From positions 1 to 45,733 of IMG/VR virus record IMGVR_UViG_3300044712_000978: 45,733 nt of DNA; one strand, 5' to 3'. The translations under genes and the position numbers were made by a program. The notes beneath the pieces are model-generated. The model did no database searches, was not told the origin of the DNA, and saw only the letters and a list, made by a program, of their open reading frames with translations. Shown here piece after piece: positions 1 to 45,733 of this stretch (positions are counted from its first letter, which is position 1; the number at the start of each line of letters is the position of its first letter). The DNA is from a virus.

Positions 1-127
1 GGGGTGCCGGGGGACCAGCCCAGCGGGGGGACGTGAAGAGGGCGCACCGTCTAGGCCGTCAACCGCCCGGCTTCCGATAGTGCGCCCTCAATGCCTAGAG
101 CCAACCGAGGTTTTGGGCGACGAGGAC
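1..127. repeat. Left copy of 127-bp exact terminal overlap
   Basis: Bases 1-127 are identical to 45607-45733, so the unique sequence is 45,606 bp. The length equals the largest k-mer of common short-read assemblers, which leaves exactly this overlap on circular contigs. I therefore read it as evidence of a circularly mapping, probably headful-packaged genome and not as a true terminal repeat. The overlap contains the end of the patatin gene and the hairpin that follows it. Confidence 0.97.
38..89 (-). terminator. Large inverted repeat after the last late gene
   Basis: A perfect 10-base inverted repeat (38-47 with 80-89, GAGGGCGCAC and its complement) with a 32-base loop begins five bases after the patatin stop codon. 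On the minus strand it could form a terminator-type stem, but it has no T-run. It sits where late leftward transcription should end, and a better terminator lies further on at 45535-45563. Structure is seen; function is inferred. Confidence 0.5.
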
Positions 128-1003
128 CGCCTGATTTCCTTCCGCCTGTCCCCGCTCCCACAATCCACGGGGCCGGAAGTCAAGCGAGCTGCCCGTCTGT
201 TCGGGGGGGTAGCAGTCGATGATCTCGACGCCCCTTTCCCGGGCATCCTGAGCCTCGCGGTCAGCATCGCTTTCCCCCCGTTCGACCACGCCCTGCAGGT
301 AGTCGAGCAAGAGCTTGATCCCGGTGTCGGTCGAGGGGACCGGGGTTTCGGGGCCAACCCGAACATCCTCGGTCGGCTTGCTCGAATCCTCCGGCCCGCA
401 ATAGACGACGATGACTTGCTCGGCCCCTTGATCCAGGGCGTAGCCGATGGGGGCGTTGTCGACCGCCCCGCCATCGCTATACCCGAGATGCGGGGGGAAG
501 ACCCCCTCAATGGCCGAGGTGCAAAGGGCCATGTCCTTGAGGCGGCCGTAAAGGGTGTCCACGCTTTTGGCCTTGCAAGCCCTCACCCTAAGCTTGATGC
601 CGGTCACCTTCTCGATCTCCTCGGTCGTCAGATCTCCGAAGACCTCCGAAACCAACCCTTGCAATGGCTCGGAAGAAAAAGCCGAGGGGGTGGTGAAAAG
701 GGACCGGACGCATCCCACGGCGTCAGCGATATGGGCGAGGGGACGCTCGAGGATCTCCGTTGCGCTCGGGGTGTAGACGTCCGTGTCCTGGGTGATGCGC
801 CCCCAGGCTTCAGCCAACACGGCCGTCCCCCGGGCTGAATAGAGCCCGGCCGCCAGGGCGCAGGCATTGAGGCCGCCCACGGAAGTTCCAACGATGCCCG
901 CTAGGTTGTTGAGCAACCCGGCTTTGTAGAGCGTGTCCAAGGCCCCGGCCTGCCATCTGCCGCAAGCCCCACCACCTACGAGAACGAGCCACCGCTTTTT
1001 CAT
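95..1003 (-). CDS. Patatin-like phospholipase
   Basis: A 302-residue protein with the full patatin active site. The glycine-rich oxyanion loop GGGACGRWQAG is at residues 10-20, the nucleophile elbow GTSVG has Ser41, and the DGG motif at 177-179 supplies the catalytic Asp. Patatins are serine lipid acyl hydrolases with a Ser-Asp dyad that cleave phospholipids. There is no signal peptide. It starts at an ATG five bases after the transglycosylase stop and is the last gene of the late/lysis operon, so a role in membrane breakdown at lysis is a reasonable inference. An alternative is changing host lipids during infection. Patatins are common in bacteria but unusual in a phage lysis cassette. Confidence 0.9.
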   Translation of the reverse strand: MKKRWLVLVGGGACGRWQAGALDTLYKAGLLNNLAGIVGTSVGGLNACALAAGLYSARGTAVLAEAWGRITQDTDVYTPSATEILERPLAHIADAVGCVRSLFTTPSAFSSEPLQGLVSEVFGDLTTEEIEKVTGIKLRVRACKAKSVDTLYGRLKDMALCTSAIEGVFPPHLGYSDGGAVDNAPIGYALDQGAEQVIVVYCGPEDSSKPTEDVRVGPETPVPSTDTGIKLLLDYLQGVVERGESDADREAQDARERGVEIIDCYPPEQTGSSLDFRPRGLWERGQAEGNQAVLVAQNLGWL

Positions 1004-1007
1004 GGCG

Positions 1008-1562
1008 TCACCATTTCCCCGCCTTGGAAACCTTGAGCTTCGTGATGGGCGGCTTCATCCCGAAGACCCGTCGCCGGGTGGCGAACACCCTGCGGGCGTA
1101 TGCGTAGGCCCGAAAGGAACTGCCGTTGTATTGGCGCACGGCTTGGAATTCATCGCCCTTCTGGTCGCGGAGGCAGTGCCAAAACTCAGCTACCCCGTAG
1201 GCGATTTGAGTTCGTGGATCAGAAACCGGGCCAAGCTGGACCCCGCGATCCGCCCACCACTTGCGCCAGATAGGTTCGTAGACGAGGAGGGTTTGGGTGA
1301 TCCCGAAGCTGCGGCCGTCGTCCCCCGAGATCTGACGAAAGCCGCTTTCCCGGTGCCACATCGAGAGCATCGTGGGGACGTGCCTACCAATCCCCGCCCT
1401 GGCCGCGAGCTTTTCCGTCTCACGGCCAGCGTAGAAGACGAGGCAGTTTTCACCGTCCTGGGATGTGGAGGCGTACCACCGGGCCATGACATCGGCCGGG
1501 GAGATGGATTGTGCCGGAGCTGCGATGGGAAGGAGCAGCAGCGCGGCGAAGATCAAGCTCAC
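1008..1562 (-). CDS. Exported lytic transglycosylase (SLT-like endolysin)
   Basis: The reading frame is open further upstream, but the GTG at 1562 is chosen because it overlaps the stop of the preceding gene as GTGA and is followed at once by a Sec signal peptide (SLIFAALLLLPIAAPAQS). The 184-residue product then has a lysozyme-like SLT fold signature: HRESGF with the presumed catalytic Glu72, SFGITQ, and a late RQYNG motif before the last helix. It should cleave the glycan strands of peptidoglycan. The signal peptide suggests Sec export, so it may reach the periplasm without the holin, unlike the M15 peptidase two genes upstream. Confidence 0.82.
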   Translation of the reverse strand: MSLIFAALLLLPIAAPAQSISPADVMARWYASTSQDGENCLVFYAGRETEKLAARAGIGRHVPTMLSMWHRESGFRQISGDDGRSFGITQTLLVYEPIWRKWWADRGVQLGPVSDPRTQIAYGVAEFWHCLRDQKGDEFQAVRQYNGSSFRAYAYARRVFATRRRVFGMKPPITKLKVSKAGKW

Positions 1563-1888
1563 GGCTGCTTCGGGGTCTCGACGCTGGCCGAAGCGGGTTC
1601 GGGGGCTGACGGCTCGGCGGTCGTGACCTTCATGGGGACGGGGACTGTCTGGCTTTTCTCGGGCCGGAGGGAGATGCCCGCCACTGTCACTGCAGCCAGG
1701 CCGAGAACCATTGCCACAACCCATAGCGTGTTCTCCAGAAGTTCCTTGGGAACGTTCGGGCGGCCAGCCAGCCAGAAAAGAGCCAGGACCGCTCCCAAGG
1801 CCAGCGTGAAGACCACGACGCGCTTGTCGTTCTGATGGTCCAGCATGTCCAGGCCCCGATCAATAAGGCCCTGCTTTTCGTCTGCCAT
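1559..1888 (-). CDS. Holin-like two-TM membrane protein
   Basis: A 109-residue protein with a charged N-terminus, two hydrophobic segments (about residues 24-42 and 54-72) joined by a short charged linker, and a Pro/Ala/Thr-rich tail of about 35 residues. Size, topology and position between two murein hydrolase genes fit a class II type holin, which permeabilises the inner membrane. No family was recognised by sequence. ATG at 1888 has a GGAGG site five bases upstream, and the stop overlaps the transglycosylase GTG. It could instead be an antiholin or accessory membrane protein. Confidence 0.65.
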   Translation of the reverse strand: MADEKQGLIDRGLDMLDHQNDKRVVVFTLALGAVLALFWLAGRPNVPKELLENTLWVVAMVLGLAAVTVAGISLRPEKSQTVPVPMKVTTAEPSAPEPASASVETPKQP

Positions 1889-1903
1889 GACTTCCTCCGT
1901 GAG

Positions 1904-2374
1904 CTATGTGGTGGGCCGTTTTGAGATCCAGACGCGGGTGCCGAGAACCTGATCAAGCCGGAAAATCTGACCGTCGTTTTCTCCGGTTGGCAGGCTGATG
2001 TGAACCCACGCGACTTTCTTGACGCTGTTGTACTCGTAGATGAGCTGGTGGAATTCCTCGGGGTCGAAATTATTGATGCACCACTGGAAAAGTGTCTCGG
2101 TATCCCCGGTCCCGCTGATCTCGCAATCCATCGCGGCACCAAGGGCATGCTGGCTCACGGGAGACCCACCGGCCAGATCGTTCACCTCGGGGCACCTGTA
2201 TCCGCTTGTGATGATGCAGCACCCGAACTGCTTGTGAATGCGCTCGGCAAACCGGTCAGCCATGACCTTGAGGCTCGCCCGGTGCGGGACCGCAGCCTTG
2301 AGATTCTGCTGCTGATGCCCGGCGAAGTTGGTTGTCGAAAAATCCTCAACCGAGAAGTTGTCGCTCAAGCGCAT
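1904..2374 (-). CDS. M15-family peptidoglycan peptidase (endolysin)
   Basis: A 156-residue protein of the M15 zinc carboxypeptidase/endopeptidase group. SGYRCPEVN (57-65) and SQHALGAAMD give zinc ligands His76 and Asp83, and WVH gives His125. These enzymes cut peptide cross-links in peptidoglycan. There is no signal peptide, so release probably depends on the holin encoded next. ATG at 2374 has a strong AAGGAG. Together with the exported transglycosylase, the phage carries two wall hydrolases that cut different bonds. Confidence 0.85.
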   Translation of the reverse strand: MRLSDNFSVEDFSTTNFAGHQQQNLKAAVPHRASLKVMADRFAERIHKQFGCCIITSGYRCPEVNDLAGGSPVSQHALGAAMDCEISGTGDTETLFQWCINNFDPEEFHQLIYEYNSVKKVAWVHISLPTGENDGQIFRLDQVLGTRVWISKRPTT

Positions 2375-2384
2375 GTCAGCTCCT

Positions 2385-2780
2385 TCAGGGATGGCCCTTC
2401 ATATGCTCGTCGAGACGCTGGTGAACTTCCCGGGCGTTCTGATCGGCCTTGTTCTGGACTTCCTTCACCTTCTCTTTGAGGTCGGCCATCTCGAGTTTCA
2501 TTTCGCCCCGGAAGGATCTGACCTCCTTGAGCACGGCGTCGTGGAGATGGTTGCAGTTACTTTTCGTCACCGTGTCGGATTCGAGCTTTTCAATCCGATC
2601 CGACATCTTCTTGAGCATCTCGATGTGCTTCCCGAAGACGAAGCGGGCGAGGAACCAGGCGACCGCCCCGGCTCCGGCAGCGAGGGCAAGCCACCCCTTG
2701 AGCATGGCTTCAATCGCCATCCTGGAAAGCTCCTGATTCTGGCTTACATGATCGGCGACTCGAGCGGGGATGTCGGACAT
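2385..2780 (-). CDS. Membrane-anchored coiled-coil protein (lysis cassette)
   Basis: A 131-residue protein. Residues 1-25 are soluble, about 28-49 form one transmembrane helix rich in Ala, Leu and Gly, and from residue 50 to the end there is a highly charged heptad-type coiled coil (KKMSDRIEKLE onward). This layout resembles an inner-membrane spanin (i-spanin) or a hemolysin XhlA-like holin partner. No outer-membrane lipoprotein partner was found next to it. ATG at 2780 has GAGG five bases upstream. The function is inferred from topology and position only. Confidence 0.55.
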   Translation of the reverse strand: MSDIPARVADHVSQNQELSRMAIEAMLKGWLALAAGAGAVAWFLARFVFGKHIEMLKKMSDRIEKLESDTVTKSNCNHLHDAVLKEVRSFRGEMKLEMADLKEKVKEVQNKADQNAREVHQRLDEHMKGHP

Positions 2781-2806
2781 GGAATCCTCGAAGTTGAGGC
2801 GATGCC

Positions 2807-4129
2807 TCAGTAGATTTCTCTAAACCCAAGCCCGGCGCAGTCAAGGGTGCTGGCGGCGCTAACCCCACGGATGGTCAAGACAATGACATCTTGAACCCCG
2901 TCGAAGTCAGCTCCGGCGTAAAAGAAGGGCTGCATATTCACAATGCCGCCCGAGCGCGTTTGATTGCTGATTCCATCGCTGGCCAGTCTGATGACGCCCG
3001 TTGTGTAGGTGAGCAACGTGAACCCACCCATGATCGACTCGGTTGCCGTCCTGGGGCCATCAACCGAATTGAAGGTCAAGCCGCTGTATCCGACGATGCC
3101 CGCCCCACCCTGGCACAACCAGACCTCAAGGACTGAATTGGAGTTCGAGGATTGAACCGCCCAGAATGCAGTGGGGGCCAGCCCGCCACGCTTCCAGGCG
3201 TCCTTCAGCCTGATGGCAATGACGGGGACGACCACTCCCGTGGAAGAGCTCACCGAAGTGGCCCGTACCTCATCAAATTCACGCCCGGTAGGATTGTAGC
3301 CTCCGTCAGCATCCAGCGACCAGCAGATCGTCGACGCTCGAGGCAAGGACGGAGGGGTGCCCCAATTCGAGACCTCCATCCGAAGCGGGAGCTGAGGGGT
3401 GCGGGTATAGACGCCGATGTTCCGGTTCGTGTTGTTGAATTGGTGGCAAAGGATGAACTTTCCGTCGATGACGAAACCGAAGAAGGTGTCTCCCACTCCG
3501 AGCCATTCCTGCTCAAACCAGAAAATGAAGGACTTCGAGATGTCCAAGGTGATCCCGCTCGGCCCGGTGCCATCCAACCGATCCTTGTTCCAGCTCGCTT
3601 GCACAACCTTGGTGTCAACCGGGGTGCCGCTGGTAGAAGAGCGCTGGACGAACGCCAGGCTGGCGGCCGTCCCGCTCAGCTCGAGGAACAGACCATCATT
3701 CGCGTCGAACATGCCGATGCGTTTCGCGCTTCCTGTGACAGCCCCGTAGAGGTTCCCGGTCGCCATCATGCGAATCCCTTTGCCCGGCTGATAGTGCCAG
3801 TATGATCGCGTCTGGCTGATCGCGTAGCCGCCAGCGACCGATCCCGAGGTGAGGGTCGTGGATGAATAGCTCACGTCATGGGTCGTCGCAGCGTTGGCCC
3901 CGAAGGTGATGCTCTGGAAATAGAAGTTGGTGGTGCCGTAGAGCCGCTTGAAATCGAACACCGTCTGCGGATTGGAGGTCCGAAGCCGCCCGAAGGCATC
4001 CGTCAGGGTCTTGCCAAACCCGGAGACATCCGACCGGCCTCCCGTGTTCGACCACCCACCGTCAGCCACCGCAAGGCCAGCGCAGAGAAGCCAGGGAAGC
4101 AGGAGCCAGAAGAAGATGCGCGTTTTCAT
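2807..4129 (-). CDS. Virion structural protein family with an added signal peptide
   Basis: The start at 4129 is chosen because the ATG overlaps the upstream stop as TGATG and opens a clear Sec signal peptide (MKTRIFFWLLLPWLLCAGLA, cleavage near AVA-DGG). The mature part (about 415 residues) matches from memory a family found in many phages as a putative tail or fibre structural protein. Its landmarks are DAFGRLRTSNPQTVFD, YQPGKGIR, RIGMFDANDG, STSGTPVDTKV, LDGTGPSGITLD and EWLGVGDTFFGFVIDGK. As I recall, family members are normally cytoplasmic virion proteins, so the signal peptide is odd. It belongs to a block of five such genes. Confidence 0.6.
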   Translation of the reverse strand: MKTRIFFWLLLPWLLCAGLAVADGGWSNTGGRSDVSGFGKTLTDAFGRLRTSNPQTVFDFKRLYGTTNFYFQSITFGANAATTHDVSYSSTTLTSGSVAGGYAISQTRSYWHYQPGKGIRMMATGNLYGAVTGSAKRIGMFDANDGLFLELSGTAASLAFVQRSSTSGTPVDTKVVQASWNKDRLDGTGPSGITLDISKSFIFWFEQEWLGVGDTFFGFVIDGKFILCHQFNNTNRNIGVYTRTPQLPLRMEVSNWGTPPSLPRASTICWSLDADGGYNPTGREFDEVRATSVSSSTGVVVPVIAIRLKDAWKRGGLAPTAFWAVQSSNSNSVLEVWLCQGGAGIVGYSGLTFNSVDGPRTATESIMGGFTLLTYTTGVIRLASDGISNQTRSGGIVNMQPFFYAGADFDGVQDVIVLTIRGVSAASTLDCAGLGFREIY

Positions 4130-4434
4130 CAGTTCCCCGGAGTGCGGGTGAAGGTTGCAGTCACCGATGCAGTCACGGTGACTGGCTCGGTCATGGTGGC
4201 GGTGTCGTCCTTGTCCTTGGTCTTCTTCTGCGTGGGGGGCGGTGTCCAAGACCCCTCGGCCTCCTTGGTCTTGGTCTTCTTGTCGTCAGCTTCCTTGGTC
4301 AGGGCCTTGTCGATTTTCTCCTGCTCCTTGACCCCGGGCTTGCCGATGGTCGAGACAAAGCCGGGCTGAGAGATTTCGATGGTCGAGGCCAGGGCCGCCA
4401 TCGTGAGCAGATACGCCATGAGGAAGAGCTTCAC
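4129..4434 (-). CDS. Small exported Lys/Thr-rich protein
   Basis: A 101-residue protein that starts at a GTG overlapping the upstream stop (GTGA). It has a hydrophobic leader (about residues 1-17, ending in ALAS), then a strongly charged, probably disordered middle (KEQEKIDKALTKEADDKKTK) and a C-terminal Thr/Val run (TVTASVTATFTRTPGN). The Thr-rich tail resembles the TPT repeats of the 548- and 308-residue proteins nearby. No family was recognised. Its tight coupling to both neighbours points to a shared task at or beyond the inner membrane. Confidence 0.55.
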   Translation of the reverse strand: MKLFLMAYLLTMAALASTIEISQPGFVSTIGKPGVKEQEKIDKALTKEADDKKTKTKEAEGSWTPPPTQKKTKDKDDTATMTEPVTVTASVTATFTRTPGN

Positions 4435-5243
4435 CAGACCCTCCTGAGCTGTGATGCCGGGACCGCCTGTTGCTGAGGTGCCAGGAAGGCTGGTCCCTTT
4501 TTGAAGTGAAGGGTCGGCACAGGCACTATCTGCTCCCGCGCCGCCACCCCTTCAGATGGCGGGAACGGTTCGTCCGGGTTCGTCGAAATCATGTAGGCGT
4601 CGTAATACTCCAGGAAGAACCGATTGCAGCACGGGTAGCCCATTCCGGTTGTCGGAGGATTCGAGCCAGGCCAATTGATGGCCCACTTGTTTTCAAAGGT
4701 CAGGACCTCGTTGGCGTAGTATTTGAATCCGGTCGTCGACCACTTGATGCGGATGGTTGCCGTTGTGCCGTAGGTGTAGCCGATGGGCCACGAAAGGGTC
4801 TTGGCCCCAGCGGTCGTCGTGGTGAAGTCGCAGGCCATGATCTGCCCGCCACCGCCGCCCCAGTAAAAGTTGATGTAGGGGCCAGCGCCGGAGTAGAGGA
4901 CGTATCCATACGGGGAGGGCTGGTTTCCCTGCTTGGTGTAGAAGACCAGGCAGCCTTGGGTCGGGACCGGATTGAACATCGAGGAGGGGAAAGTGATGTT
5001 CGTTCCGCCTCCGCTCGTCACGCCGTAGGCCCACCACTTGTCGCCCTCGGGGGGCGTGGGTGTTGACGGATTCCCGGGTGCCCCGCCCGACACCACAACC
5101 GGGGTGTTGCCGTTCCCAGTCCAGTCATACATCTGGACCTGGCCCGAGTTGCCCTTCAGATACATCAGGACGTTAGGGCTGTAGGCTTGGGCAAAGATCG
5201 GGATCAGCAAGATGAAGGCGACAAGCTTCACGATCAGCCTCAC
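4431..5243 (-). CDS. Exported beta-rich protein, possibly LamG/lectin-like
   Basis: A 270-residue protein with a GTG start overlapping the upstream stop (GTGA). The N-terminal signal peptide runs through about residue 20 (LLIPIFAQA then YSP). The mature region is rich in Gly, Trp, Tyr and Thr with alternating hydrophobic strands (for example GYVLYSGAGPYINFYWGGG and RIKWSTTGFKYYANE). This is compatible with a concanavalin/LamG-type beta sandwich, which often binds sugars. That fold call is a guess from composition and strand pattern. A role in surface attachment or modification is inferred from its exported neighbours. Confidence 0.5.
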   Translation of the reverse strand: MRLIVKLVAFILLIPIFAQAYSPNVLMYLKGNSGQVQMYDWTGNGNTPVVVSGGAPGNPSTPTPPEGDKWWAYGVTSGGGTNITFPSSMFNPVPTQGCLVFYTKQGNQPSPYGYVLYSGAGPYINFYWGGGGGQIMACDFTTTTAGAKTLSWPIGYTYGTTATIRIKWSTTGFKYYANEVLTFENKWAINWPGSNPPTTGMGYPCCNRFFLEYYDAYMISTNPDEPFPPSEGVAAREQIVPVPTLHFKKGPAFLAPQQQAVPASQLRRVW

Positions 5244-6886
5244 GGGGCGAAGGAAGTTCCGGTCCAGTTCGCGTCCCTCTCATAGATGGTCCTGATGCGG
5301 GAAGCGTTCGGCCCGAACGGAGCCCAGAACCACCCGAAGGGCCAGGTCACTCCGTCGATGACGCGGGTGGAACCGGGGGCAATTTCCTCGAAGTTGAAGT
5401 TGCAGTCGGTTGGCACGGTCGATGTCGTTGAGCGCCTGAAATAGACCGTCTGAGAATTCGAGGCCGCGTTGATGATGGTCAACTTCGTCTTGGCGCTCGG
5501 AGTCATGAAGAAAGGGGTGCCCGATCCTGGAGCCGAGACTGTGACATCGAACGATGCGTATTCCCCGGTGGTGGTCCAGATGGGGGCCGCGATCTTCGCG
5601 CCAGCGGTGAACGTCGAATAGTAGGCGCTTTCATACGCCTGGGCGGCCGTGTTGTAGGCGGGCGGGGACGCAGCGCTTGGGGTCCCCGTGGTGATGACAT
5701 AATTCCCGGCCATGCCAGACGCGACCTGGCTGACATCGGCGGGCCGCGTGAGACCGACCTGCCAGGCGTTGGTTCCGCTGATGTAACCAGCCCCGCCCAC
5801 CACGGTTGAGGCCACCGTTCCGTTCGGATTCGAGCCGCCCGTGGTGAACGCTTGGTAAGTCATGGCGCTGATGGTCGTCGAAAGGCTATCCAGGGTCCGG
5901 GCGGTCCGGGTGTCGGCCACAGCCACGGGCGCGGTGACTGCCCACGCCGTGATGCTGGTCCCGAGGTATCCAGCAGACCATGCCGTGACGGTCGTGCCGA
6001 CAGCCAGGGTGGCGCTCAAGAGGTTCGCCAACGCCTGGGCCGTGGTGGTGTCGGACACGAACACGCGCCCGCCATCGCTGAAGACCTGCGTGAGCGTTCC
6101 GTTCGCAGTCCCGGTGAGACGGACGGCCATCTGCGAGATGGTGGAGATGAACCCGGTGGGTAGCCCAAAGCCCGTGTCCCCCGGCAGCACGGTCGAGGCG
6201 TTGTAGACCCCAAGCTGCTCGGTCGTCTGGTGGTTCCATAGGGTCACAAGGCCAGCGCCGGATGCGGAGCCGAACCCTGACGGGGTGAATCCGATGCGCC
6301 CGAAGGGCTCAAAAGCCGGAGCCCCGTTCAGGGTCAGGCCATAGGAACCTGCAGCTCCCTGGGAGGCGAACCCGGTCAAAGGATCATCATTGGTGGCGTA
6401 ATCCCAAGCCTTGACGGTCGAAGTCAAAACCCCGGAAGTGCTCGCCGAATTGGTGACGATTTCAGAAAGGTATCCGTTGCGGGTAGCGGACAAAGAGCTC
6501 GTGTCGCTCGTTATCGAAACGGCCCTGGTGGCGGAACCGGTCTCCCGGACATCAATGGGCGTTGTGGCGATGATCGGCAAAGGCCCCGCCGTCCACGAGG
6601 TCACGCTGACGGCCCCGGCAGTCCCACCCCCTGCGGCCGAGAAGGCGATGGTGTTTCCCTCAGAATCCGACATGACCACCTGGACCATCTTCAGGTTCGT
6701 CTTGCCGTTGTAGAGGCTCGGGCCATCTGAAAACTGCCGGACGCTGATGTGCGGGGTCGGGGTGGGAGTCCCGGCATAGGGCGTCAGCGTCTTCGTCGGC
6801 GTCAAGGTGCGGGTCGGTGTGTTGGTTGCCGCACCAAGGGGCAGAGCGAAAACCAAGACCGCCAGGAACATCAGAGTCCGGTTCAT
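5240..6886 (-). CDS. Large exported protein with short TPT stalk
   Basis: A 548-residue protein with an N-terminal signal peptide (MNRTLMFLAVLVFALPLGAA). It is followed by a short Thr-Pro stalk (about 22-46, TPTRTLTPTKTLTP) and a long Ser/Thr/Ala/Gly-rich beta region with low-complexity strand repeats, as in fibre or surface proteins. No catalytic motif was seen. ATG at 6886 has GGAGG five bases upstream. The stalk links it to the gene just upstream, which has a much longer stalk. It may be a secreted or surface-displayed adhesin-like protein; no function can be assigned. Confidence 0.55.
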   Translation of the reverse strand: MNRTLMFLAVLVFALPLGAATNTPTRTLTPTKTLTPYAGTPTPTPHISVRQFSDGPSLYNGKTNLKMVQVVMSDSEGNTIAFSAAGGGTAGAVSVTSWTAGPLPIIATTPIDVRETGSATRAVSITSDTSSLSATRNGYLSEIVTNSASTSGVLTSTVKAWDYATNDDPLTGFASQGAAGSYGLTLNGAPAFEPFGRIGFTPSGFGSASGAGLVTLWNHQTTEQLGVYNASTVLPGDTGFGLPTGFISTISQMAVRLTGTANGTLTQVFSDGGRVFVSDTTTAQALANLLSATLAVGTTVTAWSAGYLGTSITAWAVTAPVAVADTRTARTLDSLSTTISAMTYQAFTTGGSNPNGTVASTVVGGAGYISGTNAWQVGLTRPADVSQVASGMAGNYVITTGTPSAASPPAYNTAAQAYESAYYSTFTAGAKIAAPIWTTTGEYASFDVTVSAPGSGTPFFMTPSAKTKLTIINAASNSQTVYFRRSTTSTVPTDCNFNFEEIAPGSTRVIDGVTWPFGWFWAPFGPNASRIRTIYERDANWTGTSFAP

Positions 6887-6896
6887 TTAATCCTCC

Positions 6897-7751
6897 CTAC
6901 CAAGGCGTGAGGGTTGACCTTGGCGTGATGGTGAAAGAAGGCGTCGGGGTGCGCGTCTTGGTCGGCATCAACGTCTTCGTCGCTGATCTGGTCGGTGACG
7001 GCGTGATCGTCCGAGTGATCGTCTTGGTCGGCGTGATGGTCCTCGTCGCCGTCTGGGAATTCGTCGACCTCGGCGTGATGGTCAAAGTGATGGTCCGCGT
7101 CGAGGTCTTCGTGATCGTGGAAGTGGCTGTCGGCGTGAACGTCCGCGTAGGCCGGGGGGTCTTCGTGTAGGAAACCGTTGGCCTGGTGGTCTTCGTCGAA
7201 GTCGAAGTCGGGGTGATCGTGAAGGTCGGCGTCACGGTCTTCGTCCTCGTGCTCGTCGATGTAAAGGTCGGGGTGATCGTGGAGGTGCTTGAGAACGTTG
7301 GAGTTGTCGTTTGAGTGCTTGTTTCAGTCGAAGTCGGGGAGATCGTTGAGGTGTTCGTGAAAGTTGGGGTGATGGTGTGGGTGTAGGTTGGAGTCGGCTC
7401 GGGGTATTGGTAATCCGCCGACAGAGTTTCCGTGTTGAAATCAGCAACCCCGGCCGCCCAGTGGAAAGAGGGCAAGGTGATCTCCGTGGACCCCACCGTG
7501 AAGTTGATGCTCCCACCAGGACCCTCGGACACGCCAGCCGCCGCCGTGGTCCCGTAGGCGGAGGTTTCTCCGTAGTAGATGTTGATGCTGTTGACGAAGC
7601 CGATGCCTCCCTCAACGGTCGCATTGCCGACCCACGAGTACATGTTGCCGCCCTCGGCTGTGATGGAAACCGAGTTGATGATCGGGGGAGTGGCGGCATG
7701 GGCAGGGGAGATCAGAAACGCCAGACTGAGGATGAGCATGATCGTTTTCAT
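6897..7751 (-). CDS. Exported protein with long Thr-Pro repeat stalk
   Basis: The start at 7751 (ATG, GGAG five bases upstream) is chosen over a longer open frame because it opens a textbook signal peptide (MKTIMLILSLAFLISPAHA then ATPP). The mature protein has a ~100-residue folded domain rich in aromatic and Gly residues, then from about residue 118 to the end a ~165-residue tract dominated by Thr, Pro and Ser in a TxTxTPTxT pattern. Such tracts form extended, often O-glycosylated stalks in bacterial surface proteins. No membrane anchor follows the stalk, so it may be secreted or bound by partners. It is the first gene of the five-gene exported block. Confidence 0.6.
   Translation of the reverse strand: MKTIMLILSLAFLISPAHAATPPIINSVSITAEGGNMYSWVGNATVEGGIGFVNSINIYYGETSAYGTTAAAGVSEGPGGSINFTVGSTEITLPSFHWAAGVADFNTETLSADYQYPEPTPTYTHTITPTFTNTSTISPTSTETSTQTTTPTFSSTSTITPTFTSTSTRTKTVTPTFTITPTSTSTKTTRPTVSYTKTPRPTRTFTPTATSTITKTSTRTITLTITPRSTNSQTATRTITPTKTITRTITPSPTRSATKTLMPTKTRTPTPSFTITPRSTLTPW
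6900..7390. repeat. Degenerate short tandem repeats encoding the Thr-Pro stalk
   Basis: The plus strand shows many imperfect copies of GTCGGCGTGATGGTC-like and GTCTTCGTC-like units, with period about 9-30 bases, matching the Thr-Pro coding tract. Copies vary mostly at synonymous or Thr/Ser/Pro-preserving positions. This suggests selection for composition, with expansion and contraction of the repeat. Confidence 0.7.
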
Positions 7752-7776
7752 ATCGTCTCCAGAATTTGAGAAGGAA

Positions 7777-8925
7777 TTAGAACCGTGAGAACATGTAGCT
7801 TTTGCTGGTCTTGTCCAGGCCATCGCTGAGCCAGATGCGCTCCCCGTCGAAAGTGAGCTTCGGAACTCCGGCCCCGACTTTGGCGAAGGTCCGCACAGGG
7901 CTCAATCCGCTGGTGGGCTTTCCAATGACGACCTTGCTCAGGTCCATCGAGGCCACGATCCCGCCGAAAGCCTCGAGTGAGTAGTCGCTCGCCGAGGCGG
8001 CAGTCCATGCCTGCGAAGTCGCCACACCGCCAGCGGCAAAGGTCGCCAGCGGCATCTTGTAGATGAGCGATCCGTCCGTCTTGAGGCAGTAGACGTACTC
8101 GCCATCGGAAACCAGGCCGCGCACGGCAGCCCCGCCAAATGTCCAAGCGGTCCCGGCCGACCCTCCGGCGTTCGCTCCGATCACATAGTTGTTGGTCACG
8201 TCGAGGAAAGCGAATTGCGCCCCTGCAGAAGAGGCGCACTTGAGGGAGCAGACGTTTTTGAAGCTGGCCCCTCCCCCGACCACGATGTTGGCCAGGCTGA
8301 CCATCGCTTCGAAATCCACGAACCGGAGCGTGTCGTCCGAGTGAGCAATGGCGACCAAATGCGGGGCGGCTTCATCGGCGAAATATCCGTAGGCCGCGTG
8401 GCGATCTGCAGCCATAGCCGGAAGGCCGGTCACTGAATCCAGCTCAACCAAGGTGTCCAGATCCAGCTTCCAGAGGGTGCCGATGGCCTGCCACATCAAG
8501 GCCAAGCCGAGCGGGGTCCATTCGAGCAGGATCGGGGTTCCCGCTGCTGAAGGCCCGGCAGGAAGCGCAACCGAAAGCTCAACCTCGCCGGTCTTTGGGT
8601 TGAACTTCTCGATCGTGAGGGCATCCCGGTCCACCCCATAGGACCAGTCCGGCCCATGGCAGACCTTGGCATAGGTTGTGCTCGTCAGCAGGTAGCCGTC
8701 CCCGGGATACATCCCGGGGCTCAAGCTGAGACGGGTGGGGGCGAAGTCGGTCACCAGCTCGAGATACCGGAGCCATTCGTAGGTCCACTTGTGCAGCCAG
8801 TTGAACCACTGAAGGGGCGGCTTTTCCCCAACCCACCCGATCTCCTGCTTCCCCACGGTGGGGGTTTCAATGAGGGCGCTGCCCCCCGTTGCGAAATTGG
8901 GCCGTTCGGCCGGTTTCGTCGCCAT
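7777..8925 (-). CDS. Tail fibre protein, beta-propeller-like C-terminus
   Basis: The start at 8925 (ATG, GAGG upstream) opens a 382-residue protein. The N-terminus has the typical tail-fibre attachment signature: KPAERPNFATGG, then GKQEIGWVGEKPP and WFNWL (residues 3-44), known from many myophage fibres. The rest has repeated short blocks of the type DGEYVYCLKTDGSLIYK and DGERIWLSDG, suggesting a beta-propeller or quinoprotein-like repeat domain. It directly follows the DUF2612 and baseplate J genes, the usual place for the receptor-binding fibre. The attachment role is well supported; the propeller is inferred. Confidence 0.75.
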   Translation of the reverse strand: MATKPAERPNFATGGSALIETPTVGKQEIGWVGEKPPLQWFNWLHKWTYEWLRYLELVTDFAPTRLSLSPGMYPGDGYLLTSTTYAKVCHGPDWSYGVDRDALTIEKFNPKTGEVELSVALPAGPSAAGTPILLEWTPLGLALMWQAIGTLWKLDLDTLVELDSVTGLPAMAADRHAAYGYFADEAAPHLVAIAHSDDTLRFVDFEAMVSLANIVVGGGASFKNVCSLKCASSAGAQFAFLDVTNNYVIGANAGGSAGTAWTFGGAAVRGLVSDGEYVYCLKTDGSLIYKMPLATFAAGGVATSQAWTAASASDYSLEAFGGIVASMDLSKVVIGKPTSGLSPVRTFAKVGAGVPKLTFDGERIWLSDGLDKTSKSYMFSRF

Positions 8926-8932
8926 TGAATCC

Positions 8933-9508
8933 TCAGAAAAGTTGAGCGAAAGTCCCGCCCGCCAGCGGGTCGGTCGTGTCCCCGAAGCCCAGGGCATCGA
9001 GGTCTGTCAAGAATCCAAAAGGCTCTTCCGGGGCCGTGCTGGCATCAAGGGCGACCCCGGCAGGCTTGGCCGCCAGCAAGGCTTCCTTGACGAAGCTCAA
9101 GAGGATGATGGGCGTCCCCTGGAAAACCTGAAGGTGGAAGGATGCCGGGAAAGCCTCGAAAAGCTGAACCGGTGCCCCGGTCATCAACCGAGAAAAAAGA
9201 GACTCCATCTCATTGGGCGTCCCTTCGCACGAATTCTTGGCAACCTGAATCCAGAGCAAGGCTCGGTAGCTGTCGTCATCAAGCCCGGACCTGGCTTGGT
9301 CGAGCAGATCCCCGAAGCGATCCAGTTGATCCCCCTGGGCGCTCGCGAGGTTGTCGTAGTTGAAGACAGCGATCGAGGCGTCCTCCACCCGTTGCGACCC
9401 TTCGCAGAAAATCCTGAGCATGGCCTGGAAGTTCTGAGCGGAAACCCACTGCGTCATGCACTTCGCCAGGGCCTCGGGATAATGCGCGACTGTGGGATGC
9501 GAGATCAT
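8933..9508 (-). CDS. DUF2612 tail/baseplate protein
   Basis: A 191-residue protein with the DUF2612 signature (GDQLDRFGDLLDQ, DDSYRALLWIQVAKN, GTPNEM at about 58-100). Family members follow baseplate J and precede tail fibres, functionally like the Mu gp48/P2 gpI position, and link baseplate wedge to fibre. The start ATG overlaps the stop of the J-like gene (ATGA). The C-terminal 50 residues look disordered and Gly/Asp-rich. Confidence 0.75.
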   Translation of the reverse strand: MISHPTVAHYPEALAKCMTQWVSAQNFQAMLRIFCEGSQRVEDASIAVFNYDNLASAQGDQLDRFGDLLDQARSGLDDDSYRALLWIQVAKNSCEGTPNEMESLFSRLMTGAPVQLFEAFPASFHLQVFQGTPIILLSFVKEALLAAKPAGVALDASTAPEEPFGFLTDLDALGFGDTTDPLAGGTFAQLF

Positions 9509-10719
9509 GGGTTCGTGACCTCAATGCGGCTGCTGTCAAAGCTGGCGAGCTGCCTGGTTCCGATGGTGATAGGGGCTTGATTGACCGGGACGGGGATGGA
9601 GTCGATGTAGAGGTCGACGGCATTCACGCCCTGGACCGACAGGATTGCGGCCATGAACCGAACCGGGAAGACGTCGACCCCCACTTCCTGCTCGTTCCCG
9701 AAGGCCAGCAAGGCCGCAGCAACCTGATCGTTCCCATCCGCAGGATAGAGCGGACCCTCGGCCGGGTTCGTGTTCGGGGTGACGATGGCCGCGATGTAAA
9801 GCTCGACTTGCTCGGGCCTGCTGAAATTCACCGTCTGGTTGTTTCCCTGGATGTCGGTCACGACCTGAGAAGTCGTTCCGAACGTCTCGATGCCCGCTGG
9901 CTTCGCGGCCCACAAGGCGGCAGCAATCGCCGAGTCGGTTCCGCCCTGCACCACCGCCTCGATCGACTTCGGGGGAAGGCCGTCCCCGTTCACGACATCC
10001 CCTGTGTTTTCGTAGACGTGGCAGCTTAGAACATCCACAACCTGCGAGAGGACCGTGAAAATAGCGTCCAGGGTCGAAGCCCCGGCCGTCGACAGGGACT
10101 GCTTGCGCCTGATGCGCAGCTCGGCGTCCGTTTCGACATCCCGTCCCAGGGTGGCGTCTTGGGCGTTCGAGATCGCCGTGATCCCCGCAACCGGGGTGTC
10201 GATCTCGGTCAAAGACCCGGCCGGGGCTGCCACCGGCCCGCCGATCAAGCCGGAAGCAGCAACCGCGATGCAGAACATTTCGACGGACACCGTGCCGCCC
10301 CCGCCGACCGTGAACTGCTGCTCGGTCACGAAAGCGGCGTCCGCATTGCCGTCAACATGGGCCTGGAAACCAATCGGGATGATCGTGCCCGGGGTGCCCA
10401 CCACCACGGGCATGTTCCCGGCCGCGCTGGTGAAAGACGAAGGGATGGCCGAAAGCCTGGTCACGTTGTTGATGCTCGCCGCTGAATCCAGATCCTGGCC
10501 AGCAGCCGAATTCGGGCTCCGTGAGTTATAGATCGCCTCGAGCAATTCCCACAACGAAGCCTCGCGGGCGGCCAGCAATGCGATGAGCTGCCCTTCCGGG
10601 GTGGAGGCATCGAGGTTGACGCTGTTCCCAAACTCGCTTTTGAAGCTCGCCTCCAGGGCGGACTTCACATCTTCAAAGCGCATCGGGACGAAACCGCTGG
10701 GGCTCAGGCCGAAGCTCAT
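9505..10719 (-). CDS. Baseplate J-like wedge protein
   Basis: A 404-residue baseplate J family protein (T4 gp6/Mu gp47/P2 gpJ class). The N-terminus has LDASTPEGQLIALLAAREAS, followed by a hydrophobic strand-rich domain, GRDVETDAELRIRRKQSLS in the middle and a C-terminal domain with PVRFMAAILSVQGVNAVDLY. It builds the baseplate ring around the tail hub. ATGA overlap with the upstream gp25-like gene indicates translational coupling. Confidence 0.9.
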   Translation of the reverse strand: MSFGLSPSGFVPMRFEDVKSALEASFKSEFGNSVNLDASTPEGQLIALLAAREASLWELLEAIYNSRSPNSAAGQDLDSAASINNVTRLSAIPSSFTSAAGNMPVVVGTPGTIIPIGFQAHVDGNADAAFVTEQQFTVGGGGTVSVEMFCIAVAASGLIGGPVAAPAGSLTEIDTPVAGITAISNAQDATLGRDVETDAELRIRRKQSLSTAGASTLDAIFTVLSQVVDVLSCHVYENTGDVVNGDGLPPKSIEAVVQGGTDSAIAAALWAAKPAGIETFGTTSQVVTDIQGNNQTVNFSRPEQVELYIAAIVTPNTNPAEGPLYPADGNDQVAAALLAFGNEQEVGVDVFPVRFMAAILSVQGVNAVDLYIDSIPVPVNQAPITIGTRQLASFDSSRIEVTNP

Positions 10720-11072
10720 AACGTCACCACCACAGAAACAGGAGAACCGTCAGTGTAGGTGCAGACCAGATCAACGGTGAGCTTTCTGGTCTGCGCATCG
10801 AGCTCCACATCCAGGGTTTCAACGTCGGCGATGCCCTTTGTCGACAACACCGCCTCCTGGAGGTAGGACTTGATGACCTCAATCGGAGTGCCTTTTTCGA
10901 AGATGATCTGGAAATAGGGCAAGCCGAGGGTGATGTCAAGAAACCATTCCCCGAGGAAGGTGCGCAGGTTCTGGGCCAAGTTCTGCTTGGCCTCCTGAGC
11001 GCCGCTCGTGTTCCGCATCTGGCCGTTGGTGAAATCAACGTCCCCGCTATCCGTGCAAAGCCACCCGCTCAT
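10716..11072 (-). CDS. GPW/gp25-like baseplate wedge protein
   Basis: A 118-residue protein of the gp25/GpW family. QNLRTFLGEWFLDITLGLPY (residues 34-53) contains the conserved glutamate of this lysozyme-derived fold, and the order just before baseplate J is standard. In T4, gp25 initiates sheath polymerisation on the baseplate. ATGA overlaps link it to genes on both sides. Confidence 0.88.
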   Translation of the reverse strand: MSGWLCTDSGDVDFTNGQMRNTSGAQEAKQNLAQNLRTFLGEWFLDITLGLPYFQIIFEKGTPIEVIKSYLQEAVLSTKGIADVETLDVELDAQTRKLTVDLVCTYTDGSPVSVVVTL

Positions 11073-11761
11073 TGTTTGAGTCCCTCCAGCGCGGTTTTGA
11101 TGAGAAGAAGCTGGGCCAAGACGGCTGGGTTGAATTGCGAGACAACGGCGGTCGGAGGCCCGGCCCCGAGGATGTTGCTGGCCGTGGTGAGCTGAGTTAA
11201 AAGCTTGACCAGCTCATCCATCAATTCGACCACCCCGTTCCCCATCACCAGCTTCTGCCCGTTGGCGGCCATGATCTTGACCGTTCCCGTGTTCGTGATC
11301 TCAACGTAGGCCCCACCGAAGGCGAGCTCGGCGCTCGATGACGCCCCATTCGGGGTGATTGCGTTGCCCTTCGTGCGAAGCCCCGGGACGGCGATGGCGT
11401 CATTGGTCGAGAATTTCCGGGGAAGCTCCGGGTCTTGAGACCCTCCGTTGAGCCACCAGTTGTCGAGCGCCCGCTCGGCGAAGTGAACAAGCACCGTGTC
11501 CCCGGCAGCCACGGGGAACCGAAGCCACGCCTCTTGTGTGGCCGGGAAGAAAACCGGCACGTTGGCGACCACCTGATACTCGCGAACCGTCCCGTCGTTG
11601 TAGGCCCGCTTGAAGCCGAGCCGGACGGAAGCTGACTGCGTGGCCGCGTCGAAGTTTTCCACCACGCCCGGCATGCAGGTGTGAATCTCCCCGAGCCAGT
11701 TCTGCTTCACCATCTCGAGGATCTCGGTCAGGGTCGGCGTGTTGGATGCGAAGTTACTCAC
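11069..11761 (-). CDS. Baseplate central spike protein (Gp138 N-domain type)
   Basis: The start is taken at the GTG at 11761, with GGAAG six bases upstream and an eight-base overlap with the previous gene. The ATG at 11809 would overlap by 56 bases. The ~230-residue product has an OB-like N-domain typical of Gp138-type spike proteins (GEIHTCMPGVVENFDAATQS, then VPVFFPATQEAWLRFPVAAG and LVHFAERALDNW). A beta-helical segment (AYVEITNTGTVKIMAANG) and a C-terminal helix follow. It should form the membrane-piercing tip under the hub. Confidence 0.78.
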   Translation of the reverse strand: MSNFASNTPTLTEILEMVKQNWLGEIHTCMPGVVENFDAATQSASVRLGFKRAYNDGTVREYQVVANVPVFFPATQEAWLRFPVAAGDTVLVHFAERALDNWWLNGGSQDPELPRKFSTNDAIAVPGLRTKGNAITPNGASSSAELAFGGAYVEITNTGTVKIMAANGQKLVMGNGVVELMDELVKLLTQLTTASNILGAGPPTAVVSQFNPAVLAQLLLIKTALEGLKQ

Positions 11762-12611
11762 GATTGGCTTCCAGAAGGATCGGGTTCGTGTTGATCGTCT
11801 GCGCCTCAAACTCGCTATACCAGTCGCCTTCGAGGGAATCCCCTTGGTGGATCACCTTCAGCACTCGCATTTCGGCGGGCTGCTTGAGGGATGAGGATTC
11901 AACGACCACCTTTTTCCCGGGCACGATCTGGGGGTTGAGCAGAGCCTTGACCTTGAATTCCTGGTCCCGGACCTTGCTCGGGAATCCGAGCATTCCGGTG
12001 TCCTTCGAAAGCAGGATTTCAGCACCGTCCTGATACCGGTCCCCCCGGTAGATGTGCAGCGCCCCGTTGTCGACGCTCCAGTTGAGGTCATAGCGGGAAG
12101 TCAAGATGACGAGCAGGCCCTTGACCGTCCCCTCATAATGGAACCCCCTCGGGTAACTGCCGGCCGCGAAGGAAGCCAGGGTCGCGTTGTCGATGAAGCC
12201 TGCCGCCAACCCGTAGCCGACCAACGTCTGCTTGATCCGCTCCCAGACCTGAAGATCTGTCAAAGCCCCCGAGATCCCGATGGTCGCTGATTGCGCCCAA
12301 GCCATCCCCGAGCCGAGGACGATGTTCGTGAGGATGTCGGCCCCGTTCCGTTCCGTGAAGGCGTAGTAGATGTCGCCATAGAAGAGGACGCTTTGGCCTT
12401 CCTCGTAGCCGACCGCCAGCGTCACCCGCTTCGGCCCGCTTGAATCCTTCTGCTCGATGTAGTCTCGCGAGGCTTGCGAAAGGTTGAAGGCTTTGATTGT
12501 GCTCTTGTTGGCAACCATCCCGGCCGTATCTTTTTCGACCGTGAATTGTAGCCGCACCCCGAAGACCTTTTCACCGACAGTCAAAGATGCCTTTCGGAGG
12601 TATTGTTCCAT
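11754..12611 (-). CDS. Baseplate hub protein (gp27/XkdQ-like)
   Basis: A ~285-residue protein. ATG at 12611 overlaps the plug-gene stop (TGATG); a GTG lies three bases earlier. Features of phage hub proteins are visible: a beta-rich N-domain (GVRLQFTVEKD and VTLAVGYEEG with VLFYGDIYYAF), a middle lacking motifs, and DNGALHIYRGDR followed by GMLGFPSK and EFKVKALLNPQIVPG, typical of gpD/XkdQ-type hubs. It forms the hub on which the spike sits. The exact family was not verified. Confidence 0.72.
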   Translation of the reverse strand: MEQYLRKASLTVGEKVFGVRLQFTVEKDTAGMVANKSTIKAFNLSQASRDYIEQKDSSGPKRVTLAVGYEEGQSVLFYGDIYYAFTERNGADILTNIVLGSGMAWAQSATIGISGALTDLQVWERIKQTLVGYGLAAGFIDNATLASFAAGSYPRGFHYEGTVKGLLVILTSRYDLNWSVDNGALHIYRGDRYQDGAEILLSKDTGMLGFPSKVRDQEFKVKALLNPQIVPGKKVVVESSSLKQPAEMRVLKVIHQGDSLEGDWYSEFEAQTINTNPILLEANRE

Positions 12612-12937
12612 CACGAACTCTCGGCGTAGTAGAGGGGAACCGTATCCCCCAAGGTGTCGAACGTCGGCTCCTGATGAGCCCCGGTCGGATCAAGAGCCTG
12701 AAGGATGCCCGGGGGGAGGCCTGCATAGCGGCCGACATAGGGCGCTGTCACAGGCCACCCTTCCCGGATGGCAAGGCCCGAGATGATCGTCGTCCCATCC
12801 GCAGCGGCCACGTCCAGAAGCCAGCAGGCCATCCGGGAGTTCCACCGGATGGTCAAGGTGTAGACCGCGCCTTCAAGCGCGATCCGCTGAACGCTTTTCC
12901 CTGAGGTGTTGTCAACGGGGATGGTCACAATGCTCAT
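12611..12937 (-). CDS. Baseplate plug-family protein
   Basis: A 108-residue protein resembling the phage baseplate plug family: LEGAVYTLTIRWNSRMACWL, then LDVAAADG with a later LDPTGAHQEPTFDTLGDTV and a terminal LYY. These small beta proteins are encoded between the Dit-like protein and the hub and close the baseplate channel. ATGA overlaps on both sides show tight coupling. Confidence 0.72.
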   Translation of the reverse strand: MSIVTIPVDNTSGKSVQRIALEGAVYTLTIRWNSRMACWLLDVAAADGTTIISGLAIREGWPVTAPYVGRYAGLPPGILQALDPTGAHQEPTFDTLGDTVPLYYAESS

Positions 12938-13632
12938 GGGAGATTCACGAAAGAGACGGGGATGTTCTTCGGGGCGAGATCCAAGATCGTGGTGTCGCCT
13001 ACGGTCTTCGCGGTCGGCTCAACCCCCTTCGCCCTCGCCGGGCTCGTGACCTGGGTGCCCACGGGATTTGTCGGAGCAGCGGTCGGCCTATCGGCGCTGT
13101 TGATCTTCGAAATTTTCACGGTCTGGGTTGCAACCGTTCGGATCTGGTCGAGCGTGGCCTGGAATTGGAGCGTCTGCCCGGTGCGGGCATTGCGCACCGG
13201 ATTGAAGCTCGTGAAGACCATGTTCTTGTAGACCTTGAGCCCCCCCACGAAGTCAAAGGGCTTCCGGTCCCGGTACATCTGCTCGAGGATCTTGAAGGCG
13301 GCCGAAGCCGGGTTCGGGAGAAGCTTCACGTTCGTCGTCAGAAAGGCCAAGCTTTCGAGCAGCGGGGTGTTGGTAATCACCCCCTCAATGAGAAGCCTCG
13401 GGGGCTTGAGGGTGACGTGATCGCTGATGATCGACCCGTCTTCGACTTCGCTTTTCGTCGCCTCGGCCGTGAGGGAGAAATTCTCAAGCACCATGCAATC
13501 CAAGGCGACGACGAGCGGGCCGGTCTTGTTGCTGTCGAGGTTCTGGTCGGGATTGGACTGCGCGGCCGACACAAAGCCCTTCGGCTTGAGCCACGGGAAC
13601 CGCTCCGTCACGACTGCGAAAAGGGCGGGCAT
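12934..13632 (-). CDS. Dit-like tail protein
   Basis: A 232-residue protein. Residues ~43-95 carry the Dit-like N-domain pattern (DCMVLENFSLTAEATKSEVE, then DGSIISDHVTLKPPRLLIEG). The middle has KPFDFVGGLKVYKNMVFTSF and a beta-strand run, and the C-terminal 60 residues are Pro/Thr-rich and may be flexible. In this gene order it joins the tail tube to the baseplate hub. ATG at 13632 overlaps the tape measure stop (TAATG). Confidence 0.7.
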   Translation of the reverse strand: MPALFAVVTERFPWLKPKGFVSAAQSNPDQNLDSNKTGPLVVALDCMVLENFSLTAEATKSEVEDGSIISDHVTLKPPRLLIEGVITNTPLLESLAFLTTNVKLLPNPASAAFKILEQMYRDRKPFDFVGGLKVYKNMVFTSFNPVRNARTGQTLQFQATLDQIRTVATQTVKISKINSADRPTAAPTNPVGTQVTSPARAKGVEPTAKTVGDTTILDLAPKNIPVSFVNLP

Positions 13633-14915
13633 TAGCGCACCGCAGAAGGGGTCATGTCAGCGGCCAAGGCCCGCAGCATGCTTTGCTGCTGCTGCGTGAC
13701 AACCGTTGCGATCTCGTGAGCCCCGGGACCCTTGGCCTCAACGTTGGCGCTCGCGTTCAGATTGATGACCGTCGTCGAGCTGGCGGAAGAAGGCCCCGAC
13801 GTCGGACGCCATGAGCTCTCGTCGCGCCCCCCTCCGATCGCATACATGGAAAGGCCAAGCCCGGCAGCGGCAAGCCCACCAAGAAGGAGCGATGTCCCGC
13901 CCGTGGCGATGGCTTCCCAGATCGCCAGCGTCCGCATCGCTGCCGCGAGCATTTGAACGGCTCGAACTACCTCGATGATCTTGATGACGGTCTCGGCGGT
14001 CGCCCAGATGGCGAATCCGATCCCGACGATCTTGAGGACGTTGCCAAGCCCCCCGAGCATCGCCGTGACCTTCATGCCGATGTCCAGCATGGTCACAAAG
14101 AAGTCGACGGCACTCCCCAGGCTGGTTGCCATCTGCTCAAGGGCGCGGCCGAGCTGCTCGGTGACGCGCCCGGCGTTGGCTTCGGCCCACGACTTCAGGG
14201 CCTCCATCATCCTTGTCACGGCCGGGATCACCCGGGAGCCCAGGGTCAGGCGCAGGCCTTCCAGCATTTCCTTGAGATCCTTTTGAACCTCCCGGAACGT
14301 CTTGGCCTTGGCGATCGCCTCGTCGCTCATCACGATCCCGTACTTGTGCGCCTCGGCCGAGGCTGCACGAAGCCCCTCAGCGCCCTTGCTCAGCATGGGG
14401 ATCATCAGCGCCCCGCTTCGGCCGAAAAGCTCCTGCGCGAGCGCAGTCTTCTTGACCCCGTTCTCCATCGTCTTGAACTTCGCGGCCACTTCATAGAGCA
14501 GGGCATCCGAGGTCTTGAGCTTCCCGTTGGCGTCCGTGACCTGCACTCCGATAGCGGCAAATCCTTTCCGGGCCTGCTCGGAGCCGGTCGAGGCATCGTA
14601 GGCGTGGCGCGAAAGGAGGCGCATGGCGACGGTGAACTGCTCGACCTCAACCCCGGAATGCTCGGCGGCTTCCCGAAGCTCCTGGAATCGGCCGGTCGCC
14701 ATACCCACCTGCTGCGACATGAAGCTGACCGACTTGGCCGTGGTAGATGCGCTCTCGGCCAAGGCGAAAACTGCTGTCGCCTTTGAAACGGCAAAACCGG
14801 CGAAAGCGGCCATTGACAGCTTGAGGCCACTAACCCGGTTTTCCATCGCGGCAAGAGGCTTCTGGTCGATCTCAAAGCCCCACCGCGTCACAAGCTCTCG
14901 GACGGTCATGCCCAT
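13632..14915 (-). CDS. Tail tape measure protein
   Basis: A 427-residue, mostly helical protein with long Ala/Leu/Lys segments, hydrophobic stretches around residues 285-365 (MLGGLGNVLKIVGIGFAIWA, then MLAAAMRTLAIWEA and a Gly-rich TM-like run) and a C-terminus that ends in helices. It directly follows the frameshifted chaperone, as in most tailed phages, and sets tail length. At about 0.15 nm per residue this predicts a short tail of roughly 60 nm. ATG at 14915 has GGAG six bases upstream; ATG at 14909 is an alternative. Confidence 0.85.
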   Translation of the reverse strand: MGMTVRELVTRWGFEIDQKPLAAMENRVSGLKLSMAAFAGFAVSKATAVFALAESASTTAKSVSFMSQQVGMATGRFQELREAAEHSGVEVEQFTVAMRLLSRHAYDASTGSEQARKGFAAIGVQVTDANGKLKTSDALLYEVAAKFKTMENGVKKTALAQELFGRSGALMIPMLSKGAEGLRAASAEAHKYGIVMSDEAIAKAKTFREVQKDLKEMLEGLRLTLGSRVIPAVTRMMEALKSWAEANAGRVTEQLGRALEQMATSLGSAVDFFVTMLDIGMKVTAMLGGLGNVLKIVGIGFAIWATAETVIKIIEVVRAVQMLAAAMRTLAIWEAIATGGTSLLLGGLAAAGLGLSMYAIGGGRDESSWRPTSGPSSASSTTVINLNASANVEAKGPGAHEIATVVTQQQQSMLRALAADMTPSAVR

Positions 14916-14916
14916 G

Positions 14917-15542
14917 TCAGTCTCCGTTCTGCAACTTCGCCTTCGCTTCGGCCTCCTTCATCGCCGCCTCATCCGCTTCGGCTTGGATGTCGAGGGCCTC
15001 ATGGGCATCGGCGAGGTCGCACAGGGTCCATTGATTCTCGATCTCGGCCAGGGTGGCGATCTTCGCCAAAATCGGCCGCCATAGGTAGCCGCTTACTGAG
15101 CTGTCCCCGGGGTCGTACCCTCCGGCTTCGCTTCTTGGCCGCCGAAGAGGACGCCGAAAAAATCCCCGTAGTTCACCTCCAGCGCAGCCTTCGTCACGGC
15201 CAGGAGCCCGAGGATGTCGCCCTCGAATTCCTTCTCCCAGTTGAGCTTCTCGCTGCCGATCTCAACCGTCGACATCAGCTCTTCGACGATCCGCACCACT
15301 TCCGCGTCATCCAGCCGTTCGGCGAGCATCTTGAAAGCGTCGTCCAGGTTGAGCTTCTTGGCCGCGTCCTTCAGGTCGTCGTCCATGCCCACCTGATCGA
15401 GCCCGCCCTTGCCGAAGACGGCCCCGAAGGCCGGGAGGCCGATCTTCCCGAGCCTCGTCAGGATGGACAAGGCCCGGGAGGGCTTGAGGAGGTGGAAAAC
15501 GTAGGTGCGGCCGTTTACGGCCTTCTTGACGGGCTGGCGCAT
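14917..15542 (-). CDS. Tail assembly chaperone GT (via -1 frameshift)
   Basis: The G-frame protein ends at 15093, but a -1 shift on CCCGGGG at 15105-15111 continues translation 62 codons to the TGA at 14919-14917, giving 208 residues. The added part contains LAKIATLAEIENQWTLCDLA, then DAHEALDIQAEADEAAMKEA, a typical T-domain of tail chaperones. It ends two bases before the tape measure ATG. In lambda and many phages the G:GT ratio is set by exactly this kind of slip and GT recruits tape measure and tube proteins. Confidence 0.8.
15093..15542 (-). CDS. Tail assembly chaperone G
   Basis: A 149-residue acidic helical protein encoded between tail tube and tape measure, the classic place for gpG-like chaperones. 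It begins MRQPVKKAVNGRTYVFHLL and ends in a flexible EGTTPGTAQ tail that codes for the slippery site. Unshifted ribosomes make this short form. ATG at 15542 has GGAG eight bases upstream. Confidence 0.8.
   Translation of the reverse strand: MRQPVKKAVNGRTYVFHLLKPSRALSILTRLGKIGLPAFGAVFGKGGLDQVGMDDDLKDAAKKLNLDDAFKMLAERLDDAEVVRIVEELMSTVEIGSEKLNWEKEFEGDILGLLAVTKAALEVNYGDFFGVLFGGQEAKPEGTTPGTAQ
15105..15111 (-). promoter_or_regulatory. Programmed -1 frameshift slippery heptamer
   Basis: In the zero frame the minus strand reads ACC CCG GGG, giving the heptamer C_CCG_GGG that fits X_XXY_YYZ exactly. It lies three codons before the G-frame stop, and the -1 frame stays open into a recognisable chaperone T-domain. 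Both tRNAs can re-pair after slipping. Confidence 0.82.
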
Positions 15543-15573
15543 GGTCAGGGCTCCATGTGGGGGTTCGATTAAA

Positions 15574-15586
15574 ATAAAGGCTTAAT
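15574..15586. promoter_or_regulatory. 13-bp motif shared with the control region
   Basis: ATAAAGGCTTAAT here is repeated exactly at 45520-45532 in the main intergenic region, with a 14/16 inverted relative at 45441-45456. Here it lies in the AT-rich 72-base gap upstream of the tail chaperone gene, inside a GATTAA...TTAATC inverted repeat (15568-15588). It could be a phage regulator site or promoter element; this is inferred from recurrence in non-coding DNA only. Confidence 0.45.
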
Positions 15587-15614
15587 CTTTCGCCTAGCGG
15601 GCATCCTGGAGGCG

Positions 15615-16067
15615 TCAGCCCGCCACGATGGTGGACCCGCCCGGGTTGTGGATCATCTGCCCGAGGTCGAGAATCCACTTCCGGTCCTCGCTCTTCCGGC
15701 TGAAGACGCTCGAGGCCTTCTTCCGCACCCAGCAGCTCAGCGAGGATTCGAGGGTGTTGCCGCCCCCGTCCGTGAGCTGGAAGACGCAGATGCCGGTCCC
15801 GCTCGCCTCGTCCAGATTCGCCAGGTTGGTCAGGTCGTCGTTGAAGGGGGAGGCCTGGTCGAGCTCGAAGGTCACGCTGCCCGACCTGTTGTTCGTCTGC
15901 GCTCGCGTCACCTCGCCGTCCGCCCCCTCCTTCTTCTCGAAGGCATCCATGTCCCGGTCAACCGTGACGAAGGTGCCGTTGGCGAAGCCCCGGGCGTGGA
16001 TGACGCCCAGGGTGGGATGGGTGAGGGAGATGTGGATGTTCTTCGGGCTGTAGGTGCGGGTTGCCAT
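15615..16067 (-). CDS. Tail tube protein (DUF3277-like)
   Basis: A 150-residue beta-rich protein, MATRTYSPKNIHISLTHPTL onward, with GFANGTFVTVDRDMDAFEKK, then GADGEVTRAQTNNRSGSVTF, the signature of the DUF3277 tube proteins of small myophages. It stacks as the inner tube through which DNA passes. It lies right after the sheath gene. ATG at 16067 has AGGAGG. Confidence 0.85.
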   Translation of the reverse strand: MATRTYSPKNIHISLTHPTLGVIHARGFANGTFVTVDRDMDAFEKKEGADGEVTRAQTNNRSGSVTFELDQASPFNDDLTNLANLDEASGTGICVFQLTDGGGNTLESSLSCWVRKKASSVFSRKSEDRKWILDLGQMIHNPGGSTIVAG

Positions 16068-16076
16068 TGAAGCCTC

Positions 16077-17405
16077 CTAGAAGTGGACGGTGCCGACGAC
16101 GGTCATCTCGTTCACGGCCCCGGCCAGCGGCGCGGTGAAGGTCAGGCCCGGCAGCTCGCGGGACTGCTTCTGAGCGCTGGTGTAATCGGATGCCTTCGGG
16201 ATGGGCAGCTCGTAGTCCTCGGTGAGGACGCCGCGCGAGACCGCCGTGTCCAGGTCGGCCCGGATGATCGAGCAGACCGAAGCGATCCCCGCGTCGGTGT
16301 AGGGAATCTTCTTCGTCGTGACCAGGGCCGTGAAGAGATCCTGCTGCATGATGCTCTGGAGCCACGCGATGCCGACCATGACGTCGATCCACTGGCCGGA
16401 CCCGCCCGCGACCGTGCCCTTGCGGGTCAGCGACTGCCCGGCCACGGTGATGTAGTAGTTCGCATTCTTGCCCTCAAGGGCCGAGATCTGCGAATCGGTC
16501 AAGACGCTCGCGATCTGCCCGGTGAGCGTCTTGTTCGCCCAGTTCGAAGTGCCGGGCTCATCCGGGAGCATCTTCCCGAACCAGGCGGCCACGTTCGTCC
16601 CGAGGTTGGTGTTGTCGTCGTACATGACGAAGGTCCAGTTGTAGGCAGCGGCCTTCACCAGATAGGCGATGTCGGTAGTCGAAGCAGGGTCCAAGGCGTC
16701 GACGTCATCCGTGGGGATGCCGAAGAGGCGCTGGGAGCTCTGCGTCTCGATGAACGCGGCCACCTGCAGGAAGTCGTCGGAGGTCGCGGCGTCCCAGGCG
16801 AGCATGAGGCCGAACCAGTCCGTGTACCCGGCCGCCAGCAAGGCGGTCAAGGCGGTCACGGGGCCGTGCGCGGCGGTGATCGCGGTCTTGGTCAGGTTGG
16901 CCGTGACGACATCCGTGAAGGTCACGCCGGTCTTCGTCGCCGTGATGCGGATGCTCTGGTTGGGGGCCGAGCCCTGCAGCGCCACGGTCACGGGCAGGGC
17001 CAGCGCATCAATGGCCGCCTTCAGGTCGGTCGCCACGGTCGACTTGTCGGCGGGGGCCACCGCGTAGTTTTTCGTGGCCGCCTGCCCGTTGATCGTCACC
17101 GTGTAGTCCCCGGTCCCCAACGTCGCGGCGATCACGTCATCCACCTGCGCGGCGCTCGCGTCGATCTGCGAGATGAGCACCTTCTCGGGGCGGGGGTTGG
17201 CGGAGAAGTAGGCTTGCGCCAGGAGGTACTCCTTGTCGCCCGTCTGGAAGTCGGCGGCCACGGCCATGAGGCTCGTGTATTCGCGGGCCGTGTCCGAGGT
17301 GAAGCGGCCGGATTGCCCGACGATGTGCAGCGTCCCGAAGCCCTTCTGGGTGACGGTCGCGGCGCTGACCGCGATGCTCACGTTGATGATGTTCGAGATG
17401 TCCAT
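16077..17405 (-). CDS. Contractile tail sheath protein (DUF3383-like)
   Basis: A 442-residue protein beginning MDISNIINVSIAVSAATVTQ, with LHIVGQSGRF and a typical Ala/Thr-rich inserted domain (about 90-190), then GTSNWANKTLTGQIASVLTD and a C-terminal domain ending in PGLTFTAPLAGAVNEMTVVG. This is the DUF3383 sheath layout of AP22-like myophages. It forms the contracting outer tail. Its presence defines the phage as a myovirus. ATG at 17405 has a good AGGAG. Confidence 0.9.
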   Translation of the reverse strand: MDISNIINVSIAVSAATVTQKGFGTLHIVGQSGRFTSDTAREYTSLMAVAADFQTGDKEYLLAQAYFSANPRPEKVLISQIDASAAQVDDVIAATLGTGDYTVTINGQAATKNYAVAPADKSTVATDLKAAIDALALPVTVALQGSAPNQSIRITATKTGVTFTDVVTANLTKTAITAAHGPVTALTALLAAGYTDWFGLMLAWDAATSDDFLQVAAFIETQSSQRLFGIPTDDVDALDPASTTDIAYLVKAAAYNWTFVMYDDNTNLGTNVAAWFGKMLPDEPGTSNWANKTLTGQIASVLTDSQISALEGKNANYYITVAGQSLTRKGTVAGGSGQWIDVMVGIAWLQSIMQQDLFTALVTTKKIPYTDAGIASVCSIIRADLDTAVSRGVLTEDYELPIPKASDYTSAQKQSRELPGLTFTAPLAGAVNEMTVVGTVHF

Positions 17406-17408
17406 CGC

Positions 17409-18173
17409 TCACTCCTGAAAAGTGCCTTGCGGCGGAAGAACCTTGTCGATGCTGTAGGTCGGCAAGGCCGGGACGTTCGATGCGACGTTGAGCATGATGT
17501 CAAGCGCCACCCGGCGCTCGATCTTGGTGTTCAAGAGCTGGCTCAAATCGGTCGGGCTGAAGACTTCCCCGACCCCAACCCCCGAATCGAAAAGCTGGGA
17601 GACCACTACCTCGTCGTCCAGGGATGCCACCAAGTCGGCCATGTATTGGGAGGCGTCCACCACGGCCCCGTCCGGGCTCGGGGGATCGGTGTAGGCCTGG
17701 ATCGTCAGCCGGTAGCGCCGCATCCCGCCGAGCGATTCCCCGTTGTCCTGCGAATGATCGGTGCCGGGGACTTTCTCGGGGCCGAAAAGCGAAAGCGAGA
17801 CGAAGGGCTTCTCGGGCTTGTCGGAATTCTGATCCGTCCAGATCACCGCGACGTTGGCCCCAAGGATCAGCACCGCCCAATCATAGAGCGCGTCCTGAAG
17901 CGCGACGAACGTCGGCCCCGCAACCGGGGCGGCCGGGGTCGCCAAAGAGACCGGCCCTTCTCCCCCCACCCACCAGAAGTATGACGACGATGCTGCCAGG
18001 GCGTGATCGTTGTAGACCTGGGTTCCGGGCTGAACCGTGGCGATGACCGACGAGGCCCCGAATGACGAGGTGGTCCCCCGGCGAATCACCAGGGGGCCTT
18101 CCCCCTGCGTGTCGGTCCACCGAACCCGGGCGTCCTTGCTTCCGGTGGCCTGGACTTGCAGGGCCGAGGGCAT
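17409..18173 (-). CDS. Neck/tail-terminator protein with N-terminal Fn3-like domain
   Basis: A 254-residue protein with two parts. Residues ~1-80 look like a fibronectin-III/Ig-like beta sandwich (VQATGSKDARVRWTDTQGEG, then NDHALAASSSYFWWVGGE). From ~95 it matches a phage neck/terminator family (LIC_12616-like) through YDWAVLILGANVAVIWTDQN, RRYRLTIQAYTD and MADLVASLDDEVV. It likely caps the tail tube for joining to the head. The Fn3-like addition, if real, would decorate the neck. Confidence 0.65.
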   Translation of the reverse strand: MPSALQVQATGSKDARVRWTDTQGEGPLVIRRGTTSSFGASSVIATVQPGTQVYNDHALAASSSYFWWVGGEGPVSLATPAAPVAGPTFVALQDALYDWAVLILGANVAVIWTDQNSDKPEKPFVSLSLFGPEKVPGTDHSQDNGESLGGMRRYRLTIQAYTDPPSPDGAVVDASQYMADLVASLDDEVVVSQLFDSGVGVGEVFSPTDLSQLLNTKIERRVALDIMLNVASNVPALPTYSIDKVLPPQGTFQE

Positions 18174-18174
18174 C

Positions 18175-19452
18175 TTAGCCCTCCCACACCGTAGCGAGCG
18201 TGTTGCTCTGGTTCGCGGCCATCCACAAGTCGCCGATGGGCACCGACGAATCGTAGGTCATCATCTGGTTCTCGATGAGCCGCATCCCCTCGGTCGGGGC
18301 CACCGCCCCGAGCTGGGACTGCACGACGGTCACGACCACGGCCGAAGAAGTCACGCCAGCCTGCAGGGTCGTGACGGTCGGAACGCATTCGATCGGCCCG
18401 GCCCCGGGGGTGGTCCGAACCAGGGCCAGATTCACGTCGGCCCCGTCGTCGGCATCATCCAGCGTCTCGAGGCGCAGCGGGGTCGGGGTCGGATAGTAGG
18501 CCGTCAGGATGACCGGCATGTTCTCCATGTCGTTGATGAAGGTGATCGTGAAGCCCGCCACCAAGCTCGAGCCGGTCACGGTCACGTTGCCCGACTGGAT
18601 GGAGGGCAGGGCTTCAAGGGCGGCTTGGATCGTGCCCGCGCTCGCACCGAACGCCAGCTCCGAGGTCGCATTGCCCTCGTGGATGAGCTGGAAGGTGCCG
18701 CGCACCGGGGCCGGGGCAGCATAGAGCTTGTTGACCTCGCTCGCGATCTCAGAGGTCTTCGTCGCCGAGCTGGTCACTTCGAGCAGCTCGATCGGCTGGG
18801 CAGCCAAGGAGCCGCCGAAGGCCACCGAATAGGCCCGCGTCACCGGATCATAGGTCACGCTGGCGATCTGCCCCGCCCCGATCGAGGAGAGGGCTTCCAA
18901 GGCCGCCTTCAGCTCATCCCCGTCCGTGTCCCAGGGGAGGTCGGGGGTCGTCTGCCCGTCATAGGTGACGGTGAAGGTGCCCGCTTCGGGGGCGACCGAC
19001 CAGGAGATGTACTGCACCGCGCTTTGTTCCGTCGTCTCGTCGACCAGCGTGTTGCTGTCGATCGTCAAGGCTTCCTGGGGGATGTCGGCCAGCGTCCCGA
19101 TGAAAGTGAAGACGAAGCCCGCAGCGATGGTGCCGGTCACGACGACCTTGCCAGCCCCGAGGGCCGCGTCGACCTCGCCCTGCAGCGTGGCGGCCGAAAC
19201 CCCGGGGACGATGGTGCAAAGGGGCGTGGCCCCCTGCATGACGACCGCCGAGCCCGTGGTGGGGATGCGCGAGAAGGAGATGCTCTGGATCGAGGACTTC
19301 GCCGGGGTGAAATCACCGTCGAACTTGAACACCACCTCGCCGGGGCCGAGGTTCTGGATCTGCAGGAAGAGGCGCTGCGAATTGACCGGCAGCACCTGCG
19401 TCGAAGCACCGGAAAGGGTGACGTTGAACGGCTGCGGATTGACCTGGCTCAT
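18175..19452 (-). CDS. Virion protein built of tandem ~70-residue beta modules
   Basis: A 425-residue protein with at least two clear and one weaker copies of a module: GTFTVTYDGQTTPDLPWDTD...LKAALEALSSIGAGQIASVT, GTFQLIHEGNATSELAFGAS...IQAALEALPSIQSGNVTVTG, and an earlier diverged copy around VDAALGAGKVVVTGTIAAGF. I recall this GTF...QAALEALPSIG..NVTVTG pattern from phage and Planctomycete surface proteins. The N-terminal 60 residues (LFLQIQNLGPGEVVFKFDGD) look like a separate beta domain. A capsid or neck decoration role is likely from position. Confidence 0.6.
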   Translation of the reverse strand: MSQVNPQPFNVTLSGASTQVLPVNSQRLFLQIQNLGPGEVVFKFDGDFTPAKSSIQSISFSRIPTTGSAVVMQGATPLCTIVPGVSAATLQGEVDAALGAGKVVVTGTIAAGFVFTFIGTLADIPQEALTIDSNTLVDETTEQSAVQYISWSVAPEAGTFTVTYDGQTTPDLPWDTDGDELKAALEALSSIGAGQIASVTYDPVTRAYSVAFGGSLAAQPIELLEVTSSATKTSEIASEVNKLYAAPAPVRGTFQLIHEGNATSELAFGASAGTIQAALEALPSIQSGNVTVTGSSLVAGFTITFINDMENMPVILTAYYPTPTPLRLETLDDADDGADVNLALVRTTPGAGPIECVPTVTTLQAGVTSSAVVVTVVQSQLGAVAPTEGMRLIENQMMTYDSSVPIGDLWMAANQSNTLATVWEG

Positions 19453-19832
19453 GTTTCGCTCCTAGCTGCGGCCGTATCCGGCTCGATGCGCTCGGCATAG
19501 AACTTGTAGTGTCCGAGGGATGCGAGCTGGTTCCAGTCCTGGGTGGTCTGCACCTTGAAGAACTTCCCCTGCCACTGCACATGATCCCCGTCGAGGTGCT
19601 GCTTTTCGTCAGGCATTTGGAGCAGCGTCTCGGTGTAGATTCGAACGGTTTCGATGGTGCGCTTCCCTTCAGGTGCGAGAAGCATTTCGAGGCCTCGGAC
19701 GGGCTGAATGGAGGCCCTGAACTCCACGGGCTCGCCCAAGGCTCCGGCTTCCCTGCGTCCTTTTACAAGAACATCAGGGGAAGGCCGTCGGTAGGTCCAA
19801 GTGCTCGCGAACCGTTCAATCGCGCGATTCAT
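19449..19832 (-). CDS. Putative head-closure/head-tail joining protein
   Basis: A 127-residue protein in the neck region, beta-rich with LGEPVEFRASIQPVRGLEML, then KRTIETVRIYTETLL and GDHVQWQGKFFKVQTTQDWN. This resembles the pattern of head-closure proteins (SPP1 gp16 / lambda FII class). The family was not confirmed. It overlaps the decoration-like gene (ATGA) and the HK97 gp10-like gene (17 bases). Confidence 0.55.
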   Translation of the reverse strand: MNRAIERFASTWTYRRPSPDVLVKGRREAGALGEPVEFRASIQPVRGLEMLLAPEGKRTIETVRIYTETLLQMPDEKQHLDGDHVQWQGKFFKVQTTQDWNQLASLGHYKFYAERIEPDTAAARSET

Positions 19833-20367
19833 TGACCACCATGTAAGAGATGCTGTTCAAGAGCTGGCCGGTATTTCGGAGCGTCCCCTGGCCGAGGGCG
19901 GCCCCGATCTCAGCTTTCCGCTTCTTGCGGCCCTTCAGGCTTGCCGTCTTGGCCTCGATGGTCGACGGGGCGTTGGGCGGGGGGACATCGCTTCGGATGG
20001 TCTCCTGGATGTCCTTCTTGATCCGTTCCCCCATCCGGGCGAGGGCCTTGCCCACGGTCTGCTTGCCCGAGATGACAGCCTTCCGCTCCAGATCCCCTTC
20101 CTGATCCCAGGCCGCCCCCAGCTTGTCGATCGTTTGCCGGAGGAACGGCCGGGCAGGAATGAGCTTCTTTCCGTCAGCGCTGGTCGTCCCGAATTCGTTG
20201 AAGACCGCGATCTCGGCAACCGTCGCCTCTTCCCCTTCGTGCTTCTGCGAGGCCTTCGCGCCCGTGACGCCGACCTTGACGTAGGGCTTCTTCTTGAGCG
20301 CGTCGAACTCCTTCTGAATCCGTTTCCCGAAATCCGTGAAGGTGTCCTTCGTCACCGCGCCCATCAT
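19816..20367 (-). CDS. HK97 gp10-like neck/tail completion protein
   Basis: The start is chosen at the ATG at 20367 that overlaps the DUF4054 stop (ATGA); an ATG three bases later is equally possible. The ~183-residue product has EIAVFNEFGTTSADGKKLIP and ARPFLRQTID, the hallmark of HK97 gp10/neck1 proteins, followed by helices and a basic C-terminal region. It joins tail to head. Confidence 0.75.
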   Translation of the reverse strand: MMGAVTKDTFTDFGKRIQKEFDALKKKPYVKVGVTGAKASQKHEGEEATVAEIAVFNEFGTTSADGKKLIPARPFLRQTIDKLGAAWDQEGDLERKAVISGKQTVGKALARMGERIKKDIQETIRSDVPPPNAPSTIEAKTASLKGRKKRKAEIGAALGQGTLRNTGQLLNSISYMVVNESRD

Positions 20368-20792
20368 GCCCCCCAGGTGTATCCGTTCCCGGGCGGCCGG
20401 TCGGGCCACGTCGGCTGGAGCCCACCGAAGGGCTGCGGGAGGATGGCCCCCGACATGCCATCGGTCACGATCGGGATGCTCAGCATCCTGGCCAGCTCAA
20501 GGAACCGCTGGCCGTAGCTCGTCATGTGCATCGCGGTTGTCGTGGGAAGGGCGGCGTATCCGACCGAAACGTCCCCGACCCTTTCCGAGGTCACCGGCCC
20601 CCCGCCCTTCGTCATTCCCAGGGCGATGTTGTGGGCGATGACCAGCGCGAGCGCATACTGCCCGGAATCCCCGAACTTCGCCTCGCTGACGTAGACACGA
20701 CAGGGGGCGTTCAAGGCGTCCACCGTCGCGGCTGGAGTGCTTGCCAGCTCGGGGAAGACGCTGTTGAAGTATGCGCTCGAGACGGTCAGCAC
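20364..20792 (-). CDS. DUF4054 head-tail connector protein
   Basis: A 142-residue protein with a GTG start at 20792 and AGGAG upstream. YALALVIAHNIALGMTKGGG, with SERVGDVSVGYA and YGQRFLELARML, is the DUF4054 signature found next to the capsid gene in this group of myophages. It works as an adaptor between portal and tail. Confidence 0.8.
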   Translation of the reverse strand: MLTVSSAYFNSVFPELASTPAATVDALNAPCRVYVSEAKFGDSGQYALALVIAHNIALGMTKGGGPVTSERVGDVSVGYAALPTTTAMHMTSYGQRFLELARMLSIPIVTDGMSGAILPQPFGGLQPTWPDRPPGNGYTWGA

Positions 20793-20795
20793 GTC

Positions 20796-21281
20796 CTACT
20801 CCTGCTTGTCCTTGGCCTCGCGCTTCAGGCTGGCCTCGAGGGCTTCGAGAACCTTGCCGCGCTTCTTGGATTCCTTCTCGGCCTGCAGCCACGCCTCGAG
20901 CTGCTCGACGTCATGGCAGCCTTCGGCGAACTCCACGGCGTCATTGACGCCCATCTCGCCGAGATCCTCCGGGAGGCTCTTCGCGGGCTTGGCGGCTTCC
21001 TTGCCCTTGTCACCGGCCATAGCGTTGGTGACGACGATGAGATCCCCGTTCGAGATGTGGGCCTGCACGATCGGGCCGCTCTTGACGGCATCCCAGAGCT
21101 TGTCGGGGTAGAAGCCCAGGCCCTGCTTCAGCTCGAGGCTGGCGGGGGCCGCGACCATCTCCTTGATCTGTTCCGGGGTGAGCCTGCTGTTGGGGTCGGT
21201 GAGCTGGCTGTTGAGGCCGCCAAGCGAGTTGACCGGGTGCAGGTAAAGCGAACGGCTGGGTTTCCAGTTGAGCCAGGGCAT
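20796..21281 (-). CDS. Hypothetical acidic/charged structural protein
   Basis: The 161-residue frame from ATG 21281 (GGAG six bases upstream) is preferred over the longer open frame. It begins MPWLNWKPSRSLYLHPVNSL, has mixed charged segments and ends in a long Lys/Glu helix (about 125-161). It lies between the capsid and connector genes, so it is a late virion or assembly protein. The family was not recognised. Confidence 0.6.
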   Translation of the reverse strand: MPWLNWKPSRSLYLHPVNSLGGLNSQLTDPNSRLTPEQIKEMVAAPASLELKQGLGFYPDKLWDAVKSGPIVQAHISNGDLIVVTNAMAGDKGKEAAKPAKSLPEDLGEMGVNDAVEFAEGCHDVEQLEAWLQAEKESKKRGKVLEALEASLKREAKDKQE

Positions 21282-21305
21282 GATTGTCTCCAGGGCGAAA
21301 GGGTG

Positions 21306-21331
21306 AGGGGGAGGGCGGGTGCCCTCCCCCT
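21306..21331 (-). terminator. Strong hairpin after the capsid gene
   Basis: A perfect 10-bp stem (21307-21316 with 21321-21330) with a four-base loop lies 16 bases after the capsid stop and continues one A-T pair outward. There is no T-run. It may be a partial terminator or an mRNA 3'-end stabiliser that raises capsid expression over downstream genes. Confidence 0.6.
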
Positions 21332-21346
21332 TTCGTTCAGCTTGCC

Positions 21347-22351
21347 TTAGAGGCCATCCGCGAAGATGACGCTCTTGGGCTTGTAGATGACCACGCCGCC
21401 GAAGCGGCTCTCGAGGGCCACCTTGTACTCCAGGTTCTCCTTCTCCGGCTCGTACTGCGTGGGGGCCATCGGCCGGATCATCTCGAGCTTCATCGGGTTC
21501 CGCTCGTAGCAGATCATGCGGTCCGAGCCCAGCGCCCCGATGCCCGCCAGCTTCGGCAGGCTCTCGACGTCCTTGATGTAGGGGTTGGTCTCGAGGAAGT
21601 ACTTCAGGACCGTCATGTTGCTGTCGCGGCCGATGCGCTTCGTCGACGCGATCTGGTAGGCGTTGGTGGGCAGGAGGATCGTGTCGGGGATCTCGACCTC
21701 CTTCGACGTGGTGACGATGGTGCGGGGCAGCAGGTTGAGGTCGTCCAGGATCTGGTCGGCGGTCTTGGTGGCCCACTGCGTCAGGCCACCGGCACCAACG
21801 GCCGGGAGGACGGCTTCGCCCATCACGCTGTTGTTCAGGAAGCCGAACAAGCCATCCTCGGCCGAACCGAAGAAGGCCAGGTCGTCCTCCAGCCGCAGGA
21901 TCGCCTCGACGGCCGTCATGGCGCGGCGCTGGTCGAGAGGGAAGCCCGTGTACTGGGCGTTGCGGATCTCGTTCATGTTGTAGCCGAACGAGTCGCCCAG
22001 GGACACGATGGGGTTGTTGATGAACTCGGCACCGAGCACGTCGACGCGGGGCAGGTCCTTCGCGTAGTCGCGGATGACCTTCGCGCGGCCCGTCTTGTCG
22101 AACTGCCGCCAGGTCCAGTACTCGGCACCCGGCCGGACTTCGGTGCTCACCGGCAGGAGCAGCGAAGCCTTGAGCTTCGCGTACTCGATGTCGATGACCT
22201 GCGTCTTGATGTGCTCGAGCTGGCGCAGGAAGAAGGTGCTCTCGGCGGCGTCCAGGAAAGGACGGTTCGCCTTGTTGGCGAGGCCCGGCACCAGGCCGAC
22301 CTGACGGCCGCCGAAGTGTCCCAGGCCCTTGTTGATGAGGAGGTTGGACAT
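21347..22351 (-). CDS. Major capsid protein (DUF2184-like, HK97 fold)
   Basis: A 334-residue protein in the DUF2184 capsid family, with FLDAAESTFFLRQLEHIKTQ, YWTWRQFDKTGRAKVIRDYA and a C-terminus with MAPTQYEPEKENLEYKVALE and GGVVIYKPKS. It follows the protease/scaffold and cement protein genes. ATG at 22351 has GGAG. It forms the icosahedral shell. Confidence 0.88.
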   Translation of the reverse strand: MSNLLINKGLGHFGGRQVGLVPGLANKANRPFLDAAESTFFLRQLEHIKTQVIDIEYAKLKASLLLPVSTEVRPGAEYWTWRQFDKTGRAKVIRDYAKDLPRVDVLGAEFINNPIVSLGDSFGYNMNEIRNAQYTGFPLDQRRAMTAVEAILRLEDDLAFFGSAEDGLFGFLNNSVMGEAVLPAVGAGGLTQWATKTADQILDDLNLLPRTIVTTSKEVEIPDTILLPTNAYQIASTKRIGRDSNMTVLKYFLETNPYIKDVESLPKLAGIGALGSDRMICYERNPMKLEMIRPMAPTQYEPEKENLEYKVALESRFGGVVIYKPKSVIFADGL

Positions 22352-22376
22352 CGTTTTCTCCGAGAAGGAGGGCCGC

Positions 22377-22928
22377 TTACTGGCCCAGGAAGTTGAACTC
22401 GACCAGGGCGGGCTGGGAGGGCGAGGCCTGCGAGCTGCCCCACTTCATGTTCGGGACCAGCACGGCGTTGCCGCCGTCGTTGTCGGCCCGCAGGGCACCG
22501 AGCTGGACGAGGGGGCTGTTCGCCACGACGCGGCAGTAGACCGCGCCGCCCTTGACCACCGCCGTCTCCGGGGCCACATAGGCGCGGCCCTGCTTCTGGA
22601 TGTTGACGGGGATCTTCGGGGCGTAGCTCGGGGGGTAGCCGTCGCGGCGCGTCTCCATCGCCCCGGTGCGGACGACGATGCCAGCGATGATCGCGAGGTC
22701 GCCCTCGGCGGCGGGCAGCTTGACGTGGTTGTCGCCGCTCGGCACGTCGCGGCTGACGAGCACGCCGAAGGGCAGGTAGACGGTCTCGTTGATGCCCGTG
22801 ATGAAGTCCTGGGCCTGCGAGCCGTCACCGGGGGTTCCCGGCCAGGGCAGGGCGAAGTTGTAGTCGTAGGTCGCCTGCGCCGTCATGCCCGGGAAGGGGT
22901 TCTGGTAGAACGGGTGGGGGAGGTTCAT
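22377..22928 (-). CDS. Capsid cement/decoration-like protein
   Basis: A 183-residue beta-rich protein encoded between the protease and the major capsid. Segments such as TVYLPFGVLVSRDVPSGDNH, then VKLPAAEGDLAIIAGIVVRT and KGGAVYCRVVANSPLVQLGA match the pattern of structural cement proteins (DUF2190/Gp24-like). It likely stabilises the shell. ATG 22928 has AGGAG. Confidence 0.7.
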   Translation of the reverse strand: MNLPHPFYQNPFPGMTAQATYDYNFALPWPGTPGDGSQAQDFITGINETVYLPFGVLVSRDVPSGDNHVKLPAAEGDLAIIAGIVVRTGAMETRRDGYPPSYAPKIPVNIQKQGRAYVAPETAVVKGGAVYCRVVANSPLVQLGALRADNDGGNAVLVPNMKWGSSQASPSQPALVEFNFLGQ

Positions 22929-22954
22929 GTTCTTCTCCTAGCGGATGGAAGGGG

Positions 22955-23734
22955 TTAGGACTTGTGGGCGGAAAGGGGCTTCTTCTCCCAGGGCTTCGCA
23001 GCCTGGGGGGTTCCGGCCGAACCCTGCCCGTCCTGCACGGGCATCAGCATCCGGCCGAGCACTTCGCCCACGTTGGAGGGCTTGTTCGAGAGGGCGATGG
23101 CCTCGAACATGCCGTCGATGAAAGCACCGCTCTTGCCGGTCATGTCCAGCTTCGGGTTGAGGGCCAGGACGACGGCCTTCTTGACCTCGGCTTCGGGCAG
23201 CGAGAGCAGCTTGTCGGCTTCGGCCGAATCCATGATCTCGTAGGCCACGGCCACGACCTCGGCCCGCTTCTTGAAGGCCTCGCCCGCCTTGACGGGATCG
23301 ATCGAGTCCATGTTGGACTTGCGGGTCTGGCGGAAAAGCTGGTTGCGCTGGCCCTTGAGGGTGTCGAGCTTCTCGGCGATCTTGCGGAGCAGCGGGCTCT
23401 TGCTCTTCAGGCTGTCCGCGTAGATGTGGTCCTTGTGGCCCATGTCCTTGTTGGCCTTGTCGTCGCCGTGCTCGGCGGCCTCTTCCTTGGCCCACTTCTC
23501 GAGGTCGATGTCATCGTCGTCCTCGGCCAGCTTCTCGAGCTCCTCCTCTTCGCCCTCCTCGCCCTCTTCGCCGTCGCGGGTCTTCTTCGCGTTGGCCTCG
23601 AGCTTGTCGAGCTTGCCCTTCAGCTCGTCCATCTCCTGCTGGTGCTGAGTGGTGAGGCCGTCGAGATGCCCTTTCAGAGCATCGCCCAGCTCGCTCGGCA
23701 CCTCGTATTCCTTGTCGCCCAGCTTGATCTTCAT
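22955..23734 (-). CDS. Possible separate scaffold protein from internal start
   Basis: Inside the protease gene, Met196 (ATG 23734) is preceded nine bases upstream by AAGGAG, a much better site than the gene's own start. It falls exactly at the boundary between protease and scaffold domains. Translation there would give a 259-residue free scaffold (MKIKLGDKEYEVPSELGDAL...), as with lambda C/Nu3. The start is seen; the use is inferred. Confidence 0.6.
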   Translation of the reverse strand: MKIKLGDKEYEVPSELGDALKGHLDGLTTQHQQEMDELKGKLDKLEANAKKTRDGEEGEEGEEEELEKLAEDDDDIDLEKWAKEEAAEHGDDKANKDMGHKDHIYADSLKSKSPLLRKIAEKLDTLKGQRNQLFRQTRKSNMDSIDPVKAGEAFKKRAEVVAVAYEIMDSAEADKLLSLPEAEVKKAVVLALNPKLDMTGKSGAFIDGMFEAIALSNKPSNVGEVLGRMLMPVQDGQGSAGTPQAAKPWEKKPLSAHKS

Positions 23735-24319
23735 GGTGGATTTCTCCTTGCGGGGGGTGATGGCGCTGTCCATCAGCACCTTGACTTCGGGGCCGCCTCG
23801 CCCCGCTTCCAGGTTCACCGCCAAATGGTTGTGGCGGATGTTGACTTGCTGGAAATCATACTCGCCGAATTGGGGGTGAACGCCGCCCCCGGGGATGATG
23901 TCGGCCAGGTAGCCGCAGCTCACTTCGATCGCCCCGGACTCGATGCCGTCAATGGTCGGGGCGTTGAAGACCGAGATGCCGGTCTGGAGGAAGTCGCCGC
24001 TTCGGGCCACCTGCTGCGTCGTGCTGCCGACCATGTATTTCTTCGCCGTCTCGGCCGTGAGAAGCTCGGGGGGGTGCTGATCGGTGAGCGGCTTGCCCTT
24101 CAGGGTCTCCATGCTCGCCGGATCGAACACGTCATCCGGCAAGCGAAGGACCCGGACCATCTTGCCGGGCTCCTGCCCAAACTGCGCCCCGTCGTACATC
24201 ATCACGCCGACCCGCGTTGCGTTCACGACAGCGGTCAAAAAGCCCTCAGGGCTTCGCTGGGGCTTCGCCGCCAGGGGAGCGTTGTCGAAAACAAGCACCG
24301 ATGTCATGGGCGTCTTCAT
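22955..24319 (-). CDS. Prohead protease (DUF2213) fused to scaffold domain
   Basis: A 454-residue protein. Residues 1-190 form a DUF2213 protease: QHPPELLT (His82 region), IEVSCGY (Ser134) and HNHLAVNLEAGRGGP (His163/165) fit the His-Ser-His pattern of prohead proteases. Residues 196-454 are acidic and coiled, with a poly-Glu stretch near 246-275, typical of a scaffolding domain. It matures the procapsid. A TTGACA/TAAAAC promoter places +1 on the A of this ATG, so the mRNA may be leaderless. There is no ribosome-binding site; ATG at 24307 is an alternative start. Confidence 0.85.
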   Translation of the reverse strand: MKTPMTSVLVFDNAPLAAKPQRSPEGFLTAVVNATRVGVMMYDGAQFGQEPGKMVRVLRLPDDVFDPASMETLKGKPLTDQHPPELLTAETAKKYMVGSTTQQVARSGDFLQTGISVFNAPTIDGIESGAIEVSCGYLADIIPGGGVHPQFGEYDFQQVNIRHNHLAVNLEAGRGGPEVKVLMDSAITPRKEKSTMKIKLGDKEYEVPSELGDALKGHLDGLTTQHQQEMDELKGKLDKLEANAKKTRDGEEGEEGEEEELEKLAEDDDDIDLEKWAKEEAAEHGDDKANKDMGHKDHIYADSLKSKSPLLRKIAEKLDTLKGQRNQLFRQTRKSNMDSIDPVKAGEAFKKRAEVVAVAYEIMDSAEADKLLSLPEAEVKKAVVLALNPKLDMTGKSGAFIDGMFEAIALSNKPSNVGEVLGRMLMPVQDGQGSAGTPQAAKPWEKKPLSAHKS

Positions 24320-24325
24320 GGGCGC

Positions 24326-24354
24326 GTTTTAGACCCGGGCCGGGGTGCTGTCAA
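24326..24354 (-). promoter_or_regulatory. Sigma70-type promoter for the head operon
   Basis: On the minus strand TTGACA (24354-24349), a 17-base spacer and TAAAAC (24331-24326). The expected start of transcription is 24319, the first base of the protease ATG, giving a leaderless mRNA. It lies directly after a rho-independent terminator, which supports a real transcription unit boundary. Confidence 0.78.
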
Positions 24355-24374
24355 AAGAATTTTTCACTGGGCAC

Positions 24375-24404
24375 AAAAAAAGGCCGCCCGGTGAGGGGCG
24401 GCCT
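24375..24404 (-). terminator. Rho-independent terminator between packaging and head genes
   Basis: On the minus strand an 8-bp GC stem AGGCCGCC/GGCGGCCT (24404-24397 with 24388-24381) with an 8-base loop is followed by a run of seven T (24381-24375). It ends the transcript from the terminase/portal side just before the promoter at 24326-24354. Confidence 0.9.
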
Positions 24405-24422
24405 GAGGGGTCTTCCGGGGGC

Positions 24423-24614
24423 TTACCTGCCTTGCTCGAAGTGGGGCCTTTGCACCAAGGAAAGCGAGAGGAGCTTCAAATCCTCGTCCTTCAGGGGCCG
24501 CTTCGGACCGACGAGATGGCCCTGCTCGTAGCACGTCGAGCAATAGGCTTTGTCGAGGGACACGGTGTTCTTGCAGAAGCGGTTCTTGCAGGGCTTGCGC
24601 TTGGCCTTGGGCAT
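24423..24614 (-). CDS. Small four-cysteine zinc-ribbon-like protein
   Basis: A 63-residue basic protein beginning MPKAKRKPCKNRFCKNTV, with CKNRFC and CSTC spaced like a treble-clef or HNH-type zinc knuckle. Its ATG overlaps the upstream stop (TGATG). It lies last in the terminase-portal-minor head operon, just before a terminator. The function is unknown; a DNA- or portal-binding accessory role is possible. Confidence 0.65.
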   Translation of the reverse strand: MPKAKRKPCKNRFCKNTVSLDKAYCSTCYEQGHLVGPKRPLKDEDLKLLSLSLVQRPHFEQGR

Positions 24615-25447
24615 CAGGGTTCCTCAAGGACGGGTTCAGCGGTGCATCGGCACTGGATCGGCTCGCCGGGGATTCCCTCGCCGGGGGGATCATCCCAGGA
24701 GAACTCCTCGCCGTCTAACGCTTCGTGCTCTTCACGGACCCTTTCATCCTGCATCGTGCGCCAGACGAACCTGGAGATGCCCGCCTTCTGTTGCCTGATC
24801 TTGTTCATGTCCCCGAAAAGCTTCCCGACCTGATCCCGGGCGATGAGCCGGGCGTGGCGGCGGGTCATCCCGGCAGTCTCGGAAAGCTCCTTCGCCAGGG
24901 TCTCAACCCGCGTCCCTTCCCGCTGCGCCTTCTCGACCTTCGCTTGAATGCCCCCGAAGTATTTCTCGGGGATGGCCTTGATGAGGTCGACGTTCTCGAG
25001 GACAAAGCCTTTCGTCAACGCCCGGATTTCAGGCTCGGCCATCTCCAGCGCCCAGGGGCGAACGGCCAGCACATCGGCCAAGACCCGGGCCACCTGCCTC
25101 CGGTTGCTTTTGTTCGTCCCGGCCGCTGCATTCGCGGCGATGGCCGCGAGCATCTGCTTGTCCCAGATCCTGAAGACTTCCCGCTCAGCAGTGCGCCCGA
25201 GGTAGCGAAGGTCTGAGGCGAAGCTATCCATGTGGGGGATTGAGACGCCGGTCCGCCCGATGGCGTAGTTCTGGATGGCCTTCATCAAAGCCCGGTAGCA
25301 GGCGTCCGCGAAAGGATAGAGCGCCCTCGCGTATGCCTGCTCCTGAGCATGGGGGTGGATCAAGCGGCGGTTGACCCTACTCCGGCTTCGCGGTCGCGGG
25401 CTTCGCTGCCTTGGCCCCTTTGACAGTGTTTGCGGGCTTTTGGTCAT
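24614..25447 (-). CDS. Minor head/head morphogenesis protein (SPP1 gp7-like)
   Basis: A protein of up to 277 residues. The C-terminal motif ISRFVWRTMQDERVREEHEA, then LDGEEFSWDDPPGEGIPGEP and CRCTAEPVL is the hallmark of phage minor head proteins (Mu gpF/SPP1 gp7). RRHARLIARDQVGKL precedes it. It lies after the portal, as usual. The start is uncertain: ATG 25447 overlaps the portal by 71 bases and lacks a clear ribosome site, and the first ~28 residues are basic and low in complexity. A later start such as TTG at residue 29 is possible. Confidence 0.82.
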   Translation of the reverse strand: MTKSPQTLSKGPRQRSPRPRSRSRVNRRLIHPHAQEQAYARALYPFADACYRALMKAIQNYAIGRTGVSIPHMDSFASDLRYLGRTAEREVFRIWDKQMLAAIAANAAAGTNKSNRRQVARVLADVLAVRPWALEMAEPEIRALTKGFVLENVDLIKAIPEKYFGGIQAKVEKAQREGTRVETLAKELSETAGMTRRHARLIARDQVGKLFGDMNKIRQQKAGISRFVWRTMQDERVREEHEALDGEEFSWDDPPGEGIPGEPIQCRCTAEPVLEEP

Positions 25448-26882
25448 CTTCGGGGTCCAACGAGTTCAGGTTGAGATCCAGAACTTCTGGAGCGCCTTCA
25501 AGAGCTTCCTGGGGGAAGCGGGCCTTCTGGATCGTCTCCGGGGTGCGGATGCCGCTGTTGATCCGCAGATCATCCGTCTCGGCCTCCAGCTTCTCGACCT
25601 CGGCCCTTTCCTTGTCGTTCATCTGCCAAAGCGGGTTGAAGGTGTATTTCCAGTTTTCCGGCTCGGCCCCGCCGAACGGCCCGCGCTTCTGGGCAAAGAT
25701 GAGCTTCATGATCTGGTCAAAGCGGGGCTTGAGGTAGTTGCGCTGCTGCGCGGCCACATGGTCATACCATTGCCGCTCCTCGCTCCTTCCGGTCGCGCCC
25801 AAGCCCGAGGGGCTTTCGTTGAAGAGGATCGTGTGCGGGATGTCCGTCTCGGCCTGGAGGAAGCGGCCAACCTTGTCCACCAGATCAGCCACGCCCTGGA
25901 GGGTCGAGCTATGGTAGTCCACGTCGTCATCGGCGTCGATCGCCAGGGCACCGATGATGCTCTTCGCCGCATTCATCAGCTCGAGCTTCCGCTGCACGTT
26001 GACTTCCTGCCCGGCAGCAACGGCCTGGGTCAAGCCCTTCATCTTCAAGACCAGAAGGCGCACGTCCGTCAGAATGGCCGCGATGGCTGCCCCGGACATC
26101 TTGTAGTCGCCCAGGCGCTCGAAGAGGGCGGTCAACACGCTGTCGCCCCAGAAGTTGTTGCGGATGAAAAGCAGGCGCGGGAGACGCTTGCCGTCGAAGC
26201 GGATGATCCGGGAGGCATGGACACGGATGGAGACCTGCCCGAAGGCCATACGGGGGAAAAGATGGTAGTGCGAGGGAAGGCCGAAACTCGGGTGCGAGAT
26301 GTCCCGGTGGATGTCGGTCGCCCAGGTCCAGAGCTCCCAGCGGTTGAGCTTCGTCAAGCTGATGATCCGATCCAGGTTCTCGGCCCGCAGCGGCCGGGCC
26401 AATTGCTCGACCGGGGTTCCGTCGTTGATAAAAAGGCCAGCGCCGCCATAGAGCCGGGCATCGACCCAGGAATGGAGCAAGCGGTCCTGGACCTGAAGCC
26501 GATCAAGCTCGGCCTGGACGGGCTTGCCGAGCTTCTCGTCATCGAACGTCAGCCATTCGCGCAGGGCTTCCGAGGGGAGGAGCTCGACGATGCGCCGGGC
26601 GGTGGAATCGGCGGCGTAGAGATCCTCGGCCACTGATTCGGGAAGGGCCAAGCCGTAGGTGGCCTGGTTGGCCGTACGCTTGTCACGCCCGGCCCTGCCA
26701 AGGCCCGTAAGCAGGTTGGCCCATCCGTCCGTCATCGGCTGGCTGGGCTTGACGACGGCCGGGCTGGCGATCACAGGGGCCTTCTGTGGGGCGAGCGAAG
26801 CGCTCAGGGAATCCATCAGCGCCCTTTCCCCACGCGGGGCTTGGGGCCGCATCGACCGGACGACCTTGAATTTCTCAGGCAT
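25377..26882 (-). CDS. Portal protein (DUF1073-like)
   Basis: A 501-residue DUF1073-type portal: LYAADSTARRIVELLPSEAL, RLYGGAGLFINDG, HASRIIRFDGKRLP, GDSVLTALFERLGDY and DIPHTILFNESPSGLGATGR are family landmarks. It forms the dodecameric DNA gate and packaging motor dock. The C-terminus is Ala/Lys/Pro-rich. It overlaps the start of the minor head gene. ATG 26882 has GGAG. Confidence 0.9.
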   Translation of the reverse strand: MPEKFKVVRSMRPQAPRGERALMDSLSASLAPQKAPVIASPAVVKPSQPMTDGWANLLTGLGRAGRDKRTANQATYGLALPESVAEDLYAADSTARRIVELLPSEALREWLTFDDEKLGKPVQAELDRLQVQDRLLHSWVDARLYGGAGLFINDGTPVEQLARPLRAENLDRIISLTKLNRWELWTWATDIHRDISHPSFGLPSHYHLFPRMAFGQVSIRVHASRIIRFDGKRLPRLLFIRNNFWGDSVLTALFERLGDYKMSGAAIAAILTDVRLLVLKMKGLTQAVAAGQEVNVQRKLELMNAAKSIIGALAIDADDDVDYHSSTLQGVADLVDKVGRFLQAETDIPHTILFNESPSGLGATGRSEERQWYDHVAAQQRNYLKPRFDQIMKLIFAQKRGPFGGAEPENWKYTFNPLWQMNDKERAEVEKLEAETDDLRINSGIRTPETIQKARFPQEALEGAPEVLDLNLNSLDPEDDQKPANTVKGAKAAKPATAKPE

Positions 26883-26884
26883 GG

Positions 26885-28318
26885 CTACTCCTCCCAGGGT
26901 TCAAAGCTGGCTTCGTTACCTTGCTCCGGCACCGACCAATAGGCCAAAGCCTGAGTCGTGGCGTCTACGTCGTCGTTATATTCCGAATTCGGGAATTTAA
27001 CAAGCTCTTCAATCACCTCGGCCGCCCAAGGGCGGACGGCTGGATCGGGGAGGTAGACGTTCCCGGCCTTGAAGAGGGGGGCCACGGCCCGGAGGCGGTT
27101 CACCTTGTCCTTGTTGACCGGGACCATGATGAGCCCGGGGACGCGCTTCTTGAGAAGGCTGTTGAGGGCGGGGCCGTTCGCCTTGTCTTCGACCAGCTTC
27201 GCCCGGGCTTCCGGCCAGCGCCGCATCAGCTCCATGAATTCGTCCAGGGTCTCGGTGAATTCCATGTGCCTGGTGATCCGATCCACCAGGAAGAAGTTGG
27301 AGCCCTTGCGCCCCCAGACCTGCCCGGCCACGCGGCTTGACGTCTCCTCGCCCTTGAAAGCCAAGTCCCAGGAGATGAGCACCTCGTCCAGTTCCTTGGG
27401 AGGCTTCTGCCAAAGGTGCAGCCAGTCCCTGTGGATCAAGATGCCGCTTTCGGGGCTCGGGTCTTGCTGGTAGAGGGCATTGAAGGTGGCGAGGTCGCGC
27501 CGCTTGGCCGCCTTGAGGAAGTCGGCGCTGAAGATCTCCGGCCAGAGGGCTTCCCCGGGCTTGCGGCCCAACACGTCCCGCGACTGGGCCAAGGCCGGAA
27601 TGCTGATGACCTCCCATCGCTCCCCGCCGTTTTTCATTTCCTTGAGGAGCCGCCCGCAGAGGTCGTCCTCATGCCAGCGCGTGTTGAGGATCAACACCCC
27701 GGCCTCATCCCCGGCAAGACGGGTCATCAAGACGTTCGTGTACCACTTCCAAACCTTCTCGCGGGCCGCCTTCGAATAGGCGTCCGCGTAGCCCTTGATC
27801 AGGTCGTCGATGATCGCCCGGTGGGCACCACGGCCCGTGATAGGCCCCCCTGCGCCCACGGCGAAGAAGGAGCCGCCACGCCACCACCGGCCCTCGATCT
27901 CCTGCTGCACGTCGAACCGCCCGGCCGCCTTGCTATGCTCGGCAAGGCGCACACCCGGGAAGAGGTCATTGAATTCTTGCTCGGCCATCAGATCACGGAT
28001 CGAGCGGCCGAAGTCCAAGGCTTTGTCCGAACCATAGGATGCGAGGATGATTTTGTGGTCAGGGTTTTGACCGAGATGAAAGGCGGGGCATAGGTAGGAG
28101 CTAAGCCAGCTCTTCCCATGCTGGGGAGGGGCGAAGATCATCAGCCGTTTGACCAACCCCTCCGAGAAGCGCTGAAGCGCCCCTGCGATGAGGGTGTGGA
28201 ACGGCTTCGCAACGAACCCAGGGATGCAGTAGCGGCCGAAATGGATGAGGCCCGAACGCGCATCGCGCCGGGCCTTCAGCTCCTTCGCCGCTTCAATCTG
28301 CTCCGGGGTGTGGGGCAT
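26885..28318 (-). CDS. Terminase large subunit
   Basis: A 477-residue packaging motor. Walker A PPQHGKSW is at 64-71, Walker B AIIDD at 168-172, and the RNase H-like nuclease has Asp318 in LISWDLAF, Glu377/Asp378 in VEDKA and Asp449/450 in EYNDDVD. It cuts concatemers and pumps DNA into the prohead. The start is the ATG at 28318 overlapping the small-subunit stop (TGATG); a TTG three bases earlier is less likely. The subunit type together with a circular map fits headful packaging. Confidence 0.93.
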   Translation of the reverse strand: MPHTPEQIEAAKELKARRDARSGLIHFGRYCIPGFVAKPFHTLIAGALQRFSEGLVKRLMIFAPPQHGKSWLSSYLCPAFHLGQNPDHKIILASYGSDKALDFGRSIRDLMAEQEFNDLFPGVRLAEHSKAAGRFDVQQEIEGRWWRGGSFFAVGAGGPITGRGAHRAIIDDLIKGYADAYSKAAREKVWKWYTNVLMTRLAGDEAGVLILNTRWHEDDLCGRLLKEMKNGGERWEVISIPALAQSRDVLGRKPGEALWPEIFSADFLKAAKRRDLATFNALYQQDPSPESGILIHRDWLHLWQKPPKELDEVLISWDLAFKGEETSSRVAGQVWGRKGSNFFLVDRITRHMEFTETLDEFMELMRRWPEARAKLVEDKANGPALNSLLKKRVPGLIMVPVNKDKVNRLRAVAPLFKAGNVYLPDPAVRPWAAEVIEELVKFPNSEYNDDVDATTQALAYWSVPEQGNEASFEPWEE

Positions 28319-28749
28319 CAATCCCCCTGCTTGTTCGAGGAGGGCTTTCCTTGGATGATCGCCTCAAGCTCGGCATCCGTCAACGTCCGCGCAGGCTTGG
28401 GCTTGACCGGGACCTGGGCCACCGCCCCCGTGTGGTGCTGATGGACCGTCTCGTGCATCCCGTGGGAATGCGTGAGAAGGAACCGGGCCGCCTCATGCGC
28501 CTTCGGGTGCTTGTCGTTCAAGGCCCGCCTGAAGGTCGCATTCAGCAAGTGGGTCTTTCCCTTTGATTTTCCACGGCGGATCGCGTCATCGAAGTCGGCA
28601 TTTCTCTTCTTGAGCGCGAAGAGCGTCCCCCGAGCAATGCCAAGGGAAAGGGCAATGTCCTCGTGGTCGAGACCTCGGGCTGCGAGGTTCTCTACTTTCT
28701 CAAGGATTTGTTGGGTTATCTTGAATTTGACCGTTCCTTTGGCTGGCAT
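28318..28749 (-). CDS. Terminase small subunit
   Basis: A 143-residue protein with an N-terminal HTH (EKVENLAARGLDHEDIALSL, then GIARGTLFALKKRN), a helical middle (AIRRGKSKGKTHLLNATFRR) and a disordered His/Pro-rich tail. This matches small terminases that recognise packaging sites. ATG 28749 has GGAGG, and the stop overlaps the large subunit. Confidence 0.85.
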   Translation of the reverse strand: MPAKGTVKFKITQQILEKVENLAARGLDHEDIALSLGIARGTLFALKKRNADFDDAIRRGKSKGKTHLLNATFRRALNDKHPKAHEAARFLLTHSHGMHETVHQHHTGAVAQVPVKPKPARTLTDAELEAIIQGKPSSNKQGD

Positions 28750-28759
28750 GGGGCCTCCA

Positions 28760-28978
28760 TCAGTTCCTGTTACGGGATGCGCTTGCCAGGACTTCCCTTG
28801 GGGATGGGTAGCTCTTCAGACCTTCTAGGCCTGTCCCGCCACACGCACTGCAGGGGAGCGCATTCTGAACAAGGGCGTGGATGATCTGACCTTGAAAGAT
28901 GATGTGCGCAAGGCGGGGCGGCCCGGCGTTGTGGAATCCCGACCCTTTGCAGCACTCGCAGACCGAGGACATGGTCAT
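28760..28978 (-). CDS. Small DnaJ-like double zinc-knuckle protein
   Basis: A 72-residue protein with two CxxCxGxG-type knuckles, CECCKGSGF and CSACGGTGL, about 34 residues apart, as in the DnaJ cysteine-rich domain. ATG 28978 is chosen because it overlaps the upstream stop (ATGA); ATG 28984 is possible. A role as a small chaperone or nucleic-acid-binding protein is conceivable but unproven. Confidence 0.6.
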   Translation of the reverse strand: MTMSSVCECCKGSGFHNAGPPRLAHIIFQGQIIHALVQNALPCSACGGTGLEGLKSYPSPREVLASASRNRN

Positions 28979-29124
28979 TCCCATGAGATGCGGAGGTGGT
29001 CACAGGCCCAGATGATGATGTCCAGGACCTTCCACGCCGCCAAGGGCAAGGAGATGAGCAGCAGGAGGCACCCGGTTTCCATGAGCGACTGGATGCCCTT
29101 GCCGATATTCGAGTAGTCACCCAC
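28975..29124 (-). CDS. 49-residue single-TM protein
   Basis: Too short for most ORF finders. GTG at 29124 overlaps the end of the preceding gene, and the stop overlaps the next ATG (ATGA). The product has one hydrophobic segment (TGCLLLLISLPLAAW followed by KVLDIIIWA). Tight coupling on both sides supports expression. No function was recognised. Confidence 0.5.
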   Translation of the reverse strand: MGDYSNIGKGIQSLMETGCLLLLISLPLAAWKVLDIIIWACDHLRISWE

Positions 29125-29431
29125 GGCTGCGCCTCACTTTCTTCTCGGCCAAATGTTTCCCGGCCTCAACATGACTGAACAGGGCCTTGAGATTGGGGTC
29201 GGAATAGAGCGTTTTCTTGTCGATGACTAACTCGACTACTCCATCGGCTCGTTTCCCTTGTTTGGGTTCCGGGGTGCAGCGGCACATGGGATGGACGGGC
29301 GGGAGGTCTTGTTCCTTCAACGGCTCCCGCTTCTCGTAGCCCACCTCGACGAACCAGCGGAAAAGGACGCCGAGAGCGAAACCGACGAGCAGGGCAAGGG
29401 GGCACATCCAGAAAGGGAAAACGGGGGTCAT
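29117..29431 (-). CDS. Membrane-anchored small protein
   Basis: A 104-residue protein with an N-terminal transmembrane helix (about 5-26, FWMCPLALLVGFALGVLF), then a basic/acidic cytoplasmic or periplasmic part containing HPMCRCTPEP and a basic tail KKVRRSRG. ATG overlaps the methyltransferase stop (TAATG). The family was not recognised; with the next 49-residue TM protein it may form a small membrane pair. Confidence 0.55.
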   Translation of the reverse strand: MTPVFPFWMCPLALLVGFALGVLFRWFVEVGYEKREPLKEQDLPPVHPMCRCTPEPKQGKRADGVVELVIDKKTLYSDPNLKALFSHVEAGKHLAEKKVRRSRG

Positions 29432-30756
29432 TATTCCTCCGAAGTGGCGGTTTCGATCTTAGGGAAGTGCTTCTTGATCTCGGCGGGATTGCCTTTGTAG
29501 AAGACCAAGATGTTCTGGTGGATTTTGACGACCTTGCGGGCCGCCATGAGGTTGTTCGCTCGAAGCGGGGCCGTCCCGGCCGTGTTGAGGAGGATCATGT
29601 CGTTGTAGAAGTGGAGCCCCGCCCCTTGGAGCTGGGAGATCGTGTCCCCGACGAAGTTCCGGTAGACCCCCGTCTTCTTGTCCCGGATCTCCGAGACGAC
29701 GATGCAGAAGAACGAGTTGGGCTTCAGGGCCACGGCCGCATCAGTCAGGATGCGCTTCATCGTTTCCCTGAATTGGGCGTAGGTCTTGAAGGCCGAAAGG
29801 TCGCGGGCGTCCTTCGAATAGACCTCGAGGTCATAGTAGGGCGGGCAGGTGAGAACCATGTCGCAGGTCTCGGGCGCGGTGTGATTGAGGAGGTTTTCCG
29901 AGGTGTCCGTGATGATGTTCGCGCTGCCCTTGGCCTTGAACTTGTCGCAGGCTTTCCGCGTGATGTCGGCTTGATCCTTCCTGAGCTCGATCCCCAGGTA
30001 GTGGTGCCCCCTGAGCTTCGAGATGACCCCGCGCACCGGCCCGCCAGCGAACGGGTCAAGCACCCTCCCCTTCGGCTTGCAGAACCAGTAGAGCAGGACA
30101 TCCGCGAGGCACGGATCGAAAAGGCTGGTGCCGGAATGGATCTCCCCAAGGTTGGGATTGTGCTTGAGGGCGTTCTCCCTTGTCCCCCCGATCTCGCCCA
30201 TAGCCTCGAGCAAGGCCCGCTTCCGCTCCTGCCAATATCCGGCCTTGGAATCGAGGACGCTGAACGGCGGGACGACGAACCTCTCGGTCAAAGAGCCGGA
30301 GGTCGTCATGTTGCCATAGCCCCCGGAGGAAGGCTCCTTGAGAAGATCGGCCATCTCGGAGTCCAGAAAGCCGATGTCCTCCAGCTTGAGGTCAAGGGCC
30401 TTGATCCCCTTGAGGGAGTCGACGAGGATGTCCCGGTCCCATGAAGAAAGCTCGCCGGTCCTGTTGTCGGCGATGGCATAGGCCCGGGCTTTCCTCGCGT
30501 CCTCGAAAAGCACCACGGCCAGCTTCTTCCACCCGAGGGATTTCGCGGACGCCAGGGTTCCGTTGCCCGCTATGACAGTGCCATCCTTTAGGGCCACGAT
30601 GGGCTTCTGTTGCCCGAAAAGCCTGAGGCTGTCCTCAATGGCCTTCAGATTCCGCTCATCATGCTTTCTGGCGTTCTTCTTGTCCGGCTTTAAAAAGTCG
30701 ATCCCCTTGAGGAGCGGCTTGAGCTGCTCGGACCCTTCCCATTCCCTTTTCACCAT
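29431..30756 (-). CDS. ParB-like domain fused to DNA methyltransferase
   Basis: A 441-residue fusion. Residues ~15-105 are a ParB/sulfiredoxin-like domain (QQKPIVALKDGTVIAGNGTL with RKARAYAIADNRTGELSSWD). From ~150 there is a class I DNA methyltransferase with the SAM site DPFAGG (234-239) and catalytic CPPYYDLE (304-311, NPPY-type, N6A or N4C). It is paralogous to the methyltransferase at 34978-35909 (shared ERKRA, VRGV, YRNFV and VHQN blocks). It may protect phage DNA from host restriction. Start ATG 30756 overlaps the RuvC stop (TGATG). Confidence 0.85.
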   Translation of the reverse strand: MVKREWEGSEQLKPLLKGIDFLKPDKKNARKHDERNLKAIEDSLRLFGQQKPIVALKDGTVIAGNGTLASAKSLGWKKLAVVLFEDARKARAYAIADNRTGELSSWDRDILVDSLKGIKALDLKLEDIGFLDSEMADLLKEPSSGGYGNMTTSGSLTERFVVPPFSVLDSKAGYWQERKRALLEAMGEIGGTRENALKHNPNLGEIHSGTSLFDPCLADVLLYWFCKPKGRVLDPFAGGPVRGVISKLRGHHYLGIELRKDQADITRKACDKFKAKGSANIITDTSENLLNHTAPETCDMVLTCPPYYDLEVYSKDARDLSAFKTYAQFRETMKRILTDAAVALKPNSFFCIVVSEIRDKKTGVYRNFVGDTISQLQGAGLHFYNDMILLNTAGTAPLRANNLMAARKVVKIHQNILVFYKGNPAEIKKHFPKIETATSEE

Positions 30757-31226
30757 CACGCCCCCAGGAGAATGACAACCGCGTCGGCTTGATCGTAGTC
30801 CTCGGCATGGATGCCCAAGCCCCGCACCTTTTCGAGCACCCGGTCTTTGATGATGTTCTCGAAGCCGGGGCCACGCTCGCTCGCCTTGCGCCCCTGATTG
30901 ATCCCGAGAACCTTTCGGGCCTCGCTTACCCGGACCATCTCAACGTCCATCTCGAACAGCGTCCAAAGGTGGTAGCGGATCGCCCCCTGAATCCCGGCCA
31001 ACGCCCGAACGGTAGGGGCACCGGTGAAGTGCGTCAGCTCTTCGATCAAGACAACGGAAGGCTTGTATTCTTCGATCAAGCCCCCGACAGCCTCGCAGGT
31101 GAATTGGAACTTGCTCCCAAGGCACCCTTTTTTTGGCTTGATGGTCCCCATCTTCAAAATTTTCCCGTCTTCGGCAACAACCCAGCCGGTTGCCGTCGTG
31201 CTCAGATCCAGGGCAAGGCGGATCAT
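30756..31226 (-). CDS. RuvC-like Holliday junction resolvase
   Basis: A 156-residue RNase H-fold resolvase: Asp7 in LALDLSTTATGW, IEEL (Glu62/63) and YDQADAV (Asp145/148) give the acidic active site. Such phage RuvC enzymes resolve branched replication and recombination DNA before packaging. ATGA overlap with the XRE gene. Confidence 0.8.
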   Translation of the reverse strand: MIRLALDLSTTATGWVVAEDGKILKMGTIKPKKGCLGSKFQFTCEAVGGLIEEYKPSVVLIEELTHFTGAPTVRALAGIQGAIRYHLWTLFEMDVEMVRVSEARKVLGINQGRKASERGPGFENIIKDRVLEKVRGLGIHAEDYDQADAVVILLGA

Positions 31227-31492
31227 TTCGCGCTCAAGATGGGGCCGGGCGAGATCTTCAAAGCCTCGCAGAGCCGGTAGTATGTGGCCAGGGAAGGAAG
31301 GGTGCCTTTGAGCTCGATCCCCTCGATCGTGGCGACGGAAAGCCCCGACTTGTCGGCGAGCTCGACACGGCTCACCCCGAGCTTTTCCCGGGCGGCCCTG
31401 AGGGATGCAGGGAACTTCACGACTTGAACGGGCAAGGGTCCTCCCCGAGTGTCAGCCACTTGAGCAGACTTTCTTTTAGGTGTGGCGGCCAT
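31223..31492 (-). CDS. XRE-family HTH regulator
   Basis: An 89-residue protein with one HTH (about 34-82): REKLGVSRVELADKSGLSVA, then TIEGIELKGTLPSLATYYRL, CEAL. It is a cro/cI-like DNA-binding fold without an oligomerisation domain. It overlaps the HNH gene by 76 bases and the resolvase by ATGA. It may switch early to late transcription from the promoter at 31801-31830. No integrase or lysogeny genes are seen. Confidence 0.78.
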   Translation of the reverse strand: MAATPKRKSAQVADTRGGPLPVQVVKFPASLRAAREKLGVSRVELADKSGLSVATIEGIELKGTLPSLATYYRLCEALKISPGPILSAK

Positions 31493-31776
31493 TGGATGAC
31501 GCCTCCGGTTAGGACGCTAACGCCGCAGCCTTCCAAGACCTGTCGGCGCTCTAGGGTCCGATCAGCCCATTGATGGCAGCGGCGATGTCCCGCGATGATG
31601 TTTGAGGGCTCTTCCCCACCGCAGAGGCTGGCCTTCCGCTTATGGCACGGATCAGCCTGTCCTGGTTTGATGAGGCCCGAGCAGATTTGGCAATAGGCCA
31701 CCGTCTCGTTGAAGCAGTCAAGAGCGTGGCGGTCAAAATAGATGCGGAGCGCCTCGGCTTTTTTCGCGAGCTTCAC
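31417..31776 (-). CDS. HNH-like zinc-binding protein
   Basis: The start is taken at GTG 31776, about 18 bases after the predicted promoter start and with GGGGAGG upstream, not at ATG 31809, which lies inside the -10/spacer region. The 119-residue product has CQICSGLIKPGQADPCHKRK, then a later CHQWAD. This looks like an HNH/His-Me finger or NinG-like zinc fold. It may be an endonuclease or recombination accessory. Confidence 0.62.
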   Translation of the reverse strand: MKLAKKAEALRIYFDRHALDCFNETVAYCQICSGLIKPGQADPCHKRKASLCGGEEPSNIIAGHRRCHQWADRTLERRQVLEGCGVSVLTGGVIQWPPHLKESLLKWLTLGEDPCPFKS

Positions 31777-31800
31777 GCGCCCCTTCCTCCCCACGGCCCG

Positions 31801-31830
31801 TATATACATCCAAGCCACCCCCGTTGTCAA
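31801..31830 (-). promoter_or_regulatory. Sigma70-type promoter before the HNH/XRE/RuvC operon
   Basis: Minus-strand TTGACA (31830-31825), an 18-base spacer and TATATA (31806-31801). Transcription would begin near 31794, giving an ~18-base leader that contains the GGGGAGG site for GTG 31776. A terminator ends the upstream operon just before it. Confidence 0.78.
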
Positions 31831-31832
31831 AG

Positions 31833-31864
31833 AAAAAGGGCTCGCCCTTTTGGAGCGAGCCCTT
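31833..31864 (-). terminator. Rho-independent terminator
   Basis: A 10-bp stem (AAGGGCTCGC, 31864-31855 with 31845-31836), a nine-base loop and a T-rich run TTTTTCTTT on the minus strand. It starts four bases after the stop of the 73-residue gene and precedes the promoter at 31801-31830. Confidence 0.88.
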
Positions 31865-31867
31865 CGA

Positions 31868-32089
31868 TCAACCGTCCACTTCAAGCTTTGGCCGCGCCAA
31901 GCAGGCGACCTCAATCTTGTATTGGACGGGCACTAGCCCCACCTCCTTGAGCTTGAGCCGGACGACATGAAGCGCCGCGAACATTTCTGTTTCGAGACGG
32001 ACATCGCCGCCCAGCTCAACCTCTAGCGCATGAAGAAAAGAGGCGGCAGCCACCGAAGAGAAGTGGGGAGTCGCCGCCTGGGGACTCAT
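31868..32089 (-). CDS. Hypothetical 73-residue protein
   Basis: A small, mostly beta/alpha protein (MSPQAATPHFSSVAAASFLH...) with ATGA coupling to the ParB-like gene upstream and a terminator right after it. It is rich in Val, Leu and Ala with few motifs. The family was not recognised; it is the last gene of its operon. Confidence 0.6.
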   Translation of the reverse strand: MSPQAATPHFSSVAAASFLHALEVELGGDVRLETEMFAALHVVRLKLKEVGLVPVQYKIEVACLARPKLEVDG

Positions 32090-32751
32090 GCCCGCACTTC
32101 AAACTGGTGCTTGCACTTCGGGCACTTGACCTTCTTCACCCGGTCGCCGTCCCCTTCCTTCTTGGGCTTCTTCTTGGGCTTCTCCTCGCCCTCGTTCTCG
32201 ATCTCCTTCTTCAGATCGGCGAGGTCCAGGTCGGGGAAGTTGAACCGATCCTGCAGATCGTCGATGTCGAGCTTCGCCTTCTTCGCCATCGTCGAGAGCC
32301 CCTTGCGGGTGACGGTGCCGTACTGCGAGGTCAAGGCGAGGCAGATCTGGACTGCCTGCTTCTCGTCGTCAACCTCGACGACGTTGCAGGGCAGATCCAC
32401 CGTCGCCTCCATCGCCCCGTCCTTCATCAGGCCCTTGAGCACCTTGAACCGCTGGTGGCCGTTGAGGAGGTAGTAACCCCCGGCCTCGCGCTCGCAGACG
32501 GTGAAGGGCTCGCAGATCCCCAAGCGCAGAAGCTCGCCACGGAGGCGGCGCTCGTTCATCGGCGACAGCTCCTTGAAGTCGCCCTGGATCTCATAGAGCT
32601 CGGAGACCTGGGTCGTGATCGAACCCTTGAACCGGATCTCGATCTTCTGGAGCACATCCGCCCCCGTCTCCGGCATCTCCGGCTCCTTCTTCTCAGCCTT
32701 GGCCTTCTGCGCCTCGGCGTGGCGTTCTTTGAGTGACTTGCCCTTGCTCAT
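32086..32751 (-). CDS. ParB-like protein with C-terminal zinc ribbon
   Basis: A 221-residue protein. The N-terminus is Lys/Glu-rich, residues ~85-160 form a ParB/Srx-like domain (GYYLLNGHQRFKVLKGLMKD), and the C-terminus has a Lys-rich linker then CPKCKHQF, a half zinc ribbon. It lies near the second ParB-like protein fused to a methyltransferase. Such proteins often regulate transcription or act as nucleases in phages. ATG 32751 has AGG. Confidence 0.72.
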   Translation of the reverse strand: MSKGKSLKERHAEAQKAKAEKKEPEMPETGADVLQKIEIRFKGSITTQVSELYEIQGDFKELSPMNERRLRGELLRLGICEPFTVCEREAGGYYLLNGHQRFKVLKGLMKDGAMEATVDLPCNVVEVDDEKQAVQICLALTSQYGTVTRKGLSTMAKKAKLDIDDLQDRFNFPDLDLADLKKEIENEGEEKPKKKPKKEGDGDRVKKVKCPKCKHQFEVRA

Positions 32752-32908
32752 GCTGACCTCCCGTAAGTGTGATGATGATCGTACCCGAGTTTGTTCTCCT
32801 CGTCAGGGAGGGCACGTTTGCCCAGGCCATCACCCGGGCGAGCCCTTCGAGGTCTCCTTGCTGGAGGTATTGCTCGAGCGCATCCCGCGCCCTTTTCTGA
32901 ATGTCCAT
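32693..32908 (-). CDS. Hypothetical 71-residue protein
   Basis: ATG at 32908 (AAGGGA upstream) begins a protein with an N-terminal helix (DIQKRARDALEQYLQQGDLE) and a Ser/Thr-rich tail that overlaps the ParB-like gene by 59 bases out of frame. It is supported by gene packing and a good start; the overlap is unusual. The family was not recognised. Confidence 0.5.
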   Translation of the reverse strand: MDIQKRARDALEQYLQQGDLEGLARVMAWANVPSLTRRTNSGTIIITLTGGQHEQGQVTQRTPRRGAEGQG

Positions 32909-32909
32909 G

Positions 32910-33239
32910 TCATCCCTTTCTGAATTTTCCGAACTCGGATAAGTCAAGCTCGATCCCTATTTCTCGAGCGGTCCACCTGAGGGGGTCGATGTGATGGTGA
33001 TTGTCGCAATTCCTCCAAAGATTGAGAAGCCTCTCGGCCAGGACTTCCTTCGGCTCATCGATCAATTCCACCGTGACACGATATCGGTGAATTGAAACAG
33101 ACCCATTGAAACAACTAGGTTCGGCCCACCCAGCCCCGGCAATGTTGCTCATCTCATAAGCCCCCAGGCACCTGAACGTCTCAACGACCTTGGGAAATTC
33201 AGGAACCTTCGGAGCAGGATTTTTCTTTCTTACAGCCAT
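32910..33239 (-). CDS. Hypothetical 109-residue protein
   Basis: A small protein with EVLAERLLNLWRNCDNHHHI, then DPLRWTAREIGIELDLSEFG. ATG 33239 has AAGGGGG eight bases upstream. It has HHH and Cys residues that might bind metal. The family was not recognised; it is one of a run of small early/middle genes. Confidence 0.55.
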   Translation of the reverse strand: MAVRKKNPAPKVPEFPKVVETFRCLGAYEMSNIAGAGWAEPSCFNGSVSIHRYRVTVELIDEPKEVLAERLLNLWRNCDNHHHIDPLRWTAREIGIELDLSEFGKFRKG

Positions 33240-33251
33240 AGAACCCCCTTC

Positions 33252-33419
33252 TCACCTATGTCCAACGTGAAAGTGGTTGCAGAAGTGGCAGAAGTAGACC
33301 CTTAGAAATCCGTGCCCGCCTTTCAAGAGCGCTGTCGCGTGACCGATCGCCTCGTCTTTCGTTTTGTGCCTCTGCTTTCCCGTGCAGGAATTTCTCCTGA
33401 ATCGTCGCTTGCTTGCCAT
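33252..33419 (-). CDS. Small zinc-finger phage protein
   Basis: ATG 33419 with GAGGAG gives 55 residues: a basic N-terminus (ASKRRFRRNSCTGKQRHKTK), then YFCHFCNHFHVGH, a C2H2-like metal site. I recall this short KxR..C...C..C..H.G pattern as common in phages. It is a nucleic-acid binding candidate. Confidence 0.6.
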   Translation of the reverse strand: MASKRRFRRNSCTGKQRHKTKDEAIGHATALLKGGHGFLRVYFCHFCNHFHVGHR

Positions 33420-33444
33420 ATTCTCCTCGGGCCAAGTGATCCTT

Positions 33445-33786
33445 CTATCTGACAGCGCCTTCCCCACATTCGTATGCCTCGATTATCCAGGGCGGGGCGT
33501 CAGACTTCAGCGTGCCTCCGTAGATGCCCATATTGAAGGCACGACGAATGCGGACGATGAAGTAAGGGGAAGGGATGCAGTTGATGCAATAGGGAAGGGG
33601 GACAGACATTCCGGTTGAGCATTGGGGATGTCTGTCGTGCCAGTGCCTCTGGTGCCCCTTGCAGATCTTCTCGCCGCACCCAATGCAGTTGACCTCGGGG
33701 ATGGCGATGCAGTAGAGGGAGCCTTTGCAGGTTCCCTTCGGCCGACCTTCCTTCCCGCCAGTTAGGGGGAGCGATTCTTGGTTCAT
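33445..33786 (-). CDS. Cys-rich small protein, unknown
   Basis: A 113-residue protein starting at the ATG overlapping the TOPRIM stop (TGATG). It has many Cys/His residues (for example CIGCGEKICKGHQRHWHDRH, then CSTG and CINC), suggesting two zinc sites. The family was not recognised. Its coupling to the TOPRIM gene suggests a DNA-related role. Confidence 0.55.
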   Translation of the reverse strand: MNQESLPLTGGKEGRPKGTCKGSLYCIAIPEVNCIGCGEKICKGHQRHWHDRHPQCSTGMSVPLPYCINCIPSPYFIVRIRRAFNMGIYGGTLKSDAPPWIIEAYECGEGAVR

Positions 33787-34676
33787 CACTTCCTCAGTTT
33801 TTGGGCGATGCCCTGAAGTTGGGCTTTAGCTTTTTCCTCTCTGGCAATAGCCTCTTCCCACTCGGCCTCATCCCTCACCGAATCAATGCCTTGCTGAATC
33901 ATTTTGACGAGACGCTTGGGTTCAAGGGCATCAAGCTCCCAGCTAGATGATCCGTGGGCAGCGATGTAACCACGGGAACGGCTGTCGGTCAATTTCGCCG
34001 GATTCGGGGGAAGCTTTAAAGCCTTGACTTGAGCATAGTGGAGGGCCATGCGTTCAACGCTCACCCCTTGATGGTCGTCAGAAAACAAAGCCAACCTGTC
34101 CGTGATGTCCCTGGTCATATCTATTCCGCTCGGGTCATGGTCCCCGAAGTGGAGAACAAGAACCTCCTGTCCCCTTTCCTGATAACCGTTGAACCTCTGC
34201 GAAGCGGCCCAGAGTTCCGATTGGCTCACATACCCACGGCACGAAAAGAACGGAACGTCGTTTGTGTTGCACACCTCCTCGATCACCCCGACAAGCGCGT
34301 CCTTTTCAATCCAGACCTCAACCCTGGTCGACTGCCGCGACCACTTATCCTCGCGGTAGCTGAAAGAGACGGCCTTCATAATTTCGAAGGGTGAATTCCA
34401 ATGCTGAAGGGTCCGCAAGTTTCTCGTTCTGTCGATGATGGCGTTCCAGTCAACCAGCCCGGCCAGGCGAGCGTCATTGATGAGGCTGCCGAGATTTTTA
34501 TACTCGCGCTGATTGTTGGGGATGATGTCGCGGCTGACGAATTGGTAGTAGAGCTGACGAAGGGTGAGCTCAAACCCCTGGGCTCTGTATTCTTCAATGA
34601 TCGAATTTGCCGTTTCAATCAACCAGGAAGCCCGAGCCCCGAAACGATGGTGAATGTATTGCAGTCGCGGCATCAT
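33786..34676 (-). CDS. TOPRIM-domain protein
   Basis: A 296-residue protein. The start is the ATG at 34676 that overlaps the DUF3850 stop (ATGA); a longer frame is a shadow. TOPRIM motifs are clear: VWIEKDAL (Glu124) and GDHDPSG (178-184). The domain order (LRQLYYQFVS before it) resembles Topo VI A/Spo11-type TOPRIM proteins. It may act in DNA cleavage, repair or primase-like nucleic-acid work. No partner subunit was found. Confidence 0.75.
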   Translation of the reverse strand: MMPRLQYIHHRFGARASWLIETANSIIEEYRAQGFELTLRQLYYQFVSRDIIPNNQREYKNLGSLINDARLAGLVDWNAIIDRTRNLRTLQHWNSPFEIMKAVSFSYREDKWSRQSTRVEVWIEKDALVGVIEEVCNTNDVPFFSCRGYVSQSELWAASQRFNGYQERGQEVLVLHFGDHDPSGIDMTRDITDRLALFSDDHQGVSVERMALHYAQVKALKLPPNPAKLTDSRSRGYIAAHGSSSWELDALEPKRLVKMIQQGIDSVRDEAEWEEAIAREEKAKAQLQGIAQKLRK

Positions 34677-34981
34677 CCCCTCCCACAGTCTGCCAGGCCC
34701 AGGACTGCGGCTGGCCTGTCTTTGTAGCTCACCCCGTCCCGAAGGACGTAGCACACGCGCCGGAAAATCTTGCGTCCGGTGTAGGCGGCCTCCTTCGCCT
34801 TGGCGTCCTGCCCGGGGTCTTGCTTGGGGAGATACAGCGCCGGGTCCCACTCACGAAGAACCAGAACATCATTGACCTCGAACCTCCGGTCGTCTTCGGT
34901 GCGGACCTCGAAGCTCTTGACCCATGACGCCAGCGGCCCGAAGTAGAGAGGCCAGACCTTGAGGTAGTGAGTTTCGCTCAT
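34673..34981 (-). CDS. DUF3850/ASCH-like protein
   Basis: A 102-residue protein with the DUF3850 pattern: HYLKVWPLYFGPL, KSFEVRTEDDRRFEVNDVLV and YTGRKIFRRVCYVL. These PUA/ASCH-fold proteins bind RNA or modified bases and are common small phage genes. ATGA overlap with the methyltransferase upstream. Confidence 0.75.
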   Translation of the reverse strand: MSETHYLKVWPLYFGPLASWVKSFEVRTEDDRRFEVNDVLVLREWDPALYLPKQDPGQDAKAKEAAYTGRKIFRRVCYVLRDGVSYKDRPAAVLGLADCGRG

Positions 34982-35909
34982 AGTCCCTCCTTATTGATCG
35001 CCTTGGCCGCCTTGGATGGATCGCCCTTGACGAACACCAGAACGTTCTGGTGAACCTTGGCGAATTTGCGCGATGCCTCAAACTGCTTCGTCACCCTCAT
35101 GCAAGCCGAGCCAACGGAAGTCAAAAGGATCGCCTCGTTGTAATAGCCGAGCCCCCCCCGCCTGAACGCCTGAATGGTGTCCGAGACGAAGTTGCGGTAA
35201 AGCCCTCGGCCGTCCCTGAAATCCCCGACGACGAAGCAGGCGAACCTGTTGTCGTGCAGCCTTTCGCATGCGGACCGGATGATGTCGGCGTAGGCGTTGA
35301 GGAAGTCGTCGTGCCCCATCGCGCTGAGATCTTCAGCCATGTCGGAATACTTTTCGAGGGAACCGTAGGGCGGGCATGAGAACAAGAAGTCGGCCTTGGG
35401 GGCTTCTTCCAGCTTGACCCTCGAATCCCCGCAGACCCAGATGGGTTGGAGGCCCTTGCAGATCGTCCTCGCTTGCTCCCGGTTCGCCTCGACTTGCTCG
35501 GCCCGGAGATCGCACCCCCAGTATTGAAAGCCCAAGAGCGAGGCGACAACACCGCGAACGCTCCCGCCAGCAAACGGGTCCAAAATCAGCCCGGCCTTGG
35601 GCGTGAACCAACGATAGAGGATCTCGCAGAGCACCGGGTCGAAAACGCTCACCCCGTTCGCATCATTGACCGTGCCGTCAGCTTTCTCGGCCATCCATGC
35701 GTCGTTGTTGAAAGCCTTCGCATCCCGGCCCACTTCGCTCTTGATCCCGTAGGAGATCCAGCGCCGCTTGCGGTCCTGCCAGAATCCCTCGCGGGCGTTG
35801 AAGACCGTGAACGGAGGCATGATGAAGTTGTCGAGACCACTCCCCGGCTTTCTGGGACGATGGGATTCCCGAACAGATCCTTCCCGTAGAGATCGTCAGC
35901 ATCCGACAT
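34978..35909 (-). CDS. Second DNA methyltransferase, frame broken near 35842
   Basis: The conserved part (MPPFTVFNAREGFWQDRKRR onward) has SAM motif DPFAGG (81-86) and CPPYGSLE (149-156), paralogous to the ParB-methyltransferase. Its true start is probably ATG 35909, coupled to the upstream stop (TGATG) and reading DLYGKDLFGNPIVPESR; but that frame leads away at the G4 run 35842-35845. A -1 shift there gives ...ESR-GSGLDNFIMPPF, matching the paralogue's SGSLTERFVVPPF. Either a one-G error or a real frameshift splits it; repaired length about 310 residues. Confidence 0.8.
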
Positions 35910-36250
35910 CAGGATTTCCTCCCGTGGCTTTGGGTGACCTGCTTGACCACGGCCCGCAATTCCTCCACACGCGCCGGGGGGATGTCGGCCAATTCGTCGA
36001 ATCCCCAGTCGTCGTGCTTGTTGAGGAGAACGGCGGCATCGCAAGCGAGGATGTGGCTATCGCACCGGACAAGGGCAAGGCCGCTTTTGTGGCTCACGGT
36101 GAAGCCCGGGCCGACCTGATCCGCCCAGAACAAAGTGGGGTGGACGAAAAGCTTCCCGATCTTGGAAGCCCGAAGCTTCTTGATCTCGGGTGTCGGGGAG
36201 AACATCCCGTTCACCTGGACATGAAAAGGGACGTCGCACTCGGCGATCAT
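35909..36250 (-). CDS. Hypothetical 113-residue protein
   Basis: A protein starting at the ATG overlapping the HTH-gene stop (ATGA); its own stop overlaps the methyltransferase start. It begins MIAECDVPFHVQVNGMFSPT and contains LVRCDSHILACDAAV; no motif was recognised. Context suggests a link to DNA modification. Confidence 0.6.
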   Translation of the reverse strand: MIAECDVPFHVQVNGMFSPTPEIKKLRASKIGKLFVHPTLFWADQVGPGFTVSHKSGLALVRCDSHILACDAAVLLNKHDDWGFDELADIPPARVEELRAVVKQVTQSHGRKS

Positions 36251-36528
36251 GCGTGGACCTCGAGGGAAAGCTGCCCCGAATGAATCCGGAGGAGCCGGTA
36301 TTTGTGGACCCCGGGCTGGCCGGGGACGTGCTGACGCTCATAGGTGAAGGCCCCGCTGGCTTTGAAGTCGCGGAGCCTGCTGGCGATGCTGCCCGTGTTG
36401 CGGACCTTGAGGATGTCGGCGATCTCAAAAAGCGTTCGCCACTCCCCGTCCTGCATGAGATCAAAAACGCGCACAGCCAGGGGCTTCATGCGCGTCTCGT
36501 CCTCGGTCGTGTACGGATGGTCGTTCAC
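36247..36528 (-). CDS. Winged-helix DNA-binding protein
   Basis: A 93-residue protein with GTG start at 36528 (AGGAG upstream). VFDLMQDGEWRTLFEIADIL, then KVRNTGSIASRLRDFKASGA, FTY is a clear winged-helix fold. It is likely a small transcription regulator of this block. Confidence 0.7.
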   Translation of the reverse strand: MNDHPYTTEDETRMKPLAVRVFDLMQDGEWRTLFEIADILKVRNTGSIASRLRDFKASGAFTYERQHVPGQPGVHKYRLLRIHSGQLSLEVHA

Positions 36529-36537
36529 TTTGATCTC

Positions 36538-37059
36538 CTAGAATCCCCAGACAGCCATCGCCCGCTCGAATCTTGCCTTTTCGGTTTCATAGAGCGAACG
36601 TTGAGGGCCTTTGAGGTCGTTGGGATTTACGAGCTGACCATTTTCGGTCTGCCAGTTTTCTCGATTGCCGACCGGGGGATCAACCTTCCAGGCGATGAAG
36701 GCCAGGATGTGCTTGAACCGCTCCTCGTTCTCGCGCCCGGTCATAAAAAGGTAGTGCTTGACGAGATCGCCGAACACACGATCCGAGGCGATCGCTTCCG
36801 GGGAGGCGAGAACGAAATCCTCCCAGCCTTGACCGTGGCAGGTGAAGAGCTCCTTTTTCTCAAAGGTCAGCATCAAGGTCTCGATCTCGCCGTCATAGAG
36901 AGCCCGGTAGACCCCGTGGGCGACATCCAGCTTGACCTTCCCCCACTTGCAACGCTCCTGGAAATCAGCCAAGCATTCGAGGTAGAGGGACGAGCCTCTC
37001 TGCTCCCCCTTGAGCAGATCAATCAAATCTTCGAGGGGCAGGGTTTGGGTGCTAGGCAT
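36538..37059 (-). CDS. Hypothetical 173-residue protein after helicase loader
   Basis: ATG 37059 (GGAG six bases upstream) is preferred over a long shadow frame. The product (MPSTQTLPLEDLIDLLKGEQ...) is acidic and helical, with WEDFVLASPEAIASDRVFGD, LVKHY. It overlaps the loader gene by 8 bases and probably works with the replication proteins. The family was not recognised. Confidence 0.6.
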   Translation of the reverse strand: MPSTQTLPLEDLIDLLKGEQRGSSLYLECLADFQERCKWGKVKLDVAHGVYRALYDGEIETLMLTFEKKELFTCHGQGWEDFVLASPEAIASDRVFGDLVKHYLFMTGRENEERFKHILAFIAWKVDPPVGNRENWQTENGQLVNPNDLKGPQRSLYETEKARFERAMAVWGF

Positions 37060-37807
37060 CTGGTCTCCTATCTCGAAGTGTGGACCCCCACTTGTCCCCG
37101 TTGACCAGCCACGCCCGGTATCTGTCGAGAATGCGCCCGTCGAGGCTTTCCGTGAACCTGACGGCTTGCTCGGGCAAACGGAGGTTGGTCGTGAGAATCG
37201 TGGGGAGGGATGCGTTGAGGCGGCCGATGATGAGCTGGTAAAACAACGCCCGTTCTTCTGCCGAATAATCCCTGGTGCCGACATCATCCAGGACCAGCAG
37301 CAAGGGCCTCCGGTAATCGGCGATGACATCCTGGGCCGTGAGCTGAGATCGCGGGTTCCAGGTCGCCTTGAGAGAGGTCAGGGCGTCTTCGGCCGTGATG
37401 AATTTCGAATAATACCCGCACCTCCCGACCTCCCACGCAAGCATCAGCGCCGCCGAGGTCTTTCCCCGGCCAGCGTTGCCGTGGTAGAGATAGCCCGGCC
37501 AGAGGGACTTCTTCTTCCCGACCCATGCACGAACAAAAATCGCCGGGAGCTCGTTGCCCTTCTTCACCTGATCCGGCACCTCTTCGGGATTCCACCAGAG
37601 GGGGATGCCGGAGACGATGCTATTCAATCCCCGTGAGTGGGTCGATGCCTCCGCTATTGAAGCTCGGTTTGCCTTTTCGCGTTTGAGAAGTTCCGCCACT
37701 GAGGGCATGGGCGTTGTAGGATTTGATAAACCAGCCAAGACGGAACCCTTGGCTCCGAGCGAAGTCGTCAGAGAAATATCGCCCGATGGCCGCGACGATT
37801 CGTTCAT
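37052..37807 (-). CDS. DnaC-like AAA+ helicase loader
   Basis: A 251-residue AAA+ ATPase: Walker A GNAGRGKT (110-117), Walker B LLLVLDDVG (169-177), sensor TTNL (206-209) and arginine-finger region DGRILDRYR. It would load the host DnaB helicase at the phage origin. ATG 37807 has a perfect AAAGGAGGTGA eight bases upstream, the best ribosome site in the window. This site lies inside the initiator gene, so residues 1-62 are coded by DNA that also codes the initiator C-terminus in another frame. Confidence 0.85.
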   Translation of the reverse strand: MNESSRPSGDISLTTSLGAKGSVLAGLSNPTTPMPSVAELLKREKANRASIAEASTHSRGLNSIVSGIPLWWNPEEVPDQVKKGNELPAIFVRAWVGKKKSLWPGYLYHGNAGRGKTSAALMLAWEVGRCGYYSKFITAEDALTSLKATWNPRSQLTAQDVIADYRRPLLLVLDDVGTRDYSAEERALFYQLIIGRLNASLPTILTTNLRLPEQAVRFTESLDGRILDRYRAWLVNGDKWGSTLRDRRPDA

Positions 37808-38369
37808 GCGATTCACCTCCTTTCATCAGGTCCTTGAGGGAGCGCCATTCGGCCCCCGTGATGTGCGGATCGGCATGTTCCGGGTTGTGCGGGTGCTCCC
37901 TGAATGCTTTGAAAAACGCATCCACGACGATCTGCCAAGGGGTCTTTTCCTTGGCATCGGTCTTGCTGTCTGTGTCTGTATCAAGAAGAGTCTGAGTACC
38001 TGAAGTAAGTACCCCTTTGTATTTAGGGTCATGTTTTTTAAGGGGCTTAGTTTTCAATACCCTTAAATCTGGCTTCTGGCCCAGATAGTCCCTGACGAAC
38101 CATGCCCTGGGCTCGGCCTTGCCTTGCTCAAGGGCTGATCCTTCCTTGAGCAAGATGAGCCATCCCGTCTCCTGCAAAAGCTTCTGGGAATCCCGGACTA
38201 TCTGAACCCCCCGTTTTGCTCTTTCAGCCTGGGCTTCAAGGGTCTCCTCGCAGGTGTTCCCAAAACTCCTCATCATGCCGTAGACGATGATCGCGTTGTG
38301 GTCAAGGCGGGGGTCGGTCCAAACATCGTTTGGAATCCAGCTCCCGCCCCGCGTGATGATTCTGTCCAT
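37620..38369 (-). CDS. Replication initiator (winged-helix type)
   Basis: The start ATG 38369 (GAGG five bases upstream) gives 249 residues. The N-domain MDRIITRGGSWIPNDVWTDP onward, with GMMRSFGNTCEETLEAQAER and DSQKLLQETGWLILL, is a winged-helix DnaD/replication-initiator pattern. A linker with TDTDSKTD and a C-terminal helical domain follow. It probably opens the phage origin, perhaps the AT-rich island inside its own gene. It is driven by the promoter at 38502-38531. Confidence 0.78.
   Translation of the reverse strand: MDRIITRGGSWIPNDVWTDPRLDHNAIIVYGMMRSFGNTCEETLEAQAERAKRGVQIVRDSQKLLQETGWLILLKEGSALEQGKAEPRAWFVRDYLGQKPDLRVLKTKPLKKHDPKYKGVLTSGTQTLLDTDTDSKTDAKEKTPWQIVVDAFFKAFREHPHNPEHADPHITGAEWRSLKDLMKGGESHERIVAAIGRYFSDDFARSQGFRLGWFIKSYNAHALSGGTSQTRKGKPSFNSGGIDPLTGIE
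37960..38070. other. AT-rich island in initiator gene, putative origin
   Basis: Within the GC-rich initiator gene the DNA turns sharply AT-rich, with TTTAGGG, TTTTAAGGGG and inverted CCCTTAAAT elements and a repeated AGTACC (37995 and 38009). Lambda-type phages carry the origin inside the initiator gene with similar repeats and an AT-rich opening. No replication proof can be seen here. Confidence 0.45.
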
Positions 38370-38386
38370 GCGGGCCTCAAAATGCA

Positions 38387-38424
38387 AAGCCCCTCCCCCG
38401 AGTGCTGGCTCAAGGGAGGGGCTT
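38387..38424 (-). other. Leader hairpin in initiator mRNA
   Basis: An 11-bp stem AAGCCCCTCCC/GGGAGGGGCTT (38424-38414 with 38397-38387) in the ~126-base leader between the promoter and the initiator ATG, followed by TTTTG. A second potential stem GGCGCGT...ACGCGCC lies upstream. It may act as an attenuator controlling initiator expression. Confidence 0.55.
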
Positions 38425-38501
38425 GCGGGGGGCGCGTAAAAGCTGCACGGCATTCCACGCGCCCAGATGACGGCCTCCAGCAAGGCCGGTGAATTGGACC
38501 C

Positions 38502-38531
38502 CTTATAGCAAAGGGCCTGCCTTCACGTCAA
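38502..38531 (-). promoter_or_regulatory. Sigma70-type promoter for replication genes
   Basis: Minus-strand TTGACG (38531-38526), an 18-base spacer and TATAAG (38507-38502), 5/6 matches at each box. Transcription would begin near 38495, leaving a structured leader before the initiator. The -35 overlaps the stop of the upstream gene. Confidence 0.78.
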
Positions 38532-39073
38532 GAGCTTTGAGCTTTCCGTTCAGCATCAAAGGGCCGAAGGAGGGCTCGCGTACTCCAGCACTTCTCCTTC
38601 AGGGATTCAGCGATCGCCTCCCACGCCCTCCGCGTCTCGGATAGCCGGGAGCAAGAAAGCTTCGCCAAATCCCCGCCAGCCCGGTCGGACATGTGCTTCC
38701 GGGCCGCCAGCCGGGCCAACGAGAGGCCCTTTTCCTCAAAGCCCTTGGCCTCAACGGCTCGCAGATTGGCGAAAGAAAGCCAAGCCTGCACCTTCGTCAG
38801 ATCCACCGTCAAGGGGCCGGGCTCCGTCTCGAGCTGCTCCTGCGAATAGTCCCGGAGCATCTCAAACATCCCCTGATGCTTGGCGTCCCAATCCGCGAAG
38901 GAGATCCCCTCGCGATTGAGGATGCCGACGATATTTGCGGTCAGCGCTTCAACCGTTGGCAGGGATTGCCCGATCAGATAGGCCACCTCGCGGGCCGCCC
39001 AATCCTTGTCGGGTTGGGAGGGCGTGATGGTGATTCCCTTGCCGGGGCCTGCCTTGCCCTTCGCCCTCTTCAT
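38528..39073 (-). CDS. Hypothetical 181-residue recombination-block protein
   Basis: A helical protein (MKRAKGKAGPGKGITITPSQ...) with ATGA coupling upstream. ANLRAVEAKGFEEKGLSLAR and similar charged helices; no catalytic motif seen. It lies between recombination and replication genes and may bind DNA through its basic N-terminus. Confidence 0.55.
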   Translation of the reverse strand: MKRAKGKAGPGKGITITPSQPDKDWAAREVAYLIGQSLPTVEALTANIVGILNREGISFADWDAKHQGMFEMLRDYSQEQLETEPGPLTVDLTKVQAWLSFANLRAVEAKGFEEKGLSLARLAARKHMSDRAGGDLAKLSCSRLSETRRAWEAIAESLKEKCWSTRALLRPFDAERKAQSS

Positions 39074-39354
39074 GACGCGGGCTCAAGGCTCCGCAAAGCG
39101 TCCTCCATCGAGCGGGGAGCCGCCACGTTCGTGGCGATGCGGTAGCCTTCAAAGAAGGCCATGCACTCGCGCGGGGTCTTCTGGATGGAAAGGAGCGCGA
39201 GCGAGAAGGGTTGGCCCGTCCCGGTGTCGCGGTGGATCGCGTAGGTCTTGCCCTCCGATTCGTCCCGGTAATCCACGGAAAGCCCGAGGCGGTTGGCATA
39301 GGCAGCGATCTTGGAGTGCTCGTTGTCTGAATCCGTGATCGTGAGCGTTTTCAC
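39070..39354 (-). CDS. Hypothetical 94-residue protein
   Basis: A GTG start at 39354 overlaps the preceding stop (GTGA). The product begins MKTLTITDSDNEHSKIAAYA and has RDTGTGQPFSLALLSIQ. Composition is balanced, with no recognisable domain. It is part of the coupled run from the nuclease to the 181-residue protein. Confidence 0.55.
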   Translation of the reverse strand: MKTLTITDSDNEHSKIAAYANRLGLSVDYRDESEGKTYAIHRDTGTGQPFSLALLSIQKTPRECMAFFEGYRIATNVAAPRSMEDALRSLEPAS

Positions 39355-39557
39355 ATCTGACTCCTGATGAGTTGGGCGGCCCTTGAGATGCCCCGCTTTT
39401 CGGCGAGGCGCAGGGCCGCGAGGATGACGTAGACCTCAGTCTGCCGGGCATCCTCGAAAAGCAGGATGCACCGGCCATCGGGCTTACGGGAGACGTCCCA
39501 GAAGCCTCCCTTGCCCTCGAGCGAGCAATCGTGGCGATAGATTGCCCGGCTCGCCAT
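39351..39557 (-). CDS. Hypothetical 68-residue protein
   Basis: ATG 39557 overlaps the nuclease stop (TGATG). The product (MASRAIYRHDCSLEGKGGFW...) has a likely beta-alpha fold (ILLFEDARQTEVYVILAALR). No function was recognised; the tight overlap shows it is co-translated with the nuclease. Confidence 0.55.
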   Translation of the reverse strand: MASRAIYRHDCSLEGKGGFWDVSRKPDGRCILLFEDARQTEVYVILAALRLAEKRGISRAAQLIRSQM

Positions 39558-41062
39558 CACTTCCTCCCGGTCGAAGAGGTTGACATCGTGACCGTCACCT
39601 TCAACCAGGCAGGGGACTTGCCCTCCTTGTCCCACCCCTTGCTCTTGATCGCGGCGAGCAACGCCTTGTCGTCCGTCACCTTATAGGCGTCCGGCATCGC
39701 GGCGAAGTCAAGGACATCGTAGCCGATCTTGGGGACCTCCTTCGTCCCCGCGATCGGGCCGACCTTGGCCGGGGCCTCCTTGGCTTGTTGTGAAGCTTCG
39801 GCCGCCTGGGCCTTCATCAAGGCGGCCTTCTTCTCAGCCTGCTCCTTGGCGGCCTTCGTCTTGGCCTTCGCGGCTTCCTCTTCTGCCTTGCGGGCAGCTT
39901 CCTGCGCCTCCCGCTGCTTCTTGAGGGCCTCCTCGTGCTCACGCTGGAGCCGTTCGTTCTCGGCCTTCTTCCACTCGTCGAGGCGCTCCTTGAGCTTGAC
40001 CTTGGCCTCGCCCAGGGGGAGCAACGCCTTCGACGCGGCCTCCTTGATCCTCGTGAGAAGGTCCCTGACCGGGGCGTCGACCATCTTTCGGTTCGTTTCG
40101 ACCAGCCCCTCGAACTTCGTGACCTCGTTGAGGAAAAGCCCGGCCGCGTCCGCCGAAGCCTTGTCCGTGATCGTGAAGGCCAGGGCCTGCTCGCGATAGC
40201 CCTCAGCGCGGGCCACAGCCTCCTCCGAGATGACGACCATCGGCCCGGCAAACGGCTCGCCCGGTTCGACCAAGACCGGGGAAAGCCCGGACACCGCCTG
40301 CTCGACTGCGGCCTCCTTCGAAGCCTTCAGCTCTTCGGCCTTCTTGCTCTCCCAGGCATCGAAGGCCGGGCAGGTGCCGGGGTGCTTCGCCGCCTCGCAG
40401 TAGAGCTTCTTGCAATGCCACCCGGCGCAAGGGATCGGGTTCTCGCTGCGGGCCTCCGAGACGGCAGCGATGATCTTCGCCTCCCATTCGGGGAAAGAAG
40501 CCCTCGGGATGGTTCCGCTCCTGAAGCTCTCGAGGTGCGTGTTCGCTGGCTGGATGATGACCGTGAAGAGCTGCGTGACCTCCTTGCCTTCGGCCTCGAG
40601 CTTGCGGGAAAGCGCGATGCCGTAGGAGATGAGCTGGGGGTTCTCCTCGGGGGCCGTAATCATCCCCCGGCCGAACTTCCAGTCGATCACGATGACCGTC
40701 CCGCTGGCCGGGTGGTAGTAGGCCACGTCCGGGGTTCCTTCGGGCATTCCGAGCCACGCCAAGTCCAGCTTGACCTCGACGAACTTCTCGTAATGCCCTT
40801 CCGGCTCCAGCTCCTTGACGATGGAGAAGGCCGCCTTGATGGCCGTCACGTCTGCCGGGCTGTATTCCTCCTCGATCGTCTCCATAGCGGAGTCCCCGAC
40901 ATCCATCAGCAGGGCCATCGCTTCGTGAAGGGAGCGCCCGCGCTGGGCGTGTTCGTTATCCGAGAAGGGGAAAGGCGAGCTCAGCTTTGGGGCGGCCGGG
41001 CAAGCCAGCACCAGCTCCAACTTCGAGGGGCTGATGCGGAGAGGCTTTGTGTTTTTCGACAT
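39557..41062 (-). CDS. PD-(D/E)XK nuclease (DUF2800-like) with coiled-coil tail
   Basis: A 501-residue protein. Residues ~1-240 are a PD-(D/E)XK nuclease (EGTPDVAYY with Asp112, VIVIDWKFG with Asp127 and Lys129). Cys21 plus a C-rich cluster near 218-237 (CAGWHCKKLYC) could hold an iron-sulphur centre, as in Cas4/AddB nucleases. Residues ~350-435 form a long Glu/Lys/Ala coiled coil, followed by a C-terminal domain. It lies next to the RecT-like protein, so it probably provides the exonuclease for annealing. ATG 41062 has AAGGAG. Confidence 0.8.
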   Translation of the reverse strand: MSKNTKPLRISPSKLELVLACPAAPKLSSPFPFSDNEHAQRGRSLHEAMALLMDVGDSAMETIEEEYSPADVTAIKAAFSIVKELEPEGHYEKFVEVKLDLAWLGMPEGTPDVAYYHPASGTVIVIDWKFGRGMITAPEENPQLISYGIALSRKLEAEGKEVTQLFTVIIQPANTHLESFRSGTIPRASFPEWEAKIIAAVSEARSENPIPCAGWHCKKLYCEAAKHPGTCPAFDAWESKKAEELKASKEAAVEQAVSGLSPVLVEPGEPFAGPMVVISEEAVARAEGYREQALAFTITDKASADAAGLFLNEVTKFEGLVETNRKMVDAPVRDLLTRIKEAASKALLPLGEAKVKLKERLDEWKKAENERLQREHEEALKKQREAQEAARKAEEEAAKAKTKAAKEQAEKKAALMKAQAAEASQQAKEAPAKVGPIAGTKEVPKIGYDVLDFAAMPDAYKVTDDKALLAAIKSKGWDKEGKSPAWLKVTVTMSTSSTGRK

Positions 41063-41086
41063 GCTGTTCTCCTTGAGGGTGAGGGC

Positions 41087-42226
41087 CTACTTCTTGTTTT
41101 TGAGGAAAGCCTGCTTCGCCTTGAAGCCTTCGACCAGCTCCGTGTCGCCGCCCTTGCAGTTGGCTCGGAATTCCTTGTAAACGCGATCCGGGTCAACGCC
41201 AGCCTCCAGGGCCGCCTTCAGGTCGGCAACCGTCGCCACGACCTTTCCGGGAACGTAGGCAGGCTTAGGCGCTTCGATAGGGGCGGGGGCAGGGGTTGGG
41301 GCGGGAGGCTTGAGACGCTTGAGCGCATCGTTCGCGGCGTCGGCGATGTATTGCCGATCCTCGTCCGACATCTGCGTCTTGGATGCCTCGGCGACCAAAG
41401 CCGAAACCTCACCGACCGTCTTCGCTTCGCTGATCGCCTCGAAAAGCCCCATCGCAGGGCTGGGCTCAGCAGAAGGCACTTCCGGCTCAGGCTCCGGTGA
41501 AGGGGCAGGAGCTTTCGGCGGCTCGGGGGCAGGCTCGGGCGTCAGCACCTCAGCCTCGACAACCACCGGGGGCTGCGCCTCTTGGCTCTTCCGCGTGGCG
41601 TAGGGGACCGCCCCTGCCGCCTTCGCTTCCGGGCTTTCCGCTTGGCCCACAGGTTTGTCCGCCATATCCTGAAGCTCATCCGGGGTGTAGCTCACGCCCC
41701 CCAGGATGTCCGGGAACATGAAGCGAGCCATCCGGCTGATGCAGCGCCACCGGAGCATGTTGGCCCGATCGCCCCAGGTCGCCTTGGGCTTCCAGCCGCT
41801 TTTCTCTTTGTCCCAGGACTGGTCGTACTTCGCCGCGCTGGCCTCCTCGGATGTGAACGAGAAACGCTGGGGCTTTTCGTGGTCGATGTCCCGCGTTGCC
41901 TCGATGATGCACTGCTTGGCCGTCTGCTCGATGATGGTGATTCTGGCCTTGGGGAGCCGCTCGTAGATGAGCCCGAGCATGAGCTCGCCTCCCATCCCGG
42001 CCCGGCCATTGATGACGTGGATTCCTGCCAAGGCTCGCTGTGGGGAAAGTCCCAGCTCCCGTCCCTTGAGCATCAGAACGATGAGCTGCTCCGGCTTCGA
42101 GATGCCATTCGGAACCAGACCGGAGTGGATCATCAAGGACGCTTGCTGCTTGTAGCGGTCGATGACCTCCGGGCTTGGAAGCAGGTGGTCCGCCTGCTCC
42201 GTCAACGTCAGGGCTGTCGAGCTCAT
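41087..42226 (-). CDS. RecT-like single-strand annealing protein
   Basis: A 379-residue protein with RecT-type landmarks: LKGRELGLSPQRALAGIHVI, NGRAGMGGELMLGLI and NMLRWRCISRMARFMFPDIL, then GGVSYTPDEL. The C-terminal ~170 residues are Pro/Ala-rich linker plus a helical end (DLKAALEAGVDPDRVYKEFR). It anneals complementary strands during recombination and replication. It forms an exo/annealing pair with the PD-(D/E)XK gene downstream. Confidence 0.82.
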   Translation of the reverse strand: MSSTALTLTEQADHLLPSPEVIDRYKQQASLMIHSGLVPNGISKPEQLIVLMLKGRELGLSPQRALAGIHVINGRAGMGGELMLGLIYERLPKARITIIEQTAKQCIIEATRDIDHEKPQRFSFTSEEASAAKYDQSWDKEKSGWKPKATWGDRANMLRWRCISRMARFMFPDILGGVSYTPDELQDMADKPVGQAESPEAKAAGAVPYATRKSQEAQPPVVVEAEVLTPEPAPEPPKAPAPSPEPEPEVPSAEPSPAMGLFEAISEAKTVGEVSALVAEASKTQMSDEDRQYIADAANDALKRLKPPAPTPAPAPIEAPKPAYVPGKVVATVADLKAALEAGVDPDRVYKEFRANCKGGDTELVEGFKAKQAFLKNKK

Positions 42227-42468
42227 GCTGTCTCCTGTTCAGGGGAGGCCTTCTTGGGGCGGCCTGGTTTGCGGATAGGGTTTTTCTTGAAGTGGGTGAG
42301 AAGAAGCCTGACCTGCTCGGCGTTGTAGAAGTTGACGGCGATCCCTCCGTCGATCTTCTTCGAGGGTTTGAGCCTCGGATCACGCTTGCGAAGCTGGGCC
42401 AGCTTGACGTGCAGCGTCCCGGGGTTCACGCCCCCGACCTTCTGCGCGAGCTGCCTGACTGTGAACAT
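42223..42468 (-). CDS. Small HTH protein with AT-hook-like tail
   Basis: An 81-residue basic protein with an HTH (VRQLAQKVGGVNPGTLHVKL) and a C-terminal RKPGRPKK AT-hook-like sequence. It starts at the ATG overlapping the upstream stop (TAATG) and overlaps RecT (ATGA). It is likely a DNA-binding regulator or recombination accessory. Confidence 0.68.
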   Translation of the reverse strand: MFTVRQLAQKVGGVNPGTLHVKLAQLRKRDPRLKPSKKIDGGIAVNFYNAEQVRLLLTHFKKNPIRKPGRPKKASPEQETA

Positions 42469-42641
42469 TAGCCCTCCTGAGGTGGCGAATTCTTCTCGAT
42501 GAATTCAGCGATGTCGTCGATGGAGGCCACAATGAGCCTGGCCTTCTTGACCCCGATTTTGAGAGGCCAGGTGTCGTTCTCGTCCTTCTTGATGACGAGC
42601 AGCGGGTGGCCCTTGAAGTTTTCCTCCGTGATGATTGCCAT
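42468..42641 (-). CDS. 57-residue conserved phage protein
   Basis: A small gene missed by 60-residue cutoffs. ATG 42641 has GGAG five bases upstream. The product has NFKGHPLLVIK, then DENDTWPLKIGVKKARLIVA and DIAEFIEKN, a pattern I recall from small phage proteins next to RecT/Bet genes. Its stop overlaps the HTH gene ATG (TAATG). It is the first gene after the terminator. Confidence 0.68.
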   Translation of the reverse strand: MAIITEENFKGHPLLVIKKDENDTWPLKIGVKKARLIVASIDDIAEFIEKNSPPQEG

Positions 42642-42651
42642 GCTTTCTCCG

Positions 42652-42685
42652 AAAAAGCCCGGGGCCAGCTCGCGCCAGCCCCGGG
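42652..42685 (-). terminator. Rho-independent terminator between early and recombination genes
   Basis: An 8-bp GC stem CCCGGGGC/GCCCCGGG (42685-42678 with 42665-42658) followed on the minus strand by G then CTTTTTC. It ends the DUF932 transcript just before the recombination operon. Confidence 0.88.
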
Positions 42686-42709
42686 TGGTGTTAAAGGAGG
42701 GTGGGTGCG

Positions 42710-43903
42710 CTACTTGATCGCCAGGGCACCTCCCCCGCTAGCGATGAGCTTGCCGCCGAAGTCCTCCAGCTTCGTGGCGGTGTCGTAATCGTTCTCGCGG
42801 TGAGCATGGGCCGCCCCGGTGATCGCCCGCTGGAAGTCGAAGAGGTTCCCGCGAGCCTGCGTCATCGTCCGGTAGGCCTCGAGGATGTCGTCGCGCACCC
42901 CCTCGGCGAGCCCGGTGATCTCGATGACCTGGGAAGCCGCCTCGCGGACATCCACAACCGAGATGTCCTCGAGCCCCTTGAAGGCACGCGCCCACTTTAG
43001 CAGGCTCTCGGGGTTGAAGGCGGCCCGCACCACGTCGCGGGTCTTGGCGAAGATGACCTCGTTGATGCGGCGGTGGGTGTCCGGGGACCAGACCTCAGCC
43101 TCCGTCAGCTCACGCCCGACGTGGACCTGCGCCAAGCTCACTCCCAGGTGCGCGGTGTTGTCGCAGATGGCTTCGTAGAGCCCGGCCTCGACGGTCAAGC
43201 CGCCGTGCCCCGTCTCGCTGTTGCGGATGCGGACGGTGGGGAAAAGCATGCCTCCCCCCTGCGCCCTCAGCCAGCCGTGGTTCGGGGAGTCCGGGATGAA
43301 GAAGTCGGCGGGGTCGCGGGTGATGACTCCCTTGTCGAGCGCGTTGAGGTCAACCTGGATGCAGGGCTGGACGAACTCGACGTCGAGGTTCGTGGGGGAC
43401 AACGCCCACGAGAAGCAGCGGGCTCCCTTGGCCCAGGGCTGCTCGTGCCCGTCAGCCTCCAGACCGGTGACGACCTGGACTGCGGTGGTCACGAGGTCCA
43501 GGTGGCTGATGGGGCGGTAGCGCGACCCCAAGAAGGCGCGGACCTTGCCGTCGATCGTCCTGATGAACCGCTTCTTGTGCTTGGCCTGGAAAAGCCAGTG
43601 GTTGACGTTCAAGGCCAAGAGCTCGATGTCGTGCGGGCCGCCGTCGAGCATCCTGCGGTAGTAGCGCATGGGGATGTCCAGCTTGCCGCTGATCTGCTGG
43701 TGGGCCTGCTCCATGATCTCGAGGTTGACCGCCTCGTCCTGCCCGGGGAAGAGCAGGCCGGGCTTGTCCTTGCCGGACCCGCCCCCCGTGACCATCAGCT
43801 CGATGGCCGCGCTCGGGACGAGGTAGTCCTTCTGCCGGGCCTTCTCCACCCGCAGCGTCTCGACCAACGCCGGGATGTCCTTGAGCTTGCGTTCGGTGTT
43901 CAT
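42710..43903 (-). CDS. DUF932 protein
   Basis: A 397-residue DUF932/phage-plasmid family protein: HQQISGKLDIPMRYYRRML, HKKRFIRTIDGKVRAFLGSR, YRPISHLDL and the late GLYEAICDNTAHLGVSLAQV, HVGRE. Function is poorly known; related proteins are linked to anti-restriction or ssDNA/RNA work in phages. ATG 43903 has GGAGG five bases upstream. It is the main product of the early operon. Confidence 0.78.
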   Translation of the reverse strand: MNTERKLKDIPALVETLRVEKARQKDYLVPSAAIELMVTGGGSGKDKPGLLFPGQDEAVNLEIMEQAHQQISGKLDIPMRYYRRMLDGGPHDIELLALNVNHWLFQAKHKKRFIRTIDGKVRAFLGSRYRPISHLDLVTTAVQVVTGLEADGHEQPWAKGARCFSWALSPTNLDVEFVQPCIQVDLNALDKGVITRDPADFFIPDSPNHGWLRAQGGGMLFPTVRIRNSETGHGGLTVEAGLYEAICDNTAHLGVSLAQVHVGRELTEAEVWSPDTHRRINEVIFAKTRDVVRAAFNPESLLKWARAFKGLEDISVVDVREAASQVIEITGLAEGVRDDILEAYRTMTQARGNLFDFQRAITGAAHAHRENDYDTATKLEDFGGKLIASGGGALAIK

Positions 43904-43913
43904 TGAAGCCTCC

Positions 43914-43984
43914 AAAAACGTGCGGCCGTACAGGGCCGCGCTGTCCAGCTTAACCGCTGGCCCAGGCCCCGGATGCTCCGGGGC
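43914..43984 (-). other. Two hairpins before the DUF932 gene
   Basis: The first is GCCCCGGA/TCCGGGGC (43984-43977 with 43973-43966), a perfect 8-bp stem with a three-base loop. The second, GCGGCC/GGCCGC (43939-43934 with 43927-43922), is followed by ACG then TTTTT, terminator-like, eight bases before the DUF932 ribosome site. They could lower read-through from upstream genes or set DUF932 levels. Confidence 0.6.
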
Positions 43985-43996
43985 GAAGGGCAGGGG

Positions 43997-44369
43997 TCAG
44001 GCTTCTTGAGGTTCGGGATGGGGGAAGCCGCACTGTCGGGCGTCAGCCTCCAGGATGTAGCACACGCCCGGCTTCTGACCCACCCGGTCAGTCCATTCCT
44101 TGGACATGCCCCAGACCCGGCCGGTCCTGCGCTCGTTTTCGTTGCCTTGGCCCTCGCCGCTGACCTCGATGAGCATGACCCCGCCTTGAGCAATGATGCC
44201 CTCGCACTCCTTGCAGAAGAAATCGGGGCGGGCCATCTTCCGGGGGGGCTTCGGCATCCCCGGGAAGGCGGCCGAGGAGGGCAACCCCCGCGTCCCGGCC
44301 GCAAGCGTAGCAGAGGAGCAAGGAGGGATTGACGCCATGCTTGGGGCTGACTTTGATTGAGCCTGACAT
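43997..44369 (-). CDS. Zinc-ribbon phage protein split by +1 shift at C7
   Basis: Two frames make one family protein. The first, from ATG 44369, reads VSPKHGVNPSLLLCYACGRD...GDAEAP; the second reads RKMARPDFFCKECEGIIAQG, then VMLIEVSGEG... Together they match a known small phage family (KHGVNPSL..C..C then PC..C). The break falls at the minus-strand C7 run (44248-44242), where CCC-C could allow a +1 slip, or one C may be an error. Repaired length is about 123 residues with a CxxC pair in each half, probably a zinc fold. Confidence 0.75.
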
Positions 44370-44388
44370 TTGGCACCATGAGCTGGGG

Positions 44389-44565
44389 TTAGGAATTGGC
44401 CTGAGCGTGCTGGAGGTATTCGCTGATCTTGGGCTGGGGCTTGGGCTTCGGAGCGGGCTTCGGCTTGAGGGGCCGGGTGAGGGCTTCGCGGAACGCGAGC
44501 GCGAGGGCGGTTGAGCAGTGGCCTTCAGCGATCTTCTTGATGGCCTTGTAGGTTGCGGTCTGCAT
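44389..44565 (-). CDS. 58-residue Lys/Pro-tailed protein
   Basis: ATG 44565 with AAAGGAGG six bases upstream, one of the strongest ribosome sites. The product MQTATYKAIKKIAEGHCSTA, LALAFREAL ends in a Lys-Pro repeat (KPKPAPKPKPQPK). Basic tails like this bind nucleic acid or membranes. The family was not recognised. Confidence 0.6.
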   Translation of the reverse strand: MQTATYKAIKKIAEGHCSTALALAFREALTRPLKPKPAPKPKPQPKISEYLQHAQANS

Positions 44566-44597
44566 TGGTGCCTCCTTTATAGGGGATGGGTGGGACA

Positions 44598-44762
44598 TCA
44601 GGGGAGTCGGTTCGCCTTCATCACTGCTGCATAGGCCCGGGCGTGGTCGGCCGTCCATTCCTGGGACGTGAACCTGAGCCGGTTGAAAGCCTCTTCGGCA
44701 AGCTTGCAGGCTGCCCGAAGCTCGATCAGTTCCTTTTTCGGTTTTGTCACCTTGCGCTCCAT
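44598..44762 (-). CDS. 54-residue charged helical protein
   Basis: ATG 44762 overlaps the first early gene's stop (TGATG). The product (MERKVTKPKKELIELRAACK...) is one long charged helix. It may be a small early regulator or inhibitor; no family was recognised. Confidence 0.55.
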   Translation of the reverse strand: MERKVTKPKKELIELRAACKLAEEAFNRLRFTSQEWTADHARAYAAVMKANRLP

Positions 44763-44962
44763 CACCCCTCCAGAATGGAAGCGAGCTCGGATTCGATCTC
44801 GCAGATGATGTCCTTGTCGCATTCTTCCACAACCTCGATGCCCTTGCCCGTGGCCGTGATCGCGGCCTGGACGGTGGTGAGGAGGGCGTTCGCTTCCCTC
44901 ATCGTGAGGGTGACCACGATCCCGGGCTCGCTTGAGGCGGGGTGCTTCTCCTGGAATTCCAT
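44762..44962 (-). CDS. First early gene, 66-residue acidic protein
   Basis: ATG 44962 has GGAGG five bases upstream (44972-44968), which sits right beside stem III of the hammerhead ribozyme. The product (MEFQEKHPASSEPGIVVTLT...) is acidic with DKDIICEIESELASILEG at its end, like many host-takeover proteins in size and position. The ribozyme would cleave this mRNA's leader. Confidence 0.6.
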   Translation of the reverse strand: MEFQEKHPASSEPGIVVTLTMREANALLTTVQAAITATGKGIEVVEECDKDIICEIESELASILEG

Positions 44963-44974
44963 CTTGACCTCCGT

Positions 44975-45036
44975 GCAGGGAGTTGGTTTCGTCCTTCAAA
45001 CGGACTCATCAGCGGGGGCTCTACCCCCGGACCTGC
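44975..45036 (-). ncRNA. Type III hammerhead ribozyme
   Basis: On the minus strand: stem III strand GCAGGU, cleavage triplet GUC (C17 at 45030), stem I CGGGGG/CCCCCG with loop UAGAG, core CUGAUGA (45012-45006), stem II GUCC/GGAC with a seven-base loop (GUUUGAA), then GAAA (44990-44987) and ACC closing stem III, possibly extended by GCA/UGC across a bulge. All catalytic core positions are present. Cleavage would fall between 45030 and 45029, 67 bases upstream of the first early ATG. Hammerheads of this form are known in phages; here it would process the early mRNA leader. Confidence 0.93.
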
Positions 45037-45063
45037 TTCGGATCGCTCGGCGCGGATTCCACT

Positions 45064-45095
45064 GCCGGGGCTCTACTCTAGCTCTACCCCCCGGC
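45064..45095. other. Hairpin similar to ribozyme stem I
   Basis: GCCGGGG (45064-45070) and CCCCGGC (45089-45095) form a 7-bp stem. The loop repeats GCTCTAC, the loop and flank sequence also found in the hammerhead stem I (45014-45030). It may be a decayed second copy, but no GAAA or CUGAUGA core remains. Confidence 0.45.
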
Positions 45096-45110
45096 CTCCA
45101 TCCATCAGGC

Positions 45111-45178
45111 GGCTCCAAGTTATCCCGCCCTCGCGCTTCGCAGGCTTGGCCGGACCGATGGCTCCACGTTATCCCACC
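45111..45178. repeat. Two 19-bp direct repeats
   Basis: GGCTCCAAGTTATCCCGCC (45111-45129) and GGCTCCACGTTATCCCACC (45160-45178) differ at two positions and start 49 bases apart. They lie upstream of the ribozyme on the early-gene side and could be operator or protein-binding sites. The purpose is unknown. Confidence 0.6.
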
Positions 45179-45382
45179 TGATCCATGCCCGCCTTCCGTT
45201 GCATCCCCTACCCTATGCCGAGCCGTTCGCCGCTCGCCGCCCCGGGGTTGTAAGGAGTGCCCCGGGTCCGCCTTTTCTCTGCGCCCCCCATCGCCGCGCT
45301 TTGCCCGGGCCTTTGCCTTCAGCCCTGCGTCCTCGGCGTCTTGGGGGAATAAGCGGCTGCCCTTGGCCTGGGGTGCCGCTGT

Positions 45383-45434
45383 TTGTCAATGACCTTACCA
45401 TATATATATACGGGATTAGGCCAGGGTGCAACAA
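45383..45434. promoter_or_regulatory. AT-rich promoter-like block in control region
   Basis: On the minus strand TTGTTG (45434-45429) and an 18-base spacer precede TATATA (45410-45405), pointing to the early genes; the ribozyme would then remove about 365 bases of leader. On the plus strand TTGTCA (45383-45388) with TATATA 16 bases on also fits. The AT-rich run in very GC-rich DNA makes a promoter or opening site likely, but direction is uncertain. Confidence 0.5.
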
Positions 45435-45440
45435 GAAAAG

Positions 45441-45456
45441 TTAAGTATTTATCTTT
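45441..45456. promoter_or_regulatory. Inverted relative of the 13-bp motif
   Basis: TTAAGTATTTATCTTT matches the reverse complement of AAAGATAAAGGCTTAA at 45516-45531 at 14 of 16 positions. The two form a long-range inverted pair in the control region. A protein-binding role is possible. Confidence 0.4.
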
Positions 45457-45519
45457 TTCCCAAGGCATGGGAGGGCCGTCCCGGGATGCGGAAGCCAAGG
45501 AAGGGCCTTGTGGCTAAAG

Positions 45520-45532
45520 ATAAAGGCTTAAT
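45520..45532. promoter_or_regulatory. 13-bp motif copy in control region
   Basis: ATAAAGGCTTAAT, identical to 15574-15586 upstream of the tail chaperone gene. The occurrence of the same 13-mer in two non-coding AT-rich spots of a GC-rich genome is unlikely by chance and suggests a shared regulatory site. Confidence 0.45.
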
Positions 45533-45534
45533 AT

Positions 45535-45563
45535 AAAAGGCCCCGGCGAATGCCGAGGCCTTT
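45535..45563 (-). terminator. Rho-independent terminator ending late transcription
   Basis: Minus-strand stem AAAGGCC/GGCCTTT with an inner CGGC-GAAT-GCCG hairpin (45563-45536), followed by TTTTATATT. It would stop late transcripts that run past the patatin gene through the genome junction. Confidence 0.82.
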
Positions 45564-45606
45564 CCCGCCTTGCGCGGGGGTGGAGGGGCTTTCTCGTGGG
45601 GAGGGA

Positions 45607-45733
45607 GGGGTGCCGGGGGACCAGCCCAGCGGGGGGACGTGAAGAGGGCGCACCGTCTAGGCCGTCAACCGCCCGGCTTCCGATAGTGCGCCCTCAATGC
45701 CTAGAGCCAACCGAGGTTTTGGGCGACGAGGAC
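45607..45733. repeat. Right copy of 127-bp exact terminal overlap
   Basis: Identical to bases 1-127. Joining the two copies gives a continuous circle in which the late operon runs from the patatin gene across the junction into the terminator at 45535-45563. Confidence 0.97.

Follow-up and report, generated by a model that had tools for sequence, protein, structure and literature searches.

The window, the whole 45,733-nucleotide stretch of IMG/VR virus record IMGVR_UViG_3300044712_000978, carries five consecutive minus-strand genes (g1-g5, 7751-2807), and the predicted export of all five products is well supported at the level of sequence. We propose, with a probability of roughly 0.4, that these genes are this phage's version of an exported fibre or adhesin module placed behind a tail-fibre adaptor, and that its proteins join the virions at lysis. 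The results suggest that some viruses have tail-fibre parts, or adhesins derived from these, that mature once they have left the cytoplasm. With its direct terminal repeat of 127 bp, the contig is probably a complete genome. The window encodes no tRNA, and no integrase was found among the subset of its ORFs that was scanned. Positions 1000-16000 have no near DNA match among named phages. The host search was negative; a scan of genome contigs returned six loci in scattered bacteria.

The ORFs and starts of the five genes are those of the initial annotation, and the block lies, as it described, between a tail fibre and a lysis cassette. On one side is the tail-fibre adaptor gene (8922-7777, minus strand, 381 aa, a PHROG 2282 match without signal peptide), 25 nt from g1; on the other, a holin-like gene (2780-2385) adjoins g5, with an M15 endolysin gene (2374-1904) beyond it. 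The first gene, g1 (7751-6897, 284 aa), encodes an N-terminal part of about 100 aa and then a Thr/Pro-rich tail; g2 (6886-5240, 548 aa) has a Thr/Pro-rich linker behind the signal peptide; g3 (5243-4431, 270 aa) is lectin-like by eye only; g4 (4434-4129, 101 aa) is small and Lys/Thr-rich; and g5 (4129-2807, 440 aa) encodes a protein of a virion-structural family with an added signal peptide. Translational coupling, claimed for the whole block, is borne out as overlap at three of the four junctions (-4 nt for g2-g3 and g3-g4, -1 for g4-g5) but not at g1-g2, where the genes are close (+10 nt) without overlapping. The GC content at codon position 3 (0.76-0.84) is like that of the neighbouring phage genes, so g1-g5 look like real genes. 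No promoter-like sites were found inside the block, and the two in positions 1-12000 compare with 1.5 expected by chance.

Signal peptides were assessed with a rule-based test that asks for a charged n-region, a hydrophobic core of 8 residues and small residues at positions -3 and -1; it accepted a Sec signal peptide in all five proteins, in agreement with the initial annotation, and in only 1 of the 52 other ORFs of the window, a patatin-like protein that is probably a false positive. This contrast favours an exported module. The test accepted all 9 typed control signal peptides and, among 33 E. coli coding sequences, the 5 counted as exported; of the remaining 28 it also let through two, TolA and YbgE, both of which we take to be membrane proteins. 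The predicted signal peptides are MKTIMLILSLAFLISPAHA (g1), MRLIVKLVAFILLIPIFAQA (g3), MKLFLMAYLLTMAALA (g4) and MKTRIFFWLLLPWLLCAGLAVA (g5), and that of g2 is likely cleaved near residue 19-20. The mature parts contain no strong second hydrophobic stretch (top 19-residue mean hydropathy 1.41). Three of the proteins are Thr-rich (g1, g2 and g4; 31% Thr in mature g1, 20% Thr and 16.5% Lys in mature g4), and none of the five is Cys-rich. Such a Thr-rich style is seen in secreted proteins of some phyla, and Thr/Pro-rich linkers may point to certain phyla. It is very improbable that these N-terminal segments do not act as export signals in vivo, whether because they anchor the protein in the membrane or because translation begins internally and skips them, and that the products are ordinary cytoplasmic virion proteins. 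That explanation draws on the rule-based test being the sole predictor, and one that also accepted two E. coli membrane proteins, and on a GTG that lies in frame at codon 21 of g5; against it, each of the five N-termini begins with charge, has a short core and carries an AXA-like or similar site. The GTG is disfavoured as a signal-skipping start, with no upstream ribosome site by eye, and the start codon of g5 sits in the 1-nt overlap with g4, as expected of a true start.

The claim that one product belongs to a known virion family is upheld by g5, which matches the PHROG 1645 virion structural protein (E 3.8e-73; g5 residues 40-439, profile 48-439 of 440), a family with members in cyanophages, Puniceispirillum phage HMO-2011 and phage DSL-LC04. 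Its annotated relatives (n=5) are 27-34% identical to it. The members examined begin just before the conserved domain and have no signal peptide (0/5), unlike g5, which favours a virion-linked module. None of the 80 best viral-contig relatives of g5 has a signal peptide either. Five exported products, one of them from a virion family, are indeed odd for a tailed phage. One phage study took the lack of signal peptides among diversified phage proteins as support for a phage origin (PMC6199706). The other proteins have no clear family: g1 has none in Pfam, and neither g2 nor g3 has relatives among named phages at E 0.01. Single-protein queries with g5, g2 and baseplate J confirmed no close IMG/VR relatives, and the g5 alignment matched no solved structure. 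Comparison did not support g3 as a relative of g5, and its only matches among solved structures, two T-cell-receptor chains (E 0.33-0.34), were taken as chance. Single-sequence structure predictions of g2 and g3 (mean pLDDT 31 and 34) were left out of the fold search.

Since no family common to g1-g5 was detected, g1-g4 lack any clear family and three of the proteins are Thr-rich, the block could consist of unrelated cargo genes that were gained singly, with real signal peptides and products with separate roles in host fitness. We consider this unlikely given the tight gene spacing, the similar codon-position GC across the five genes and the 20 other records in which this position is likewise taken by an exported gene.

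This recurrence in other phages could not be visible to the initial annotation. The window adaptor matches a tail fibre protein family, PHROG 2282, along a short piece of its N-terminal region (E 0.00024) and the adaptor of survey locus L109 at 63-64% identity over 58-59 aa; it combines an N-terminal domain of the baseplate-attachment type with a C-terminal part of its own, whose fold is unassigned. A signal-peptide gene directly follows the adaptor, as g1 does in the window, in 21 of the 42 evaluable records versus 71 of 2166 background genes, a count that is not a prevalence because the loci were chosen by similarity to baseplate J and adaptors and the adaptor profiles were built from the window and L109 (A5) and from five exported-type records (A6). 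In the set selected by baseplate J only, the proportion is 11/28. When the next gene encodes at least 250 aa, it is exported in 19 of 21 cases. An exported neighbour accompanies 15 of the 20 adaptors below 250 aa and 6 of the 22 longer ones, which favours a fibre module: in the relatives, the adaptor may be a stub and the long exported protein may take the place of the distal fibre. The lack of an exported neighbour in half of the adaptor records weakens the module reading, as does the window adaptor's own C-terminal part.

The evaluable records derive from 52 adaptor hits, ten of which had no complete next gene within 120 nt and were dropped (L008, L096, L117, L134, L168, L170, L182, L184, L188 and L191). 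Two copies of the window sequence (L001, L205), eight loci from contigs already represented (L179, L185, L186, L187, L192, L194, L197 and L201) and L122, near-identical to L121, were removed before the count. L189 was missed by the gene finder; by position, its fibre comes after its adaptor. In some of the negative records (e.g., L105, L183) the next ORF is short and perhaps not a gene, and a wrong ORF called over g4 made the exported run of the window appear as three. The records are kin, and on the baseplate-J tree the exported label needs six changes, at least four of them forced by well-supported branches, so the p-values for the cysteine and adaptor-length comparisons carry no correction for this relatedness.

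The exported proteins of the relatives (n=19) are cysteine-rich, with an even number of cysteines in 17, which fits an oxidising compartment and argues further against cytoplasmic folding. Thirteen of these fibres were joined into one profile (A7), which matches the tip of the Bdellovibrio surface fibre Bd2734 (PDB 8OKW, 8okw_C; E 7.1e-5, 120 profile positions). An S74 chaperone domain lies at the C-terminus of the exported protein of L145, and the C-terminal depolymerase domain Phage_depo_C was found in that of L125. Eight records encode, next in line, a further exported protein in which four cysteines are invariant. Queries from L125, L198 and L145 had no match among solved structures, and no named phage carries the L127 fibre or the 201-aa protein of L125. 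The comparisons support the view that folding of the relatives' products takes place outside the cytoplasm and that they resemble fibre tips or adhesins, and together these features favour an exported fibre module. They also give backing to secreted adhesins, one of several functions among which the initial annotation had made no choice. The case for the window itself is weakened, as g1-g5 have no significant match to A7 and are not Cys-rich; what they appear to have in common with the relatives' proteins is position and export rather than homology.

If the main reading is right, the exported proteins would accumulate towards the end of infection in the periplasm or outer envelope, provided that the host has an outer membrane. 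They would fold there and be fitted to adaptor-bearing virions when lysis opens the inner membrane, and the virion would thereby gain receptor-binding parts matured outside the cytoplasm. Tailed-phage assembly would then extend beyond the cytoplasm, and receptor-binding parts could be held together by disulphide bonds. Standard tail-fibre subunits assemble in the cytoplasm, and to our knowledge there is no precedent for exported tail fibres in tailed phages, which weighs against a virion role. Titles and abstract openings of the papers found, with subscription journals mostly outside coverage, held no announcement of exported fibres behind a tail-fibre adaptor. The relatives keep the gene order of multi-gene tail fibres (adaptor, distal subunit, assembly protein) as adaptor, long fibre-like protein and companion, but the distal and companion products bear signal peptides.

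An alternative almost as probable as the main reading is that the proteins remain at the host envelope. As adhesins of the surface or periplasm, they might mask or block the receptor that the phage itself uses, which would exclude other phages and keep released progeny from sticking to debris, or they might change host adhesion as the MAT (mosaic adhesive trimer) fibres of Bdellovibrio do. T5 Llp is an exported phage protein that acts on the host envelope and, like Lom and Bor, a single small protein. Lom and Bor also act there (PMC8065619). The block products share with these three a phage origin and export, but the window has five consecutive ones, a virion-family protein among them, and the relatives have large fibre-like proteins tied to a tail-fibre adaptor. 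Five exported-type records encode a further fibre-like protein in which no signal peptide was flagged; this protein could serve the virion and so weakens a virion role for the exported one; the window adaptor, with its own C-terminal part, points the same way. So does the A7 match, since the Bdellovibrio relatives of the tip are host-surface proteins and the MAT fibres tested were displayed on the surface (PMC10769870). Retention at the envelope leaves unexplained, however, both the tie to a shortened adaptor and the presence of g5 in the block. Were it correct, phages would encode, in connection with their own tail genes, surface adhesins or receptor blockers as large as fibres.

Like the relatives' fibres, MAT fibres are exported and phage-fibre-like, but they are host genes, whereas those described here are phage genes behind a tail-fibre adaptor. 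MAT fibres are described as trimers with a conserved beta-rich domain of about 130 aa after the signal peptide (PMC10769870). The window shares with this superfamily the signal peptide, predicted for all five proteins, and the relatives share the tip through A7; the window proteins resemble the tip neither against solved structures (g3, g5) nor against A7 (g1-g5). A wider and quite tentative proposal is that, in some contractile-tailed phages, distal tail-fibre parts and their companions are Sec-exported, that folding and disulphide formation take place in the periplasm, that adaptor-bearing virions receive these parts only during lysis, and that such exported phage fibres have a common ancestry with the surface fibres of predatory bacteria. 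The recurring layout offers a lead on where the exported phage-like fibres of predatory bacteria came from, and the S74 domain of L145 has its counterpart in S74-type MATs (PMC10769870).

The five genes that follow the tail-fibre adaptor lie in a tight block on the minus strand of a phage that, judged by its gene content, is contractile-tailed. The window (45,733 bases, 61.9% G+C, direct terminal repeat of 127 bp) matches PHROG families for the sheath (PHROG 205), the major head protein (PHROG 264) and a baseplate wedge (PHROG 6), and also encodes a tape measure, baseplate hub, portal and large terminase. The adaptor (8922-7777), i.e., a tail-fibre gene with an N-terminal domain of the baseplate-attachment type, bounds the block on one side, and holin-like and endolysin genes bound it on the other. 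The genes g1 (7751-6897), g2 (6886-5240), g3 (5243-4431), g4 (4434-4129) and g5 (4129-2807) are joined by junctions of +10, -4, -4 and -1 nt, in this order, and have a codon position 3 GC of 0.76-0.84. The lysis region ends with a gene at 95-1003 for a patatin-like phospholipase (Pfam PF01734, E 4.6e-19), which may act on membranes as a lysis factor.

The initial annotation had placed signal peptides on all five products, and the rule-based test used for our signal-peptide calls accepted them (5/5); a strong additional hydrophobic stretch was sought in the mature proteins and not found. Only one of the 52 other window ORFs passed, the patatin-like protein. All nine typed control signal peptides were accepted, those of MalE and LamB with a top-scoring cleavage site other than the expected one. 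Among 33 E. coli CDS, the test accepted all five that we counted as exported, a status partly assumed, and 2 of the 28 others (TolA, YbgE). A 184-aa frame at 1008-1562, with a GTG start that shares bases with the stop codon of the gene at 1888-1559, has a hydrophobic, signal-like N-terminus and by eye resembles a lytic transglycosylase further on. Its product is a candidate sixth exported protein; it fails the test for want of a charged start, and a family search returned none.

The annotation had also assigned one product to a known virion family, which holds for g5 (PHROG 1645, virion structural, E 3.8e-73). This protein matches 173 named phage records, mostly cyanophages, and at least 586 IMG/VR stretches encode relatives (586 of 600 candidates). 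Five annotated relatives start ahead of the conserved domain and lack a signal peptide; one is likewise absent from the best 80 of the IMG/VR relatives (0/80, whichever start was tested). In g5, then, a predicted signal peptide precedes a protein that is virion-type by family. In published work on diversified phage proteins, absent signal peptides were taken as support for phage origin (PMC6199706), and endolysin signal peptides are themselves a subject of study (PMC8951688).

The other four products resemble little in the databases. At E 0.1, Pfam gave no match for g1, g2 and g3 and a sub-threshold one for g4; PHROG matches of g1-g4 were weak, NCBIfam returned none, and g2 and g3 had no match in named phages (tblastn, E 0.01). 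Structure models of g2 and g3 were unusable. The products of g1, g2 and g4 are Thr-rich, with Thr/Pro-rich stretches (genes at 6897-7751, 5240-6886 and 4129-4434). This style occurs in secreted proteins of some bacterial phyla and is a possible host clue.

Exported genes behind adaptors recur in other phages. Wide inspection of three named-phage relatives, identified by baseplate J, noted no exported block; a signal-peptide scan flagged two small consecutive genes in one of the three (L007), which may be spanins. When IMG/VR was scanned, a baseplate-J alignment gave 80 loci, and two adaptor alignments gave 6 and 20; several held consecutive signal-peptide genes, which inspection often placed behind a gene with a tail-fibre N-terminal domain. 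For a systematic count we kept 42 of 52 adaptor hits, those followed by a complete gene no more than 120 nt away. That gene carried a signal peptide in 21 of the 42 (20/41 without the window), against a background of 71/2166 among the remaining genes (100 aa or longer); the figure was 11/28 in loci chosen on baseplate J alone and 19/21 when the next gene reached 250 aa. Exported neighbours followed 15 of 20 adaptors shorter than 250 aa and 6 of 22 longer ones (p 0.005, uncorrected for kinship). The exported/non-exported label requires 6 changes on a 41-row baseplate-J tree, where the window adjoins L107 and L115, outside the main exported group. Its adaptor is closest to that of L109. These placements suggest that the exported module may have been exchanged between phages.

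The exported proteins of the 15 short-adaptor records span 623-786 aa, and 13 of them (L093, L095, L121, L127, L129, L131, L137, L144, L190, L193, L195, L196 and L203) align into one profile, A7, with adaptor-to-fibre gaps of 0-9 nt in all but L203 (29 nt). The N-terminal part of the L109 protein (E 3.8e-30) and the later part of the third exported gene of L204 (E 2.2e-77) also match A7, unlike the L125 record. The named phages searched contained neither the L127 fibre nor a 201-aa L125 protein. Mature exported proteins of relatives are rich in Cys (median 1.68% versus 0.47% in other genes; higher in 17/19, all but L145 and L198) and have an even Cys number in 17/19, a pattern that fits disulphides. 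The L125 protein (1324 aa) matches Phage_depo_C (E 3.3e-6) and that of L145 Peptidase_S74 (E 7.9e-10). The single match of A7 among solved structures is 8okw_C (E 7.1e-5), the TNF-like tip of Bd2734, a Bdellovibrio mosaic adhesive trimer (MAT) fibre; the tagged MAT proteins that were tested are displayed on the surface (PMC10769870). These data support the view that the relatives' exported proteins fold outside the cytoplasm, with fibre-tip domains. The window proteins do not match A7, so that the window is tied to the relatives by position and export rather than by demonstrated homology.

Sequence comparison thus demonstrates five predicted export signals, a virion-family protein among their bearers, and recurrence beside the adaptor. 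Because the exported gene is tied to the short adaptor and g5 is of a virion family, we prefer the reading that the exported proteins would attach to virions at lysis, with a probability of roughly 0.4. Their retention on the host envelope is almost as probable. Exported phage proteins such as Lom and Bor offer comparators (PMC8065619). T5 Llp is another, as are the MAT fibres. Arguing against our reading are the missing A7 match of g1-g5, their low Cys content (0 to 4 per mature protein), the two relatives' proteins without Cys enrichment, the lack of the L127 fibre and the 201-aa L125 protein in the named phages searched, the half of the 42 evaluable adaptor records where an exported neighbour is absent, and, in five exported-type records, a fibre-like protein with no flagged signal peptide (262-280 aa in L144, L203 and L196; 360-367 aa in L131 and L093).

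Further exported or adjoining genes accompany the relatives' fibres. Two exported, Cys-containing proteins (L125 14457-15062, L180 10837-11277) are alike and lectin-type-like by eye, with no Pfam match. Behind the exported fibre of L109, 8097-9821 encodes a 574-aa protein, by eye metallophosphatase-like with an N-terminal hydrophobic segment. Eight records were picked because a second exported protein follows the exported fibre, a place often occupied by fibre assembly proteins. These second proteins belong to a single family and share four invariant Cys (8/8; L095 5400-5987, L131 10131-10772, L144 15075-15833, L093 6256-7041, L190 9597-10319, L193 6347-6916, L196 9774-10514 and L203 9255-9989).

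Follow-up and report, generated by a model that had tools for sequence, protein, structure and literature searches.

A type III hammerhead ribozyme motif in the untranslated first-operon leader of a viral genome

The untranslated leader that precedes the first operon genes on the minus strand of the window (the whole stretch of DNA analysed, 45,733 nt) encodes a type III hammerhead ribozyme motif. All hammerhead elements are present in type III order from 45033 to 44985, a region read directly from the sequence as GGUC^CGGGGGUAGAGCCCCCGCUGAUGAGUCCGUUUGAAGGACGAAACC. The core and the pairing potential are thus evident, as is the location relative to the downstream genes, and this is a genuine hammerhead motif that is probably active. 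We consider it likely that the hammerhead trims the operon mRNA by self-cleavage, and on the present analysis trimming of the first-operon leader is the most likely role of the ribozyme. Transcription of the minus strand would generate an RNA that folds into three stems and cleaves itself at 45030/45029, either co-transcriptionally or soon after. The downstream product would be the operon mRNA, which would begin with the stem I hairpin, carry a 5'-hydroxyl group and have a defined leader of 67 nt, while the upstream product would be a fragment with a 2',3'-cyclic phosphate end. The likely use would be RNA processing, providing the mRNA with one fixed 5' end whatever the upstream start or read-through, with a perhaps additional effect on stability. 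A 5'-hydroxyl RNA end resists 5'-monophosphate-dependent ribonuclease E. Cleavage may benefit the phage through the fixed 5' end, through protection from 5'-monophosphate-dependent decay or through separation of the mRNA from an upstream leader RNA.

Anatomy and statistical support of the motif

A first-pass annotation had claimed a complete type III hammerhead, and every core element was indeed read on the minus strand between 45033 and 44985; the cut it had placed 67 nt 5' of the ATG at 44962 also agrees with the sequence (Table 1). The invariant hammerhead core, CUGANGA ... GAAA with NUH before the cut, is represented by CUGAUGA, GAAA and GUC. The pairs flanking the core are the standard C-G, G-C and A-U in stems I, II and III, respectively, standard pairs at these positions being an acceptance rule for hammerheads (PMC3088659). 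In both the descriptor match and the Rfam alignment, loops close stems I and II and stem III is open, as for type III. Loops I and II could additionally form a 4-bp pairing, UAGA/UUUG, with two wobbles among the pairs.

Table 1. Positions of the ribozyme, its elements and neighbouring features in the window.
Feature	Position	Strand	Basis
Type III hammerhead ribozyme	44985..45033	-	Rfam RF00008, single-family E-value, strict descriptor
Predicted cleavage site, 3' of C in GUC, 45030^45029	45029..45030	-	Hammerhead anatomy
Stem I, CGGGGG-UAGAG-CCCCCG, 6 bp	45013..45029	-	Sequence; pair probability about 0.98-0.99
Core CUGAUGA	45006..45012	-	Sequence
Stem II, GUCC-GUUUGAA-GGAC, 4 bp	44991..45005	-	Sequence; pair probability 0.58-0.97, varying with transcript ends
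Core GAAA, final A = first base of stem III	44987..44990	-	Sequence
Stem III 5' strand GGU, partner ACC 44987-44985, 3 bp	45031..45033	-	Sequence; weak in predicted folds
Competing helix GCAGG (45036-45032)/CCUGC (44979-44975), excludes stem III	44975..45036	-	Predicted folds
Shine-Dalgarno CGGAGG of ORF1	44968..44973	-	Sequence, 5 nt upstream of ATG
ORF1, 66 aa, first gene of the operon	44762..44962	-	ORF list and searches
RecT-like annealing protein	41087..42226	-	PHROGs E 1.6e-21; Pfam RecT below its cut-off
PD-(D/E)XK exonuclease	39557..41062	-	PHROGs and Pfam
GC hairpin, then short T-containing tract; possible terminator of preceding operon	45535..45564	-	Sequence reading

The covariance-model search of the minus strand that had been proposed as a check returned a match to Rfam RF00008 at 32.3 bits, with an E-value of 0.0037 across all 4227 families and of 8.8e-7 when this family was searched alone in this genome, but did not reach the curated gathering score of 48.5 bits, which is a database threshold and not a biochemical definition. 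Nine comparison type III matches in seven phage contigs, themselves picked by core patterns, scored 30.2-48.1 bits and, as all nine also fall below 48.5, the sub-threshold score was not taken to exclude membership of the family. A loose three-stem descriptor covering types I and III gave one match in the window versus 8 in a control of 200 dinucleotide shuffles, a single one of the latter having stems I/II/III of at least 5/4/3 bp. Restricting the descriptor to type III, with these stem lengths as minima and tighter loop limits, again yielded one match in the window versus 0 in 1500 shuffles. Thus, although the RF00008 score lies under the gathering score, a chance resemblance to a hammerhead is extremely unlikely in view of the single-family E-value, the absence of strict matches from the shuffles and a position which exactly matches the usual site of phage hammerheads. 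No second intact hammerhead was detected in the window with the three-stem descriptor. Rfam matches to FsrA and BSnc120 in the window scored far under the family cut-offs and were regarded as chance matches.

Genome context and the leader

The first and last 127 bases of the window are identical (1-127 and 45607-45733), and the genome is therefore probably complete; the repeat may be a terminal repeat or, for a circular or permuted genome, an overlap left by assembly. The minus strand holds all genes identified, including those for the RecT-like protein, the exonuclease, methyltransferases, terminase, portal, tail sheath and baseplate, and the ribozyme-bearing genome is best described as that of a tailed phage with a contractile tail. 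The end of a patatin-like gene (95-1003) falls inside the terminal repeat, leaving a gap of ∼740 nt to ORF1 on the closed genome. This gap contains a GC hairpin (45564-45535), an AT-rich stretch, a GC-rich leader, the ribozyme, the Shine-Dalgarno sequence and the ATG. Consensus promoter and terminator scans of the window found nothing, the 45535-45564 hairpin included. An inverted repeat, TTAAGTATTTATCTTT/AAAGATAAAGGCTTAA (45441-45456 and 45516-45531, 88% complementary), is located in the AT-rich part of the main intergenic region and may represent regulator sites. The part of the leader 5' of the ribozyme contains a direct repeat, GGCTCCAAGTTATCCCGCC/GGCTCCACGTTATCCCACC (45111-45129 and 45160-45178, 89% identical, 49 nt apart), a possible protein site or RNA element. 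The segment 45053-45102 resembles a degenerate copy of the hammerhead stem I and core region, possibly a decayed duplicate and suggestive only, equal scores being obtained in 15 of 2000 shuffles and 6 of 1760 window segments.

The motif lies immediately 5' of the first ORF of a replication or recombination operon, in which genes for the RecT-like protein and the exonuclease follow on the minus strand. No known relatives were found for the 66-aa ORF1 product. That the ribozyme sits in the first-operon leader is well supported, whereas the operon is called early solely on account of its RecT-like and exonuclease content. From the end of stem III to the ATG at 44962 the distance is 22 nt. The ribosome site had been described as touching stem III, which is incorrect, as CGGAGG (44973-44968) is situated 11 nt from the stem III end (44985); similarly, the outer limits assigned to the ribozyme, 45036 and 44975, are the ends of the competing helix GCAGG/CCUGC and not of stem III.

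Predicted folding and the role of cleavage

Predicted folding gives the 3-bp stem III a probability near zero across most transcript lengths and of at most about 0.16 in transcripts not reaching past 44975, while GCAGG/CCUGC is favoured over stem III in most transcripts extending past this position. In the competing fold, UCCG (45042-45039) is also predicted to be able to pair with CGGA of the Shine-Dalgarno sequence. Equally low predictions for stem III are obtained for some other phage type III motifs (L105, L106 and L109b), and the predictions omit hammerhead tertiary contacts and core pairs. The efficiency of cleavage is uncertain given the 3-bp stem III and the predicted competing fold. 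Cleavage had also been suggested as a possible influence on the start of translation, but a direct link to ribosome binding is not supported by the predictions: the mean unpaired probability of the Shine-Dalgarno sequence is about equal in uncut (0.24-0.31) and cut (0.26-0.34) RNA. A translation switch operating through Shine-Dalgarno release was set aside, as predicted accessibility does not support it.

The low predicted probability of stem III and its length of only 3 bp would be accounted for if the motif were a relic or near-inactive descendant of an active leader ribozyme, in which useful cleavage is blocked by the competing helix and the shortness of stem III, and the possible decayed copy just upstream (45102-45053) is in line with such a history. 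We regard this as unlikely, however, as all core bases and core-adjacent pairs are intact, which would not be expected after long relaxation, and as weak predicted stem III helices are shared by some other phage motifs and come from predictions lacking the tertiary contacts and core pairs. Alternatively, the hammerhead and competing folds could be mutually exclusive states of a regulated switch, with a signal in the infected cell setting the fraction of transcripts cut and hence first-operon expression. Formation of GCAGG/CCUGC does rule out stem III, and the UCCG-CGGA pairing occupies part of the Shine-Dalgarno sequence in the same fold. Such a switch is nevertheless improbable, since predicted Shine-Dalgarno accessibility is alike before and after the cut, comparative support is lacking and chance alone is expected to give competing helices in GC-rich RNA.

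The cut could also mainly serve the upstream side, freeing a structured non-coding RNA of a few hundred nt or setting the 3' end of read-through RNA from the late operon that comes before, a role suggested by the long, GC-rich leader 5' of the cut, with its hairpins and direct repeat, and by the hairpin seen by eye directly 5' of the type III ribozyme in several other contigs. This is very improbable, given that known RNA families are absent from the region, with only weak Rfam matches far below cut-off, that the consensus scan found no promoter and that the nearest strong upstream hairpin of the window does not adjoin stem III.

Comparison with other phage hammerheads

Two core patterns retrieved 29 viral loci, 8 from the first and 21 from the second, the first pattern matching 8 viral contigs versus a single locus, in a bacterial MAG, across 257 Gb of archaeal and bacterial genomes. 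Across the retrieved loci, together with RiverRider and the window, the motifs passing the stem threshold comprised 31 of type I and 13 of type III (window included), with at least one likely chance match in the type I set (L098 plus strand) and with some contigs being near-copies (L092/L101), such that the motif copies are not all independent. Using a permissive pattern, a ribosome-site-like sequence with a start codon was observed no more than 70 nt downstream of 22/31 type I and 9/13 type III motifs (window included), the start codon being 12-25 nt away in type III motifs with a ribosome site. The window's ribozyme was correctly placed in the leader, with its cut 67 nt before the ATG, but this position, initially considered unusual, is less surprising than first thought because phage hammerheads often sit just before a ribosome site. 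With approximately forty phage hammerheads side by side, this siting is common, and leader trimming therefore becomes testable as a general phage strategy. Few hammerheads are known to head phage operons, and the window supplies a further clean case.

The stem I length and loop ends of the window's ribozyme correspond to the commonest build among the type III hammerheads of other phages. A 6-bp stem I together with a 4-bp stem II is common to 7 of the 13 other phage type III motifs, and a loop I starting with U together with a loop II ending in A, a trait noted after the sequences had been seen, is found in 8 of the 13 as well as in the window. For at least one motif per contig, the GUCC/GGAC stem and the length of loop II were imposed by the search patterns, which leaves stem I and the loop ends as the only independent points of agreement. 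Six IMG/VR contigs (L090, L091, L093, L098, L106 and L109) share with the window the type III topology, both stem lengths and both loop ends, and in three of them (L090, L106 and L109) a ribosome site and start codon also follow 12-25 nt downstream. They differ in that stem III is 4-6 bp long versus 3 bp in the window, and L091, L093 and L109 contain more than one ribozyme each whereas the window has one intact copy. A MAFFT alignment of 12 other type III motifs was set aside because the stems were misaligned. By eye and without a control, a hairpin was often seen immediately 5' of the type III stem III (L007, L090, L091, L109 and L110), a placement that would leave the 3' end of the upstream fragment close to a potentially protective hairpin.

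Searches of viral contigs found no related phage carrying the leader; no relatives of ORF1, the RecT-like protein or the 42710-43915 protein were found, and the exonuclease had only a weak partial relative. The hammerhead motif was detected in none of 74 contigs sharing the topoisomerase-like gene, the terminase (30-39% identity) or part of the exonuclease, an absence that means little because these contigs are too distant. Among named phages, BLAST with the motif returned just two matches, one to the core in Xanthomonas phage RiverRider and another of only 18 nt. The RiverRider sequence (L111 2995-3044) is a type I hammerhead with an intact core, located in an unannotated stretch before a tRNA cluster.

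Type I hammerheads are also observed directly 5' of tRNA-Tyr genes in three contigs (L094 8394-8525, L095 6478-6756 and L108 4377-4240, minus strand), and in all three called cases the predicted cut coincides exactly with the ARAGORN 5' end of the tRNA. A fourth, again in L095, precedes a tRNA-Tyr-like sequence ending in CCA, identified by reading and not called by ARAGORN. In these hammerheads one side of stem I is the acceptor 5' strand of the tRNA itself, and the ribozyme could therefore replace RNase P; if true, the ribozyme rather than RNase P would form the 5' end of these phage tRNAs. A literature search, with most subscription journals outside its coverage, found no paper on a hammerhead cutting at the 5' end of tRNA-Tyr.

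An operon-leader hammerhead is already known in phage, and the window is a new example of this known arrangement. In haloviruses HF1/HF2, the HHphage hammerhead is separated by 13 nt from the first ORF of an early polycistronic transcript, whose 5' end was mapped to within 3 nt of the cut (Perreault et al. 2011, PMC3088659). As in the window, that ribozyme occupies the first-ORF leader near the start codon in a tailed virus. The HF2 hammerhead, however, is annotated in NC_003345 as type II and has inserted core bases, whereas that of the window is type III; the HF1/HF2 host is a haloarchaeon, and the HF1/HF2 5' end was mapped while the window's site is predicted from sequence. Hammerhead clusters in prophages of Agrobacterium tumefaciens and Azorhizobium caulinodans similarly occur beside phage genes, with a proposed role in long-transcript processing (PMC3088659). 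In these prophages several ribozymes flank genes, whereas in the window a single ribozyme heads the operon.
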